Assembly (NCBI GenBank): GCA_905233895.1
Contig: CAJOFL010000002.1
Span: 1 to 64,000, forward strand
DNA length: 64,000 nucleotides
Source: an uncultured Bacteroidales bacterium
GTDB taxonomy: Bacteria; Bacteroidota; Bacteroidia; Bacteroidales; P3
Reading direction: 5' to 3'
This document shows, in pieces, positions 1 through 64,000 of this stretch. How positions within the stretch are numbered: position 1 is the stretch's first letter; each line of letters starts with the position of its first letter. The notes beneath the pieces were generated by a model that was given only the letters and a program-made list of their open reading frames with translations, was not told where the DNA came from and made no database searches. The translations under genes were made by a program, and so were the position numbers.

Positions 1-1126
1 TGCGTGTCACGTCGTTGCGCTGGGCTAGATTGGTGCTGAGGTGGCTCAGGCTCCCGTCGGCTGCCGCCGTGAGGTCGAGCCAGGCGGTGGCTTTCAGTCG
101 GGCGCTGGCGCTGAGGTAGCCCTCATGCTGAAGGTATTCGTTCATAAGGTAGCCCCCGGCGGTCTGTACGCTGGCCGAGTCCTCGTAGCGGTCGTAGAGG
201 CGCTGCCCCTTGCCCACCACTTGGAGGTTCCAACGGCCGCTCCTGCGGGTCCATTTCGCTTGGGCGAAGGCCACCTCCTCGGCGGTGTTCTCGGCACTGA
301 CCGTTTGGCGGTAGAATTGCACGGGGCCGGGCAACTGGTGGGTGCCGTGCATAAGGTGAACCTTGGCCGTCAGGCGGCTCACGGAGTCGATGGTGTAGAA
401 GGCTGACACGTCGGCGGTAAGCATCTGCATGGCCGAGTGGAGTCGCCGCTCGCGGCTGCTGCTGTCGGCATGGCTGGCTGTATAGTAGAGGGTGAACGGG
501 TAGTCGCCGTCGCTCTTGAGCCAGTTGGCCCAGACGGTGGTCTTCAGCCGTCGGCTCCACTTTTGTTCCCATTGCAGCGAGGGCGACATCATGCCGAACG
601 ACCCCAGCTCCATGGCGGCTTTGAGGTTGGTGCGTTCGGCGAGGAAGAAGGAGGGCTCGGCGGTGGCCATGTCGATTATATTGCCTGCGGCGAAGGCTCG
701 TGCCGTCGGCAGGCCTTGCGGCCCGCCGTGGGTGAGGCTCACATATGCGGCGCCGCCCAAAAGGTAGCGGCCGAGGTCAACCTGACCGTTCTGTGCGTCG
801 TCCACAGGCACACCATCGATGGTGAGTGTTGAGAACTGGCTGCCCAGTCCACGTGCCGAGACTGTCTTGATGCCGCCGATGCCGCCGTAGTCTTTAAGGG
901 TGACACCGGCCATCTGCCTCAAAGCGTCGCTCAACTGCAAGGCTCCCTGCTGCTCAATCTTTTCTGCGTTGACCACCTGGGTCGGAGCCACGGTGCGAAG
1001 AGTCTTCGGTGCCTGCTGTCCGCTAACCTCCACCTCGTCGAGGCGGTAGGTGGTGTCCTGTGCGGCGAGTTGCAGGTTGAAAAGAATCAGCAATGCCGCG
1101 AAAGTAACTTTCGCGATGTGTTTCAT
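1..1126 (-). CDS. TonB-dependent receptor, 3' part beyond window edge (partial)
   Basis: Open minus-strand frame running off the left edge (so absent from the ORF track): MKHIAKVTFAALLILFNLQLAAQDTTYRLDEVEVSGQQAP...QLSDALRQMAGVTLKDYGGIGGIKTVSARGLGSQFSTLTIDGVPV, a classic plug domain. Start overlaps the rimO stop (ATGA). Confidence 0.85.
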   Translation of the reverse strand, partial: MKHIAKVTFAALLILFNLQLAAQDTTYRLDEVEVSGQQAPKTLRTVAPTQVVNAEKIEQQGALQLSDALRQMAGVTLKDYGGIGGIKTVSARGLGSQFSTLTIDGVPVDDAQNGQVDLGRYLLGGAAYVSLTHGGPQGLPTARAFAAGNIIDMATAEPSFFLAERTNLKAAMELGSFGMMSPSLQWEQKWSRRLKTTVWANWLKSDGDYPFTLYYTASHADSSSRERRLHSAMQMLTADVSAFYTIDSVSRLTAKVHLMHGTHQLPGPVQFYRQTVSAENTAEEVAFAQAKWTRRSGRWNLQVVGKGQRLYDRYEDSASVQTAGGYLMNEYLQHEGYLSASARLKATAWLDLTAAADGSLSHLSTNLAQRNDVTR

Positions 1127-2385
1127 TCTACAAGTTCTCCCATGAGGTCGTTCTCCAGGGCCTGTGTGATATGTACGTTTACAAAGTCGCCTGTACGCAC
1201 TCCGCGGCGTTGGCCTGTGACCAGCACCTCGTCGTCCACCTCGGGGCTATCGTACTCTGTGCGGCAGACGAGATAGTCGCCTTCCCGTCGGTCGACGATG
1301 CAACGGTAGGTGCGCCCCACTTTGGCTTGATTTTTCTCCAGCGATATAGCTTCCTGCACAGCCATCAGTTCACTTACGCGCCGTTGTTTCTCCTCGTCGG
1401 GTACGGGGTCACCGAGGCTCTCGGCAGGCGTACCTTCTTCGGGCGAATAGGCGAAGCATCCCATACGGTCGAAGCGGGCCTGACGCACGAACTCCTTCAA
1501 CTCCTCAAATTCAGCCTCGGTCTCGCCGGGATAGCCCACGATAAGGGTGGTGCGTATGGCGGCGTCGGGCAGGGCGGTGCGGAATTTTTCGAGCAGCGCG
1601 AGGGTGCCTTCGCGGTCGATGCCGCGTTGCATCGAGCGTAGCACATTGGAGTTGATATGCTGCAACGGGATATCGATATAGTTGCAGATGTTCGGGTGGC
1701 GGGCGATGGCCGCTATGGCATCGTCGGGGAACGAGGCGGGGTAGGTGTAGTGTAGGCGTATCCATGGTGCGCCGCTTTCTGTGGCCAGCCTGTCAAGCAA
1801 CTCGCCGAGCGCACGGCGATGATAGAGGTCTAGGCCGTACCAGGTGGTGTCCTGACTGATAACAATCAGCTCTTTCACCTCTTTTGCTACGAGGGCCTTG
1901 GCTTCCGCCACGATATCGTCTATTGGGCGAGAACGATGTGCACCGCGGATGAGCGGGATGGCACAGTAGGAGCACGAGCGGTTGCAGCCTTCGGCTATCT
2001 TTAGGTAGGCATAGTGTTTTGGAGTAGAAAGGGGGCGTCCTAGAGTGGCTTCGCTGAAGTCGACGCCGTACCATTCGTCCACTTCGGGCATCTCGGCCTC
2101 CAGTTCCTTGCGGTAACGCTCCACCAGACAGCCGCACACGATAAGGCGGCGTCCGTTCTTGCAGCCTTGGCCTGCGTTCTTCCAGCGTATGGCTTCGAGG
2201 ATGGTGTTGATGCTTTCCTCCTTGGCGTCGCCGATGAAACCGCAGGTGTTGATTACCACGGTGTCAAAGTTGGTGGCGTTGCTGTCGAAACAGACGGAAT
2301 GGCCTTCGGCGGTGAGGCGGGCGGCGAGGTTCTCGCTGTCCACGGTGTTCTTCGAACAGCCCAGTGTGATGATGTTGATTCTCAT
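1123..2385 (-). CDS. rimO: Ribosomal protein S12 methylthiotransferase RimO
   Basis: MRINIITLGCSKNTVDSE..., radical SAM CNRSCSYCAIP motif, C-terminal TRAM-like region. Confidence 0.95.
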   Translation of the reverse strand: MRINIITLGCSKNTVDSENLAARLTAEGHSVCFDSNATNFDTVVINTCGFIGDAKEESINTILEAIRWKNAGQGCKNGRRLIVCGCLVERYRKELEAEMPEVDEWYGVDFSEATLGRPLSTPKHYAYLKIAEGCNRSCSYCAIPLIRGAHRSRPIDDIVAEAKALVAKEVKELIVISQDTTWYGLDLYHRRALGELLDRLATESGAPWIRLHYTYPASFPDDAIAAIARHPNICNYIDIPLQHINSNVLRSMQRGIDREGTLALLEKFRTALPDAAIRTTLIVGYPGETEAEFEELKEFVRQARFDRMGCFAYSPEEGTPAESLGDPVPDEEKQRRVSELMAVQEAISLEKNQAKVGRTYRCIVDRREGDYLVCRTEYDSPEVDDEVLVTGQRRGVRTGDFVNVHITQALENDLMGELVE

Positions 2386-3341
2386 TGTTCGAACAGGGAG
2401 TCGACGAATTCGTCGGGGTTGAAGAGCTGCAGGTCGGTCATCTTTTCACCCAAGCCTATGTATCGTACAGGCACGTTGAATTGGTCGCTTATGCCGATTA
2501 TGACGCCGCCTTTGGCGGTGCCGTCGAGCTTGGTAAGGGCCAGCGCGTTGACATCGGTGGCCTGTGTGAACTGGCGGGCCTGTTCCACAGCGTTCTGACC
2601 GGTCGATGCATCGAGCACCAGCAGTACCTCGTGGGGCGCGTCGGGCACCAGTTTCTGCATCACCTTGCGTATCTTGCCCAGTTCGTTCATAAGGCCTATC
2701 TTGTTGTGGAGTCGGCCTGCAGTGTCGATAATCACCACGTCGCTACCTTTGGCCAGTGCACTTTGCAAGGTGTCATAAGCCACCGAAGCGGGGTCGGCTC
2801 CCATGCCTTGCTGGACGATGGGAACACCCACGCGGTCGGCCCACAGTTGCAGCTGCTCGACGGCGGCGGCACGGAAGGTGTCGGCGGCACCGAGCATCAC
2901 CTGCCGTCCGGCCTCCTTGTAGCGGTAGGCCAACTTGGCTATGGTAGTGGTCTTGCCTACGCCATTGACGCCTACCACTAGGATTACGTAGGGCTTTGCC
3001 GGCAGAGGGCTGTCGAAGGTGGCAGGAAACCGGTCGGCAGTTGGGCGACGAAGCAACTGGGCTATTTCGGCCCGAAGAATTGAGTTGAGTTCCGTGGTGG
3101 AGATATACTTGTCGCGCTTGATACGGGCCTGCAGTTTGTCAATAACCTTGAGTGTTGTCTCAACACCCACGTCGCTAGTGATGAGGGTCTCTTCGAGATT
3201 GTCGAGCACGTCGTCGTCGACGGTCGTTTTGCCGATGATGCTCTTGGTCAGTTTCTGAAAGAAACTCTCTTTGGTCTTCGCCAGTCCATTATCGAGAGTC
3301 TGGCGCTCTTCGTTCTTTTCTTTACGGCTGAATAATCCCAT
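2382..3341 (-). CDS. ftsY: Signal recognition particle receptor FtsY
   Basis: SRP GTPase motifs GVNGVGKTTTIAKLA, DTFRAAAVEQL, DTAGR, TKLDGTAKGG. Confidence 0.95.
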   Translation of the reverse strand: MGLFSRKEKNEERQTLDNGLAKTKESFFQKLTKSIIGKTTVDDDVLDNLEETLITSDVGVETTLKVIDKLQARIKRDKYISTTELNSILRAEIAQLLRRPTADRFPATFDSPLPAKPYVILVVGVNGVGKTTTIAKLAYRYKEAGRQVMLGAADTFRAAAVEQLQLWADRVGVPIVQQGMGADPASVAYDTLQSALAKGSDVVIIDTAGRLHNKIGLMNELGKIRKVMQKLVPDAPHEVLLVLDASTGQNAVEQARQFTQATDVNALALTKLDGTAKGGVIIGISDQFNVPVRYIGLGEKMTDLQLFNPDEFVDSLFEQ

Positions 3342-3347
3342 GGCGTA

Positions 3348-3875
3348 CTATTTTTGCAGTTCTTTTTCCATTGTGGGCCGAATTTCCTTGTCGAACATCT
3401 GGCGGTAGCGGTCGAAGGGGTATTTGTCGCAGTCGCCGCTAGCGAAATACCAGAGAATGACAATGAATTCATTGGCCGGTGCATAGCCTGGGATGGACTG
3501 AAGGGGAGTTCCGTCGGCGCGATAGAGTACGAATGTGGGGTATCCCTGAACTCCACGGGCGAACTCGTGGGCCTTGTTGCGGCCACCGCTTGCAGGTTGA
3601 TATGTTTGGCCGAACCAGGTGAAGGTGTTGTTGCCTTCGGCGTCGAACTTGACAGGGAAGAAGTATTTGTTAAGAATCTTCGCCACAGTGGGGTCCTTGA
3701 AGGTCTCACGGTCCATCTTCTTGCAGTATCCACACCACGTGGTGTAGAAGTCGACGAAATAAATCTTGCTGCCGATTTTGGCTGTCGAGGCTTCCTCGAT
3801 GGAATGCCACTGAACCTGGGCCGTAAGGCTCCCGGTAAGTAGCATCGCTGCGATAATCAGTAGTATTTTCTTCAT
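3348..3875 (-). CDS. Thioredoxin-family protein (secreted)
   Basis: Signal peptide, DFYTTWCGYCKKMDRETF (CxxC), GYPTFVLY. Confidence 0.85.
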   Translation of the reverse strand: MKKILLIIAAMLLTGSLTAQVQWHSIEEASTAKIGSKIYFVDFYTTWCGYCKKMDRETFKDPTVAKILNKYFFPVKFDAEGNNTFTWFGQTYQPASGGRNKAHEFARGVQGYPTFVLYRADGTPLQSIPGYAPANEFIVILWYFASGDCDKYPFDRYRQMFDKEIRPTMEKELQK

Positions 3876-3896
3876 GTTATTTTGATTCCTTGTTTG

Positions 3897-5225
3897 TTAC
3901 CAATCGTATTCCCATCCCTGTTCGTTGTCCTGCTGCTCCTCAATATAGATTTCCTCTCGTTCTTCACGGTCGCGCAGGCGGAATAGGCGCCCCAGCCAGT
4001 CGTCCTTCTTCGATTTTACTTGGGTTTTGCTGTTCTTGTCCTCCTCAATTATGAGGGCAATGCGGTCGGCATACTGCTCCACGTAGTTGCGGTTGGCTGT
4101 TGGGTCCTGATGAATTTGTGCGCCGGTATAGTAGTGCCGTAGTATGCTATCGTAGGCAATGCCAAGTCCAACCATGCGTATGGCACCTTCCTGCGAAAGA
4201 CCCACGCCGTGTCCGTAACCATGTCCGCGAAGTATCACATTGCCGTGAGCACTGTCCACCTCGACAGAGAAGAATGTTGACTTCAGTTGGAAATCGGTTC
4301 TCACTCGAGTCAGAGGCACCCCTTCGATGCGCACCTTGCGGCGTGGCTGAGCAAAATGCAGCAGGCTGTCGCGTATGGCGCTGTCAGAGGTGTTCAGTTT
4401 GTGGGTACGGCTGAAGTAGCTGAGCCAGCGGTCAATGCTTATGGTTTTTGTCCAGTCTGTCTGACGCATGGAGTAGGAGAATGTGTCTTCGACCGAGCGA
4501 AGGTAGGGTAGGGCGGTGCGCCATACATCCTCCGAGTTGGCCGTCTGCCCTCCAGAGTTGCTGTGGAACGGAGTCTCAATAAGGTTCCCGGAGGAGTCTA
4601 CGAGGGTCTCACCACTGCTTTTAATCACGCCCAGCATGATGTCAGGGCGGATACAGCGGTTGAGGTAGGCCTGACAGTGGACGCCGTCACAGAAGTTATA
4701 TCCGTCTGCTTTGTGCTTGCCTAGGTTGCGTAAGGCCCAAGTGCGGCTGATGATAGCTTGGATTCGGAATATGTCGCTTTGTTGCCCGTAGATTTCGCTC
4801 TGTACCACTCCGGCGATATAGGTTTCGAACTCCACGTCGCCTATAAGCAGCATGTTGCCGCTCGGGGGTAGGGTTATCTCGAGGTTGCCCTCGTAGGTAC
4901 GCTGCTTGCCACCTTCCGGGTTGATACAAAGTATGCATGCGGTATCGGTGGCCTCAAGACGTATGCTGTTGTAGCGTCCATAGTCGTCGTCGTTGACCGA
5001 AACATGTAACATCTTGTCCTCCACTCGCACAAGCACAGAGCGTCCTTCCCCCACCATATCCTCGAGCAGGATGGTGTCGTTGGCATAGAGGTTGTAGTTG
5101 CCTAAGTCGAACGATACGTTAAGGGTGCGGATAGTGTTGGCGGTGAAGAGACGTACGCGCACATGGTCGGCATGAGCGTTAAGACCAAGAGTCAGTAGTG
5201 TGAGTATGAGCAGCAGGCGTTTCAT
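3897..5225 (-). CDS. SpoIID/LytB-domain protein
   Basis: VVQSEIYGQQSDIFRIQAIISRTWAL..., CDGVHCQAY, FHSNSGGQT, GHGYGHGVGLSQEGA motifs typical of SpoIID. Confidence 0.85.
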   Translation of the reverse strand: MKRLLLILTLLTLGLNAHADHVRVRLFTANTIRTLNVSFDLGNYNLYANDTILLEDMVGEGRSVLVRVEDKMLHVSVNDDDYGRYNSIRLEATDTACILCINPEGGKQRTYEGNLEITLPPSGNMLLIGDVEFETYIAGVVQSEIYGQQSDIFRIQAIISRTWALRNLGKHKADGYNFCDGVHCQAYLNRCIRPDIMLGVIKSSGETLVDSSGNLIETPFHSNSGGQTANSEDVWRTALPYLRSVEDTFSYSMRQTDWTKTISIDRWLSYFSRTHKLNTSDSAIRDSLLHFAQPRRKVRIEGVPLTRVRTDFQLKSTFFSVEVDSAHGNVILRGHGYGHGVGLSQEGAIRMVGLGIAYDSILRHYYTGAQIHQDPTANRNYVEQYADRIALIIEEDKNSKTQVKSKKDDWLGRLFRLRDREEREEIYIEEQQDNEQGWEYDW

Positions 5226-6331
5226 TTCAGTAGTGAGATTATTGCATCTGCTGTACGTTCCGAAGCCCCGCCGTCGCCTAAAAGTGTGCGCATGCCGGCA
5301 TATTCTTGTTGCATTCGTTCACGATTGGCAGTATCGGCGGTAATCTTGTTGAACTCTTTTTCCAGTCTGCCAGGGTTGAAGTCCTCCTGTAACAATTCGG
5401 TCACTATTGGACGGTCTGCAATAAGATTGACCAGCGAGATGTAACTGATGCGTCGGCCCACTATGGCTTTTGCGATAGCGATGGAGATGGCGTTGGCACG
5501 GTAGCATACAACTTGCGGCACATTAAACAATGCGGTCTCAAGTGTGGCTGTGCCGGAACAGACTACGGCAGCATAGGCTGAAGCCAGCAGGGGATATGTC
5601 TTGTCAAATACTATCTCAATAGGGCTGTCTTTTGGCAGCAGATTTGTATATGGTTCATTGCCTAGCAGGCTCATCCCCGCCACCACAAATCGATATTCAG
5701 GGTGACGTGCGGCCAAGGAGGCCATTAAAGGCAGACTGTTTTTCAACTCCTGACGGCGGCTCCCGGGAAGCAAGGCCACTATTGGCTTGCCATCATTGTT
5801 CTTGTTGTCTGAATATTGCTTGGAAAGAATCTGATCCAATAGGGGGTGCCCGACATATACCGCCTGCGGCATATCGTTTTCGGCAAAGAATTTCTCCTCA
5901 AAGGGAAGAATATAGCATAACTTGTCGAGCGAACGGCGCATCTTCTTGATGCGACCTTTTTTCCATGCCCAAAGGTTGGGTGAGATATAGTGAACAGTAT
6001 GGAAACCGTGCTCTTTCGCCCACTGCTCTATTCGCAGGTTGAACCCTGGATAGTCGATACCTATTACGACGTCAGGGTGATAGGATATGATGTCGTCTTT
6101 GCAGAATGAGATGTTCCCGAGTATCGTCCGCAGGTGTATGGCCACCTCGACGAAACCCATGATTGCCAGGTCACGGATGTGGCGTACCGGTTGGTTTCCG
6201 CATTCGGCAGTCATAGCATCGCCTCCCCAGAAGCGGAACTCGGCTTGCGGGTCGCGCTGGCGCAGTGTGCGCATCAGCGTGGCACCGTACATGTCGCCCG
6301 AGGCTTCTCCTGCTATGACGTAATATCTCAT
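5222..6331 (-). CDS. lpxB: Lipid-A-disaccharide synthase
   Basis: MRYYVIAGEASGDMYGATLM..., FWGGDAM, LPGSRRQEL, VCSGTATLETALFNVPQVVCYR. Confidence 0.95.
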   Translation of the reverse strand: MRYYVIAGEASGDMYGATLMRTLRQRDPQAEFRFWGGDAMTAECGNQPVRHIRDLAIMGFVEVAIHLRTILGNISFCKDDIISYHPDVVIGIDYPGFNLRIEQWAKEHGFHTVHYISPNLWAWKKGRIKKMRRSLDKLCYILPFEEKFFAENDMPQAVYVGHPLLDQILSKQYSDNKNNDGKPIVALLPGSRRQELKNSLPLMASLAARHPEYRFVVAGMSLLGNEPYTNLLPKDSPIEIVFDKTYPLLASAYAAVVCSGTATLETALFNVPQVVCYRANAISIAIAKAIVGRRISYISLVNLIADRPIVTELLQEDFNPGRLEKEFNKITADTANRERMQQEYAGMRTLLGDGGASERTADAIISLLK

Positions 6332-6621
6332 TGAAACACTATTATTCTAGCTTTGATCATATAGGTGATGAATGCTAAAAAAGTGACGAAGAAAACCACA
6401 ATAAGAGTCTTTACCACCCGTAAATGTTCGCGCCCCTTGGCATAGTGGCGTAGCACCAGTATCAGAGGAATGAACATCCCGCCGAACCAGCGTATGTGTG
6501 AACCTATAGGCTCTCCGGCGATAAGCAGTACTACGGCGAGTACAATAATAAATCCAAATTCCGAACAGAGACCGGCAACCAATCCTGTCAGTATCTTGTC
6601 TTGGGCAAAGAATTTTTTCAT
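6328..6621 (-). CDS. Small membrane protein, conserved hypothetical
   Basis: Three hydrophobic segments; overlaps neighbours at start and stop within an lpxB-surE operon. Confidence 0.7.
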   Translation of the reverse strand: MKKFFAQDKILTGLVAGLCSEFGFIIVLAVVLLIAGEPIGSHIRWFGGMFIPLILVLRHYAKGREHLRVVKTLIVVFFVTFLAFITYMIKARIIVFQ

Positions 6622-7379
6622 AAAGCCAGATGTTTCAGTTTGTTGATAGATTCATAGTGGGTGAAGTCGGGACATGTCGGCACTACTGAGACGTAACCAT
6701 TGGCCAAGGCCCATTCGTCGCTGCTTTCGGGTGGGTTGATACACTCGAATTTGCCGGTAAGCCACCAGTATGGTCTGCCCAATGGGTCGGTACGTTGCAC
6801 AAAACTGTCGAGCCAACGGGCTTTTGCTTCATGGCAGATACGTATGCCTTTGATATCCTTGGCTGGAAGTCGTGGGATATTCACGTTGAGAGATACGTTG
6901 TCTGGCAAACCGTCCTTGAGTACTTTGTCGATGATATGGCGTACGTAAGGTAAGCTGCTGCTGAAATCGGCTTCGGGATTATGGTTGAGCAGGGAAAATC
7001 CGATTGCGTCAATGTCAAGTGCCGTGGCCTCGATTACTGCACCCATCGTTCCGCTGTATAGCACGTTGATGGAACTATTGCTGCCGTGGTTGATGCCGGA
7101 CAGTACGAGGTTAGGTCTCCGCGGGCAGAAATATTCCACGGCCAGTTTTATGCAATCCACAGGAGTGCCGTCGCATGCGTAGATGCTTAGTTCTGGGGAT
7201 TTTTTTATGTCATTGACACGTAACGGACGTTCGGAGGTAAGGCTATGGCTCTTTCCAGATGCATTGAGGATAGGAGCCATAACTACCACATCGCCGAACT
7301 CCATGGCCACATCGGTAAGGGTGCGGATGCCTTTGGCGTTGACGCCATCGTCGTTGGTTATGAGTATCAGAGGTCTCAT
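6618..7379 (-). CDS. surE: 5'/3'-nucleotidase SurE
   Basis: LILITNDDGVNAKGIRTL, GTPVDC, LVLSGINHGSN, YSGTMGAVIEA. Confidence 0.95.
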   Translation of the reverse strand: MRPLILITNDDGVNAKGIRTLTDVAMEFGDVVVMAPILNASGKSHSLTSERPLRVNDIKKSPELSIYACDGTPVDCIKLAVEYFCPRRPNLVLSGINHGSNSSINVLYSGTMGAVIEATALDIDAIGFSLLNHNPEADFSSSLPYVRHIIDKVLKDGLPDNVSLNVNIPRLPAKDIKGIRICHEAKARWLDSFVQRTDPLGRPYWWLTGKFECINPPESSDEWALANGYVSVVPTCPDFTHYESINKLKHLAL

Positions 7380-8452
7380 CGGGCGAAGAGTGATTTGTCG
7401 TGCCCTAGGAAGTAACTGACGGGTTGCAGTATGCGGTCAAACACGAAGTATTGTATCAGCACGGTGTCCTTGCTGTCGATTATAGCATATAGGCGGTCTA
7501 GGTCGAAGGTGTTGTACATTGCCGTGTCGGGCATTGCCTCATAGTCGTCGGGGTTGGTGTATTTGATGTAGGTGCGCACCTCTGTCTGTCGGCCTGCAGT
7601 ATCGGTGATTGTAAGCACGGCACGAGGGGCGACTTGTAACGAACTGTCATTTGCGTTTGGTACAATGGCGGCAAACTCATCGAAGTTGAGCCATGCAAAC
7701 GATGAGAGTAACTGAGCTACGCGCACGGTGTCAAATTGTGGTACAGGCTTGCCGGTGACCGCAGGAATGAGGTCGAATCCGTCGCCGTTGTTGCGCACGG
7801 AAAAACTTTCTTCGGGCATGGCCGGTATCTGCATGTTGATTTCGTCTATGGCATTCACGTCTAGGTCAACGATGGTGTGGCTGCGCCATTTAAGAGGTTC
7901 GGTAACGAAGCGAGGGGTGAGGAATCCGCGGAATCCTGGAATATAAATTACGTAGGGCACTTTGTCGCCCTCACGCCACATGAATGAGGCCATCATGTCT
8001 TGAGTCTCTCGGCCAACATAGTAGGTCACTAACTTCTTTTCGTGCATAAACAAATGCAGGCCGAAGATGTTGATACGCGGCGCACGGCCGTAGACTTCCA
8101 CCTTTATGGCACGTGCCGAGATGTCCTTGATAACGTTGGGGATGGCGTTGCGGTTCACCTGTTGGCGGATTTGCATGGTATGCAGTGTCTCTAGCAGCAG
8201 GTCAATCATTGGTTGGTTTGCAGGGTAATGCATGTTGTCGCATACGACAGTCCACAACGAGTCGGCGTCGCGTTCAAGCAGTGTCTCGTTGCCCTGTTTG
8301 TCGGCCAGATAGATACGGTCAACGGCGGCGATGTTCTCTATGTTGTAGTCTTGGTCGAAAGTGGCCTTCTTGTGCCCTTGCAGTGCAACAATCAGTGCAA
8401 CTATCCCTATTACGGCTACTGCCGCAATGATTATCAAGTTCTTTTTGTTCAT
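7376..8452 (-). CDS. DUF4340-like protein, coupled to GldF/G-type ABC gene
   Basis: N-terminal TM anchor, repeated extracytoplasmic domain; position directly after the GldF-GldG fusion. Confidence 0.6.
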   Translation of the reverse strand: MNKKNLIIIAAVAVIGIVALIVALQGHKKATFDQDYNIENIAAVDRIYLADKQGNETLLERDADSLWTVVCDNMHYPANQPMIDLLLETLHTMQIRQQVNRNAIPNVIKDISARAIKVEVYGRAPRINIFGLHLFMHEKKLVTYYVGRETQDMMASFMWREGDKVPYVIYIPGFRGFLTPRFVTEPLKWRSHTIVDLDVNAIDEINMQIPAMPEESFSVRNNGDGFDLIPAVTGKPVPQFDTVRVAQLLSSFAWLNFDEFAAIVPNANDSSLQVAPRAVLTITDTAGRQTEVRTYIKYTNPDDYEAMPDTAMYNTFDLDRLYAIIDSKDTVLIQYFVFDRILQPVSYFLGHDKSLFAR

Positions 8453-10920
8453 TTCTTGTTGTATTTTTTTCTGCGGATAAGAGTTATGGCGAGTCCGGCA
8501 ATTGCCAGGATAACCACCGGCAGTACTATGTTGAGCACTTGATATTTGGTGCGCTGTTCACGAACCTTCACAACATCAAGTTTGCGGAGGGTGATGTTAC
8601 GTGAGCGCGAAGCCATCAACCCGTCGTCGCCGGCCAGATAGTTGACGGCGTTGAGGATAAGGTCTTTGTTGGCATAGAGTGTCTGTGTATAGTAATCATA
8701 GCCCACAGGCAGCACTGTTCCGTCGTTGGCAATGTAGCGGTTTCGAATTACATCGCCGTCGGAAATGACAATCATCTTGTTGTCGTCGCTCTGCTCGCGA
8801 TAGCCCATGGCGGCCTGCGAGGTGAACTCGGGCGTCAGTCGGTTTCGCCACATCGATTTGAATTGACCTTCAAGCAGTACGGCTACCGGTACGGAGTTTC
8901 GGTTGTAGAGACGGCGGTCGGCATCGAAATCGGCGTCAGCCAGGTCAATCATTGCAGGCGCGTTCTTTACACGGGTATATTCCGAGGTGGTAAGCAGTAT
9001 AGTCTTCTTGATATCGTTGTCAATAAGGTCGATACTTGACGGGAAGTCGGTCTTGATGAGGTCGAGATTGCGCACTATGGGGTGTTCAGAGAGGGGTACA
9101 ATCTCGGGGAAGTAGTACCACGGGCGAAACTGGAACTGAGGCTTTTCCCCCACCATGCCCACCTGTATTGGTATGGGTCGACAGCGCATGTCCATCAGCA
9201 CGTCGGGGTTGATGCGGACGCCGTAGTTGAACAGCATCTCGTCCAATCCCAACGGCAGTCGTGTGGCCATGAACTGGCCGCGCTCCGATAGACTGTCGAG
9301 ATCGGCATCAAGTGCGTCGAGGAACCATAGCACTTTGCCTCCATACATGATATACTGGTCGAGGATATACTGGTCCTGTTCGCTAAAGGGTTGCGTGGGC
9401 TTGGCCACAATCAGCATGTCAAACAGATTGAACATGCTGTATGTTGAGTCGCCTTCCTGTAGCCTGTGAGCGGTAAGGGATTGTATTTGGCCGTCGATAG
9501 TGACGTAGTCGAGGCTGTAGGTCTCTTGTAATGACTTTTGTATATCGTAGAGCACTCCGCCGGTCAGCTCACCGTGGCCCTGGAGGAAACCGATTATGGG
9601 TTTGCGTCCGCGCGCCAGTTGGCGGATGGCACTCGATAGAGTATACTCGAGGTTCTGGATAGAGTTGTTAAGCAAGGTGGCCTGGCTAACATATTTTTGG
9701 CTTTGCAGCAACTGCACCGAGGTCTCGCGGCCGCGGTAGTGCACGTCGGCAGCGGGGATGAGTATCTGGGTGGTCATGCTGTTACCGTCGCCCGAGGCAA
9801 TCTGTGTCGGCTGGATGCCTTTGGCAGCCAGTTTTTGGTAGAACACTTGCTGCTCCTCGCGGTCAGTGAAGTTGTTAGGGTTGACGAACTCGTACTCGAT
9901 AAAGTGGTTGTAGGCGCGGAACTGGTTGAGCATTTCCTTGGTCTCGCTCTGCAGGCGTTTGAAGTCGGCGGGGAAATCGCCCTCGAGGTATACGCGGAAG
10001 AGTACCGGCTCATCAATCTCGCGGAGCATCTCCTTGGTTGATTTGGAGAGGGTATATCGCCGTTCAGACGTAAGGTCTACTCGACCGAAGAGGTATTGCC
10101 CAATGATATTGACAAATACTACTATGAGGATTGTGGCACCCATCTCGATCCAATGGCTGCGTCGGAGGTTCTTTCGTTTGGTCCAGCCGTGCCATTTGCG
10201 GCTCTGGAGCACCATGCGGGTGGCCATAAGGAATAGGGCCATGACGCTGGCGAAATAAAGTACGTCGCGCGAGTCAATCACACCGCGGCTGATGCTTTGG
10301 TAGTGGTCCATCATGCCGAGCCGCTTGACGAAAAGGTCGGCGCCGCCTAGGATGCCCATGTTGTGCAGTGACTCGAAACCGAGATATGCAGCAGCGCATA
10401 CCACGGCAGCCAGTATGAACGACACTATCTGGTTCTGTGACAGCGAGGAACAGAACAGACCGATGGCCACGAAGGCACCGCCAAGCAGTAGCAGGCCGAT
10501 ATAGGAACCTACAACCGAACCAGTGTCGATATTGCCCACTGGGTCACCCAGGGCTACAACACTGAAGTAGGCCACCAGTGTGGGCAGTAGAGAGATAAGC
10601 ACCAGAGTCCATGCAGCCAGGAATTTGGCCCATACAATAATCCAGTCGCTCAACGGTCGGGTCATGAGCATCTCAATAGTGCCGCCGCGCCGCTCTTCGG
10701 CCAGCGAACGCATGGTGATGGCGGGAATGAGGAAGAGATAGAGGAACGGTCCGATAAGGAAGAGTCCGTCGAGGCTTGCGAAGCCGTAGTCAAGGATGTT
10801 AAAGTCGCTTTTTAGCACCCACAGCATCAGGCCGGTGAGTACCAAGAAGACGGCTATCGTAAGGTAGCCGATGAGCGACGAGAAGAATCCGGAAAGTTCT
10901 TTCTTGTAAAGTGTGAACAT
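8449..10920 (-). CDS. GldF-GldG-like fusion: ABC-2 permease fused to gliding-motility-type auxiliary protein
   Basis: N-terminal half MFTLYKKELSGFFSSLIGYL...LAEERRGGTIEMLMTRP (GldF permease); C-terminal half DLTSERRYTLSKSTKEMLREIDEPVLFRVYLEGDFPADFKRL...GFLQGHGE (GldG). Confidence 0.85.
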   Translation of the reverse strand: MFTLYKKELSGFFSSLIGYLTIAVFLVLTGLMLWVLKSDFNILDYGFASLDGLFLIGPFLYLFLIPAITMRSLAEERRGGTIEMLMTRPLSDWIIVWAKFLAAWTLVLISLLPTLVAYFSVVALGDPVGNIDTGSVVGSYIGLLLLGGAFVAIGLFCSSLSQNQIVSFILAAVVCAAAYLGFESLHNMGILGGADLFVKRLGMMDHYQSISRGVIDSRDVLYFASVMALFLMATRMVLQSRKWHGWTKRKNLRRSHWIEMGATILIVVFVNIIGQYLFGRVDLTSERRYTLSKSTKEMLREIDEPVLFRVYLEGDFPADFKRLQSETKEMLNQFRAYNHFIEYEFVNPNNFTDREEQQVFYQKLAAKGIQPTQIASGDGNSMTTQILIPAADVHYRGRETSVQLLQSQKYVSQATLLNNSIQNLEYTLSSAIRQLARGRKPIIGFLQGHGELTGGVLYDIQKSLQETYSLDYVTIDGQIQSLTAHRLQEGDSTYSMFNLFDMLIVAKPTQPFSEQDQYILDQYIMYGGKVLWFLDALDADLDSLSERGQFMATRLPLGLDEMLFNYGVRINPDVLMDMRCRPIPIQVGMVGEKPQFQFRPWYYFPEIVPLSEHPIVRNLDLIKTDFPSSIDLIDNDIKKTILLTTSEYTRVKNAPAMIDLADADFDADRRLYNRNSVPVAVLLEGQFKSMWRNRLTPEFTSQAAMGYREQSDDNKMIVISDGDVIRNRYIANDGTVLPVGYDYYTQTLYANKDLILNAVNYLAGDDGLMASRSRNITLRKLDVVKVREQRTKYQVLNIVLPVVILAIAGLAITLIRRKKYNKK

Positions 10921-10935
10921 GGTTTCGTTTGGTGG

Positions 10936-12463
10936 TTATTCCTGTCGTAGGGCACGGCTCTGGGGGCTACGGCCTTGGTAGAGGCCTTCTCCGATTTCTG
11001 CCACGGTCTCGACTATTAGTGTGGTAGCGATGCCGAGGATGCGGGTGTCGATATTCTCCCAGATGTCGGTGGTTACATGGTTGTGGTGCATGCCATTTTG
11101 TGTGGTGAACATGAGGCTTGGCACCCCGATAGCCTCGAAGGCGCGGGCGTCGCCGCGAGCGAGAGTCTTTTTCCCGTCTTGTCCAGATGATAGTAGGCTT
11201 GTAGGTCTTCAGAATGAAGAGAAGTCTCTCACTTGGAAGAGTACCGCCCCAGATACATAAAGCACCGAGATTCTGTGCGCCGATGAAGGCTTCGACTTGG
11301 CGTAGTTTTGGGAAGTCGGCCACGAACTGGCGTGAGCCGAGGTACTGCTGTTCGCTTCCGCTGAAGAGCACGAAGGCAATACTGCGGTGGGGGCGGTAGT
11401 CGGGATGGGAGAGGAGTCGTGCCACTTCGAGCACGGCGGCCACGCCCGAGGCATTTATGTCGGCACTGGGGAAGAGGCAGGTCTCGCCCTGTATGCCGAG
11501 TCCGTCGATACTGGCTCCAACTACGATGATTTCATTCTTCAACCTTGGGTCGTTGCCCTCGAGTATACCCACCACGTTGGCTGTCGGGGCCTGGGGGCGG
11601 TAGCGGGCGTTGATGTCTACTTCGGCTTTCTTGAGCAGTGCGAACGAGTTGACTTGGCCGGCGTTGATGGTTACTATGGCGCTGTCGAGTTCTTTGGCTT
11701 CTCCGTGGAATATCTCGCGGCCACAGTCGAGGGTGAGTTGCAGCACTGGGAATGTGGGCATGTGGGGCAGTTCGCCGCAGTAGACGCGACCTTGGGGCTC
11801 CCAGCTCTCGCAGGTGCGGCTGGTGTTTATGACGAGCATACCGATTGCGCCGTGGCGTTCGGCGGCACGGGCTTTGTCGCGCAGCGAGGTGTAAAGGGCG
11901 GCCACGCGTTCAGGCATCCGGTGTCCTTCGGGCAGACCCGTAAGTACCACGGCAATCTTTCCTTTGGCGTCGACAAATTGGTATTCGTTGAACAGTGCGT
12001 TATCGATGCCGTAGCCGCAGAAGACCATTTGGGCGTCGACATATCCGCGACCGGTCATGCCGGCGCAGCAGAACTCGTTACCCAGGGTGTATACGCGTTT
12101 CTCCTTGCTGCCAGGGATGTACGTGTTGAACTTGGCGTTTTCCACCTCATTGCATTCGAGGTTGAACGGCTCGCGCCAGGGTTTCTCGCGGTCGGCATGG
12201 CGGCGTCCGAACTCCTCCTTGACGGGCTGTACGCCGTAGTTGGCCAGCACCCGCTCGACATAGCGCATGGCGCGTTCGTGACCTTGGCTGCCGGCCAGAC
12301 GACCTTCGTATGTGTCGGACGACAGTTCGATGATGTGCTTCATCACCGAGTCGATGTTCACCGTCGGCATCGGAATCGTGTCGCGTTCCTGTGCCTGGAC
12401 GGTGGGAACTGCCAGTATCACGGCTATGGCTGCCAGCAGGGTGAGTTTCTTGTTTTTAGACAT
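10936..12463 (-). pseudogene. M28-family aminopeptidase-like protein, reading frame disrupted near the C-terminus
   Basis: Frame 10967..12463 is peptidase-like to about SEQQYLGSRQFVADFPKLRQVEAFIGAQNLGALCIWGG, then turns into basic nonsense; another frame carries the expected tail LARGDARAFEAIGVPSLMFTTQNGMHHNHVTTDIWENIDTRIL down to 10936. Real frameshift or assembly error. Confidence 0.7.
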
Positions 12464-12591
12464 AATACTAAATATTTATATCTGTTCAACTTATTGATTA
12501 CTAATAAAGTATGCACAACCACACAATATGTGCAGTTGTGCAAATGTACGAAAAAAATCGATATGTCGGAAAAATAGTTTTTCGCGACGCT

Positions 12592-13572
12592 TTACCAGCG
12601 GGCGGTGAAGATGCAGTGCTTGTGCCAGGCGCAGTGTTCGACGGAGTATTCTGTCGTGTGGCATTTGCTGGCAGCCTCGGACATGCGCTCCATGCGGTCG
12701 TAGCATTTCTTGCCGCCTGTCACGCCGCCGCTTACCTTGAGTGTGATATGCTTGCCGTCGGCAGTGCATTCCTTATGCTTGAAGCCCAGTTCTGAAGCCA
12801 GGCTGTCGAGGTGGCTGTACTCGGCATAGCGCTCGTCGTAGGTGAGGGCGTTGGCCACAGCCAGTGCCTCTTCCAGAGCCTGTTCCGCCTCTTCTGCTGC
12901 TTGTTCTGCCTCTTCTGCGGCCATCATTGCTTCGTCGTCTTGATTGTCACTGAAAATGTTCACAAATTTGTTACGTAAGTTCTTGTTCCGTTCAAGTTGT
13001 ACGCTGTCGGTTGCGGCAAGACCGTCAATCACCGTTGAATCGAGCGCCAAAGCGCAAAAGATCATCTGCTGGATGCTGGTCTCGGCCAGAGGGTCTTTCG
13101 ACCAGCGAGCCTTGCCGTAAAGGTAGAGCTTTGCCGGGCGCATGACGCTGTCGATACCGAAGCGGAAGGTGAGAACACTGTCGGTGGTGGCGATGCTGTC
13201 GATATGGATGAAATTGCTGTCGGCGATGGTAAGGGTCAACGCATCGTCCGAGATGCGGTTAAGCACCATCGGTATCTCGGGGTTTGAGAGGCTAAACTCG
13301 CCGCCGCTGCTTCTCCAGTCGCTCGGGTAGCCAGTCACAATGTAGCGCATTGCGAAGCAGTTCTTGTGTCCGTAACGGCGGTAGAGCACATACTGCGTGT
13401 CGGCGTCAGGAATCACGAGGGCGGCGTCGCACCCCAGTGCCTCGGCCCACTCGCCTACGCTCTCGGCCGAGGTTGGGTAGGTCATAAGGTCTTTAATCTG
13501 GCGCTTGATGTCGCCGCAGGCGGTGGCCATGACGGCCACCGCCGCGATTATGATTAGGACTCTTGCTTTCAT
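12592..13572 (-). CDS. Lipoprotein with coiled-coil EEAEQAAEEAEQ segment, unknown function
   Basis: Lipobox-like ATACGD; last gene of the GntR/ABC operon. Confidence 0.65.
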   Translation of the reverse strand: MKARVLIIIAAVAVMATACGDIKRQIKDLMTYPTSAESVGEWAEALGCDAALVIPDADTQYVLYRRYGHKNCFAMRYIVTGYPSDWRSSGGEFSLSNPEIPMVLNRISDDALTLTIADSNFIHIDSIATTDSVLTFRFGIDSVMRPAKLYLYGKARWSKDPLAETSIQQMIFCALALDSTVIDGLAATDSVQLERNKNLRNKFVNIFSDNQDDEAMMAAEEAEQAAEEAEQALEEALAVANALTYDERYAEYSHLDSLASELGFKHKECTADGKHITLKVSGGVTGGKKCYDRMERMSEAASKCHTTEYSVEHCAWHKHCIFTARW

Positions 13573-13916
13573 TTCTCGTTCTGTTTTAGTTCGTCGAAAC
13601 TGATGCCCAGCAACTGCATCTTCTGCCGTATGATTGGAAGCTCCTCTTCGAGGAATTCCTTGCGCTGCAAGGCCATGATGCGTTCTTTTGCGTCGGGAGC
13701 CACAAAATAGCCGACACCGCGACGGTTATAGATGATTTCCTCATTCTGGAGGTAGTCGAAGGTGCGCATCACCGTATTGGGGTTCACGCCCATCGAGGCG
13801 GCCACGTCGCGCACGCTCGGCATGCGGTCGTCTACTGCCAGCTGGCCGGCGAGTACCTGCTCCATAAGCCTCTCGGCTATCTGGAGGTATATCGGTTTCT
13901 GTTTTCTGAATTCCAT
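13569..13916 (-). CDS. GntR-family transcriptional regulator (YtrA-like, short C-terminal domain)
   Basis: MEFRKQKPIYLQIAERLMEQVLAGQLAVDDRMPSVRDVAASMGVNPNTVMRTFDYLQNEEIIYNRRGVGYFV: wHTH of GntR type; start placed at 13916 rather than the track start 14120. Confidence 0.9.
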   Translation of the reverse strand: MEFRKQKPIYLQIAERLMEQVLAGQLAVDDRMPSVRDVAASMGVNPNTVMRTFDYLQNEEIIYNRRGVGYFVAPDAKERIMALQRKEFLEEELPIIRQKMQLLGISFDELKQNEK

Positions 13917-13930
13917 AGTTTCTCCATTCT

Positions 13931-14653
13931 TTATTTCAGTTCGCGGATGCTCAGTTTGATGCCAACGCCGTCGGCTTCCACCTTGCAGCGGCCGTCGCCT
14001 ACGATGGTCTTCTCGCCCTCCTTGCGCGAGGGCAGGTCGCACGAGAGGAAAGGCTTTATGCCCGACATCTCGATGCTCAGGCCCGCCGTCTCGGGCACCA
14101 CATGGAGCGCCAGCAGACACTGGACGCCGTCGATATCAATCTCGTTAGGCAGGGCGTCTGGGTAGTCGGCATTGACACTGACCTTCACGCCGTCCACCGT
14201 CAACTCGCGGCTCAGCACCTGCCCGACAGTCACTCCTGTCTCAACGCCGTCGATACTAATCTCATCAAGTACTTTGCCACGCGGCACCTCGATTACAAGG
14301 TGCTTGCGGATGTTCTTCAAATCACCGTAGCGGTACTTGCCGTGGCCGCAGTATTGTATTTCCAGTTCGCCCTCCTCGTCCACATAGTAGCGCATCCGCA
14401 ACGAGTCGGTCAGCGGGAGGAAGCCCTCCTGCATCTCTTCATGGATACGCACCGCGGAGTCGTCGGTGTAGACAATCTCCATGTCGCCGAAGAGCCAGTC
14501 GACACTGATGCCGCTGATGGGCTGATTCAGCGTGGCGTCGCCGACGCTATAGCGCTCGGGGTGTTCGTACTTGATATCAATCTTTGTGTTCTCGCCGCAG
14601 GCGGCCAGCAGCATGGTGGCCATGACGGCTATTATAAATGCTATACGTTTCAT
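13931..14653 (-). CDS. Lipoprotein with adhesin-like beta-helical domain (DUF4097/DUF2807-like)
   Basis: Signal/lipobox MLLAACGE; repeated ISIDGVETGVTV/LTVDGVKVSVNAD/EIDIDGVQ pattern. Confidence 0.55.
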   Translation of the reverse strand: MKRIAFIIAVMATMLLAACGENTKIDIKYEHPERYSVGDATLNQPISGISVDWLFGDMEIVYTDDSAVRIHEEMQEGFLPLTDSLRMRYYVDEEGELEIQYCGHGKYRYGDLKNIRKHLVIEVPRGKVLDEISIDGVETGVTVGQVLSRELTVDGVKVSVNADYPDALPNEIDIDGVQCLLALHVVPETAGLSIEMSGIKPFLSCDLPSRKEGEKTIVGDGRCKVEADGVGIKLSIRELK

Positions 14654-14689
14654 AACTCTTATGTTTTTTTGTTCTTGAGTCTGACTTAA

Positions 14690-15535
14690 TTAATACGGCA
14701 TCTTCTTCAGTCGGCGCCAGCTGAGCCATCCGAAGAGGACTATCAGCAGCACGTTGAAGCCGATGCAGATGCCGAAGAGCCAGTTGGTGAAATCCACCTC
14801 GCTGTAGCGTTCGGGCAGCTGCATGAACCATTCCATGAAGTCGGTGTTGCCGAAAGCGTAGATCATCACCGGCATGAGGATGATGCTCAAGGCGAACTCA
14901 ATGACATAGAGCCAGAGGATGGTCTGCAGCACCTTGTGCTTCTTGAAGAGTGTGGCGGTGAACATGAACATCAGCACCGTGGCGATATATCCCAGCCAGC
15001 AGCCGAGCGTCCAGAGGTTGCCGAAGTTGGCGAACATTTCGGCGCCTTCTTCTTCTAAGGCCAGATTCTCGAAGAACGACATGTTGAAGGTGAAGGGGAA
15101 TCCGCCCTCACACTGCCATATCCACTGGTGGTAGTGGCCGAAGGGCAGGATGGTGAGGAATATGTCGAGCACCATGCTGCCGAGATATACTGCCAGGGGG
15201 CAGATAATCAGCGAGTAGAGCATTGCGCTAGTGAACTTCTCCAGTTTCGATGCGGGGAGCATGGCGTAGTAGATGCCTTCGTTGCGAAGGTTCCACGTGC
15301 GGTACATGCGCGAGGGGGCCATGATGGCGGCCAGGTAGGCCGCGCCTTCAATCATCAGCAGGCGTATGTCGGGCGGCATCGAGACATCGCTGCCGGCAAT
15401 GACGGCCATGAAGAGCCACACCGCGAAGGGCAGCACGGCCAGGATAAGCATCGTGTGGCCAAACATCGGCCACATATTGCGAAAGTCTTTGTTGACGACT
15501 TTGCAGAAACGGTTCCAATCGAATTTATTATTCAT
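14690..15535 (-). CDS. ABC-2-type membrane protein (paralogue of next gene)
   Basis: Multiple TM segments; MNNKFDWNRFCKVVNKDFR...YYAMLPASKLEKFTSAMLYSLIICPLAVYL; next to ABC ATPase. Confidence 0.7.
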   Translation of the reverse strand: MNNKFDWNRFCKVVNKDFRNMWPMFGHTMLILAVLPFAVWLFMAVIAGSDVSMPPDIRLLMIEGAAYLAAIMAPSRMYRTWNLRNEGIYYAMLPASKLEKFTSAMLYSLIICPLAVYLGSMVLDIFLTILPFGHYHQWIWQCEGGFPFTFNMSFFENLALEEEGAEMFANFGNLWTLGCWLGYIATVLMFMFTATLFKKHKVLQTILWLYVIEFALSIILMPVMIYAFGNTDFMEWFMQLPERYSEVDFTNWLFGICIGFNVLLIVLFGWLSWRRLKKMPY

Positions 15536-15549
15536 AGTTGTTTTGGTTT

Positions 15550-16269
15550 TTAATAACTCATTTTATTCATTTTGTTCCAGCCGAGGAATCCCAGGAGGAT
15601 TGCCAACAGGACTTGTGCGGTGACTATGACCCACATGGCGAGTTTGTTTTCCACCTCCATGAATATTATCACTCCGCCGTACATGCTTGCTAACAGCCAG
15701 AACCAGAGCAGGAAGCACAGCGCTGTGCGCCAGCCTTTGCTGCGTATGGCGTTGGCATAGATGAAGCCCAGGGTGGGACCAACGAAAGCCACCACGCAGT
15801 TGCACAGCATCGGGAGGTTGAGATACTGCCCTATGCCGGCCTGCCACATGTACTTGTGGTAGAATGGCATGTGCACCGCGGTGAGCAGGGTGTCGATCGC
15901 CACATTGTAGGTTATCATCGCCAATGGCGCTATGACCAGCGAGAGCAACGCAATCGAGAGGTACTTCTCCCACTTGCTGGCGGGCAGCATGGCGAAGTAG
16001 ATGTCGCCCCGCTTATGCTTGCGCCCCACATTGGCATAAAGCTGCATGGGTATCAGCGAAGACATGGCGAGCGACATGCCGCCAGCCATTACTAGGCGGT
16101 AGCCGGCACCGCAATCCTGGCCAGTCACTCCGCTGAACAGCACCATTACCGGCACGAACCACAGCATGAATATCAGCGATGCGCCAAATGTGCTGAAACG
16201 CGGCGAGCAATGCCGCACGTCGTGCCACACCAGTTTGCCGAAGCGATGAATGTCAAACGAGTTATTCAT
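15550..16269 (-). CDS. ABC-2-type membrane protein
   Basis: Multiple TM segments; MNNSFDIHRFGKLVWHDVRH...YFAMLPASKWEKYLSIALLSLVIAPLAM, matching its neighbour. Confidence 0.7.
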   Translation of the reverse strand: MNNSFDIHRFGKLVWHDVRHCSPRFSTFGASLIFMLWFVPVMVLFSGVTGQDCGAGYRLVMAGGMSLAMSSLIPMQLYANVGRKHKRGDIYFAMLPASKWEKYLSIALLSLVIAPLAMITYNVAIDTLLTAVHMPFYHKYMWQAGIGQYLNLPMLCNCVVAFVGPTLGFIYANAIRSKGWRTALCFLLWFWLLASMYGGVIIFMEVENKLAMWVIVTAQVLLAILLGFLGWNKMNKMSY

Positions 16270-16301
16270 TTGTCTTAACTCCTTAACTACTGTCTCCTTA
16301 A

Positions 16302-17129
16302 CTACTTAAATAGTTCCTTTATGATGTTCTTGTTGCGCAGCACGGCGTTGAAGAGGGCTTCGATGTTGATCTGACTCTCCTCACCGGTGGTATTGGGTAT
16401 CACGTTCATGTAGCCTGCCGGCATCAGCTCGCTGTAGAGCGCATCGGGACGCTCCTCACCGCCATACTCGAAGAAGAGCTTCTCCTGTATGCGCTGCACC
16501 GGGGCGTCGAGCAGCACGGCGTTGTGCGAGAGGATGACGATGGGGTCGATAAGGTTTTCTACATCCTTCACCTGGTGGGTGGAGATGATGATGGTCTTGC
16601 CCTCGTCGGCTATCTTGCTCAGTATGGAGCGGAACTGGGCCTTGCTGGGGATGTCGAGACCGTTGGTGGGTTCGTCGAGCAGGATATACTCGGTGCCGAG
16701 CGAGAGGCTGGCGGCAATGAGGCTCTTCTTCTGCTGTCCGAAGCTCATCTCCTTGAACTTGCGGGCGGGTTCCACCTCCAGCTCCTGCATCAGGTGGAGG
16801 AAGGTGCCTTCGGAGTAGTTGGGGTAGAAGGGGGCCAGTTCGTTGACATACTGTTGCGGGGTGGCGTTGTCGGGCAGGGTCACCTCGTCGGGGAGGAAGA
16901 TGATGCTCTGAAGCATTTCCGGCAGGCGGTCATGGCTGGTCATACCGTCGACGGTGCAGGTGCCGTTCCCCGGACGCTGAAGGCCGCAGATTATTTTCAG
17001 CAGGGTGGTCTTGCCCACTCCGTTCTCGCCCAGCAGGCCGTAGATGGCACCTTTCGGGAACGAGAGGTTGATGTTGTTGAAGACCGGAGTCTTCTTGTAA
17101 CTGAAGTCTAGGTTCTTGATTTCGATCAT
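16302..17129 (-). CDS. ABC transporter ATP-binding protein
   Basis: Walker A GLLGENGVGKTTLLK, signature MSFGQQKKSLIAASL, Walker B YILLDEPTNGLD. Confidence 0.93.
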   Translation of the reverse strand: MIEIKNLDFSYKKTPVFNNINLSFPKGAIYGLLGENGVGKTTLLKIICGLQRPGNGTCTVDGMTSHDRLPEMLQSIIFLPDEVTLPDNATPQQYVNELAPFYPNYSEGTFLHLMQELEVEPARKFKEMSFGQQKKSLIAASLSLGTEYILLDEPTNGLDIPSKAQFRSILSKIADEGKTIIISTHQVKDVENLIDPIVILSHNAVLLDAPVQRIQEKLFFEYGGEERPDALYSELMPAGYMNVIPNTTGEESQINIEALFNAVLRNKNIIKELFK

Positions 17130-17144
17130 AAGGCTTTCGTTTTA

Positions 17145-17459
17145 TTAATTCTTATACCTGATTGCTGTTCCGAACACGAGCACCTCGGCGGCTTGCGCCA
17201 TAATGCTGTTGGTGGTGTAGCGTACACCGATGATTGCGTCGGCTCCGAGACGGACGGCCTCGTCGATCATGCGCTGGGTGGCTTTGTTGCGGGCTTTGTT
17301 CATCATCTCGGTGTAGCTGCCCAGCTCGCCGCCCACGATGCTCTTCAGGCTCTGCCCGAAGTCGCTGACGAAGTTCTTGCTCTGGATGGTGCTACCGCTT
17401 ACGATGCCCATCTCTTCATACCTTTCACCCTGAAGGGTGTCAACTGTTACGATTTTCAT
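17145..17459 (-). CDS. YbjQ/UPF0145-family heavy-metal-binding-domain protein
   Basis: GSTIQSKNFVSDFGQSLKSIVGGELGSYTEMMNKARNKATQRMIDEAVRLGADAIIGVRY. Confidence 0.9.
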   Translation of the reverse strand: MKIVTVDTLQGERYEEMGIVSGSTIQSKNFVSDFGQSLKSIVGGELGSYTEMMNKARNKATQRMIDEAVRLGADAIIGVRYTTNSIMAQAAEVLVFGTAIRYKN

Positions 17460-17486
17460 GTTGTTTGATATTTGATTGTTAATTAT

Positions 17487-19928
17487 TTACATTTTGGGTG
17501 TGCTGCCGGAATCGGTGGAACCCTGGCGGGCCTTGCTCTCCAGCTCCATCTTGCCTATACGCCAGGTGAGACCGAGACTTACGAACTGCGAGTTGAAAAG
17601 GTTCGTGCCGGTGGTCTGGTACTGCGGGGCGGTGGTGTTGCTGCCCCATTTGCTCCAGCCGAAGATGTCGCTGACGTTCAGGTAGACGGTAAGTTTGCGG
17701 TCGAAGAAGTCGCTGCTGGCGCCGAAGTCGAAGCGCTTGTTGGCGTTGGTGAGGCTGTAGAGACCCAAGCGCGGTGAGCTGTAGCTGCCGTTGGCAAAGA
17801 GTTCCAGCCGGTTCCATACTTTGGCCCAGAGGTTGACCCGGAAGCTGTAGCTGAGTTTGCTGTCGCTGAAGTCGTTGTAGTTGTAGCCGTAGTTGAACAG
17901 AGAGGCGTTGAAGCGCACGTTGAAGAAGCCTGAGGGGCGGTAGGTGATGTTGGCCTCGATGCCCTCGGTGTGCGAGGAACCGATATTGTCTGAAAAGGTG
18001 TAGTTGACCATATAGGGGCCGATGATTGGATCAATATCGGCGGCGGTCATAGTGCCTATCTCGTTTGTGTTGGCGCGGAAGTAGGCGTTGAGGCCGATGT
18101 TTCCAAAGCCCATGACGTATTTGTTGAAGGCGGCCTCGAGGTTGTGGGTGTAGCACATCAGCAGGTTGGGGTTACCCGTACTATAGCTGAAGTCTTCATA
18201 AATGCGGAAGGGCAGGTAACTGCTGAGGTCGCCGTCGTGCGAGAAGCGGCGTGTGTAGCTGAGGCTGTAGCTCTCGAAGGTCTTGGTCTGGTAGCTGAGG
18301 TGGATGCTGGGTACAAGGCCGGAGAAGAGGGTGTCGAGGCGCTGGCGGTCGCCGACGGCGGGGTGCTCGATCATGCCACTCTTGAAGTTGTTGTTGTAAC
18401 GCAGGCCCAGCTTGGTGGTGAAGCCGCCCCAACGCTTCTGGGCGGTCACATAGACGTTGGGTTCGAAGGCGGTGCCGTTCGAAACATACGACTGATAGGG
18501 CATATTGTTCCAGTCGCCCGAAGGCAGCAGGCTGTCGCGGATCTCGCTGTTGCGGCTGTAACCATAGCCCAATTCGGTGCCGGCCTCGATGGTGATGTCG
18601 TGCTTCAGCGGCAGGGTGTAGTTCACGCCCAGTTCGCCGCTTCCGTTGAACATGTCGCCCACCATGTGGCGGCGGAAGTCGGTGAGGGAGGCGGAGTTGT
18701 AGTCTCGGTTGTAGTCGGAGTAGCCACCGTTGGCCCAGTAGTTGCCGTTGAAGGTTACGCTCAGCTTGCGGCCGGTGGTGTCGTAGCGGTGCTCGAACCA
18801 GGCACCGGCGTAGGCACCATGACTGAAGCCGTTGTTGAGGGTGGTGTCGAGATAGCCGAAGTCGCGGCGCGTGGGCTGGTACTCAATCCATCCGCTGTTG
18901 CCGAAGAACGAATTCTGGTCCCAATAGGGGTAAGCTCCCATCCAAGCCGAAAGGGTGGTCTTGTCGTCAATCTGCCAGTTGGTGTTGAACCCGAGGTAAC
19001 CGCCTTGATAGGGCATCTTGTTCACGTTGTCGTACGACATGAAGCGACTTGTGTCGCCGTTGTCGTCGAAGAGGGTAGAGGTGCCGTTATTGACCATGTC
19101 GTGGTTGCCGAGATAGCCGCCGAGGTAGATGTTGAAGTCGACCTTCTCGTTGGCCCACACGTAGGAGAGCCAAGGACCCAAAGCAGGAGTGGTTGCACCT
19201 TTCACGCCGATGCAGAGCAGCTCGTTGCGCGTAATCTTCTGATTGGTTACAATATTTATAACGCCGCCGCTGGTCGAATAGCGGGCCGAGGGGTTGGTGA
19301 TGACCTCGATACGTTCTATAGCGTTGGCGGGCAGGGTCTTGATATACTGTTTGAGGGCCTCCTCGTTCATGTGCGACGGGCGGTCGTTGATCCAAATCTC
19401 GACGCTCGACACGCCGCGGAGGGTGATGTTGCCTTCGGCGTCGACCTCAACGCCGGGAGCGTTCTGCAAAGCGTCGCTTGCGGTACCCGTCTGGATTGAT
19501 GGGTCTTCTTTTGTGTTGTACATATTTTTCTCGCCATCCATGGCGTAGAGGGGCTTCTGCTCGACTACGGTTACTTCGTCGAGGATGGCGCCGCGCTGGA
19601 GCTTGATTCCGAGTTGCACCGTCGGTTCGTTGACCGCAAGGAATTCGTGGTGAGGTTGGTAGCCCACGAACGAGGCTTGCAGTAGGTAGCGGCCGGTGTC
19701 GACGTCGGCGATGGCGAAGAAGCCTTGGTCGTTGGTGGTGGCTCCGCGCATGAACACCGTATCGGCCGGACGCATGAGGGCTACGTTGACGAATGGCATC
19801 GCCTCGCCGCTCTCGGCATCGGTCACCTGCCCCACAACATACGATTTTTGGGCATTCACTGCACCGCTGAAGGTGAAAATCGCGAGCATCGCGACCATTG
19901 TTATTTTCTTTAATGTGTTGTGTATCAT
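17487..19928 (-). CDS. Outer-membrane beta-barrel receptor with carboxypeptidase-regulatory-like domain and plug
   Basis: N-terminal SYVVGQVTDAESGEAMPFVNVAL, plug-like ALQNAPGVEVDAEGNITLRGVSSVEIWINDRPS, long aromatic-rich barrel. Confidence 0.9.
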   Translation of the reverse strand: MIHNTLKKITMVAMLAIFTFSGAVNAQKSYVVGQVTDAESGEAMPFVNVALMRPADTVFMRGATTNDQGFFAIADVDTGRYLLQASFVGYQPHHEFLAVNEPTVQLGIKLQRGAILDEVTVVEQKPLYAMDGEKNMYNTKEDPSIQTGTASDALQNAPGVEVDAEGNITLRGVSSVEIWINDRPSHMNEEALKQYIKTLPANAIERIEVITNPSARYSTSGGVINIVTNQKITRNELLCIGVKGATTPALGPWLSYVWANEKVDFNIYLGGYLGNHDMVNNGTSTLFDDNGDTSRFMSYDNVNKMPYQGGYLGFNTNWQIDDKTTLSAWMGAYPYWDQNSFFGNSGWIEYQPTRRDFGYLDTTLNNGFSHGAYAGAWFEHRYDTTGRKLSVTFNGNYWANGGYSDYNRDYNSASLTDFRRHMVGDMFNGSGELGVNYTLPLKHDITIEAGTELGYGYSRNSEIRDSLLPSGDWNNMPYQSYVSNGTAFEPNVYVTAQKRWGGFTTKLGLRYNNNFKSGMIEHPAVGDRQRLDTLFSGLVPSIHLSYQTKTFESYSLSYTRRFSHDGDLSSYLPFRIYEDFSYSTGNPNLLMCYTHNLEAAFNKYVMGFGNIGLNAYFRANTNEIGTMTAADIDPIIGPYMVNYTFSDNIGSSHTEGIEANITYRPSGFFNVRFNASLFNYGYNYNDFSDSKLSYSFRVNLWAKVWNRLELFANGSYSSPRLGLYSLTNANKRFDFGASSDFFDRKLTVYLNVSDIFGWSKWGSNTTAPQYQTTGTNLFNSQFVSLGLTWRIGKMELESKARQGSTDSGSTPKM

Positions 19929-19950
19929 GATGATATTTTGTTTTTGTTCG

Positions 19951-19974
19951 AGTGTATTAGTTTACTAGTACACT
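19951..19974. promoter_or_regulatory. 24-bp near-palindrome AGTGTATTAGTTTACTAGTACACT, candidate GntR/YtrA-type operator
   Basis: Outer arms AGTGTA/TACACT are perfect; 20 of 24 positions symmetrical; lies between a -7 box (19976..19983) and the start of the first operon gene. Confidence 0.6.
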
Positions 19975-19975
19975 G

Positions 19976-19983
19976 CAAAGGTA
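19976..19983 (-). promoter_or_regulatory. Bacteroidota-type -7 box TACCTTTG
   Basis: CAAAGGTA on + reads TACCTTTG on -, upstream of the 17487..19928 gene. Confidence 0.5.
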
Positions 19984-20074
19984 ATACATTTTTTGATACT
20001 GACAAAATTTTTTTCATTTTTTTCAAAATTTTTTTCGTGAGGTCATTTTTTTTATGATAAAAATGGGGGGTGTA

Positions 20075-20175
20075 GGGCAGGCGTTGATCAGGCGTTGATC
20101 AGGCGTTGATCAGGCGAAGGTGGGTTTTAATTGCTGATATTCTGTGGTTTATGTGATTTTTAACATTATATAACA
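20075..20175. repeat. Family A repeat, copy 1: GGG + (CAGGCGTTGAT)x3 + CAGGCG and conserved flank to AACATTATATAACA
   Basis: Three exact 11-bp units 20078..20110; flank matches copy 2 without gaps. Confidence 0.9.
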
Positions 20176-20296
20176 CACAGTATCAGTTAGTTGGCGTTTC
20201 TGGTCGAAATCAAAAGTTTTTCGTCGTACGGGCAATAAAAGAATATCGGATGCGTTATTAGTGGACATTTATAAGTTGAAAACATATATTTATACT

Positions 20297-21145
20297 ATGG
20301 AAAAAACATTTGGCAATGACTATGACCACCAGGCCACAATCCGCTTCTTCCGCCGCTGGTGGAAGGTGCTGCTCGTCGTTTTTGTGGTGGCGGCCATCGT
20401 TTCTCTCGGTATCTCGCTGATTATTAAACCATACTACAAGTCGAGTGCGGTCATATTCCCCACCAACTCGAACCGCCTCTCGAAGGCTGTGATGGACTAC
20501 CATTACAGCTTGGATTTCATGGACTACGGTATCGAACGCGACTGCGAATATGCCATACAGATACTGTCTTCGAAGCGGATGATGCATGCCGTGTGCGACC
20601 ATTTCAACCTGATGGAGCACTATGCCATCCGTGGAGCCCACCCGTTGGCCAAGCTGGAGAAGCAGTATAAGGGTAATATTACGGTGAAACGCACAGACTT
20701 TCTGGGTGTTGAGATTGGTGTGCTTGACCAGGATCCGCAGTGGGCGGCCGATATAGCCAACTATATGGCCACCATGTATGACACCCTATGCCGCGAGATT
20801 CACCACGACCGTGCCGTCTCGGCTGCCGAGGTTATGGCAGGTGCCTGTGCCGCCTTGGAGGCTGAAATCGATTCATTGTCAAAGGATAAGGCCGATGGTG
20901 GCAAGTGGAAAGAGGAGTTGATTAAGGACAAATGCAATCAGTTGGCTGACCTCCAGACCCGCGCCGCCCAGACAGCCGTGGACCGCGACCTCTCGGTTAG
21001 CTATAAGTATTCCGTCGATATTGCCACTCCGGCCGACAAGAAGGCCTATCCTAAACGTATGCTCATCGTCCTTGCGGGCTCGCTGGGCGCAGTGGTAATC
21101 TGTATCTTCGGACTTCTGATTTTCGCCAAGAAAGAGGAGGAATGA
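20297..21145 (+). CDS. Chain-length determinant (Wzz)-like protein
   Basis: Two TM segments bracketing a coiled-coil; SSAVIFPTNSN..., C-terminal PADKKAYPKRMLIVLAGSLGAVVICIFGLL. ATG start at 20297. Confidence 0.75.
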   Translation: MEKTFGNDYDHQATIRFFRRWWKVLLVVFVVAAIVSLGISLIIKPYYKSSAVIFPTNSNRLSKAVMDYHYSLDFMDYGIERDCEYAIQILSSKRMMHAVCDHFNLMEHYAIRGAHPLAKLEKQYKGNITVKRTDFLGVEIGVLDQDPQWAADIANYMATMYDTLCREIHHDRAVSAAEVMAGACAALEAEIDSLSKDKADGGKWKEELIKDKCNQLADLQTRAAQTAVDRDLSVSYKYSVDIATPADKKAYPKRMLIVLAGSLGAVVICIFGLLIFAKKEEE

Positions 21146-22581
21146 GGCAGTGGCTCAGCCATAACCGTGGGCTTTTGCTGTCCTTGGGGCTGACGCTTCT
21201 TTTCGCCGCCGCCAGCCTGTGGGTGATTTACCACAAGGGCAGTTTCCTGATGACCCTTGTGCCGCTGGGGCTGTTGGTGGTTTGGCTGTTCGTGCAGCGC
21301 CTTGAGACTGGCCTGCTTTGCATGGCGCTCCTCACTCCGTTCGCCATAAATATGGCTCTGTTCCCCGGCATGGAACTATCTATGCCGGTAGAGCCGATGA
21401 TGATACTCTTCACATTCATCTTCTTTTTCCGTGTTCTGGTCGCAAAGAACTACGACCTGCGGTTGTTGCGGCACCCTGTATCAATATTGCTGCTGGCCTC
21501 CCTGGCGTGGATGCTCATCACCAGTTGCACTTCGCGACTGCCGTGGGTGTCGTTCAAATACCTCATCGCACGTATCTGGTTTGTGGTACCGTTCTTCTTC
21601 GCTGCCGCCCAGATATTCCGTAACCGTCAGCGTATCACCCAGTTCTTCTGGGCTTATGCCATAGGTCTTGGCACCGTCATTCTCATCGCTACAAGTAAGA
21701 CGCTCGGTAATTTCAGCGACTTGCAGACCCTGCATCACGTTATGTCGCCGTTCTACAACGACCACACCGCTTACGGTTGTGCCATTGCGCTTATGCTTCC
21801 AGCTGCCTTCCATATGGTGTTCGCCCACGAGCGAAAGGGCTGGCAGCGAGTGCTTTCACTTCTGTTGCTGGCACTTATGTGTGTGGGCTTGTTCTTCAGT
21901 TATTGCCGTGCTGCGTGGATAAGTGTGGTGGCCGCTATCGGAGTATATGTGCTTATCCGTCTGGGAATGAAGGTAAAATGGATGGTGGTTCTATTCGGAA
22001 TCGGTGTGGGTGCCTTTTTCTTCTACCAGAGTGACGTGCTATACAAGCTTGGCAAGAACCATCAGGACTCCAGCTATGACCTTGCAGGTCAGATAAAATC
22101 CATCTCCAATATTTCTACCGATGCCTCGAATATTGAGCGTCTCAACCGCTGGGCCTCGGCTATGCGTCTCTTCAAGGAGAGCCCTGTGGTCGGCATCGGC
22201 CCTGGTACATACCAGTTTATCTATGGCAGTTACCAGAAGAGTTACCAACTTTCGACCATAAGCACCAATGCCGGCGACCTTGGCAACGCCCATAGTGAGT
22301 ATATCGGCCCAATGACTGAGCAGGGGCTTCCTGGAGTGCTACTTGTTGCCGCCTTGTTTCTCACCACTTTCGCCACCGGTGTGCGTGTCTACCGTACCGC
22401 TCGCGATCCGGGCATAGGCCGTATGGCGCTTGCATTTACCCTTTCGCTGCTGACATACTATGTCCACGGCGTGTTCAACAACTTCCTCGACACCGACAAG
22501 CTTTCCGTGCCTTTCTGGGCCTTTACAGCTGCAGTTGTGGCCCTCGACCTTTACAGCGAAAAGAAAGAATCTGCCGCATGA
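21142..22581 (+). CDS. O-antigen ligase/polymerase (Wzy_C) family membrane protein
   Basis: About 12 TM segments, NRWASAMRLFKESPVVGIGPGTYQF...NAHSEYIGPMTEQGLPGVLL. Confidence 0.85.
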   Translation: MRQWLSHNRGLLLSLGLTLLFAAASLWVIYHKGSFLMTLVPLGLLVVWLFVQRLETGLLCMALLTPFAINMALFPGMELSMPVEPMMILFTFIFFFRVLVAKNYDLRLLRHPVSILLLASLAWMLITSCTSRLPWVSFKYLIARIWFVVPFFFAAAQIFRNRQRITQFFWAYAIGLGTVILIATSKTLGNFSDLQTLHHVMSPFYNDHTAYGCAIALMLPAAFHMVFAHERKGWQRVLSLLLLALMCVGLFFSYCRAAWISVVAAIGVYVLIRLGMKVKWMVVLFGIGVGAFFFYQSDVLYKLGKNHQDSSYDLAGQIKSISNISTDASNIERLNRWASAMRLFKESPVVGIGPGTYQFIYGSYQKSYQLSTISTNAGDLGNAHSEYIGPMTEQGLPGVLLVAALFLTTFATGVRVYRTARDPGIGRMALAFTLSLLTYYVHGVFNNFLDTDKLSVPFWAFTAAVVALDLYSEKKESAA

Positions 22582-23126
22582 AACGTGGTGTGCTCATAGC
22601 GGTTCTCCTATGCATTTGCTTTATGGGAGTGGCCCAGCGGCCGACTATGTCGCACCGTTGCTGGGATATTGATATCGTACCGCCTATTGCCGACATCAAT
22701 GTGCCGCCGCCCTACAATGTGGCTAAAGTTGATACAGGTGCCTTGCTTGTGGTTGTGGCTCAAGAATATCTGGGTACGCCTTACCGTTTCGGTGGACGTT
22801 CTCCCAAGGCCTTCGACTGTGCCGGCTTCGCCCTTTACCTATACCGCAAGTTTGGGTATGACCTGCCGGGCTGGAGCGGTGCACAAGCCCGTCTGGGTGT
22901 AGAGGTAAGCGACACACGTAACCTTCAGCCTGGTGACCTTGTCTTTTTTGGTGGCCGCCATCAGACAAAAGTTGTTGGGCATACCGGTATTGTGGTTGAT
23001 ACCGACCAGAAAACTGGTGTTTTCCGCTTTATCCACGCCTCGACGGGCGCGGGTGTCATCATCTCACGTAGCACCGAACCATATTACAAGCAGCGTTACC
23101 TAACCGCCCGCAGGATATTGAAATAA
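22578..23126 (+). CDS. C40 family (NlpC/P60) peptidase
   Basis: YLGTPYRFGGRSPKAFDCAGFALYLYRKFG, LQPGDLVFFGG, GHTGIVVD. Confidence 0.92.
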   Translation: MKRGVLIAVLLCICFMGVAQRPTMSHRCWDIDIVPPIADINVPPPYNVAKVDTGALLVVVAQEYLGTPYRFGGRSPKAFDCAGFALYLYRKFGYDLPGWSGAQARLGVEVSDTRNLQPGDLVFFGGRHQTKVVGHTGIVVDTDQKTGVFRFIHASTGAGVIISRSTEPYYKQRYLTARRILK

Positions 23127-23213
23127 AAGAAGCACAGGCGATGAAGAAAATAATGTTAGTATGCGCGTCGGTGATTGCAACGTGCAGTATTATGACATTT
23201 ATAGAAAAGGGTT

Positions 23214-24995
23214 TTATTCGTCGCTTGTGTCGCTGATGAAGCGGCGGTAGGCACTGAAGGTGTTGGCCCGGGAGAGGAATCCCAGATAATTCCCGTCATC
23301 GTCGATGACTACGAGGTTGTAGCGGTCGCCGATGCGGAACTTTTCTACGACATCGCTTAGCGAATCGCTACTTCGCACCAAGTCGCCCTCGCTCATGGGA
23401 TGCATCAGGTCGTCGACAATTACGGTGTCGTACAATTCGGGCCGGAAGATAATTTTCCTCACATCGTCGAGAACTATAACCCCTAGGAACTTATCATCTT
23501 CAGAGAGTACAGGGAATATGTTGCGTCGCGAGGTTTGGATAACCTCCACGAGGTCGCGCAATGTTCCGCCGCTGCGGACGATAACGAAGTTGGTCTCGAT
23601 AAGGCTCTTCAGGTTGAGCAGGCGCCAGGCAGAGGCATCCTTGTCGTGGGTCAGGAGGTCGCCGTGTTCGGCCAGTTTGCGGGCATAAATGGAGTGGCGT
23701 TCAAAGGGGGATATGCAGAGGTAGGTTACTGCCGATGCGGTGAGCAGTGGCACCAATAGGCCGTAGCCTCCGGTGATGTCGGCTATAAGGAATGTGGCCA
23801 TAAAGGGGGCATGCATCACGCCGGTCATGACGGCCGCCATGCCAACGAGGGCGAAGTTGGCGGTATCCTGTTGTGGCAAGCCCAGTTGGTTGCAGAGCAT
23901 GGCGATGAAGTAGCCGGAAAGTCCGCCGATAATAAGGGTGGGGCCGAAGGTTCCGCCGACACCACCCGAACCTATCGTGGTGGCGGTGGCCACGGCTTTT
24001 AGCATGATAAGTAGAAAGAGAAGTCCGATGGTGACCCATGCATTGCCGGATAGAGAAGAATAGAGAGTGCCGGCGAAGAGGCTGGAAGAATCGCCGTGGA
24101 GCAGTTCGGTGAGCATCCCGTAGCCTTCTCCGTAGAGGGGAGGAAAGAGCATGACGAGCAGTCCAAGGGTCAGTCCGCCTATGGCCATTTTGAGCCAGGG
24201 GCTGCGGCACCGGTTGAACCAGCCTTCGACGCGGTCGGTGGTGCGTAGAAAATAGAGCGACACAGCAGCGCAGAAGACTCCGAGTATTATGTAGAAGGGA
24301 AGTTGCGAAAGGGCGAAGGGCTGGTCGACGGTGAAGCGGAACTGTACGCCGGTACCCATTAGGAAGTATGCCACAGTGGATGCGGTGAGGGCCGAAAGGA
24401 GCAGCGGAAGGGCGGTGGTGGCGGTGAGGTCGAACATGAACACTTCGAGCACGAAGAGCACTCCGGCAAAAGGAGCTTTGAATATTCCGGCTATGGCACC
24501 GGCGGCACCGCAACCTAGAAGCAGACGTGTGTTTTTTGCGTTAAGGCGGAAGAAGCGGCCGATGTTGGAGCCGATTGCTGAGCCGGTGGAGGCTATGGGC
24601 GCCTCGAGGCCTACCGATCCGCCGAATGCAACGGTGAGGGTGGAGGCTACGAGCGATGTGTACATGTTCTTTGCCGGTAGTTCGGAGCGGCCGCGGCTGA
24701 TGGCCAGCAGTACAGACGGGAGGCCGTGGCCGATGTCGCCACGAACCACATAGCGCACGAAAAGCACGGTAAGAAGGATGCCCAGCAGGGGGAAGAAAAA
24801 CATCACTAGGTTGCCTCCAACTGGTGTCATGGCTCCGATATGGGTCACGGCACGGCCGGCATAGTGGACCAAAGTTTTCAATGCCACGGCCGCCAGACCC
24901 GAGGCAAGACCTACCACCACCGAGAGCAGAAGCATGAATATCTGCTCGTTCTGGTGGCGTAGTCGCCAGCGGTGTATGGTGCGCAAGAGGTGCAT
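23214..24995 (-). CDS. ClC-type chloride channel/antiporter with C-terminal CBS domains
   Basis: GSVGLEAPIASTGSAIGS, GIFKAPFAGVLFVLE, GSGGVGGTFGPTL plus two CBS repeats; a -7 box at 25019..25026 favours a start inside the track ORF. Confidence 0.93.
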   Translation of the reverse strand: MHLLRTIHRWRLRHQNEQIFMLLLSVVVGLASGLAAVALKTLVHYAGRAVTHIGAMTPVGGNLVMFFFPLLGILLTVLFVRYVVRGDIGHGLPSVLLAISRGRSELPAKNMYTSLVASTLTVAFGGSVGLEAPIASTGSAIGSNIGRFFRLNAKNTRLLLGCGAAGAIAGIFKAPFAGVLFVLEVFMFDLTATTALPLLLSALTASTVAYFLMGTGVQFRFTVDQPFALSQLPFYIILGVFCAAVSLYFLRTTDRVEGWFNRCRSPWLKMAIGGLTLGLLVMLFPPLYGEGYGMLTELLHGDSSSLFAGTLYSSLSGNAWVTIGLLFLLIMLKAVATATTIGSGGVGGTFGPTLIIGGLSGYFIAMLCNQLGLPQQDTANFALVGMAAVMTGVMHAPFMATFLIADITGGYGLLVPLLTASAVTYLCISPFERHSIYARKLAEHGDLLTHDKDASAWRLLNLKSLIETNFVIVRSGGTLRDLVEVIQTSRRNIFPVLSEDDKFLGVIVLDDVRKIIFRPELYDTVIVDDLMHPMSEGDLVRSSDSLSDVVEKFRIGDRYNLVVIDDDGNYLGFLSRANTFSAYRRFISDTSDE

Positions 24996-25018
24996 CGCTA
25001 TAGTTATGAAAAGCGGTG

Positions 25019-25026
25019 CAAAGATA
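25019..25026 (-). promoter_or_regulatory. -7 box TATCTTTG for the ClC gene
   Basis: CAAAGATA on +. Confidence 0.5.
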
Positions 25027-25118
25027 CACATTTTTTCGGTTATAATGCAAAAAAAACATTATTGTATATACGAAAACGGTGATTGCCGTCGTTATAGCAT
25101 TAAATAATATATGTGAAT

Positions 25119-26156
25119 ATGAAAAAGATAACACTTATTTTAGGGGTTGTGGCTGCCGCGGCGTTCACGTCGTGCGTCTCGTTGAGCGAGATGGAGGCTT
25201 TGCAGGCCAAGTATGACCAGACCTCGCGCCAGTACTCCCTTACCCAGAAGGAATTGTTGGAAATAAAAGAGGAGAATGCCTCGCTTACCCGTCAGAACCA
25301 GGCACTTGCGAGCGATATGAGCGACGTGGCCCTTCGGCGCGACAATGCTGAGCGTCAGGTGGACAGCCTCACTCGCCGCATCGAGCAGATGCGCCACCAC
25401 TACGACACTACTATGGAGAACTATATGCAGGAGGTGGCCGGCAAGAGCCGTGACCTGACCCGTGCGCAGAACCTGCTTACTGCCCGCACCAAAGAATTGG
25501 GCGACCGCGAGCGTGAACTGCAGGCTCGCCAGACCGAACTGCAGGAGCAGCAGGAAAGTTTCCAGCTTCAGCGTAGCGAATTCCAGGCCCGAGAGGCTCA
25601 GTTGATTGCCAAGCAGCGTCAGTTGGAACAGGAAGAGGCTTCCACACGCGCCCAGCTTGAGGCTAAGGAGCGCGAGCTGGAGGCGGTGCGTACATCGGTT
25701 ACCAAGGCTCTCACCGGTTTCGCCGACAAGGGCTTGAATGTTGAGACTAAGGACGGCAAGGTCTACGTCTCGATGGAGAACAAACTGCTGTTCCCATCGG
25801 CCAGTTGGACGGTGAGCAAGGACGGTATCGCCGCCATCAAGCAGTTGGCCAAAGTTCTTGAGGCCGACTCGACATTGAAGATAATGGTTGAAGGCCATAC
25901 TGACAACGACGCATACCGCGGCTCGACTGCCGTGAAGGACAACTGGGATCTCAGTGTGATGCGTGCCACGGCCATCGTCAAACTTCTTCTTCAGCACGGT
26001 CCTGCCATCAATCCTGCGCGTATCGAGGCCTGCGGTCATGGCGAGTATGCTCCCAAGGTGGCCAACGACAGCCCCGAACACAAGGCCATCAACCGCCGCA
26101 CCGAGATTATCCTCACACCCAACCTTGAAGGGTTGCTAAAGGAGATGTCTAACTAG
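25119..26156 (+). CDS. OmpA-family lipoprotein with central coiled coil
   Basis: Lipobox FTSCVS, heptad-rich middle, C-terminal IMVEGHTDNDAYRGS...NWDLSVMRATAIV...RIEACGHGEYAP...NRRTEIILTP. Confidence 0.93.
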   Translation: MKKITLILGVVAAAAFTSCVSLSEMEALQAKYDQTSRQYSLTQKELLEIKEENASLTRQNQALASDMSDVALRRDNAERQVDSLTRRIEQMRHHYDTTMENYMQEVAGKSRDLTRAQNLLTARTKELGDRERELQARQTELQEQQESFQLQRSEFQAREAQLIAKQRQLEQEEASTRAQLEAKERELEAVRTSVTKALTGFADKGLNVETKDGKVYVSMENKLLFPSASWTVSKDGIAAIKQLAKVLEADSTLKIMVEGHTDNDAYRGSTAVKDNWDLSVMRATAIVKLLLQHGPAINPARIEACGHGEYAPKVANDSPEHKAINRRTEIILTPNLEGLLKEMSN

Positions 26157-26178
26157 TCATCGGTGCATACAAAAATGC

Positions 26179-26212
26179 GAGAGGGGCTTCCATACGGAGG
26201 CCCCTCTCTTTC
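26179..26212 (+). terminator. Rho-independent-like hairpin after the OmpA gene
   Basis: gagaggggcttcc-atac-ggaggcccctctc followed by tt-rich tract. Confidence 0.75.
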
Positions 26213-26227
26213 TCTGTGTCGGTCTTG

Positions 26228-27100
26228 TTATTTGCGGGTGCGCTGGAAGACGTAGGTTATTGGGTCGGCATTGGGATCTTCGTCGTCGGTATATACGATG
26301 ACTATGGTCTCGTTGGAGGGGTTGTAGGTGAAATCGAGGGTCTCCTCGTAGGGCTGGCCTTCGTCGACACCGCTCTGGGTTATCGTGCCAGTGTGGGTGG
26401 CCTCGTTGTATGTCCAGGTGAAGGTGTCGCTTTCATCGATATTGTCGGAGTAGACGGTCGCGCCGTTCATCATTATCGTTATAGTACCGACAATGTCCAA
26501 GGTGCCGTTGTTGCCGGTTGAAGCAAACTCCATAATGATGTCGGCGTCTGTGACGTAGGTCCAGGTGCCGTCTTCGTCTGTCTCGGTTTCAGTTTCATCC
26601 ATGGAGCAGGTCCACATGGTGCCGGCGGGGAAGTCCTCGGGATTGGGCTCAGGACCAGGGCCGGGACCGGGGCCGGGATCCTCACCGTTGACTTTGGTCA
26701 GGTGCATGGTGACGTCGCCCTGCATGTCGGTGCCGGGGATTACGTTGCCGGTCAGCGAGGCCTCGGTGGCACTGATGCTGACGATTGTGAAGCTGTACTC
26801 GTTACCGCCATTGGGGTGCACGGTGAGCTCATTGTTGTTGACGCTCCATGTGAAGTTGTTGTTGTTATGCTGGCCGTTTTCAAGAACCTCGCCAGTGCCA
26901 TTGGCGTTCATCACGAGCACCATGTTCTCCGGGGTCATCTCTTGGCCGTTGAAGGTCATGTGGTCAACCTTCCAATTGCCCACCAGGCTGCTGTTGTTGT
27001 CGTCGCCGCCTTGATTGTCGGGCGTGGGGTCGTCGGGGTTGCAGGCGGCAAAGCACATCATGAGTGCTGCTGCCAGGGTGAAAAGAAATCCTTTTTTCAT
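26228..27100 (-). CDS. Lipoprotein with lipocalin-like domain and Gly-Pro linker
   Basis: MCFAACNPDDP lipobox; LVGNWKVDHMTFNGQEMTPENM; linker GEDPGPGPGPGPEPNPEDFPAG. Confidence 0.7.
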   Translation of the reverse strand: MKKGFLFTLAAALMMCFAACNPDDPTPDNQGGDDNNSSLVGNWKVDHMTFNGQEMTPENMVLVMNANGTGEVLENGQHNNNNFTWSVNNNELTVHPNGGNEYSFTIVSISATEASLTGNVIPGTDMQGDVTMHLTKVNGEDPGPGPGPGPEPNPEDFPAGTMWTCSMDETETETDEDGTWTYVTDADIIMEFASTGNNGTLDIVGTITIMMNGATVYSDNIDESDTFTWTYNEATHTGTITQSGVDEGQPYEETLDFTYNPSNETIVIVYTDDEDPNADPITYVFQRTRK

Positions 27101-27119
27101 AATTTTAATATTTAAGGGG

Positions 27120-27551
27120 TTAATACATTTTGAAGGAGACTTCAGGCTTGGAGAAGGTCTGGATGTACTCGTCGTAGCCTTCCTCGCCCGGGGTGATGAT
27201 TTGGAGGGTCAGTTCCTTTCTCTTGGAGTTGTAACTGAAGGGATGTCTCTTTTGGTTGAAGGTGATGGTGCCTTCCGAGCCGTCGAACGTGTAGGTGAAG
27301 TTAGTGGTGGTGCTTTCGCCATCTGTCACCATGCCAAAGGCTTCGGAGAATGGCCGTTGAACTAGATTGCCTGCGGTTTCGCTGGTGAAGGTAAGGGTGT
27401 CGTGGCTGCCGATTGTGGCGTCGAATCCTCCCATGGATACCTGTCCGGCAGCAGTACCTTGCCAGCGGGTGCCGGGGATATCGAACTTGTTGCACGAAAT
27501 GGTCAGCATCATGGTGATTGCGGCCAGTGCCGTCAGGATTGTTTTTTTCAT
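27120..27551 (-). CDS. Small lipoprotein, unknown function
   Basis: MLTISCNKFDIPGTRWQGTAAG; same strand as the upstream lipocalin-like gene. Confidence 0.6.
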   Translation of the reverse strand: MKKTILTALAAITMMLTISCNKFDIPGTRWQGTAAGQVSMGGFDATIGSHDTLTFTSETAGNLVQRPFSEAFGMVTDGESTTTNFTYTFDGSEGTITFNQKRHPFSYNSKRKELTLQIITPGEEGYDEYIQTFSKPEVSFKMY

Positions 27552-27570
27552 ATCTCGGTGTGTGTTATGT

Positions 27571-28875
27571 TCATTGTGCTGTATGTTCCATGGGCACCAC
27601 TTTCGAGTGGTCGATTCCGAAGGGGTCGGGCTGCTCGGCGACGGAAGCCTGGTCGGTACTGTCGTGTCGGTATTCCAGTCCTCGTTCGGGGCGGGCGCAG
27701 TCGCTCATGTTCTGCTGTATGCGGGCCACGTCTTCAGGGGTGAGGGGGCGTTCGGCGTTCTTGAACCGCTGGCGGTGGAAGGGGAATGCTTCGGCCAGTT
27801 CGCCGCTGTAGTAGAAGTCGAAGCCGATGGCCCCGAAGGTGTAGTCGCGGTCGCCTACCTTGATATGGCTGCCGCCGGCCATGGGGTTGGGTTTGGGCAC
27901 CGACTGCGAGAAGCCGACATTGAAGAGTGTGAAGAGAATGTCGGGGCGGTCGCTGATGTCGTAACCCGCACGGCGCCACTGCAGCATGGTCTGGTGGAGG
28001 ATGCATCCAGTGTATATATAGCTGTAGAGGTGGTTGCGGTAGTCGACCAGTCGGTTGTAGCGTTCTGTGACGTGGTCATCGGTCTCGAAGTCGAGCAGGT
28101 GTTCATAGGCGGCCCCCATATAATACTCCGAAGTTGGGTCTTTCAGGTGTTCTTCGACGGCCTCGGCGGTGAAGTCCTTTATTCCGTTGACTCCATAGCT
28201 GAACTGGCTCTGTACGCTAAGCACTTTGACGGGGCCGAGGTATTTCTTGAACATTTCGCGCTTGGAGTTGAAGAGGCGTATCTGCTCGCCGATGAGGCAG
28301 CTGACGATAAGGCGCGGTTCGACGCCTGTGAGACGGCCGGCCTCGCGGATGAGGGCGGTGTCGCGGGTGATGGCGTCGCGCAGGGCGGGCCATTCGGGGC
28401 CGTCCATCCAGGGGATGATGTTCCCGCGCTGCTGTTGCGGCATTGAGGTGAGAATGCCGGCGATGGCGTCGGATAGACGGTCGATGCTGTCGTTCTCCTC
28501 CATATATATGGCGGCAGCGGCCACCATACGGTCTACCACGAGGGGGTCGTCGCTGAACTGGGCTGCACGGAGCATCAGGCGCGCGTTCTCGGGGTAGAAG
28601 CGGGCGAGTGCGGCCAGACGGCCGTACTGCAGGGCCCATTGCTCGTCGATTTGCTGCTGGGTGAGTTTGGCATCTTTGAGGCCTTTGACCTCGCTGACGG
28701 ACATGAGGTAACGGTAGTTCTTGTCGACGGCACCACGATTGTTGGTGACGCCCAGTTGGTAGAGGCCCCAGGCCCCTATGATGGCGACACCCGCCAGTGC
28801 GAAAAGCACCAGCAGGATGTCGCATATCTTGCGCCACAGGGGGCGCTGCTTGAATTCAAGCCAGAGGTTCTTCAT
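27571..28875 (-). CDS. Membrane-anchored extracytoplasmic protein, unknown (possible lysozyme-fold/DUF1402-like)
   Basis: Single N-terminal TM; GVEPRLIVSCLIGEQIRLFNSKREMFKKYLGPVKVLSVQSQFSYGVNGIKDFTAEAVEEHL; ATG overlaps the nhaD-like stop. Confidence 0.55.
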   Translation of the reverse strand: MKNLWLEFKQRPLWRKICDILLVLFALAGVAIIGAWGLYQLGVTNNRGAVDKNYRYLMSVSEVKGLKDAKLTQQQIDEQWALQYGRLAALARFYPENARLMLRAAQFSDDPLVVDRMVAAAAIYMEENDSIDRLSDAIAGILTSMPQQQRGNIIPWMDGPEWPALRDAITRDTALIREAGRLTGVEPRLIVSCLIGEQIRLFNSKREMFKKYLGPVKVLSVQSQFSYGVNGIKDFTAEAVEEHLKDPTSEYYMGAAYEHLLDFETDDHVTERYNRLVDYRNHLYSYIYTGCILHQTMLQWRRAGYDISDRPDILFTLFNVGFSQSVPKPNPMAGGSHIKVGDRDYTFGAIGFDFYYSGELAEAFPFHRQRFKNAERPLTPEDVARIQQNMSDCARPERGLEYRHDSTDQASVAEQPDPFGIDHSKVVPMEHTAQ

Positions 28876-30230
28876 TTCAGGTTAGCCAACCAAGGTATGC
28901 TTTCGAAGAGGGTGAGGTCCATGGCGATGAACACCAGCGCACCGGCGATATAGCCTGCGAGGGCGAGGAGGGTGATGCGCTTGAGGTACCAAATGAAGTC
29001 GATTTTCTCCATGCCCATGACGGCCACACCAGCGGCGGAGCCGATGATGAGGAGCGATCCGCCGGTGCCGGCGCAGTAGGCCAGGAACTCCCAGAAGGGG
29101 TGGTTCTGCATGAAGATGGCGTCGATGCCCTCGAGGGGGTACATGCCCATGGCGGCGGCCACGAGCGGCACGTTGGCGACCACCGACGAGAGGACGCCGA
29201 TAATGAGGTCGATGAAGAAGAATCCGGGGGCTTCGGTGCCGAATGCGCCGTTGAGTGCGGCGGCCAGGCTGCCGAGGATACCGCTCACCTTCAGGCAGCT
29301 GACGGCCATCAGGATGCCGAGGAAGAAGAGGATGGTGGGAGTGTCGATGTGCTCAAGGGTGGAGACGGCGGTGGGCAACTTGTGGCCGTTCTTCTCCTGC
29401 TTGCGGCTGATGATTTCGGTGGTAATCCAGAGGATAGCCAGCGAGAAGAGCATGCCGAGGTAGGGTGGCAGGTGGGTGATGGTTTTGAAGATAGGCACGA
29501 AGATGAGGCCGCAGATACCCATGATGAGGATGAGGCGGCGGTACTTGACCGGCACCTCGATGCCGCTCTGGCTCTCGGCGGGGCGCTCAATGTCGCCCTT
29601 GAGGGTGGCTCCGATGATGAGGACGGGCACCACCATGCAGACGAGGCTAGCGATAATGGTCTTGACGATAATGTTGATGGTGGTTACCTGGCCACCAATC
29701 CAGAGCATGATGGTAGTGACGTCGCCGATGGGGCTCCAGGCGCCGCCGGCGTTGGCGGCGAGGATGACCATGCCGGCGTAGAGCCAGCGCTCCTTCTGGT
29801 CGGCAATGAGCTTGCGGAGCAGTGCAACCATGACGATAGCGGTGGTCATGTTGTCGAGCAGGGCCGAGAGGAAGAAGGTGAGTATGCTGATGACCCAGAG
29901 GAGTTTCTTCTTGTCGGTGGTGGTAATCTTGTCGGTGATGATGCGGAAGCCCTGATAGTCTTCAATGAGCGTCACGATAGTCATGGCGCCGAGGAGGAAG
30001 AAGACTATCTCGGCGGTCTCGCCGAGGTTCTCGATGAGGTTGCCGCTGATGAAGCCGCGCCAGGACTCGAGGTCGAGGTCGGGGCGGGCAATCGTGCTGC
30101 AGAACGAGAAGACGGCCCAGATGATGGTGCCGAGGGCCAGTGCGGTGGCCGTCTTGTTGATTTTGAACGGATGCTCCATCGCGATGAAGAAGTATCCGAC
30201 GATGAAAATGGTAACAAGTGCTACAACCAT
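28872..30230 (-). CDS. nhaD: NhaD-family Na+/H+ antiporter
   Basis: ArsB/NhaD-type SLC13 topology: LIENLGETAEIVFFLLGAMTIVTLIEDYQGF, SALLDNMTTAIVMVALLRKL, LAANAGGAWSPIGDVTTIMLWI. Confidence 0.9.
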   Translation of the reverse strand: MVVALVTIFIVGYFFIAMEHPFKINKTATALALGTIIWAVFSFCSTIARPDLDLESWRGFISGNLIENLGETAEIVFFLLGAMTIVTLIEDYQGFRIITDKITTTDKKKLLWVISILTFFLSALLDNMTTAIVMVALLRKLIADQKERWLYAGMVILAANAGGAWSPIGDVTTIMLWIGGQVTTINIIVKTIIASLVCMVVPVLIIGATLKGDIERPAESQSGIEVPVKYRRLILIMGICGLIFVPIFKTITHLPPYLGMLFSLAILWITTEIISRKQEKNGHKLPTAVSTLEHIDTPTILFFLGILMAVSCLKVSGILGSLAAALNGAFGTEAPGFFFIDLIIGVLSSVVANVPLVAAAMGMYPLEGIDAIFMQNHPFWEFLAYCAGTGGSLLIIGSAAGVAVMGMEKIDFIWYLKRITLLALAGYIAGALVFIAMDLTLFESIPWLANLK

Positions 30231-30257
30231 GGTATTGTTTTTTTTAGTTGTTGTTGA

Positions 30258-32249
30258 TTATCGTTTGTTTTTCTCTTTCTGCATCTGCTCGGCCATTTTC
30301 TGCATCTCTTCGAGACGTTTGGCAAAGTTGCTCTTTCTCTTCTTGGTGCCCTTGCCGTTGGCATGCTTGAGATCGTAGGCGGCCATGTGGGCACGGACCT
30401 TCTTTTCGCTGGTGAAGCGGCGGATGAGCATCATGGTGCACATGGTGAAGGTAAGCGAGATGAGGTAGTAGAGGTTCAGTCCGGCACTCTGGCTGTTGAA
30501 GATGAAGAGCATCATGAAGGGCATGAAGTACATCATGAATTTCATGCCGGGCATGCTTTGGGTGCCGGCCTGCTGTTTCATGGTATACCAGGTGTAGAAG
30601 AACTGCATGCCGAACATCAGCAGGCAGAAGAGGGAGATATGGTCGCCATAGAGCGGGATGTTGAAGCCGAAGTCGAGGATGGAGTCGTAGTTGGAGAGGT
30701 CGGGGCACCAGAGGAAGGGTTTCTGGCGCAGCTCGATAGCCTGCGGGAAGAACATGAACATAGCGGTGAGGAACGGCATCTGGATGAGCACAGGGAGGCA
30801 GCCCGCCACAGGGCTGTATCCCGCCCGTTTCTGCAGGGCCATCATCTCCTGCTGCTTCTGCATGGCCTGCTCCTGCTTGGGATACTTCTTGTTGAGGGCG
30901 TCCATCTCGGGCTTGAGCACACGCATTATGGCGCCGCCCTGGTAGCTCTTGTAGACCAGTGGCAGCAGCACGAGGCGGATGAGGAGAGTGAAGACTATGA
31001 TGATGATACCGTAGTTCCAGTTGAAGCGCTCGAGGAAGTTGAAAGCCGGTACGATGAGGTAGCGGCTGATGCTCTTCGAGATGACGGTCCAGCCGAGTGG
31101 CAGCATACGGTCATATCCGCGATGCATGTGGCGCAGGTCGCGCAACTTGGTGGGCCCGTAGTAGAAACTGAGGTTCATCTGCGGGTGCTCCTGGCTGTAG
31201 GGCAGGCCGATGACGGCATACATATCGGTCAGGTAGTTGCTGACGGTGTCGCGCTTGTCGGTCGAAACCTGCAGGTCGGCGTTCTCGAAAGGCACTCCGC
31301 CTTCAGCATTTATGATGGCTGCGAAGTACTGGTCCTTGAATGCCACCCAGTCGAGTTCGGTCTTCACTTGCTTCTGCTTGTCCTGACCCATACCCACGTT
31401 GCTGGGGTTCTTCTCTTTGGGGCCTTTGTAGTAGATGCTGCTGTAGTAGCGCTCGCGGTCGCTGTTGCGGTTGCTCTTGCCGCGGCTTCCGCTGTTCACC
31501 TTCTCCTGGCGCAGCATGCGGTTCTGCCACTGGAAGTCCATATATGGGGTGTTGCGGACAACCTTCTGCAGGCCAACGAAGTTGATGTCGAAGTCAACCT
31601 CATAACTGTCGCCGTGCAGGGTGTAAGCGAATTCGAGGTAGCCGTGATTGACGCTGTCGTCGATTTCGGCACGGAAACGGACGCGTAAAGTCTCTTCTAG
31701 GTCAAGGTAGAGTTCGTTGTCGATGAGACTGTTGTAAACAGGTCTGTCTGTGTCGCCGAGGTAGGGCACAAACACCAGGTCTTTGGTATTGATTACACGG
31801 TTGTCCTCAGTCGAGAAAACAAGGTTCATATTGTCCTCCGAGGGGGTGATGAGCACCAGCTCGTTGCTGTCGTAGGTCATGTAGTCGGCAAGTACCACGC
31901 GGTCGACGCGGGCGCCGAGGGTGTTGAACTCCACGGTCATCAGGTGGTTACTCATGGTGAAGCTACGCACCTCGCCCTGCGTGGCGGCGTTGAACACACC
32001 CATGTCCTGCACCTTACGGCCGGCAATCTGCTGCACTGTGGTGTCGCCGGCGGCGGCCAGGCTGTCGACACGGGCCTTCTCGGCTTCGAGCGAGTCGGCC
32101 AGGCGCTGCGCCTCGAGGTTGGCCTGCATAGTGCTGTCGTAAACGCGCTGTCGTTCGGCAATTTCCTCCTTCGACGGGGCAATCCAGAACATGTAGCCCA
32201 CGAAAATACCGAATATCAGTATCAGTCCGATGATTGATTTCTTATCCAT
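30258..32249 (-). CDS. yidC: Membrane protein insertase YidC
   Basis: N-terminal periplasmic domain; FNWNYGIIIIVFTLLIRLVLLPLVYKSYQ, GCLPVLIQMPFLTAMFMFFPQAIELRQKPFLW. Confidence 0.95.
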   Translation of the reverse strand: MDKKSIIGLILIFGIFVGYMFWIAPSKEEIAERQRVYDSTMQANLEAQRLADSLEAEKARVDSLAAAGDTTVQQIAGRKVQDMGVFNAATQGEVRSFTMSNHLMTVEFNTLGARVDRVVLADYMTYDSNELVLITPSEDNMNLVFSTEDNRVINTKDLVFVPYLGDTDRPVYNSLIDNELYLDLEETLRVRFRAEIDDSVNHGYLEFAYTLHGDSYEVDFDINFVGLQKVVRNTPYMDFQWQNRMLRQEKVNSGSRGKSNRNSDRERYYSSIYYKGPKEKNPSNVGMGQDKQKQVKTELDWVAFKDQYFAAIINAEGGVPFENADLQVSTDKRDTVSNYLTDMYAVIGLPYSQEHPQMNLSFYYGPTKLRDLRHMHRGYDRMLPLGWTVISKSISRYLIVPAFNFLERFNWNYGIIIIVFTLLIRLVLLPLVYKSYQGGAIMRVLKPEMDALNKKYPKQEQAMQKQQEMMALQKRAGYSPVAGCLPVLIQMPFLTAMFMFFPQAIELRQKPFLWCPDLSNYDSILDFGFNIPLYGDHISLFCLLMFGMQFFYTWYTMKQQAGTQSMPGMKFMMYFMPFMMLFIFNSQSAGLNLYYLISLTFTMCTMMLIRRFTSEKKVRAHMAAYDLKHANGKGTKKRKSNFAKRLEEMQKMAEQMQKEKNKR

Positions 32250-32325
32250 AGTTGGTAGTTGTCTTCTTGTTTATTGCGTTGGTTGTAAATAATATACGTC
32301 GCTCCTTCGAGCGTGGAGTAAATTG

Positions 32326-32333
32326 CAAAGATA
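32326..32333 (-). promoter_or_regulatory. -7 box TATCTTTG for yidC
   Basis: CAAAGATA on +, 77 nt upstream of the yidC start. Confidence 0.5.
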
Positions 32334-32394
32334 CGAAAGTTTTTCTATTTATTATAAAAAATGTTTTTTGAAAGCCAGGATGAGTGTCGGAGAA

Positions 32395-32495
32395 GGGCAG
32401 GCGTTGGTCAGGCGTTGATCAGGCGTTGATCAGGCGAAGGTGGGGTAAAGATACTGGTATTCTGTGAGTTATGTAAATTTTAACATTATATAACA
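32395..32495. repeat. Family A repeat, copy 2
   Basis: GGG CAGGCGTTGGT CAGGCGTTGAT CAGGCGTTGAT CAGGCGAAGGTGGGG... to AACATTATATAACA; same layout as copy 1. Confidence 0.9.
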
Positions 32496-32578
32496 TTGGT
32501 AGTCAGTGCTTTGGCTATTTCTGGGAATTTTGTCTTTGCCGATGCAATAAATCCTGCGCGAGGCCGTTAATTGGTATT

Positions 32579-33952
32579 ATGAAAAGGATTATTTTGGCGG
32601 CCGTCATGCTTTTTGCCACTCTGACGGCCCATGCATACGACTTCAGCGCTTCGGCGCCGACGGGTCAAACACTCTATTTCAACATAGTGGATGGCGGTGT
32701 GGATGTCACTTGCCCCGGTTCGGCAAACGCAAGTGGCTGGAACGGATTCACCAAGCCGTCGGGCGCGTTGACGCTGCCCGCCACGGTTGTCTATGCCGAT
32801 TCCACCTACCATCTTGTCGGCGTTGGCCGATATGCCTTCTACGGTTGTTATGCCTTGACCTCGGTTGTTGTGCCTGAAGGGGTTGCGACGCTCGGTCAAG
32901 CTGCCTTCAGTGGTTGCTCCGCGATGGATTCCATAGCCCTGCCGTCGACACTCATCTCGCTGGGTGTCACGGCGTTGTACGGCTGTACTTCGCTCACCGC
33001 CATCTCCTGTGCCGCCACCGTGCCCCCGACGGTTGCCGGTACCACCTTCGGGAATGTCAACACCTCCGCCTGTACACTCTACGTTCCATGCACTGCCACA
33101 GTGGCTTATGCCGCTGCCACGGGGTGGGCCGATTTCGATTTGGCCCCCTACGGTTCCTGCAACGCCACGGTCGTTGCGCAGCCAAACCACGGCGACCGCG
33201 GGTCGGTGACCGGTTCGGGAACCTACGCAATCGGCACCGTTGTCACCCTCGCCGCCAATCCGGCCGACGGCTTTTTCTTCGCCTTATGGCACGACGGCGA
33301 CACCCTGAACCCTCGCCTCGTCACCCTCGACCGCGACACTTCGTTCACCGCCATGTTCTACCCCATGCAGCGAGATACGGTGGTTTCCGTTGTTGTTCAG
33401 CACGATACGGTTGTTTTGTATGATACTATCACGGTGCCGGTTGTCCACGTTGACACGGTTGTTCTCTATGACACTATGTGGCTTACCGATACCGTGCAGT
33501 TGGTTGACACCGTCACACCGACCTATTTCCGCTTGCAGGTGCTGGGTTCGACGGGTGGTGTCGGTATCGGAAGCACCTTGGTTCCCGCCGGTATAGAACT
33601 GGAAATCGGGGCGTTGCCGATAGAGGGTTACCGCTTCACCGGGTGGGATGACGGTTCGGTAGACAATCCGCGTCGCCTGACGCTTATGTCAAATACCACG
33701 GTTACAGCCTTGTTCGCCGTTGTCACCGGCATCGACGATGCCGCCGCTCCAGTATGGACCGCTGCCGTCGAAGGGCGTTATGTGGTGGTTTCGGGCGTTG
33801 AAAACCGGTCGATAAGCCTCTATGATACCCAGGGTCGCCGCCTTTTCCACGGCCGTTCCCACTCCGACCGGCTGGTGCTCCGAGCCCCTTCCGCTGGCGT
33901 TTATCTCGTTTCCGTCGATGGTTCGCCGGCCCGCAAGGTGCTGGTCGACTGA
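32579..33952 (+). CDS. Secreted BspA-like LRR protein with DTV-rich linker, InlB/Listeria-Bacteroides-type repeats and T9SS-like C-terminal domain
   Basis: LRR_5 pattern GRYAFYGCYALTSVVVPEGVATLGQAAFSGCSAMDSIALPSTLISLG; GTYAIGTVVTLAANPADGFFFALWHDG; C-term SISLYDTQGRRLF...LVLRAPSAGVYLVSVDGSPARKVLVD. Confidence 0.8.
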   Translation: MKRIILAAVMLFATLTAHAYDFSASAPTGQTLYFNIVDGGVDVTCPGSANASGWNGFTKPSGALTLPATVVYADSTYHLVGVGRYAFYGCYALTSVVVPEGVATLGQAAFSGCSAMDSIALPSTLISLGVTALYGCTSLTAISCAATVPPTVAGTTFGNVNTSACTLYVPCTATVAYAAATGWADFDLAPYGSCNATVVAQPNHGDRGSVTGSGTYAIGTVVTLAANPADGFFFALWHDGDTLNPRLVTLDRDTSFTAMFYPMQRDTVVSVVVQHDTVVLYDTITVPVVHVDTVVLYDTMWLTDTVQLVDTVTPTYFRLQVLGSTGGVGIGSTLVPAGIELEIGALPIEGYRFTGWDDGSVDNPRRLTLMSNTTVTALFAVVTGIDDAAAPVWTAAVEGRYVVVSGVENRSISLYDTQGRRLFHGRSHSDRLVLRAPSAGVYLVSVDGSPARKVLVD

Positions 33953-33989
33953 CGTTGATTCAAATATTTTATAATCAATAAACTGAATT

Positions 33990-35390
33990 ATGAAACTGCA
34001 ATTCTTGGGTGCCACCCGCGAGGTTACTGGAAGCAAGCATCTTATCACTACCAAGAGCGGGCTGAAAATCCTCCTCGACTGTGGCATGTACCAGGGCAAG
34101 GGTCTCGAGACCGACGCTATGAACCGCGACTTGGGCTTTGAACCTTCAGAGATTGACTACCTTATTCTCTCCCATGCTCATATCGACCACTCCGGTTTGA
34201 TTCCCTATATCTATAAGAACGGCTTCCGTGGAACGGTGGTTTGCACCCCCGCCACCCGTGACCTTTGTGCCATTATGCTCGCCGATGCCGGACGCATCCA
34301 GGAGCAGGATACGCAGACTTTCAACAAGAAACGCAAGGTACAGGGTCTCGAACCCGTGGAGCCTATCTATGACGAGCAGGACGCTCAGGCCTGTATGTCG
34401 TGCTTTATCAGTGTTCCATACCACAAGAAATTCAATATCGAAGGCGAGGTGACCGTCGAGTTTTTCGATGCCGGCCATATCCTCGGTTCGGCGTTTGTCT
34501 ATCTTGAAATCAAGGATGGCCGCCGTAAGATACGTCTCGGGTTCACCGGTGACATAGGTCGCTACAACAAGCAGATACTCAAAGACCCCGAGCCGTTCCC
34601 GCAGGTGGATCACCTTATCATGGAAAGCACCTATGGCGATCGGCTGCATGAGAGTCTTGAAAATGCTGAGCAAGAGCTGCTTATGGCGGTTTTGGATACT
34701 TGCACCAAGAAGAAAGGCAAGCTTATCATACCCAGTTTCGCCATTGGCCGTGCCCAGGAAATCATCTATGCCCTTGATCGTTTGGAGCATGTCAAGCTGC
34801 TGCCGGATATCGATGTCTTTGTCGACAGCCCGCTTTCCGTCAGCGCCACCAATATCATGCGGCTCCATACCGAGTGTTTCAACCAAGCAATTGCCGATTA
34901 TTGCCAAAATGATCCCGACCCGTTCGGGTTCGACCGTCTGCACTACATCCAGTCGGTGATGGAGTCCAAACAGTTGAATATCCGCCACAAGCCGTGTGTC
35001 ATCATCGCAGCCAGCGGCATGATGGAGGCCGGTCGTGTGAAGCACCACCTGGCCAACCATATCGACAATCCCGCCACTACCATACTCTGTGTCGGTTATT
35101 GTGAGCCTAGCACATTGGGTGCCAAGATTATGCGTGGCGACGAGGAGGTCTCGATATTCGGCCAGCGTCACAAGGTTCGTGCCGAGTTGCGCCGTATCGA
35201 TTCGTTCTCCGGACATGGCGATTACGAGGAGATGATACGTTATATCTCCTGTCAGGATCAGCGTAAGGTGAAGAATCTCTTCATCGTGCATGGCGAGGAG
35301 GAGACCCAGAGGCACTTCGCCGACACCCTCCGTTCCCGTGGTTGGCGCCATATTTCCATCCCCGAGTTCCGTGAGGAGGTGGAGATATGA
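33990..35390 (+). CDS. MBL-fold/beta-CASP RNA-processing hydrolase
   Basis: MKLQFLGATREVTGSKHLI, LSHAHIDHSGLIP, FFDAGHILGSAFV, beta-CASP SFAIGRAQEIIY, ASGMMEAGRVKHHL, DSFSGHGDYEE. Confidence 0.93.
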   Translation: MKLQFLGATREVTGSKHLITTKSGLKILLDCGMYQGKGLETDAMNRDLGFEPSEIDYLILSHAHIDHSGLIPYIYKNGFRGTVVCTPATRDLCAIMLADAGRIQEQDTQTFNKKRKVQGLEPVEPIYDEQDAQACMSCFISVPYHKKFNIEGEVTVEFFDAGHILGSAFVYLEIKDGRRKIRLGFTGDIGRYNKQILKDPEPFPQVDHLIMESTYGDRLHESLENAEQELLMAVLDTCTKKKGKLIIPSFAIGRAQEIIYALDRLEHVKLLPDIDVFVDSPLSVSATNIMRLHTECFNQAIADYCQNDPDPFGFDRLHYIQSVMESKQLNIRHKPCVIIAASGMMEAGRVKHHLANHIDNPATTILCVGYCEPSTLGAKIMRGDEEVSIFGQRHKVRAELRRIDSFSGHGDYEEMIRYISCQDQRKVKNLFIVHGEEETQRHFADTLRSRGWRHISIPEFREEVEI

Positions 35391-35923
35391 ATATAGCGGT
35401 CTTCTGTGGCTCGTCGGTTCCGACCGACACTCGCATTGCCGATGCCGCGCATGAACTGGGCCGTCGTATCGCAGAGGCGGGGCATACCCTCGTCTATGGC
35501 GGCTCCAATCTGGGCTTGATGGGTGTTGTAAGCGGTGCGGCTCTCGAGGCTGGTGGTCGCGTCATTGGCGTAATACCTACGCTTTTCAGCGAGGAAATCA
35601 TCAATTCACAGCGCGTTACCGAGTTGGTTCGGGTTGCTTCCATGGCCGCCCGCAAGGAGTGGATGCTGCGTGAGTGCGACGCTTTCGTGGCTTTCCCGGG
35701 AGGTATAGGTACTCTTGACGAGGTGCTTGAGGTGTTGGTTGCCAATCAATTGAAGCAGATGGACAAGCCGATGGCCCTCTTCAACCATGCCTGTTTCTTC
35801 GCCCCGTTCCTGCAACAGGTCGACGTTATGGGCAGCAATGGTTTCTTCCGTTCGGGTGTCAGGCCCTCAATCATCGTCTGCGAAGATGTCGGCGAACTTC
35901 TTACCGAGTTGAATATTAAATAG
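35387..35923 (+). CDS. LOG-family (TIGR00730-like) protein
   Basis: VFCGSSVPTD, LVYGGSNLGLMGVVSGAAL, AFPGGIGTLDEVLEVL (PGGxGTxxE). Confidence 0.93.
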   Translation: MNIAVFCGSSVPTDTRIADAAHELGRRIAEAGHTLVYGGSNLGLMGVVSGAALEAGGRVIGVIPTLFSEEIINSQRVTELVRVASMAARKEWMLRECDAFVAFPGGIGTLDEVLEVLVANQLKQMDKPMALFNHACFFAPFLQQVDVMGSNGFFRSGVRPSIIVCEDVGELLTELNIK

Positions 35924-35931
35924 AATAGAAG

Positions 35932-36624
35932 ATGGAAGGACTTATCCTTGCTGCTGGCCTTGGTACCCGCTTGCGGCCACTCACCAATGACCGCCCCAAG
36001 GCTCTGGTGGAGATAGAGGGGCGGACGCTGCTTGAAATCACCATGCAGCGGCTGGTGGAGGCAGGAGTGAAGCGCTGTGTTATCAACGTACACTATTTTG
36101 GCGACATGCTTATAGACTTCATCCAACGACACGAGTGGTCCTGCGAGGTTTTGGTGAGCGACGAACGTCAGTTGCTCCTCAATACCGGTGGTGCACTGAA
36201 GCATGCGGCACCACTGTTTTCGGGCAAGGAGCCTGTGCTTGTGCATAATGTCGACATTCTTTCTGATATTGACTTGTGTGCGTTGGAACGCCACCACCTC
36301 GCGAGCGGCAATCTGGTGACCCTGTGTACCAGTCGCCGCGAGACAACCCGCAAGCTGCTGTTCGACCGGAAAGGTAACCTGGCGGGCATCTATGGGCAGA
36401 TGGACGAAACTGGGCTCACTCCGCTGCCGTTCAGCGGTGTATCGATGCTGAGCCCCGAGTTATTCCCGCTCATGCCCCCCGACGACCATCCCTATCCTGT
36501 ATTCGGTTGCTATCTGGAGTTGGCCAAGAGTCACCGTATCGGTTATTTTATGCACCCGGTTGGCCGTTGGCTCGACGTGGGCACACCCGAAACCCTCGGG
36601 AAGGCCAAGTCGTTTTTTTGCTAA
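35932..36624 (+). CDS. Sugar-phosphate nucleotidyltransferase
   Basis: LILAAGLGTRLRPLTNDRPKALVEIEGRTLLE. Confidence 0.92.
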   Translation: MEGLILAAGLGTRLRPLTNDRPKALVEIEGRTLLEITMQRLVEAGVKRCVINVHYFGDMLIDFIQRHEWSCEVLVSDERQLLLNTGGALKHAAPLFSGKEPVLVHNVDILSDIDLCALERHHLASGNLVTLCTSRRETTRKLLFDRKGNLAGIYGQMDETGLTPLPFSGVSMLSPELFPLMPPDDHPYPVFGCYLELAKSHRIGYFMHPVGRWLDVGTPETLGKAKSFFC

Positions 36625-36636
36625 TCCTGTTGGCCT

Positions 36637-37302
36637 ATGCCTCATCTGCTAAGCAAGAGCAAATATGTCCGTGGCCTGCAGTGCGACAGGGCTTTGTGGC
36701 TCGATGTCCACAACCCTCGACTCGCGTGCTACACTGCCGAACAGATGCGCCGCTTCGACCGCGGCCGTGAGTTCGAGTACGCCTTCAAGGACATTTTCCC
36801 CAATGGAGTGGACATCAGTTTGGAAATGAAACGCAACGTCGACGCCTATCCTGAGCGTACTACCCAACTGTTGGAGAAAGAAGAAGAGGTGGATATCTTC
36901 GAGGCGGGTTTCCAATACGACGATGTCCTCGTGCTTGCCGACGTGGTACACAAGAACGCCGACGGCTCGCTCGACATCTACGAGGTGAAGAGTGGCACTG
37001 CACTAAGCGATACCTACAGAAACGACGCTGCAGTGCAGTATTATGTGATTTCGCACTGCCGTGTTGTGAATAGTTTCTCGTTGGTTTTCAACGACGGGAA
37101 TGGAGGTTTTATTAAAGAAGACCTTTCCTCCGACCTTGCGGAGCAGGCCTCGGAGGTGGAACATAATATCGTCGCCATGAAAGAGATACTCTTGCATGGA
37201 GAACCTGACACTCCCACTGGCCAGCACTGCCTCGACCCCTATGCCTGCCCCTATCAGCACTACTGTGCCCAAGGGGTACGGCAGTTGTCGCTTTTTTCGT
37301 GA
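36637..37302 (+). CDS. Stand-alone Cas4/DUF2779-N-like PD-(D/E)XK nuclease with candidate Fe-S cysteines
   Basis: MPHLLSKSKYVRGLQCDRALWLDVHNP, ADVV...LDIYEVKSG, AAVQYYV, C-terminal CLDPYACPYQHYC plus N-terminal Cys. Confidence 0.65.
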   Translation: MPHLLSKSKYVRGLQCDRALWLDVHNPRLACYTAEQMRRFDRGREFEYAFKDIFPNGVDISLEMKRNVDAYPERTTQLLEKEEEVDIFEAGFQYDDVLVLADVVHKNADGSLDIYEVKSGTALSDTYRNDAAVQYYVISHCRVVNSFSLVFNDGNGGFIKEDLSSDLAEQASEVEHNIVAMKEILLHGEPDTPTGQHCLDPYACPYQHYCAQGVRQLSLFS

Positions 37303-37303
37303 T

Positions 37304-37413
37304 GACTCCGTATCAGGTCCGAGATGACTCCGTGTTAAGTCCGTCTTAAGCCGGTATCACAATGCTGCGGAGTGCTACCTGCCCCTATGTTATCACGGTG
37401 TTATTTGCATGAT
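37304..37413. repeat. Family B 11-bp-periodic array, copy 1 (10 units)
   Basis: GACTCCGTATC AGGTCCGAGAT GACTCCGTGTT AAGTCCGTCTT AAGCCGGTATC ACAATGCTGCG GAGTGCTACCT GCCCCTATGTT ATCACGGTGTT ATTTGCATGAT. Confidence 0.8.
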
Positions 37414-37512
37414 AGGTGCTACCGGATAGTTACCAATTTCTCAATCGTATCAAAGAACTCTTTGGGTTTTGAAGTTGGTACAAAGGTAAGAATGTTGTCC
37501 GAAATGGCAAAA

Positions 37513-37539
37513 AAAAGATACGCATAATGCGTATCTTTT
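37513..37539 (-). terminator. Perfect inverted repeat AAAAGATACGCAT-A-ATGCGTATCTTTT, intrinsic terminator for the minus-strand gene
   Basis: 13-bp perfect arms; minus-strand reading is followed by an uninterrupted T run. Confidence 0.8.
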
Positions 37540-37607
37540 AGTTTATCGGCTAGTAATGGCCAGTTTGAAACCCCGAGTTACGCATAAGAATCTGCGTAAC
37601 CCAATTC

Positions 37608-37647
37608 ACCGGTAACCTGGTAACCGGTAACCTGGTAACCGGTAACT
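37608..37647. repeat. GGTAACCTGGTAACC palindromic tandem repeat (15-bp period)
   Basis: caccggtaacctggtaaccggtaacctggtaaccggtaac; related short version at 62859. Confidence 0.85.
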
Positions 37648-37657
37648 TCGTCTCTTT

Positions 37658-38485
37658 TTACTCTACCGGGAAGGCGATTTCGCGCTCGATGACCTGATAG
37701 GGCACGTTGTTGCGGTAGATGGTCTGGCGCACCCAGTTGTCGTCCTCGTCGTACTCGTAAACGTAGCTGTGCTTCCAGTTGAGGTGCTCGTCATAGTTGA
37801 ACGAGCTGACTTCGATGAGGTTGTCGTGGTCGTCATAGTAGTATGTGGTCAGTGCCGAAAGGAACTCGTCGGCATCATAGAAACGCCACTCGATGCGGTT
37901 GCCGCGGGCGTCGTATTTGTAGAGGTAGTGCTGCATCAACTCGCCGTCGCGGTTGTAGAACTCCATTTCGGTGCAGTTGCCGTACTGATCGTACTTGTAG
38001 GTGCGCTTTTCGGTCATCTCGCCGTCAGCGTCGAAACTCTGTTCCTCGACCTTCAGACCGTTCTGGAACTTCGAACTTTCCTTCTTGGTCATCTGGTTGC
38101 CGAGAAAGACGGTGCGCTCGATACGGTTTCCGTCGCGGTCGTTGAGGTAGGCGGTACGGCCGGTGAGCATCTTCTCGCGGTTGTACTCGTTCCAACCCAA
38201 GCTGTAACCGTTGACGTCGAAGAAGTAGCTGTACCAGGTGTAGTCGTCGGCCTTGGTGCGGAACTTGTCGGCGAAGTTGCCGCGCTTGTCGAAGGTTATG
38301 CTGTCGATGCAGATGAGCTGACGGCCGCCATTGGCACCCCCACGTAGGTTGTAGGTGTACTCAATCACATAGATTGCATTGCCGTGGATGCCCATTTCGG
38401 TGCGCGAGTTCTTACGCGGACGAGGGCCTGCAATTGCAGTGCCTGCAATGAGCAGGACGAGAATCAGAGCGATATTTTTCTTCAT
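37658..38485 (-). CDS. Secreted protein with RHS-like YxYDxxGN repeats
   Basis: Repeats YKYDQYGNCTEMEFYNRDGEL, YKYDARGNRIEWRFYDADEFL, YYYDDHDNLIEVSSFNYDEHL; start set inside the track ORF because the -7 box 38508..38515 overlaps the track start. Confidence 0.7.
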   Translation of the reverse strand: MKKNIALILVLLIAGTAIAGPRPRKNSRTEMGIHGNAIYVIEYTYNLRGGANGGRQLICIDSITFDKRGNFADKFRTKADDYTWYSYFFDVNGYSLGWNEYNREKMLTGRTAYLNDRDGNRIERTVFLGNQMTKKESSKFQNGLKVEEQSFDADGEMTEKRTYKYDQYGNCTEMEFYNRDGELMQHYLYKYDARGNRIEWRFYDADEFLSALTTYYYDDHDNLIEVSSFNYDEHLNWKHSYVYEYDEDDNWVRQTIYRNNVPYQVIEREIAFPVE

Positions 38486-38507
38486 GGTTTTCATTGTTTT
38501 CAAAATG

Positions 38508-38515
38508 CAAAGATA
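38508..38515 (-). promoter_or_regulatory. -7 box TATCTTTG
   Basis: CAAAGATA on +, just upstream of 37658..38485. Confidence 0.45.
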
Positions 38516-38551
38516 CAACTTTTTCCTAAATCTAACGCAATTTATGTTGAA

Positions 38552-40030
38552 TTATTGTTTTGATGTGTCGTTTTTCTTATCTTTGCGGACGAAAAAGAGG
38601 ATGCCCAGTGCTAGGGTGATAGCGGCGGAAATGGCGTAGCCAGCAGGGCGGGGGAGTAAGCTCCCGAGCCCCTCTTTGTAGGCAACAAGGAGGAAACTGA
38701 CGGTCACCATGCTCATGAAGAGGGCCGGGATAAGAGTAATCCAGTACCAGCCGCCTTTCTTCAGGCGGGCGAGGAAAACTGTGACGGCCCACAACGTTAC
38801 CATAGCAAGCACTTGGTTGGCCCATGAGAAATAGCGCCAGATATAGTCGAAACCGGCGGGGTTGGCCAGCGAGAATACCAGCAGGGCGGCAGCCAGCACA
38901 AAGACAGGCAGTGCCACCAGCAGTCGCTTGGGTACGGGCTTCTGGTCTACATGCATAAAGTCGGCCACAATAAGGCGTGCCGACCGTAGGGCGGTATCGC
39001 CGCTGGTGACAGCTGCGCTTACCACACCGAGAATGGTAATGAAGGCTATGACGGGCGGGAACCAGCTGTTGGCTATCACTCCCACCATCGCGGCGCCGCT
39101 CTTACCGAGGCACAGTTCCGGATGGTCGTGGAAGAAATAGGCTGCAGCGGCAGCCCAGATGAGGGCCACAACGCCTTCGGCAATCATTGCGCCATAGAAG
39201 ATGGGTCGAGCCTGCTTCTCGTTCACCATGCAGCGCGCCATAAGAGGCGACTGTGTGGCGTGGAATCCGCTGATGGCGCCACAGGCAATCGAGATGAACA
39301 TCATCGGGAAGATGGGGTTTGTATCGGCTTTCGGGTGGCTGTTCTCCAAGCCTTCCCACACCTCGCGAAGGGGCACCTGATAGACTACAAAGGCAACAAC
39401 AATGGCCAGCGCCATAGCCAGCAACAGGATTCCGAACACAGGGTATATCTTGCCTATAATCTTGTCAATGGGCAGCAGGGTGGCCAGCAGGTAGTAGACG
39501 AAAATGAGTATCACCCAGAAGTATTGGATGACATTGTGGTCGATATGGCGCAACCCCTCGGGAACGAAGATGTCCTGGGTGAGTAGGGTGGCGGGGGTGT
39601 TGACAAACACTGCTCCCACTAGAATCATAAGCACCACGGTGAATCCGCGCATGAACTGCTTCATACCGTTGCCCAGATAGCGTCCGTGGATTTCAGGCAG
39701 CGAGGCGCCGTCCTGACGGATGGAAATGAAGCCAGCGATGAAGTCGTGCACTGCGCCGGCGAATATACATCCAAACACAATCCAGAGGTACGAGGCGGTT
39801 CCGAACTGAGCCCCCATCACGGCGCCAATAATTGGGCCAACACCCGCGATGTTGAGAAACTGGATGAGGAAGATGCGCCACGGTTTCATCGGTACATAGT
39901 CCACCCCATCGGGGTGCGCTACTGCCGGCGTCACACGTTGCGGGTCGACTCCTATCACACGCTCTATTAGTTTCGAGTACAGCCAGTAACCTAGCACCAG
40001 CAGTACGATAGCGATAATAAAAGATACCAT
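38552..40030 (-). CDS. cstA: Carbon starvation protein CstA family
   Basis: GVDYVPMKPWRIFLIQFLNIAGVGPIIGAVMGAQFGTASYLWIVFGCIFAGAVHDF, FHATQSPLMARC. Confidence 0.93.
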   Translation of the reverse strand: MVSFIIAIVLLVLGYWLYSKLIERVIGVDPQRVTPAVAHPDGVDYVPMKPWRIFLIQFLNIAGVGPIIGAVMGAQFGTASYLWIVFGCIFAGAVHDFIAGFISIRQDGASLPEIHGRYLGNGMKQFMRGFTVVLMILVGAVFVNTPATLLTQDIFVPEGLRHIDHNVIQYFWVILIFVYYLLATLLPIDKIIGKIYPVFGILLLAMALAIVVAFVVYQVPLREVWEGLENSHPKADTNPIFPMMFISIACGAISGFHATQSPLMARCMVNEKQARPIFYGAMIAEGVVALIWAAAAAYFFHDHPELCLGKSGAAMVGVIANSWFPPVIAFITILGVVSAAVTSGDTALRSARLIVADFMHVDQKPVPKRLLVALPVFVLAAALLVFSLANPAGFDYIWRYFSWANQVLAMVTLWAVTVFLARLKKGGWYWITLIPALFMSMVTVSFLLVAYKEGLGSLLPRPAGYAISAAITLALGILFFVRKDKKNDTSKQ

Positions 40031-40055
40031 AATTTTGATATTTGATTTTTAGTTT

Positions 40056-42611
40056 TCATTTCTCACGGTCTGCAACCAAAACAGCCAACCGCGACAACGC
40101 TTCCTCTGCAAACTCTTCTGCACGTTCGCCGAACAGGATCCTGGCCCACGCCATATCTATCTCGCGCAGTCTCGGTTGGCGGAGATTTATAAACTCGTTG
40201 ATTGGAGTGGCAGTTATTATTGCCCGCTGTTCATTTGTCAATTGGTTGGTGATGGGAACATGCAATGTCTCATAGTCTTCCTTCTCCAGTTTTCGCAATC
40301 CTTTTCGATTGTTGCCATAGGCTTCGCATTCTAGTTGGTAGAATACGGAGGCGAACCACGATGCCAGCAATCTGGCTCGTTCCTTATCGGCTTGGATTAC
40401 GAAGAAATTGGTCGACACATAGGTTGGTTTCTCGGTAATAAACACTCGTCCGTTGCTTCGAATCATTCTTGGAAGCAACACGCAGTCTGCAGGAGAGATA
40501 TGCCCAGATTCCATTTTCAGAGTTTTGATATATTCCTGCATTGATTTGTTGTCTTGCCGTTGTTTCTTACCTTTGGAATTCTCGGACTGCATTATTTCTT
40601 TGACATGGTTTTCAATCTCGCTGTCATCCATTCCAGCCACATTCACAAATAATGAATCCCCGTCGCCTATGAATAAGTCTTTATATTTGGCGTTGTTAAC
40701 CCCAGGGGCGGTATGCCCTTTCAAAGAGTCCTTAATTGTAAGTGTGGAATCAGGCTTCAAGAAGAGCAATTTCGTACATCCGCTGTTTCCTACTTTCCCG
40801 CGCAAATAGCTGTACTCACTTCCTTTCAGTGTTGCTAGGCATTTCGCAGTATTCAAGTTGTACTTGATGAAATTCTGTGCTGATTCCCTTGTCATATTGC
40901 CGATATGCCATCCAGATGCAATTGTGTCCTGAAGTTCCTTCACGGGTATCAATGCACCTTCAAACTGCTGGTTGATATTTTCAAGTCCGCTTCGGCTAAA
41001 GTTCGAGTTCAGTGCTTCTTTGATTGAGACTGTATCAATTTCAGAAAGTATCTCATTGCTGTATAGGTAGCGTATGTTTTCTGGATGAGAACCCTTTATT
41101 CCGATAAGGACAGAGGTGTTTTGTGCTACATCTTCAAACAGGTTTTCTTGCGGATATGTGAAAATCATCTGCAGACCAAAATCGTCCAGCAGCATTCTTC
41201 GGATAGCGACGCTGGCGTCACCGCGCGTTGTTAAGTGGGTGTTCGGTATGATTGTGGCTATAATTGTATCCTCTTTTGCTAAAGCAGACACCAGTTCCAC
41301 AAAAGGTCCTTCCAGCGGCATCTGGCCGCCTATTGTTGTTGGCTCGGACTTTTTTGCACTACGAATCCTTTGGTACAGTTTTGCTTTCCGTTCAGTGCAG
41401 TAGACACCCACTGCCGACAAATATGGGGGATTCATCACTATAATCCTGACATTGTCAAAGCTCGAGGCTGGCATGTCGGCAATGTTCATTGCTGTGATAC
41501 TGGCAGTGTTGTTCTTTTCAACCGTCGAAGCGAACTTTAGTCCAATGCGGAGCGATAGCAATTGTAGTAGTTTGTCATTGATGTCGTTGGCTACTATCTG
41601 TGATGGAGTAATATTGTTGAATACGTTCAGCGCGGCACAAATCAAACTGCCGCTTCCTGCGGCGGGATCCATAATCTTTTCGTTGGCACCGAGTTCACCT
41701 GTCACACTCTTTACAATCCACATTATGGCATTTGCAAGCTCGGTGTCGGTAGGTACCTCACCCTCGTGCCGATGTCTCTCCGAAATAACACGGTGCATGA
41801 TATTGGCTAGTTCGTCGGCATCCACATATGTTCTGCCCAGTTCGTATAGTTGGTTGAGGAGGACCTTGCTCGTATGTATATTGCGGTCGTCGGTGTCAGA
41901 AGACTGCGAGAATATGTCAGAAAAGTTGATTTTCAGAGCCTCTCGGCATACAAGGTCGACCTTGTTGGATAGTTTTGATATGGTTCTCAGACCTTTGCGG
42001 TTGATTTTTGAGAACGAGCCACGGATATACTCGTAGAAAAGTCCTGCCAGTGTCTTGTTCCATTCTGACTTGCTGTCCTTCCTGTCCTGTATTTCGTCGA
42101 CAAAACTTTTGAATGTGAGCAGGTAACGGCCGCTGTCATTGATTATTGTCGTCAACAAGTGGGCATAATGGGCGGTCAAGTCTGCCATAAAGGTCGTCTT
42201 GTCAACTTCATGGAACCGGTGGGTCATTGTAATGCCCGGTTCGATAATCTGTTCGTAAACGTTGGGCCGCCCCTGATCGTATTTGAACAAGCAGGAACTC
42301 TCCAGATTGGTCAATATGTAGTATTTGCTTTCCAGTTCGGCATCGCGCATGGACTGTACATAACTCATTGCCTGAAACTGGTAGCGTGTGCTGTTGACTG
42401 CGGCAACGGTACGCTTGACTTCAACCACACACAATATCTTGTTGGTGGCTTTGTTCGCGACAACTACATCCATTTCGATAGTGCCTACATGCCTGTGGTG
42501 CTGAACCTCATAGATATTTTCGAGATGTAACTTCTGCAAAGCCCCTTCGAAGGCTTCGATGCATACTGGGTGAAATCGCTCAACTTCTTTGTCTGTATTA
42601 GTCAGCCACAT
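40056..42611 (-). CDS. N6-adenine DNA methyltransferase with possible N-terminal PD-(D/E)XK nuclease motif (type IIG/IIL- or I-like)
   Basis: N-term EMDVVVANKATNKILCVVEVKRT; motif I IMDPAAGSGSLICAAL; motif IV IVMNPPYLSAVG; C-terminal TRD-like region. Confidence 0.8.
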   Translation of the reverse strand: MWLTNTDKEVERFHPVCIEAFEGALQKLHLENIYEVQHHRHVGTIEMDVVVANKATNKILCVVEVKRTVAAVNSTRYQFQAMSYVQSMRDAELESKYYILTNLESSCLFKYDQGRPNVYEQIIEPGITMTHRFHEVDKTTFMADLTAHYAHLLTTIINDSGRYLLTFKSFVDEIQDRKDSKSEWNKTLAGLFYEYIRGSFSKINRKGLRTISKLSNKVDLVCREALKINFSDIFSQSSDTDDRNIHTSKVLLNQLYELGRTYVDADELANIMHRVISERHRHEGEVPTDTELANAIMWIVKSVTGELGANEKIMDPAAGSGSLICAALNVFNNITPSQIVANDINDKLLQLLSLRIGLKFASTVEKNNTASITAMNIADMPASSFDNVRIIVMNPPYLSAVGVYCTERKAKLYQRIRSAKKSEPTTIGGQMPLEGPFVELVSALAKEDTIIATIIPNTHLTTRGDASVAIRRMLLDDFGLQMIFTYPQENLFEDVAQNTSVLIGIKGSHPENIRYLYSNEILSEIDTVSIKEALNSNFSRSGLENINQQFEGALIPVKELQDTIASGWHIGNMTRESAQNFIKYNLNTAKCLATLKGSEYSYLRGKVGNSGCTKLLFLKPDSTLTIKDSLKGHTAPGVNNAKYKDLFIGDGDSLFVNVAGMDDSEIENHVKEIMQSENSKGKKQRQDNKSMQEYIKTLKMESGHISPADCVLLPRMIRSNGRVFITEKPTYVSTNFFVIQADKERARLLASWFASVFYQLECEAYGNNRKGLRKLEKEDYETLHVPITNQLTNEQRAIITATPINEFINLRQPRLREIDMAWARILFGERAEEFAEEALSRLAVLVADREK

Positions 42612-42612
42612 A

Positions 42613-43635
42613 TCATTTGAGATATTCTTTCAGTTTTGATGCCAGTACATAAGCCAGTTTAGGTGGTACGGCATTCCCCACTATCAAGTTTTTACCCTGT
42701 TTGGATGTTGATACAAACTCATAGTTGTCGGGGAAGGTCTGCAGGCGCATTGCTTCCCTTAAGGTTATTATACGGTCGTACTTGTAGTGGATGTTGCATC
42801 CGACATTAGGCCGGTTGAAGTAGGTGTTAATCGTGTATGCAGGCTTGTCGTGCCGCATGCGGCCGTAGCAGGTTGTATGGCCGCCTTCTCGTTTCAGACG
42901 TCGTATCCTTGCTGACGGAACGTCGTCGGGGATGTCCATATAGTTGCCCCCAGGTTTGACATGGGCGCAGATGTATTTGTCCAGCTGGCTCATCGTGGGA
43001 TATTCGTGTTCTGTCACCATCTCTGAAGTGCCAACTTCGGGCAAATCGCCTATGGCACTCTCCACGCAAACATACTTGTGTTTGCCATTGGCTCCGTCTT
43101 CTGAATGTGTTGTTTCCGGGAATACAAATTTGCCTTTCTTTAATCCAACGATAATCACGCGTTTCCTTAATTGCGGAATGCCGTACTCGGCTGCGTTTAC
43201 CAGTTTCCAGGTGACGTTGTATCCAATCTTGCCGAATGCTTTCAGTAATTTATCTATAATCTTGTTGCCTTTACTGTCCTTAGCCGACAAAAGCCCTATT
43301 ACGTTCTCGAACAGGAATGCTTTTGGGGATAGTTTTTTGATTATATCCAGATAGCGCCATACAAGTTGGCCACGGGCGTCGTCACACTGCCTTTTGCCGG
43401 CAAGGGAGAACGATTGGCACGGAGGTCCACCGATTACCACGTCGGCATGTGGGATTATGTTTATGTCGACAGCCATGAGGTCACCACAAAATATCTCATC
43501 GCCTACATTTTTTTTGTAGGTGTTGACGGCATCCTTATTGTTGTCGATGGCCCATATAATATCATAACCGGCTTGCTTGAAGCCGAGGTCGAGACCGCCA
43601 CCTCCTGAGAATAGACTGACAACCTTATTTCCCAT
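42613..43635 (-). CDS. C5-cytosine DNA methyltransferase
   Basis: VVSLFSGGGGLDLGFKQAGYD, GGPPCQSFSLAGKR, ENVIGLL, LRKRVIIVGL, GNAVPPKLAYVLA: complete motif set. Confidence 0.95.
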   Translation of the reverse strand: MGNKVVSLFSGGGGLDLGFKQAGYDIIWAIDNNKDAVNTYKKNVGDEIFCGDLMAVDINIIPHADVVIGGPPCQSFSLAGKRQCDDARGQLVWRYLDIIKKLSPKAFLFENVIGLLSAKDSKGNKIIDKLLKAFGKIGYNVTWKLVNAAEYGIPQLRKRVIIVGLKKGKFVFPETTHSEDGANGKHKYVCVESAIGDLPEVGTSEMVTEHEYPTMSQLDKYICAHVKPGGNYMDIPDDVPSARIRRLKREGGHTTCYGRMRHDKPAYTINTYFNRPNVGCNIHYKYDRIITLREAMRLQTFPDNYEFVSTSKQGKNLIVGNAVPPKLAYVLASKLKEYLK

Positions 43636-45070
43636 AGCCGTTGAGACGTTTGTTTTTCAGGTTATCGTATTGTTTGCGGACATTGCGAGTGCCGAAATAT
43701 GGATAGAGCAGGTCGGATATTCGGTCTATGGCCGTTGTGTCAGAGGTGGCGATAAGTTCTTGGGCCATCGACACAAGCAGGCTTTGGTCGTCTTGATTGA
43801 TGGATTCAATGGCCGGTATTACAATGTCGTCCAAATCATACTTTTGGATTTTGAGAACACCGCTGCCATAAGTCTTTCCGCAACGTTCCAGCTGAGCATA
43901 TACATGATAGTTGTTAAGTAGGGCGAAAAGTAGCAAGGGATTGTGTTTGGATGTTATCATGTAGAAGTTGTCACGCACATTACGCTTGCCGTCGTTCAGG
44001 ATGAACCGTATGTTCTTCCGCACGATATATGGGAACACAATCTGTGCAGCATCAGGCACTGGGATTAGATACCATGTATCGTTGCGTTCAATCATTCTCT
44101 TCAATGCCTTTGGTCTCCCCTGCTTTACGATTTCTGCGGCGCAGTTCTGTAGGTAATCACGTTCCTCGTTGTTCAGCCGACATGTCTTGGAAAGGGCTAA
44201 CAGTTTGTCTGTCTTGCAATGCTTAGTGGAATAACCGTTGATATTCCTTGGCGATGATACTATTCCCGCAAGATGGCATTGTGATATTAACGGCGGGTTG
44301 ACAAATATCCTGTTTGCCCCAGTGGTAATCCCGCGCCGTATTGTCGCTATAGATTTGAGCTGCACAAGGCCTTTGGAATGTTTTGTTTTAGGTTTGCGAT
44401 TCCCCTTGACCGATAGAGTATCACCGTCAATATACAGATGCTTGTATGCGGGAGTCTTGTGCAATCCTTTAACAAACTTTAGTATACATACATCCACCAT
44501 TGGAGAGCCTTCGAAGGGGTTGCCTTTGATTTCAATGAAGTCGGTAATGCTTCCGTTGTGATGCAACTGCTCCTGGAACTGGCGTCCGACTGGGGTATTG
44601 ACCCATGTGTTGGGGAAGATGGCTATCAGCTCGCCTTCGTCGCGAAGCAGCGTGACGGCCTTGAGAATGAAGTATATGTAAAGGTTAGCACGGCCAGATA
44701 CTGACATCTTTCCTTGGTTGCATACAGCTTGTAGCTTCTTTTTTGTGACTCCCAGTGGTGCAAGTGCGTCAATTTCTTCGTGGCGCACATAAGGCGGATT
44801 CATTATAATGCCGTCGTAGTGCTTCTCTATGTCGAAGAAATCCTCATGACGCAAAGTGCAGCGTTTGGAGTTTGGGTTGGCAAAATGGCGAAACGACGCT
44901 CTGTCTATTTCCACGCCATCCACGATGAAGCCAGTATTTGCAAGAAGGCTTTCCACGAAAACGCCGTGCCCGAAACATGGGTCAAGTACACGCGAATGGC
45001 CGGACAGGGAGAACAGGCTCACCATAAAGTCGGCGACGATTCTTTTCGTATATACTTGACCCAGGTTCAT
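43625..45070 (-). CDS. N6-adenine DNA methyltransferase (Eco57I/PstI-like)
   Basis: MNLGQVYTKRIVADFMVSLF, RVLDPCFGHGVFVESL, IIMNPPYVRHEEID. Confidence 0.92.
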   Translation of the reverse strand: MNLGQVYTKRIVADFMVSLFSLSGHSRVLDPCFGHGVFVESLLANTGFIVDGVEIDRASFRHFANPNSKRCTLRHEDFFDIEKHYDGIIMNPPYVRHEEIDALAPLGVTKKKLQAVCNQGKMSVSGRANLYIYFILKAVTLLRDEGELIAIFPNTWVNTPVGRQFQEQLHHNGSITDFIEIKGNPFEGSPMVDVCILKFVKGLHKTPAYKHLYIDGDTLSVKGNRKPKTKHSKGLVQLKSIATIRRGITTGANRIFVNPPLISQCHLAGIVSSPRNINGYSTKHCKTDKLLALSKTCRLNNEERDYLQNCAAEIVKQGRPKALKRMIERNDTWYLIPVPDAAQIVFPYIVRKNIRFILNDGKRNVRDNFYMITSKHNPLLLFALLNNYHVYAQLERCGKTYGSGVLKIQKYDLDDIVIPAIESINQDDQSLLVSMAQELIATSDTTAIDRISDLLYPYFGTRNVRKQYDNLKNKRLNGYGK

Positions 45071-45077
45071 CGGCTGG

Positions 45078-45281
45078 TTATTGCTGGAGGCGGTTGTCCT
45101 CGGGGGCGGCGATCCAGATAATGAGGTAGGCCCAAAAGCCTAGGCTACCGCAGATAAGGGCGATAAGGAAGAGGATGCGGATGACGGTGGGGTCGACGTT
45201 GAGGTATTTGGCGACACCGCCGCAGACGCCGGCAATCTTGCGGTCGGTGATGCTGCGCGTCAGGCGTTTGTAACTTTCCAT
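45078..45281 (-). CDS. PspC-domain protein
   Basis: KRLTRSITDRKIAGVCGGVAKYLNVDPTVIRILFLIALICGSLGFWAYLIIWIAAPE. Confidence 0.93.
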   Translation of the reverse strand: MESYKRLTRSITDRKIAGVCGGVAKYLNVDPTVIRILFLIALICGSLGFWAYLIIWIAAPEDNRLQQ

Positions 45282-45301
45282 AGTATTTTTGATTTATGTT
45301 T

Positions 45302-47341
45302 TCAAAGCATTCCTTTGCGTTTAAGTAGGGCCTTGGGCGAGGGGTCTTTGCCTCGGAAGGCACGATAGAGGTCCATGGGCTCGACGGTGTTGCCGCTCTC
45401 GAGGAGGTGACGGAATTTGGCGGCCAGTTCGGGGTTGAAGAGGTCGCCGCTCTCAGCAAAGGCCTCGAAGGCGTCAGCGTCGAGGATGGCAGTCCAGGTG
45501 TAGGAGTAGTAGCCGGCATCGTAGCCAGTGGTGAAGATGTGCTGGAAGTAGGGGCTGCGGTAGCGGCTGATGATTTCGGGTATAAGGCCGATGCTGTTGA
45601 GGTACTGTTCTTCGAAAGCCAGCGGGTCGATGTACTTGTTATCCTTAATGGAATGGTATTCCATGTCGAGCAGCGAGGCTGCGAGGAGCTCGGTGGTTAT
45701 GAATCCCTGGCCATAGGTGGCGGCTGCTTCAATCTTCTTGATTAGTTCGTCGGGGATGGCCTCGCCGGTCTGATAATGTTTGGCGTAGGTCTTCATCACC
45801 TGCGGGTGGCGGCACCAGTTCTCCATAATCTGCGAGGGGAGTTCGACGAAGTCACGCGGCACGTTGGTGCCGGCCAGTGAGGGATAGGTGCATTTGGAGA
45901 GGAGTCCGTGGAGGGCGTGGCCGAATTCGTGGAAGAGGGTCTCGCTCTCGTCGAAGTTGAGCAGTGAGGGCTTGTCGGCGGTGGGTTTGGTGAAGTTGCA
46001 GACCACCTGGATGATGGGGATGATGTTGTTGCCGTCGAGGTCGCGGTATTGACCGCGGAATTCGGTCATCCAGGCACCGCTGCGCTTGCTGGCGCGGGGG
46101 TGGAAGTCCATGTAAAGGATGCCGATTACATTGTCGCCGTCCTTGACTTCGAAGGCACGGGCCTCTTTGTCATAGGAGGGCAGGTCGGTGCGTTCGGTGA
46201 AGGTGAGACCGTAGAGTTTGTTGGCCACCATGAAGGCGCCTTTGCGGACGCTGTCGAGCGAGAAATAGGGGCGCACTTCGGCATCGTCGAGGGCGTAGCG
46301 TTCGGCACGGAGTTTCTCGCTATAGTAGCGCCAATCCCACGGCTGAAGCTTGGCACCGGGCTCGTCTTTCTCGAGCATGGCCTGGTAGAGGTCGCGCTCC
46401 TGCTTGGCGAGTTTGAGGGCTGGGGTCCAGATGTCCATGAGGCATTTGTGTACGTTGGCGGGATTCTTGGCGAGGCAGTCGTCGAGCACCCAGTCGGCAT
46501 GTGTGGGGAAGCCGAGGATGTTGGCTCGCTCGAGGCGCAGGTTGACGAGGGTGTCGATTATCTTTGTGTTGTCGTATTCGCCCTCTTTGCAGCGGTCGGT
46601 GAATGCATGCCATACCTCCTCGCGGAGCTTGCGGTCGGGGCAGGTCTGCATGAAGGGTTCCCAGGTGGGCATGTCGAGGGTTACCTTGGTGCCGTCTTCC
46701 AGTTCCTTGCTGTAGGCGTTGGTGGCCTTCAGAACGTTCTGTGCGAAGCGCATGGTGAGCGAGGCTATCTTCTCGTTTAGTTCGCGGAAGCGGGCCTGCT
46801 TCTCTTCGGGAACGTTGGCGCCGCTGCGGACGAATCCTTTGTAGGTCTCTTCGAGGAGACGGGCCTGTTCGGCCTTGAGGTCGAGGCTGCCGCTTTGGAG
46901 CTGGTCGTAGACTGCCTTGATGCGGGCGAAAAGGCCGGCGTTGAGGGCGATGTCGTCGCCGTGGGCCGAAAGGAGGGGTGTGACTTCTTCTTCGATGGCT
47001 TCCATCTCAGGGCTGTTCTCGCACTCGGAGAGGTTGAAGAAGACGCCGCTGACCTCCTTGAGGAGGCGGCCGCTGTACTCGTAGGCGAGGATGGTGTTCT
47101 CGAAGGTGGGTGCCTCGGGGTTGTTCACTATGGCCTCGATTTCGGCCTTTTGTTGTGCCATGCCTTCGCGGAAGGCGGGCATGTAGTGTTCGGTCTTGAT
47201 ACGACCGAAGTCAGGAATCTCGTAGGGAGTGTTCCAGGGTGAGAGGAAGGGGTTCTCCATGTTCTTTTTGTCTTTACAGCCGGTGAGCGCCAGTGAGGCG
47301 AGGACGGCTATTGTTGCGATTGTTTTACAAGTCCTTTGCAT
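45302..47341 (-). CDS. M3-family metallopeptidase (peptidyl-dipeptidase Dcp-like)
   Basis: LFHEFGHALHGLLSKCTYPSLAGTNVPRDFVELPSQIMENW (HExGH); lipoprotein signal LALTGCKDK. Confidence 0.95.
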   Translation of the reverse strand: MQRTCKTIATIAVLASLALTGCKDKKNMENPFLSPWNTPYEIPDFGRIKTEHYMPAFREGMAQQKAEIEAIVNNPEAPTFENTILAYEYSGRLLKEVSGVFFNLSECENSPEMEAIEEEVTPLLSAHGDDIALNAGLFARIKAVYDQLQSGSLDLKAEQARLLEETYKGFVRSGANVPEEKQARFRELNEKIASLTMRFAQNVLKATNAYSKELEDGTKVTLDMPTWEPFMQTCPDRKLREEVWHAFTDRCKEGEYDNTKIIDTLVNLRLERANILGFPTHADWVLDDCLAKNPANVHKCLMDIWTPALKLAKQERDLYQAMLEKDEPGAKLQPWDWRYYSEKLRAERYALDDAEVRPYFSLDSVRKGAFMVANKLYGLTFTERTDLPSYDKEARAFEVKDGDNVIGILYMDFHPRASKRSGAWMTEFRGQYRDLDGNNIIPIIQVVCNFTKPTADKPSLLNFDESETLFHEFGHALHGLLSKCTYPSLAGTNVPRDFVELPSQIMENWCRHPQVMKTYAKHYQTGEAIPDELIKKIEAAATYGQGFITTELLAASLLDMEYHSIKDNKYIDPLAFEEQYLNSIGLIPEIISRYRSPYFQHIFTTGYDAGYYSYTWTAILDADAFEAFAESGDLFNPELAAKFRHLLESGNTVEPMDLYRAFRGKDPSPKALLKRKGML

Positions 47342-48720
47342 ATGTCTCTGAATAATTGTGCGTTCAGTTTCTTGGCCACGAAGGTGTGCTTTTTGTTTTC
47401 AATGAGGTAGATCTGTGGCGTCGACTGGATGTCGTAGACCTCTCGCCAGTCGACGTTGGCCTCGGCTCCGTTGAGGTTGATCCAGCGGCGGCTGGTCATG
47501 CCGTGCTCGGCGAGGAATTTCTTCCATTTCTTGATGGTGCCCTCGTCGGGTTCGCTGAGGATGGCGAAGGCGGTGAGGTCGAGGGAATCCTGGTATTCGT
47601 TGAAGACCTGGTAGAGGGCGGGTATTATATCGCGGCAGTGGCCGCAGGTGGGGCTCCAGAAGACTAGGAGGGTGTATTCGCCGCGCATGCGGTGGAGTGA
47701 GTAGGCGAGGTGGTTGGTGTCGAAGAGTATGAGTTCGGGGGCTTCGCGGCCGACGAGGAGGCGTTCCCACTTGGTGGCGCGCTCGACGTTTTCGTCAATG
47801 GCCGAGGGGTCGAACCATTCGGATGCCTTGCCAGTGGCGAAGTATCGCATGACGAGGTGTACGTAGACCTCGTCGTAGACCATGATGTTGCTCTGGAGGA
47901 AGTAGTCGGTCATCTTGTAGATTAGCCATTTGTTGACCTCGACAGAAGGTTCGGAACGGTCGATGAGAGTGTCGAGCCTGGGGCAGATCATCTCGGGCGG
48001 CCAGGCGCGCATGAATTTTTCCACATAGTCCATCACGCGCTGGTAGAAGACGGGCTTGGGGGTGCGGACCAGGAAGTCATCGTCGAGCGGCATGTGGTCG
48101 AAGTAGTGGTCCATCACGTAGTCGTAGCGTTCGCGCGGGGTCATCTTGGTGCCGTCGGCTTTCTCGGCGGGCACGTCGATGTCCTTGATGGCGTACATCA
48201 TCTTCGAAATCATTGCCTCGGGATGGCGCTTTATGACATCCATCGAGATAGTGTCGATCTTGAGTTGCAGCTGGTCGATGCGTTCCGCCCGGGCAGCCGA
48301 ATCGGGAATGCTCTTGCTCTCCTCAATCTCGCGGTAGATGGTCTCGGTTGCACGTTTGTAGTTGAAGAACACCTCGTTCTGTTTCGATCCTTTGACGCGC
48401 ATGTTCATCGTCCAGGAACGCTCGTCGGTATAGAAGCGGAAGTTGGGCTTCTCGTGGTAAATGACGAACTCGACGTAGCGGTTCTTGTTGTTGGTGAAGA
48501 AATAGAGGCCAGGGAGCAGTTCCCGGTCGCCCTCGAACACAAAGTGGCCCTTGCCGTCGTTGAAGGCTGTGTCGGCGATGCGTTCTGTGTTGGCATAATA
48601 GAAACAGAGGAGCATCATCGAGTCGCGGTTGCCGTCGATGTCGAGGGTTATCTTGTATGCGGGTTTGCCGAATGCCGCCAGCGGAAGCATCATCAGCAAG
48701 GCTATGATTAGGCGTCTCAT
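47308..48720 (-). CDS. Thioredoxin-like (TlpA-type, DUF5106-like) secreted protein
   Basis: LLVFWSPTCGHCRDIIPALYQVF; STPQIYLIENK. Confidence 0.88.
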   Translation of the reverse strand: MRRLIIALLMMLPLAAFGKPAYKITLDIDGNRDSMMLLCFYYANTERIADTAFNDGKGHFVFEGDRELLPGLYFFTNNKNRYVEFVIYHEKPNFRFYTDERSWTMNMRVKGSKQNEVFFNYKRATETIYREIEESKSIPDSAARAERIDQLQLKIDTISMDVIKRHPEAMISKMMYAIKDIDVPAEKADGTKMTPRERYDYVMDHYFDHMPLDDDFLVRTPKPVFYQRVMDYVEKFMRAWPPEMICPRLDTLIDRSEPSVEVNKWLIYKMTDYFLQSNIMVYDEVYVHLVMRYFATGKASEWFDPSAIDENVERATKWERLLVGREAPELILFDTNHLAYSLHRMRGEYTLLVFWSPTCGHCRDIIPALYQVFNEYQDSLDLTAFAILSEPDEGTIKKWKKFLAEHGMTSRRWINLNGAEANVDWREVYDIQSTPQIYLIENKKHTFVAKKLNAQLFRDICKGLVKQSQQ

Positions 48721-48800
48721 TTTTTATAAATTTTATTTATAACGTCGTGACGCGCGAATTATTGTGTGGCCTCCGAAGAAAAAAAATAGGGGTAGGAGTA

Positions 48801-48856
48801 GGGCAGGCGTTGATCAGGCGTTGATCAGGCGTTGATCAGGCGAGGGTGGGTTTAAT
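48801..48856. repeat. Family A repeat, copy 3
   Basis: GGG CAGGCGTTGAT x3 CAGGCGAGGGTGGGTTTAAT; long 3' flank seen in copies 1 and 2 is lacking. Confidence 0.9.
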
Positions 48857-48870
48857 GTACTGTAAAATAG

Positions 48871-50175
48871 TTATTTACCGATGCAGAATCTTCCGAAGAT
48901 GCTGGATAACAGGTCGTTGGAGGTTATCTCACCAGTGATGGTTCCCAGATGGTAAATGGCGTCTCGCAAATCTACGGCCACTAGGTCGGTAGGCGTTCCG
49001 GCTTCCAGACCCGCCTTGACGTTGGCAAGAGCCTGTGCCACAAGGCGCAGGGCGTCGCGATGGCGCACGTTGGTAAGCATCACGTCGGAGGTGACTGTTG
49101 CGCTCATTTTGCTGAGCATTAATACTTTAAGTTCATCAATTCCATAGCCCGTCTTGGCCGATACTTCCACGGCGTTGGCGGGGCGGCGGATGGTTTCTCC
49201 CGAACTAAGGAGATCACATTTGTTGTAGACCAATATTGTATCCTTGCCTTCCTTGAGCGGCTCTTCCGCATTATCCGCTGCGGTTGAGTCGATTACGTGT
49301 AGGATAATCAAGGCCTCGTCAATGGCGCGTCTGCTCCGTTCTATGCCGAGGACTTCCACGGGGTCGTTGCTATGGCGCAGGCCGGCGGTGTCGATAAAGC
49401 GGAATGTCAGTCCGTCGATATTGAGAGTCTCCTCGACAGTGTCGCGTGTGGTGCCTGGAACGGAACTTACGATGGCACGGTCGTCATGCAGTAATGCGTT
49501 GAGCAGCGATGACTTGCCGGCGTTCGGACGCCCCACTATTGCCACCGGTATGCCGCGTTTTACAGCGTTACCCATGGCGAATGAAGATATGAGCGACGTG
49601 AGATGTGAGTCGAGTTCTGCAATCAGTTGGTTCAGATGTGTGCGGTCGGCAAATTCGACATCCTCCTGACTAAAGTCCAACTCCAACTCCATAAGGCTGG
49701 TAAGATCGAGCAATTCCTGCCTTAAAGCCTTCAGTTGTTCGGCGTAACCGCCGCGCAGCTGGCTTACAGCCAGCCGGTGCTGTGCCGGTGTTACCGCCTC
49801 GATAAGGTCGGCAACAGCTTCAGCCTGCGAGAGATTCATCCGGCCGTTGAGGAAAGCCCTCATGGTGAACTCGCCAGGTTCTGCCATTCGAGCTCCGCTG
49901 TCGACAAGAGATTGGAGGATTGTCTGTTGGATATACACCGAGCCGTGGCAGGAGATTTCCACCGTCGGCTCGCCGCTGTATCCGCGAGGGTACCATATTG
50001 CCACCACGTCGTCCAGTTCACCGAAACGACACCAGGTGGCCGTTCTTGGCTTCAATGACTTGGTTGACAAGTGCTTCAGGGCAATATTAAGTGCGGAATT
50101 GCCGCTTATGCGCACTACGGCTATGCCGCCAGTGCCCGGTGCGGTGGCAACTGCCACTATGGTATCATTGCTCAT
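48871..50175 (-). CDS. mnmE: tRNA uridine-5-carboxymethylaminomethyl(34) synthesis GTPase MnmE
   Basis: MSNDTIVAVATAPGTGGIAVVRISG, GRPNAGKSSLLNALL, DTAGLR, C-terminal FCIGK. Confidence 0.95.
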   Translation of the reverse strand: MSNDTIVAVATAPGTGGIAVVRISGNSALNIALKHLSTKSLKPRTATWCRFGELDDVVAIWYPRGYSGEPTVEISCHGSVYIQQTILQSLVDSGARMAEPGEFTMRAFLNGRMNLSQAEAVADLIEAVTPAQHRLAVSQLRGGYAEQLKALRQELLDLTSLMELELDFSQEDVEFADRTHLNQLIAELDSHLTSLISSFAMGNAVKRGIPVAIVGRPNAGKSSLLNALLHDDRAIVSSVPGTTRDTVEETLNIDGLTFRFIDTAGLRHSNDPVEVLGIERSRRAIDEALIILHVIDSTAADNAEEPLKEGKDTILVYNKCDLLSSGETIRRPANAVEVSAKTGYGIDELKVLMLSKMSATVTSDVMLTNVRHRDALRLVAQALANVKAGLEAGTPTDLVAVDLRDAIYHLGTITGEITSNDLLSSIFGRFCIGK

Positions 50176-50656
50176 CGGCAGGGGTATGGTCGTCTGGAAT
50201 GTACCGTTCACCGAACAGCGAACGGCCCTCGTCGTCGGTAAGGCCGAGGTCGATTTTTATGCGGTAGATGTTGGGATAGTTGAGGAACAGTACCAGTGTG
50301 CTTACCATAGCCAGCATAAGTAGTACGGTTCTGCCGCTGAGGAAGGTAAACACACAGAGTATCACCACCACGGCAAGCATCGTCATGTATAGGTCGCGCA
50401 CGTGTTGGGCATAGCCGCTCAGTTTCTTTTCGAGTTTTTCCGACTGCCGCAGTTGTGGTATTTGACGGCGTACTGACAGGAGCATCATGCTTACCGACAA
50501 AATGGCCAGCACTGTTCCTGCAATGACCATCCAGCGTGAGGCACCGGCCATTGGGTGCAACACATTGCAGAGCACTGCGGCCACTATCACCGCCCCCACC
50601 GCCCCCCAAAGGCCGATGGCGGCGTAATGCTTGGTTTTCTTGATGTAATCTTGCAT
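50165..50656 (-). CDS. Small integral membrane protein, unknown
   Basis: Four hydrophobic segments; between mnmE and uvrA on the same strand. Confidence 0.65.
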   Translation of the reverse strand: MQDYIKKTKHYAAIGLWGAVGAVIVAAVLCNVLHPMAGASRWMVIAGTVLAILSVSMMLLSVRRQIPQLRQSEKLEKKLSGYAQHVRDLYMTMLAVVVILCVFTFLSGRTVLLMLAMVSTLVLFLNYPNIYRIKIDLGLTDDEGRSLFGERYIPDDHTPADEQ

Positions 50657-50657
50657 G

Positions 50658-53492
50658 TTATAGTTTCAAATACTTTGCTGTGTAGGATTCTTTGCATTTG
50701 AGCAGGTCCTCGGGAGTGCCGGCGAAGACAACCTGACCTCCTTCCGAGCCTCCCTCGGGTCCGAGGTCGATTACCCAGTCGGCGCTTTTGATAATGTCGT
50801 GATGGTGTTCGATGACCACCACTGAATGCCCTTTCTCTATCAGCCGATCGAAGGCAGCTAGCAACTTTTCTATGTCGTGGAAGTGGAGTCCGGTGGAGGG
50901 CTCGTCGAAAATAAAGAGCACTGGATTGACGTTCTCGCCCCTGACAAGGTATGAGGCCAGCTTAATTCGCTGTGCCTCACCCCCGCTAAGCGACGAGGAG
51001 GACTGCCCGAGGGTCAGGTAGCCGAGACCCACATCCTGTAACGGTTTTAGCCGTTGGTAGATGTTTTTTGTCTCGTTGTCGTTGAAAAACTCTACGGCTT
51101 CGTCGACCGACAGGTCGAGCACGTCGTTGATATTTTTGCCGCGGTAGGTCACCTCGAGGGCTTCGTCCTTATAGCGGCGTCCGTGGCATTCGTCGCATAC
51201 CAGATGCACGTCGCTCATGAACTGCATGCTGACGGTCACCGTGCCCTCGCCTTGACACTCTTCGCAGCGTCCTCCCTCAACGTTGAACGAGAAGAAACTG
51301 CTCTTGTAGCCACGCGCTTTCGCAAGGGGTTGAGTGGCGAAGAGGGTGCGGATTTCGTCGAAGGCCTTCATATAGGTGGCGGGATTGCTGCGCGAGGAGC
51401 GTCCGATGGGGTTCTGGTCCACCATTTCTACTGCCGTGACACGGCCAGTGTCGCCAGTCAGTTCGACACATGAGCCCACATAGTCGGCGTTGCCGTCCAT
51501 ACGGCGTTGCATCACGTCGTAGAGCACACGGCGTATCAGGCTGCTTTTGCCCGACCCGCTGACGCCAGTGACCACGGTTAGCACCCCGAGGGGGATGTCA
51601 ACGTCCACATTCTTCAGGTTATTGGCATAGGCACCGTGGATACTGATACGGTCGCGCCAGCGACGCCGTTCCTTAGGTATGGTGATGGTGCGGCGCCCCA
51701 GTAGGTAGTCGGCTGTCAGCGAGCGTTTGGCTTGCTTGAGGTCTTTGGGTAAGCCGCTGAAGACAACCTCGCCGCCGTGACTTCCGGCTCCTGGACCTAT
51801 GTCAATCAGCCAGTCGGCCGAGCGGATGATGTCTTCGTCGTGCTCTACCACTATGACGGTGTTACCGAGGTCTCGCAACTGCTTGAGCACGTGGATTAGA
51901 CGGTTGGTATCGCGGCTATGGAGGCCTACCGAGGGTTCGTCGAGGATGTATATCGAGCCCACAAGCGAGCTGCCCAACTGGGTGGCCAGGTTGATGCGCT
52001 GACTCTCGCCACCGCTGAGCGAGCGGCTTTCACGACCGAGAGTGAGGTAGCCAAGTCCCACGTCGAGCAGATACTGGCTGCGGTGGCGCAGTTCGGTGCG
52101 CAGTCGGTCGGTGGTCTTGAGTTCTGTGTCGGTAAGGGCGCCGTCAAGGCTGGCAATCCATTCGGAGAACTGCTGCACCGGCATATCGGTCAGTTCGATG
52201 ATGGAACGGCCAGCCACTTTTACGTATGAGGCATCTTTTCTCAGCCGGTGACCGTGGCAGTCAGGACAGGTGGTGCGTCCACGGTAGCGGGCCAGCATAA
52301 CACGGTATTGTATCTTGTAGCTCTGGCTCTCCACCCACCGGAAAAAACCGTTAAGCCCTTCCCACACCCCTTTGCCGTGCCAGAGATAGTCTTTCTGTTC
52401 TTGGGTGAGTTTGTAATATGGCGTGTGGATTGGGAAGCCCGCGTCGGCGGCATGACGGATGAACTCGCGCTTGACGTCCTGCATCTTGTCGCCGTTCCAG
52501 CATACGATGGCGTTCTCGTAGACCGAGCGACTCTTGTTGGGCACCACCAGGTTCTCATCGATGCCTATAATGTTGCCGTAGCCTTGGCAGGTGGGGCAGG
52601 CTCCGTAAGGGTTGTTAAACGAGAAGAAATTGGGGTTGGGCTTCTCAAAAGTGATGCCGTCGGCCTCGAAGCGGTTGCTGAAAGTTCGGAGTTCGTTCGA
52701 CAAGTTCGTGGAACTAGCCACGGGGTTTTGAGTCCGAAGTTCTCTTGATGCGTCAGCTATCTCTGAACTCCGACTTCCAAACTCAGACTTGACGCAGCAA
52801 CTGCCTCGGCCTTCGAAGAAGGCGCTTTGAACGCTCTCGGCGATGCGGGCGGCCTGCTGGTCGTTGTCTGGTCGCACCTCGACGCGGTCGACTATCAGTA
52901 GCGCATTGTCGTCAAGCTCTACCCCGTCAAGGTTCTCAATCCTCACTATAGTACCCTTCACCATCACGCGCTGATAGCCCTCCTGGTGCAGTATCTCCAG
53001 TTGCTGCCTAAGTGGTCGCTCCTTAGAGTCCTCGAGCGGCGCAAGAATCATTACCTTGCCCCGTTCACCGATGCCAAGAATATAGTCCACCACGTCGCTT
53101 ACCGTGTGGCGTTTCACCTCCATGCCGCTCACAGGCGAGTAGGTGCGGCCGATGCGGGCGAAGAGGAGCTTGAGGTATTCATAGATCTCGGTCTGGGTTC
53201 CGACGGTGGAACGTGGGTTCGACGAACTGACACGCTGCTCGATGGCCACTGCCGGCGCCAGCCCGTGGATATAGTCCACATCAGGCTTGGTCATCCTACC
53301 AAGAAACTGGCGGGCATACGAGCTCATGCTCTCCACATAGCGACGCTGTCCTTCGGCGAAGATAGTGTCGAAAGCTAGGCTCGACTTGCCGCTGCCGCTT
53401 AGGCCGGTGACTACAATCAACTTACCCTGCGGAAGTTCGAGGTCGATATTCTTGAGATTGTTGGCGCGGGCGCCGTGGACGGAGATAGGCAT
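50658..53492 (-). CDS. uvrA: Excinuclease ABC subunit A
   Basis: [43 protein letters not shown], zinc motifs Cxx[25 protein letters not shown]. Confidence 0.96.
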
Positions 53493-54911
53493 TTATCGAC
53501 TCAATTTGATATGCCGCAGACGTGAGCCGTGCACAGTGATGATATCAAATTGCTTAGTCAGATGCAGCACCGAGTGTTTGCTCTTGGCCTCGAGGATATC
53601 TTTGTGCACCTCACCGCCGGGGGCTATGGTATAGAGCACGATGTTGCTCTTGTCGCCCATCTTGAGCATTTTGGCCTCCTTGCCGATTTCGTAGGCTGCG
53701 GGCAATTTGCGGCTCTCGCTCTTGACAATGCAGAGTGTGTCGCCCATAGTGGCGAAGCCCACGTTGAGCAGGTCAGGGTTCCCTTTCTGCCAGTCATTGC
53801 GGCGCAGGTTGCGTGTCCAGAGAACGTTGGCGGCGGTGTCCACCGCCATGATATGCAGGCCCACGCGCGAGAAAGAATGCTCCTCGGTTCCGTTATCGGC
53901 CAAAGAGATCTTCTCGAAATTGCGCCCGATAGCCATGGCGGCGCCGTAGGGCAGTGGAATGAAGTCTAGGGGAGTAGCGTGTTCGCATAGGAGGTCGCGT
54001 TGAACCTTTTTTGTGGGCTTGTTGTAGAGGATATTGATGTCCTCGTTATGGAACGGGCGGATAGTGAAACCCGCCAAACGAGCCTCGGCCAAGTCGTAGG
54101 CCAGCGCCACGGTGCCGCCACAGAACTCCTCGGCCCCGCGGAAACCGCTGCCGCTTATAGTGCCCATGGCAATCATGCGGCTGCCGATTATATTAGCAAT
54201 CTGCAGCTCGCGTGGCGGCTCGCAGGTGACCAGCGCTTCGTTGGTCTCTGCATGGCTGCGGTCGGCATAGTTGACGATGACATGAAGCGTCATCCCGTCC
54301 TGCTCCGTGCCGATGGTGACAATGCGTCCGTCGTCGGTTACCCGCAGCTGATCCATCGTGCCCAGTGGGTATTCATGGCGGAACTCCTTCATGCCGTCGG
54401 CCGTCAGCAGCGTGATGAAGGCGGAATACTGCTTGCTCTCGGTATACTCCACAATCGAACAGAGACCTATCCTGTTGCCTGATGGCGATACGGCACCCCA
54501 AAGTAGGCAGTTGTCCTTCTTGCCGTGGGCCAAAGTCTGCAGTGTGTCTACCTTCCATTCGCCTAGCGGGGTACAGCGGGCAATCAGCAAGTCGGTGCGC
54601 TGACGGTGCGAGCAGTCGGCGAGTACCAGCGTCACTGTGTCGCCGCTCATCGTAGCGGCAAGCAACTCCTCGGCGTTGGTCTTCAATCCCTGGGTGCGGG
54701 TGGGCTCCATCTGATGGTCTGCGCCAACCACCTGCCATCCGTTGCGGGCTTGGCTCACCCATATCATGCCCTCCTCTGTCCGTCCGATAAACTTGGCGTC
54801 GACCATGCGATCGTCGTCGATATGGCGGCTCTCCGTTCCCTTGTCGATTATAAACTGCGCGTCGGCAACCGCGGTCGCCAACAGCAGCGCTATGATAGTC
54901 AGTCGTTTCAT
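53493..54911 (-). CDS. Secreted beta-propeller-like protein, unknown
   Basis: Signal peptide; long extracytoplasmic domain without clear motif. Confidence 0.6.
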   Translation of the reverse strand: MKRLTIIALLLATAVADAQFIIDKGTESRHIDDDRMVDAKFIGRTEEGMIWVSQARNGWQVVGADHQMEPTRTQGLKTNAEELLAATMSGDTVTLVLADCSHRQRTDLLIARCTPLGEWKVDTLQTLAHGKKDNCLLWGAVSPSGNRIGLCSIVEYTESKQYSAFITLLTADGMKEFRHEYPLGTMDQLRVTDDGRIVTIGTEQDGMTLHVIVNYADRSHAETNEALVTCEPPRELQIANIIGSRMIAMGTISGSGFRGAEEFCGGTVALAYDLAEARLAGFTIRPFHNEDINILYNKPTKKVQRDLLCEHATPLDFIPLPYGAAMAIGRNFEKISLADNGTEEHSFSRVGLHIMAVDTAANVLWTRNLRRNDWQKGNPDLLNVGFATMGDTLCIVKSESRKLPAAYEIGKEAKMLKMGDKSNIVLYTIAPGGEVHKDILEAKSKHSVLHLTKQFDIITVHGSRLRHIKLSR

Positions 54912-55216
54912 GCCTTCAAATATTGGATATTATAAAATGCAAAAGTACAAAACAACTTCGACATAGCCAAATTTATTTTTTATAATTGTAGGAATTGAAG
55001 TTATAGTATATGATAGCGTGTTTCTCAACTTCGTTCCTCACATGAAATACCGTTACGGTCCGTTTCAGTGGTGACACGGCAATCACCGGCGGAGGCAGGG
55101 TTTTGTCGGCCGGCAGGTCGGCGGGGTAGTGCATCAGGTGGCTGAAGTCGTGTCTGTTTGCCAGGTGCTTGTTATTTGTAAAAAAAAGTGGGCGCCAGAC
55201 AACTGACCACCAAACA

Positions 55217-56779
55217 TTAGATCCCCTTCGGCCGTAGTAGGATGTAGGGCACGAGGGTCTCTTCCATGGATATGCCGCCGTGCTGGAAGGTACCGTTGTA
55301 GTACTGGACGTACTGATTGTAGTTGTTGGGGTAGGCGAAGAAGTCATTCTCGCGGGCGAAGATGTAGGGTGAGGTGACGTGGCGGCGAGGGAGGAAGATT
55401 TTCTGTGGGTCGCGCACGGCGAATACTTCGCCTTCGTTGTAATCGAGGAGTCGGCCCTGCTTGTAACGCAGATTGACGCTGATGTCGCGGTCTCCTTTTA
55501 CGCGGACGGGTCGGGAGGTGCGCACTGAGCCGTGGTCGGTGGTGATGACGATGTTGACGTTCTCGGTAGATAGTGTGCGGAGCATGTCCATCAGTGGTGA
55601 GTGCTGCAGCCACTGGAGGGTGAGCGAGCGATAGGCACGTTCGTCTGAGGCCAGTTCGCGCACGATGTCGCTGTCGGTACGGGCGTGGGAGAGCATGTCT
55701 ACGAAGTTGTAGATAATGACGTTCAGTGGCGAGCGCATAAGTTCTGGCACACGGTCTACCAGCTTGCGGCCGTACTGTGCGTTGAGTACCTTATTATAGG
55801 TGTGCTTGATTTGCAGGCCGTGGCGGCGTAGGTTCTCGTCGAGCAGCTGGTCCTCATACTGGTTCTTCCATCCCTCCTCATCTTCGTTGACCCAGTATTG
55901 CGGGTATTTGCGCTCGATTTCGGCGGGCATGAGGCCGGCGAACATGGCGTTGCGGGCGAACTGGGTGGTGGTGGGGATAATGGTGTAGTAAAGGTCATCG
56001 CGTTCGATACGGAAGTGCTCTTCGGCGGCCTGACGCACGTAGACCCATTGGTCGTAGCGGAAGTTGTCGATGACGATAAGGAAAGTGCTCGCTGAACACT
56101 GAGCACTGAGCACTGGAAATAGCCGTTCCTTGAGTACCGTCTGGCTCATGGGGGGGCGGTCGTCGGTGGTGCCGGTGAGCCAGTCGATGTAGTTCTGCTC
56201 GTAGAAACGGCAGTACTGGCGCTGGGCATCGCGTTTCTGGTCGAGGAAGATGGAGTGGATGTTCTCGTCTTCGGTGTGCGAGAGTTCCAGCTCCCAGTAG
56301 ACCAGCCGGCGGTACATCTCCATCCACTCCTGCCAGTCCATACTGCTTCCGAGTTGCATCCCAATCCCGCGGAACTGTTGTTGGTAGCTCATCATGGAAT
56401 GTTCAGACACAAGTGAGCGTTGGGCGGTGAGGCGTTTGACGGTGAGGAGTATCTGATTGGGGTTGACGGGCTTGATGAGGTAGTCGGATATCTTGCCGCC
56501 GAGGGCGTCGTTCATGATGTGTTCCTCTTCGCTCTTGGTAATCATTACTACGGGCAGTCGCGGCATGCGCTGCTTGATGGTGCGGAGGGTGTCGATGCCG
56601 GAGAGACCAGGCATTTGTTCGTCGAGGAATACGAGGTCGGGCTGTTCGTCGGCCAGCACGTCGAGTGCGTCGCTGCCGGAGCAGACAGGAATTACTTTGT
56701 AGCCTTTTTCTTCGAGGAACATTATATGGGGCTTGAGGAGATCAATCTCGTCGTCGGCCCATAGGATGGTTGTGTTCAT
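55217..56779 (-). CDS. porX: PorX-like response regulator with PglZ/alkaline-phosphatase-superfamily domain (T9SS regulator)
   Basis: MNTTILWADDEIDLLKPHIMFLEEKGYKV...DLVFLDEQMPGLSGIDTLRTIK receiver; LIVIDNFRYDQW, TTTQFARNAMFAGLMP, ITTDHGSVR. Confidence 0.9.
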   Translation of the reverse strand: MNTTILWADDEIDLLKPHIMFLEEKGYKVIPVCSGSDALDVLADEQPDLVFLDEQMPGLSGIDTLRTIKQRMPRLPVVMITKSEEEHIMNDALGGKISDYLIKPVNPNQILLTVKRLTAQRSLVSEHSMMSYQQQFRGIGMQLGSSMDWQEWMEMYRRLVYWELELSHTEDENIHSIFLDQKRDAQRQYCRFYEQNYIDWLTGTTDDRPPMSQTVLKERLFPVLSAQCSASTFLIVIDNFRYDQWVYVRQAAEEHFRIERDDLYYTIIPTTTQFARNAMFAGLMPAEIERKYPQYWVNEDEEGWKNQYEDQLLDENLRRHGLQIKHTYNKVLNAQYGRKLVDRVPELMRSPLNVIIYNFVDMLSHARTDSDIVRELASDERAYRSLTLQWLQHSPLMDMLRTLSTENVNIVITTDHGSVRTSRPVRVKGDRDISVNLRYKQGRLLDYNEGEVFAVRDPQKIFLPRRHVTSPYIFARENDFFAYPNNYNQYVQYYNGTFQHGGISMEETLVPYILLRPKGI

Positions 56780-56849
56780 TGGTTTACGGTTTACAGTTTG
56801 CAATTTAAGGTTTTTTAGTTTATAAATAACGCGATTGCATTTTTTTTCG

Positions 56850-56857
56850 TATTTTTG
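56850..56857 (+). promoter_or_regulatory. -7 box TATTTTTG for mfd
   Basis: cgTATTTTTGca 29 nt upstream of the mfd ATG. Confidence 0.5.
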
Positions 56858-56885
56858 CACCGCTTTTTTTTTGAAAAATGGAAGG

Positions 56886-59800
56886 ATGAATCTTGTAGAA
56901 TTCTATTCGGCCACCCCGTTGCTGGCCCAACTTGAGACCTCCTTGGCGCCGCGTCAGGCACGTCTGTATCTGGACGGAATGACTGGTTCGATGCCTGCTG
57001 TTGTAGCTGCTGCCCTTACCGAGCGGATGCGTACAGCGAACCAGATTATCATCGCCCCCTCGAAGGAGGAGGCTTTCTATATGGCCAGCGATCTTGAGCC
57101 GTTGACTGAACGGGTGATGCTTTTCCCGATGAGTTACCGCAAGGCCTACGGCGACGACCCCGACGAGGTGGACAATTCCAATGTCATTATGCGTGGCGAG
57201 ACGCTGAAGACCCTTGTCGCCGGCGAGCGCTGCACCGTGGTCTCGTGGCCCGACGCACTTGCCGAGTTGGTTGTGGCACCCAAGACATTGGGCGAGAACA
57301 CCGTCCGCATAGTGCGTGGCCAGCAGTTGGAGATGGACTCGCTTATTGACTGCCTGCAGGAACTGGGTTTTGAACGCGAGGACTTCGTAGTGGAGGGTGG
57401 CCAGTTCGCTGTGCGCGGCGGCATTGTTGACATCTATTCGCTTGCATCGGAATATCCGGTACGCATCGAGTTCTTCGACGACGAGGTGGATTCGCTACGC
57501 ACTTTTGACGCCGCCACACAGCTCTCGGTTAAGCAATTGGACCGCGTGGATATTGTTGGCAAGTCGGGAGTGAGGTCTGAGGAACCAGAAGTTGACGCCG
57601 GCTGCCAACGCGGTGATTCCGGCAGGGTGTCGCTGCTGGCCTATTTCTCATCGGACGATATTGTGTGGACGCAGGGCCTTATGCTGGCCGCCGAGCGTAT
57701 TGAGTCGCTCAATACCGGAGCCAACGTGTTTCTGGAGGCGTTGCTTAAACTGAAGGTTGTGGAATACGGTAACAGCCGTTATTTTACTCAGGCCGAGAGA
57801 CTGCATGTGGACTCCGGGCCGCAGCCAGCCTTCGGCAAACAGTTCGATATGCTTACCTCAGACCTGGCACAGCATGCCGACGAGGGCTACAATATCTGCA
57901 TCACCGTCAGCAACGAGCAGCAGCAACGGAGGCTTGTGAAGATACTGGAGAGTACGGCGTTGCCGATGATGCCGACAACGCTGGATTTCCAGCTCAGCCA
58001 CGGCTTTATCGACCACAGCCACCGCCTTCTCTGCTACACCGACCACGAAATTTTTGAGCGTTATCACAAATACACCGTCCGCACTCCCAACGCAGGCCGC
58101 GAGGCGATGACCCTCAAGGAACTCTTCGAGTTGCAGCCCGGCGATTATGTTACGCATATCGACTATGGTGTGGGCCGTTTCAGTGGGTTGGAAAAGACGG
58201 TGGTCGACGGCAAATCGCAGGAACTCATACGCCTCATTTACAAGGGTGGTGACGTGCTTTATATTAGCATCCATGGCTTGCACAAGATTAGCCGCTATGT
58301 GGGTCGCGAGGGAGAGCCGCCACAGATGAATCGGCTGGGCAGCAACACCTGGCAGGTGCTCAAGCAGCGCACCAAGAAGCAAGTAAAGGACATAGCGCGC
58401 GACCTTATCGCCCTCTACGCCAAGAGGCGAGCATCAAAAGGCTTTGCCTTCAGCCCCGACGACCAGATGCAGACCGAGTTGGAAGCGTCGTTCCTTTATG
58501 AGGATACCCCTGACCAGCTGAAAGCCACTCTGGCGGTGAAGCACGACATGGAGGAACCGGTGCCGATGGACCGCCTGGTATGCGGCGACGTGGGCTTCGG
58601 CAAGACTGAGGTGGCCATCCGCGCCGCCTTCAAGGCCTGCTGCGACTCGAAGCAGGTAGCTCTGCTCGTTCCTTCGACCATACTGGCATTCCAGCACTAC
58701 AATACCTTCACCGAGCGTCTTGCCGGCATGCCTGTCCGCGTGGACTACCTCAACCGGTTCCGCACTGTAAAGGAGAAACGGAAGATTTACGAGGATGTGT
58801 CCAACGGAAAGATTGACATACTGATTGGCACCCATGCCATTACTAACAAGGATTTGAAATTCAAGGACCTGGGTTTACTCATCGTGGACGAGGAGCAGAA
58901 GTTCGGTGTTAGCGTCAAGGAGAAGTTGAAACAGATGAAGGTAGGTGTGGACTGTCTGACCCTCACTGCCACTCCGATACCGCGCACACTGCAATTCTCG
59001 CTCATGGGTGCCCGCGACCTGAGCGTCATCCGTACTCCGCCGCCCAACCGCCAGCCTATCGAGACAGAACTTTCTGACTTCAACGAGGAGCTTATCCGCG
59101 ACGCTATTGCATTCGAGTTAAGCCGTGGTGGGCAGGTGTTTTTCATATCGAACCGTGTGGAGAACCTGCCTGAGATGGCTGGGATGGTGCAGCGGCTGGT
59201 ACCCGACGCGCGTGTGGCAATGGCACACGGCCGCATGGAGGGTAAGGACGCCGAGGAAACACTGATGCGCTTTCTCGACGGTGCGGTTGATGTGTTGGTG
59301 GCTACCTCGATTGTGGAGAACGGTCTGGATATTCCCAACGCCAACACGATGATTATCAATAATGCTCACCAGTTCGGCTTGGCTGACCTGCACCAGATGC
59401 GCGGGAGAGTGGGCCGTTCGAACCGCAAAGCTTTCTGCTACCTGCTGGTGCCGTCTTACCTGACACTCACTACTGACGCGCAGCGGCGCCTGCGCGCTAT
59501 CAGCGAGTTCGCAGCAGTAGGCAGCGGCTTCAATATAGCCATGCGAGACCTTGATATTCGTGGTGCCGGAAACATTCTCGGTGCTGAGCAGAGCGGCTTC
59601 ATTAGTGAGGTGGGCTACGAAATGTACCACAAGATTTTGAACGAGGCTCTGGAGGAACTTCATATGGAGTTAGATGTTAGTAGTGATGAGTTAAGTGATA
59701 ATGTCGGCACTAACCAACTTTTACCTCCAAATTCCTCTCTTGTGACTTTGGAGACAGACCTCGAGGTTCTTTTGCCTGACGACTATGTGACTTCAGTGAG

Positions 59801-60200
59801 CGAACGCTTGCTGCTCTACCGTGAGTTAAGTGACCTCACCACTGAGGAGGACCTTGCCACCTACCGCAGTAACCTGGCCGACCGATTCGGCCCGCTACCG
59901 AAGGCTACTGAGGAGCTGGTGCGCACGGTCACGCTGCGCCGAATGGCGGCGGAGTTCGGCATTGAGAAAATTGTGCTCAAACAGGGCCGTATGGTGCTGC
60001 ACTTCCCTTCGAGCCAGCAGCATCCGTTTTACAAGAGCGAGCGCTTTATGGATGTCATACGGTTCGCCCAGGCAAACGAAAAACGGGCGCATCTCAAGGA
60101 GAGTGGCGCCCGCTTGACTCTTTCGGTCAATGGAGTTGCGTCGGTCGACGCGGCCATTAACGTTATTGCACGTCTTTCTCGTCCAGAGGCTGGGCAATGA
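56886..60200 (+). CDS. mfd: Transcription-repair coupling factor Mfd
   Basis: LFELQPGDYVTHIDYGVGRFSGLE, DRLVCGDVGFGKTEVAIRAAF, DEEQKFGV, TATPIPRTLQFSL, MRGRVGRSNRKAFCYLL. ATG at 56886. Confidence 0.95.
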   Translation: MNLVEFYSATPLLAQLETSLAPRQARLYLDGMTGSMPAVVAAALTERMRTANQIIIAPSKEEAFYMASDLEPLTERVMLFPMSYRKAYGDDPDEVDNSNVIMRGETLKTLVAGERCTVVSWPDALAELVVAPKTLGENTVRIVRGQQLEMDSLIDCLQELGFEREDFVVEGGQFAVRGGIVDIYSLASEYPVRIEFFDDEVDSLRTFDAATQLSVKQLDRVDIVGKSGVRSEEPEVDAGCQRGDSGRVSLLAYFSSDDIVWTQGLMLAAERIESLNTGANVFLEALLKLKVVEYGNSRYFTQAERLHVDSGPQPAFGKQFDMLTSDLAQHADEGYNICITVSNEQQQRRLVKILESTALPMMPTTLDFQLSHGFIDHSHRLLCYTDHEIFERYHKYTVRTPNAGREAMTLKELFELQPGDYVTHIDYGVGRFSGLEKTVVDGKSQELIRLIYKGGDVLYISIHGLHKISRYVGREGEPPQMNRLGSNTWQVLKQRTKKQVKDIARDLIALYAKRRASKGFAFSPDDQMQTELEASFLYEDTPDQLKATLAVKHDMEEPVPMDRLVCGDVGFGKTEVAIRAAFKACCDSKQVALLVPSTILAFQHYNTFTERLAGMPVRVDYLNRFRTVKEKRKIYEDVSNGKIDILIGTHAITNKDLKFKDLGLLIVDEEQKFGVSVKEKLKQMKVGVDCLTLTATPIPRTLQFSLMGARDLSVIRTPPPNRQPIETELSDFNEELIRDAIAFELSRGGQVFFISNRVENLPEMAGMVQRLVPDARVAMAHGRMEGKDAEETLMRFLDGAVDVLVATSIVENGLDIPNANTMIINNAHQFGLADLHQMRGRVGRSNRKAFCYLLVPSYLTLTTDAQRRLRAISEFAAVGSGFNIAMRDLDIRGAGNILGAEQSGFISEVGYEMYHKILNEALEELHMELDVSSDELSDNVGTNQLLPPNSSLVTLETDLEVLLPDDYVTSVSERLLLYRELSDLTTEEDLATYRSNLADRFGPLPKATEELVRTVTLRRMAAEFGIEKIVLKQGRMVLHFPSSQQHPFYKSERFMDVIRFAQANEKRAHLKESGARLTLSVNGVASVDAAINVIARLSRPEAGQ

Positions 60201-61215
60201 GGCCGATGAAGGCGTTGCGGCTGTCGAATTCCATGCGGGTGTATTTCACCTCGCGGCTGCCCTTGATTTTCTGGCTGACCACTACGTAGGTGTAGGGTTT
60301 GGGCTTCTTACCGTCGATTGGGTCGCGGTACTTCGAGTTGAACTCGTACTGGACCATTTTCTCGATTTTGTACTTTTCGCCTTTGAATTTTTCGGCCAGG
60401 TATTTTAGAATAGTGCTGTTGTATCGGTCCTTAGCGAGGGTCTTGCCGTTCATGATGGGCTGGTTGTCGGAAAGTTTGTAGACGGCTTCCATCTTGACTT
60501 TCTGGGCATTGCTGAAGTAGGCCACTGCATATTCGCCGTTGCGCATAACCCATTCGGGGCCGGCGCTTACACGCTTACCCATAGCTTTCTTGAAGTGGGC
60601 CTCGATCTCGTCGCTGGGGGTGAACTGCTCGACCTGGGGCTCATCGACCTTCGGTGCGGGGCGGCCACGGTGACGGCTCTTCTCGGTGCCAGTCTCTTCG
60701 GTCACTTTCTTCTCCGAGGCGTCGGGGTTGGTGTGGGTGTAGTAGTCACGCTTGACGGCATCGGGATCGGGGGCGTTGCTCTTCATGAGTTTGCCTCGGG
60801 TGTCGAAAATCATCTCGCAGTCGCTCTCGGCGATGCCTTTCCTGACGATTATCATGCGGTAGTAGTTGTCGCCGCTCATCTCCTCGACGTAGTCGATGCT
60901 TTTGATGCGGTAGCCCGGGTAGTTGTTGACGAAATAGGTGTTCATCAGGGTGGGGCACTCTTCGGCTTTTACGGGGAAGGTGCTGTACTGCCACTCGCCG
61001 TTGGCGGTGAAGTAGGAGCGGCCGTTCTGCCCGTCGATGACCAGCTCGGCGATGTATTGTCCGGGAGCCTGGTACCAGGTGCGCACTTTGTAGGAGTCGT
61101 AGGTCTTTTCGAGGGCCAACTTGACCGAGTGGGGCACCGCTATCTCCTTGATTTTGGTCTGTGCTCCTGCCAGCAGCGGCATTGCTATGAGCAGGGCGAT
61201 GATTATTTTCTTCAT
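60163..61215 (-). CDS. Secreted protein with PepSY-like/putative beta-lactamase-inhibitor-like domains
   Basis: Signal peptide; EIAVPHSVKLALEKTYDSYKVRTWYQAPGQYIAELVIDGQNGRSYFTANGEW; stop overlaps the mfd stop convergently. Confidence 0.55.
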   Translation of the reverse strand: MKKIIIALLIAMPLLAGAQTKIKEIAVPHSVKLALEKTYDSYKVRTWYQAPGQYIAELVIDGQNGRSYFTANGEWQYSTFPVKAEECPTLMNTYFVNNYPGYRIKSIDYVEEMSGDNYYRMIIVRKGIAESDCEMIFDTRGKLMKSNAPDPDAVKRDYYTHTNPDASEKKVTEETGTEKSRHRGRPAPKVDEPQVEQFTPSDEIEAHFKKAMGKRVSAGPEWVMRNGEYAVAYFSNAQKVKMEAVYKLSDNQPIMNGKTLAKDRYNSTILKYLAEKFKGEKYKIEKMVQYEFNSKYRDPIDGKKPKPYTYVVVSQKIKGSREVKYTRMEFDSRNAFIGLIAQPLDEKDVQ

Positions 61216-61263
61216 ATCGTGGAGTTTTCTTATTCAGTATCCTATAACGCTGTTTTCTTGCAT

Positions 61264-62559
61264 TTATTGTTTGAAGAGTACATCTTTTCTGTCGGGGCTG
61301 ATGCTCACGGCGGCGATGTTTACGCCGGTGCCGCGCTCGATGGCTGCGAGAAATTCGAGCAGTCGAGCCGGCAGTCGGTCGTAGGAGGGGGTGCCGTCGA
61401 GACTCTGTTTCCAGCCGGGATAGGGGGTGAGGACTGGCTCGATGGGTGCGGTGTTGTACTCGAAGGGGATTTCGTCGGTTTCACGGCCGTTGATGCGGTA
61501 GGAGGTGCACATGCTTACGGTGTCGAAGTCGTTCATCACGTCGGGTTTGGTGACGAAGAGGTCGGTGACGCCGTTGATCATGCAGGCGTAGCGGAGGGCG
61601 GGGATGTCAATCCATCCACAGCGGCGCGGCCGGCCGGTGGTGGCGCCGTATTCGTGGCCGATTTCGCAGAGGAGGCGGCCAGTCTCGTCGTCGAGCTGGG
61701 TGGGGAAGGGACCGGCACCGACACGGGTGCAGTAGGCTTTGGTGATGCCCATGACGCGGCCTATGGCGCTCGGGGCCACACCGAGTCCGGTACAAACTCC
61801 GGCGGTGATAGTGTTCGAGCTGGTGACGAAGGGATATGTGCCGAAGTCGATGTCGAGCATCATGGCTTGTGCTCCCTCGGCCAGCACTTTGCGACCTTCA
61901 CGGAGGCAGCGGTTGATGAAATACTCGCTAGCCACAAGGCGGAAGCGCTTGAGGCAATCGAGGCCTGCCATCCATTCGCGCTCGTATTCGGCGAGGGTCA
62001 TTCCGTCGATGCGGAAAGCTTCGACGTCGAATCCCAGGGTGCGGGCCATGCGGATATGCTGATCGCGGAGGGCGTTGTAACGGTTGGCGAAGTCGGGGCT
62101 CAGCGTGTCGCCCACGCGGATGCCGTTGCGGGCGGTCTTGTCGGTGTAGGCGGGGCCGATGCCCTTCAGGGTGGAACCAATCTTTGCACCGCCTTTCGAC
62201 TGCTCGTTGGCGGCGTCCATCATACGATGGGTGGGGAGTATGAGGTGGGCCTTCTGCGAGATGAGAAGATTCTGCGTGGCGTCCACCCCCTTGGCAGCAA
62301 GTTCCTCAATCTCACCGCGGAAGATGCGCGGCTCGATGAGTACGCCGTTGCCGATGAGGTTGGTCTTCTCCTTGTGAAATATCCCCGAGGGGATGATATG
62401 CAGCACATGCTTGGTGCCGCCGAACTCCAGTGTGTGTCCGGCGTTGGGGCCGCCCTGGAAACGGGCCACGACATCATAGGCCGGCGTCAGCACATCAACA
62501 ATCTTGCCCTTGCCTTCGTCGCCCCACTGAAGTCCCACGAGTACATCTATCTTGGTCAT
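61264..62559 (-). CDS. purA: Adenylosuccinate synthetase
   Basis: DVLVGLQWGDEGKGKIVDVL, GGPNAGHT, GIGPAYTDKTARNGIR, TSSNTITAGVCTGLG. Confidence 0.96.
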   Translation of the reverse strand: MTKIDVLVGLQWGDEGKGKIVDVLTPAYDVVARFQGGPNAGHTLEFGGTKHVLHIIPSGIFHKEKTNLIGNGVLIEPRIFRGEIEELAAKGVDATQNLLISQKAHLILPTHRMMDAANEQSKGGAKIGSTLKGIGPAYTDKTARNGIRVGDTLSPDFANRYNALRDQHIRMARTLGFDVEAFRIDGMTLAEYEREWMAGLDCLKRFRLVASEYFINRCLREGRKVLAEGAQAMMLDIDFGTYPFVTSSNTITAGVCTGLGVAPSAIGRVMGITKAYCTRVGAGPFPTQLDDETGRLLCEIGHEYGATTGRPRRCGWIDIPALRYACMINGVTDLFVTKPDVMNDFDTVSMCTSYRINGRETDEIPFEYNTAPIEPVLTPYPGWKQSLDGTPSYDRLPARLLEFLAAIERGTGVNIAAVSISPDRKDVLFKQ

Positions 62560-62593
62560 ATTTAGCTCTCTTTTATGCATTCAAATTGCGGTG

Positions 62594-62601
62594 CAAAGAT
62601 A
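62594..62601 (-). promoter_or_regulatory. -7 box TATCTTTG for purA
   Basis: CAAAGATA on +. Confidence 0.5.
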
Positions 62602-62742
62602 CAAACTTTTTTTGAATCACAGCGTAATTATTTTTCAACAGTTGTGTAATGTGGTGGTTAAGTAGGGTTTGGAATGGTTATGCTGCTGATAATTAATATG
62701 TTCTGTGTCGTGAATAATGGCTTTACCCCATTTTTTATGGCT

Positions 62743-62852
62743 GACTCCGTAATGAGTCCGTGATAAGTCCGAGTTAACACCGTGATAAGATAGGGTAAGA
62801 TTGCACCGGAGTGCTACCTTACCCTATGTTATCCCTATGTTGTATGTGTGCT
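62743..62852. repeat. Family B 11-bp-periodic array, copy 2 (10 units)
   Basis: GACTCCGTAAT GAGTCCGTGAT AAGTCCGAGTT AACACCGTGAT AAGATAGGGTA AGATTGCACCG GAGTGCTACCT TACCCTATGTT ATCCCTATGTT GTATGTGTGCT; aligns ungapped to copy 1. Confidence 0.8.
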
Positions 62853-62858
62853 TTTGCT

Positions 62859-62884
62859 CACCGGTAACTGGTAACCGGTAACTT
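62859..62884. repeat. Short GGTAACTGGTAACCGGTAAC palindromic repeat
   Basis: caccggtaactggtaaccggtaactt, same motif as 37608..37647. Confidence 0.8.
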
Positions 62885-62916
62885 GCATTGCAATGTGGCT
62901 TTTGTTTGACGGGAGG

Positions 62917-63858
62917 CTATCGCGTGTCGGGTATGGAGGTGATGAGTGCGGCGTCACCCACATAAGCGGTGGCGCACAGGCCTCCCATGTTGTAGAAGCC
63001 GGCAAAAACCTCGTGCGGACGCTGCTTGGCGAGGGTCTGCACACGTTCGTCGATGCGTTTGGCTACCGCAAGTTGTTGTTTCTTGCGGATTTCCATCCCC
63101 TCCAGGATGGCTTTGTAGTAGATGGGCACTGCGTCGCGATAGTAGTCGCAGAGGTCACCCGAGGCGGCGTGTTTGTCGTTCCATACCTTGCGGCATTCGG
63201 CTTCTGCATCGTCCTGGAGCTTGCGAATCTGATCGTCTATCTCGTTGTATTCGTCCATTAGTTTGGTGTATTGGGCGTCGGATGCAAGCACTTCGACGGT
63301 TCGGGCGTAGCGCTGTTCCAGTTCGGCCGCATAGCGGCGCGCTAATGCCTGCTGCTCGTCCTCGCTCATGGCATCATACTGTTCCTCGGTAATGCCCAGT
63401 TCTGTACGCAGTTGCTCGTCCAGAGTGTAGATATTTCCCGACGAGGCTACCATGGTGACGTAGCCGTTTGCGGCTGCAATAGCCATCTGGGTTAGGAATG
63501 TTGTGGTGGGGTTAGCCATCAGTTTGAGCATGCGCGGGTTATCGCGGCTCTGTTCGCAGAGATAATCGGCGAGTTGCTGGAAGGTCGGAATCTTCGGTAC
63601 CATATCCATTACTTCTTCGGGAGTAGGGATATGGTCGCCGTCGTTTTCAACCTGTACAGGAGTGCTCTCCTGTTGTTGCTGTGGGGTGGCATTCTGTTGC
63701 CGGTTGTTGCCGAGTGCTTCGTCCATCTTCTGCTCCACTTTTTTCTCCACGCTTTTCTGGATTCCTTTTCTTACAGCGCCGCCAACAAGGCCGCCAATCT
63801 GCGCTTGCGCACCGAAAGCAATGGCAAGCACCATGACTAATGACATTATTTTCTTCAT
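62917..63858 (-). CDS. Secreted protein, unknown
   Basis: Signal peptide MKKIMSLVMVLAIAFGAQAQ, helical Gln/Glu-rich body. Confidence 0.65.
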   Translation of the reverse strand: MKKIMSLVMVLAIAFGAQAQIGGLVGGAVRKGIQKSVEKKVEQKMDEALGNNRQQNATPQQQQESTPVQVENDGDHIPTPEEVMDMVPKIPTFQQLADYLCEQSRDNPRMLKLMANPTTTFLTQMAIAAANGYVTMVASSGNIYTLDEQLRTELGITEEQYDAMSEDEQQALARRYAAELEQRYARTVEVLASDAQYTKLMDEYNEIDDQIRKLQDDAEAECRKVWNDKHAASGDLCDYYRDAVPIYYKAILEGMEIRKKQQLAVAKRIDERVQTLAKQRPHEVFAGFYNMGGLCATAYVGDAALITSIPDTR

Positions 63859-63877
63859 GGTAATATTGTTTTATGGG

Positions 63878-64000
63878 TTATTGGGCACGGAAGGAATCGA
63901 GGTCGGCCTCGGTGAAGTGCATCACGTAGTAGGATTTGGCGCATACATCTTCCTCGGTCATACGGACATAAACGTTGGCGCTTTTCTCGAACATTTCGGG
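63878..64000 (-). CDS. C-terminal end of a protein running off the right edge
   Basis: Open frame ...PEMFEKSANVYVRMTEEDVCAKSYYVMHFTEADLDSFRAQ* (no stop to window edge). Confidence 0.6.
   Translation of the reverse strand, partial: PEMFEKSANVYVRMTEEDVCAKSYYVMHFTEADLDSFRAQ

What the first reader, a model, noticed from the sequence alone, without database searches (positions are those of the whole stretch)
40056..45070. Three-methyltransferase cluster with a possible nuclease fused to one of them and no separate restriction gene
Seen: three minus-strand genes packed head to tail (N6-A MTase, 10-nt overlap with a C5 MTase, then 1 nt to an 851-aa protein). All carry intact catalytic motifs. The 851-aa protein has an N-terminal EMD-x13-EVK pattern resembling PD-(D/E)XK nucleases, then DPAAGSGSL/NPPY and a TRD-like end. 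Known: type IIG/IIL enzymes fuse nuclease, MTase and TRD; DISARM also has MTases but needs helicase/PLD genes, absent here. Inference: an R-M or anti-phage island combining two adenine and one cytosine specificities, possibly with the fusion protein as sole cutter. The stretch looks more AT-rich than its flanks (cstA and pspC), fitting horizontal acquisition.
Basis: partly seen in the sequence, partly recalled or inferred. Interest (0 to 1): 0.62.

Follow-up and report, generated by a model that had tools for sequence, protein, structure and literature searches.

The report
BpuSI-type restriction-modification operon
This is a three-gene bacterial DNA-defence operon of an already known kind (the BpuSI type, cutting near GGGAC), and its host genome has purged roughly two thirds or more of its GGGAC sites, a footprint that a published survey did not find for this class of enzyme.

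Summary
The three genes are real and intact. The 851-aa protein is an end-to-end relative of the crystallised Type IIG enzyme RM.BpuSI (PDB 3s1s, E=1e-143): nuclease, helical connector, gamma-class N6-A methyltransferase, BpuSI-type recognition domain. The other two genes match the two companion methyltransferases of BpuSI and BspLU11III (m6A on GGGAC, m5C on GTCCC), so the island most likely has one specificity, not three. The same N6A-C5-RM order recurs on an Enterococcus plasmid, a Tenericutes plasmid and in rumen Bacteroidales with unrelated flanks; three relatives show pspC-cstA joined without it. New member of a known kind.

Unexpected: GGGAC, predicted from BpuSI, is the most depleted of all 512 5-mers in the host (98 seen, 311 expected; Karlin ratio 0.37, next 0.73), but normal in nine same-genus relatives without the system (0.99-1.23). 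The deamination product is not enriched, and AT-rich islands elsewhere still carry GGGAC. This supports GGGAC as target and long residence with an active nuclease. A published survey reported avoidance for 0 of 107 Type IIC/G site-genome pairs, so this looks like an exception, plausibly because BpuSI-type systems rely on separate methyltransferases.

The parts
43625..45070 (-). N6-adenine DNA methyltransferase, 481 aa, M1.BpuSI-like companion (own C-terminal TRD-like half)
   Evidence: Pfam Eco57I 3e-16; M.TaqI in PDB 3e-11; same position in E. faecium and Tenericutes operons, 38-41% identical
42613..43635 (-). C5-cytosine DNA methyltransferase, 340 aa, M2.BpuSI-like companion
   Evidence: Pfam DNA_methylase 1e-75; M.HaeIII in PDB 1e-42; 63-69% identical to E. 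faecium/Tenericutes copies in motifs I-VIII, and 72-80% over residues 216-275
40056..42611 (-). BpuSI-type bifunctional Type IIG restriction-modification enzyme (REase - helical - N6A MTase - TRD), 851 aa
   Evidence: Pfam BpuSI_N 3e-41 and BpuSI_TRD 1e-37; PADLOC REase_MTase_IIG 1e-134; PDB 3s1s 1.3e-143 over residues 7-849
42159..42611 (-). N-terminal PD-(D/E)XK nuclease domain; D48, E64, K66 aligned with D60, E76, K78 of BpuSI and invariant in the seven aligned proteins
40107..40802 (-). C-terminal BpuSI-type target recognition domain (residues 604-835)
   Evidence: PF22008 1.4e-37; 29% identical to BpuSI over residues 604-851
45078..45281 (-). upstream neighbour in transcription order: pspC-like 67-aa ORF, 7 nt before the first MTase; edge of the insertion (not part of the system)
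   Evidence: pspC directly precedes cstA in G087, G073, G083
38552..40030 (-). cstA-like gene, 25 nt downstream of the operon; other edge of the insertion (not part of the system)

Best explanation
A complete BpuSI-type (Type IIS/C/G) restriction-modification operon. RM (851 aa) binds one asymmetric site, most likely GGGAC, cuts beside it with its PD-(D/E)XK domain when the site is unmodified, and can weakly methylate it. The 481-aa enzyme puts m6A on the GGGAC strand and the 340-aa enzyme puts m5C on the GTCCC strand, so that host DNA is protected on both strands. Shown here: homology, domain order, catalytic residues, operon order and recurrence, insertion between pspC and cstA, depletion of GGGAC across the sampled genome. 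Inferred from BpuSI/BspLU11III biochemistry: which base each enzyme methylates, the cleavage position (10/14), stimulation by SAM. Inferred from the depletion: the system has been resident for long in this lineage and its nuclease has been active enough to select against its own site.
For: End-to-end match to RM.BpuSI, PDB 3s1s, 1.3e-143; BpuSI_N and BpuSI_TRD families; D/E/K aligned and invariant. BpuSI consists of RM plus M1 (m6A, top strand) and M2 (m5C, bottom strand GTCCC), recognises GGGAC 10/14, and needs both MTases in vivo (PMC3817140); BspLU11III GGGAC 10/14 has two separate M genes (PMC3039593). Same gene order in an E. faecium plasmid whose RM RefSeq calls 'BpuSI family type II restriction endonuclease', a Tenericutes plasmid and four rumen Bacteroidales; among three of these, DNA similarity is confined to the operon. 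GGGAC is rank 1 of 512 depleted 5-mers in the window (8 vs 37) and in 400 kb from elsewhere in the genome (90 vs 274); Kr 0.37 overall; nine relatives without the system 0.99-1.23. Only one BpuSI_N gene in the genome.
Against: RM identity to BpuSI in the recognition domain is only 29%, so GGGAC rests on the genomic footprint, not on sequence. M1 and M2 of BpuSI themselves were not available for direct comparison. Other carriers show little or no GGGAC depletion (G023 Kr 1.00, G603 0.97, G601 0.86, G602 0.95, Tenericutes plasmid 0.99; E. faecium plasmid 0.71); recent arrival would explain this but is not shown.
Confidence: 0.9

Rival explanations
1. BpuSI-type system whose specificity has drifted away from GGGAC; the depletion of GGGAC has another cause.
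For: TRD 29% identical to BpuSI; Type IIG enzymes in general change specificity easily (discussed in PMC4687349).
Against: GGGAC was predicted from BpuSI before counting and came out first of 512 words in the window and again in 400 kb from elsewhere in the genome, with no depletion in nine relatives. The C5 MTase region 216-275 is 72-85% identical across phyla, and three proteins would have to change together.
Confidence: 0.06
2. GGGAC loss is mutational, by deamination of the m5C laid down by the C5 methyltransferase (GTCCC to GTTCC), and says nothing about a working nuclease.
For: m5C deaminates faster than C (established knowledge); M2.BpuSI methylates the first C of GTCCC (PMC3817140). 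GGAAC per Mb is higher in this genome than in pooled relatives, 1.45x.
Against: The product GGAAC is not enriched once composition is allowed for (Kr 1.05 against 0.92-1.06 in relatives; the neighbour GGTAC, not a deamination product, is raised as much, 1.43x). At aligned positions where relatives have GGGAC this genome has GGGGC 18, GGCAC 12, GGGAC 11, GGGCC 8, GGGAT 7, GGAAC only 5, i.e. loss at several positions of the word.
Confidence: 0.1
3. The GGGAC footprint is the trace of an older, different GGGAC-specific system, and this operon is a recent arrival (its G+C is still low).
For: Operon 46.5% G+C against 55-58% in its neighbours; traces of lost systems are known (PMC4687349).
Against: It needs two independent systems of the same specificity. 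No second BpuSI-like gene in the genome. The operon itself holds no GGGAC (0 seen, 4.2 expected), whereas two AT-rich islands elsewhere keep many. Low G+C is common in defence genes and is no clock.
Confidence: 0.12
4. A new kind of island combining three specificities, or a DISARM/BREX/MADS-like multi-gene system.
For: PADLOC lists weak or partial matches to mad2, DrmM and PglX models.
Against: These are generic methyltransferase-domain matches far below REase_MTase_IIG (1e-134); the neighbours are not helicase, PLD or PglZ genes, and the cassette moves as exactly these three genes.
Confidence: 0.02

Closest known systems
BpuSI R-M system (RM.BpuSI, PDB 3s1s, GGGAC 10/14)
   Same: RM domain order and catalytic residues; two companion MTases, one N6A and one C5; GGGAC is the purged site in this host
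   Different: 29-44% identical in the main domains; host is a Bacteroidales bacterium; cleavage and methylation not tested; M1/M2.BpuSI sequences not compared directly
BspLU11III R-M system (Bacillus sp. LU11, GGGAC 10/14, two separate M genes)
   Same: three-enzyme composition and presumed target (PMC3039593, PMC3817140)
   Different: sequence not available here, so not compared
BpuSI-family operons on Enterococcus faecium plasmid NZ_CP011829 and Tenericutes bacterium MO-XQ plasmid CP017949
   Same: N6A - C5 - RM order; 38-41% (N6A), 63-69% (C5, motifs I-VIII) and 36-44% (RM nuclease and MTase domains) identity
   Different: E. faecium copy has a small HTH gene in front, absent here; both are on plasmids
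Rumen Bacteroidales copies (G023/JAEEMK010000056, JAFUUL010000026, JAFRRN010000100, JAFROT010000013)
   Same: same order, 57-80% protein identity
   Different: unrelated flanking genes; GGGAC not or barely depleted in those genomes; one copy has a stop in the nuclease domain
Eco57I / MmeI-type single-chain Type IIG enzymes
   Same: nuclease, gamma-MTase and TRD in one chain
   Different: Eco57I has one companion MTase, MmeI none (PMC4081073)

Membership tests
BpuSI-type IIS/C/G restriction-modification system | One chain with N-terminal PD-(D/E)XK domain, helical connector, gamma-class N6A MTase, C-terminal BpuSI TRD | tested here: met
BpuSI-type IIS/C/G restriction-modification system | Nuclease catalytic D, E, K and MTase DPAxGSG / NPPY conserved | tested here: met
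   D48, E64, K66 aligned with D60, E76, K78 of BpuSI and invariant in the seven aligned proteins; DPAAGSGS and NPPY aligned. That D60/E76/K78 are the catalytic residues of BpuSI is from memory
BpuSI-type IIS/C/G restriction-modification system | Two companion MTases, one N6A, one C5 | tested here: met
   definition from PMC3817140
BpuSI-type IIS/C/G restriction-modification system | Recognition of GGGAC | tested here: inconclusive
   Indirect: GGGAC is the most depleted 5-mer in this host and normal in relatives without the system; no biochemistry
BpuSI-type IIS/C/G restriction-modification system | Cleavage 10/14 outside the site, stimulated by SAM | not testable with these tools
   needs purified enzyme
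BpuSI-type IIS/C/G restriction-modification system | m6A on GGGAC and m5C on GTCCC by the companions | not testable with these tools
   needs long-read or bisulfite methylome
DISARM / BREX / MADS | Helicase (drmA), PLD (drmC), pglZ/brxC or other mad genes next to the MTase | tested here: not met
   neighbours are pspC, dcp and cstA; conserved cassette has only three genes
Type IIL (MmeI-like) | Single chain, no separate MTase | tested here: not met
   two separate MTases in the conserved operon

The most novel reading that the evidence does not exclude
A Type IIG restriction enzyme can purge its own recognition site from its host genome as strongly as classical Type II systems do, because in BpuSI-type operons protection depends on two separate methyltransferases, whose separate recognition domains also lock the specificity. 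That would make BpuSI-type systems a natural test of why Type IIG sites are otherwise not avoided.
Probability: 0.65. Interest if true: 0.55.

Novelty: new member of a known kind. Interest (0 to 1): 0.45.

Why it matters
The footprint is the part worth a second look. A survey of thousands of genomes found under-representation for 0 of 107 Type IIC/G site-genome pairs and proposed two reasons: nuclease and methylase are coupled, and specificity changes fast (PMC4687349). A BpuSI-type system removes both conditions, since its companion methyltransferases act separately and each must recognise the site on its own. Here the site is depleted to Kr 0.37, far below that survey's 0.78 threshold (0.926 for non-palindromes). 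This makes the proposed reasons directly testable, and the residual GGGAC density can mark recently imported islands in this genome.

Tried and rejected
Viral contigs: no relative found. Phage records: only a partial, unannotated fragment in Streptococcus phage phi-SsUD.1. The original BpuSI structure paper (PMC3185434) is not held, so BpuSI facts come from the 2013 paper and reviews. Searching by family around the Enterococcus record was not possible. DISARM, BREX, MADS and Type IIL were considered and rejected (membership table). Deamination as the cause of GGGAC loss was tested and found insufficient. Structure prediction was not run: a solved relative covers nearly the whole RM chain.

Full report
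Observation. The three minus-strand genes are present as described: 45070-43625 (481 aa), 43635-42613 (340 aa), 42611-40056 (851 aa). The first two overlap by 11 nt, the last two are 1 nt apart. The operon has 46.5% G+C and GC3 0.52-0.54; its neighbours cstA, pspC and dcp have 56-58% and GC3 0.69-0.79.

What the 851-aa protein is. [quoted passage not shown] D48, E64 and K66 align with D60, E76 and K78 of BpuSI and are invariant in the seven aligned proteins; I recall these as the BpuSI catalytic residues, but the structure paper was not available.

What the two other genes are. The published BpuSI system consists of RM.BpuSI and two methyltransferases: M1 methylates the adenine of GGGAC, M2 the first cytosine of GTCCC; RM's own methylation is 4-6 fold weaker than M1's, and RM clones were unstable without M1, so both companions are needed (PMC3817140). 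BspLU11III, same target, likewise has two separate M genes (PMC3039593). The window has exactly this set: an N6A enzyme and a C5 enzyme. The simplest reading is one recognition site protected on two strands, not three specificities.

Recurrence. The same order N6A-C5-RM occurs on an Enterococcus faecium plasmid, where RefSeq names the last gene 'BpuSI family type II restriction endonuclease', on a Tenericutes plasmid, and in four rumen Bacteroidales. Among L005, L006 and L007 DNA identity of about 84-85% begins and ends with the operon while the flanks differ, so the three genes travel as one cassette. It is rare: 2 of 190 genomes of the family, the window's own included, and 2 of 120 of the genus by the C5 gene. 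In three same-genus relatives (G087, G073, G083) a pspC gene ends within about ten bases of the cstA start codon, i.e. the site without the operon; no target duplication was seen.

Genome footprint. BpuSI predicts GGGAC. Counted afterwards outside the operon, GGGAC is the most depleted of all 512 five-letter words (both strands pooled) in the window: 8 against about 37 expected by a maximal-order Markov model. The test was repeated on 400 kb from elsewhere in the same genome: 90 against 274, again rank 1. By Karlin's ratio (Kr) the whole sample gives 0.37, the next word 0.73; nine same-genus relatives without the operon give 0.99-1.23. The depletion is seen in all flanking contexts, and GGGAC is 0.22 times as frequent as in pooled relatives, the next-lowest word being 0.52. 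All fifteen single-letter neighbours are normal (Kr 0.99-1.20).

Cause of the footprint. Loss by deamination of m5C would turn GTCCC into GTTCC (GGAAC on the other strand), but GGAAC is not in excess (Kr 1.05; relatives 0.92-1.06), and positions with GGGAC in relatives have become GGGGC, GGCAC, GGGCC or GGGAT more often than GGAAC. Two of twenty 20-kb pieces of the genome carry 14 and 16 sites where the others have 0-7; both hold AT-rich islands with defence-like genes (YhcG/DUF1016, DUF4007), as expected of recent imports not yet purged. The operon itself has none (4.2 expected). Selection against a site that is now and then cut is the best explanation, which implies a nuclease active over a long residence. 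This is inference.

Other carriers. G023 (Kr 1.00), G603 (0.97), G602 (0.95, nuclease frame broken), G601 (0.86) and the Tenericutes plasmid (0.99) show little or no depletion; the E. faecium plasmid shows 0.71, rank 2. Recent acquisition would explain this, in line with published work on residence time (PMC4687349), but it was not tested here.

Why this is of interest. A survey of thousands of genomes found avoidance for 47.9% of classical Type II site-genome pairs but 0 of 107 Type IIC/G pairs (PMC4687349), and proposed coupled activities and fast change of specificity as reasons. BpuSI-type systems have uncoupled protection and three recognition parts that must change together, so they should behave like classical systems. 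This genome does.

Verdict. The finding is real. The system is a new member of a known kind. Its host's GGGAC footprint is unusual and testable.

Noticed in passing
L111 (G000:C8:1-20000), about 6000-20000: Partly AT-rich stretch of the same genome with 16 GGGAC sites: DUF4007, a large protein without Pfam match, a DUF1016/YhcG nuclease, a protein resembling PAPS reductase by eye, and a protein with two HATPase domains; looks like a second, more recent defence island.
   Followed up: partly
L110 (G000:C7:1-20000), about 4000-17000: Another AT-rich island, with 14 GGGAC sites in the 20-kb piece: DUF1016/YhcG nuclease, an HD-associated (dGTPase-like) protein, AAA_14/DUF4143 protein.
   Followed up: partly
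L006:8001-10568 (G602:C94): BpuSI-like gene of a goat-omasum genome is interrupted by a stop after 88 codons, inside the nuclease domain, while both methyltransferases are open; may be a restriction-dead system or an assembly error. Intact copies exist.
   Followed up: no
L010:5001-5846 (Streptococcus phage phi-SsUD.1, FN997652.1:12506-13351): Unannotated fragment of a BpuSI-like RM gene (query residues 433-720, 28% identity) close to tet(W).
   Followed up: no
L088-L092 (G036:C19:1-100000): In this relative GATCC/GGATC is absent from 100 kb and CGATC is at 0.28 of expectation, perhaps the mark of another R-M system.
   Followed up: no
G000:C9:46639-47568 and G000:C34:7036-7998: Two further C5 methyltransferase genes in the window's genome, possible other R-M systems.
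   Followed up: no
L009:5143-5334: The E. faecium copy has a small helix-turn-helix gene just before the operon, possibly a controller protein; the window copy starts 7 nt after pspC and has none.
   Followed up: no
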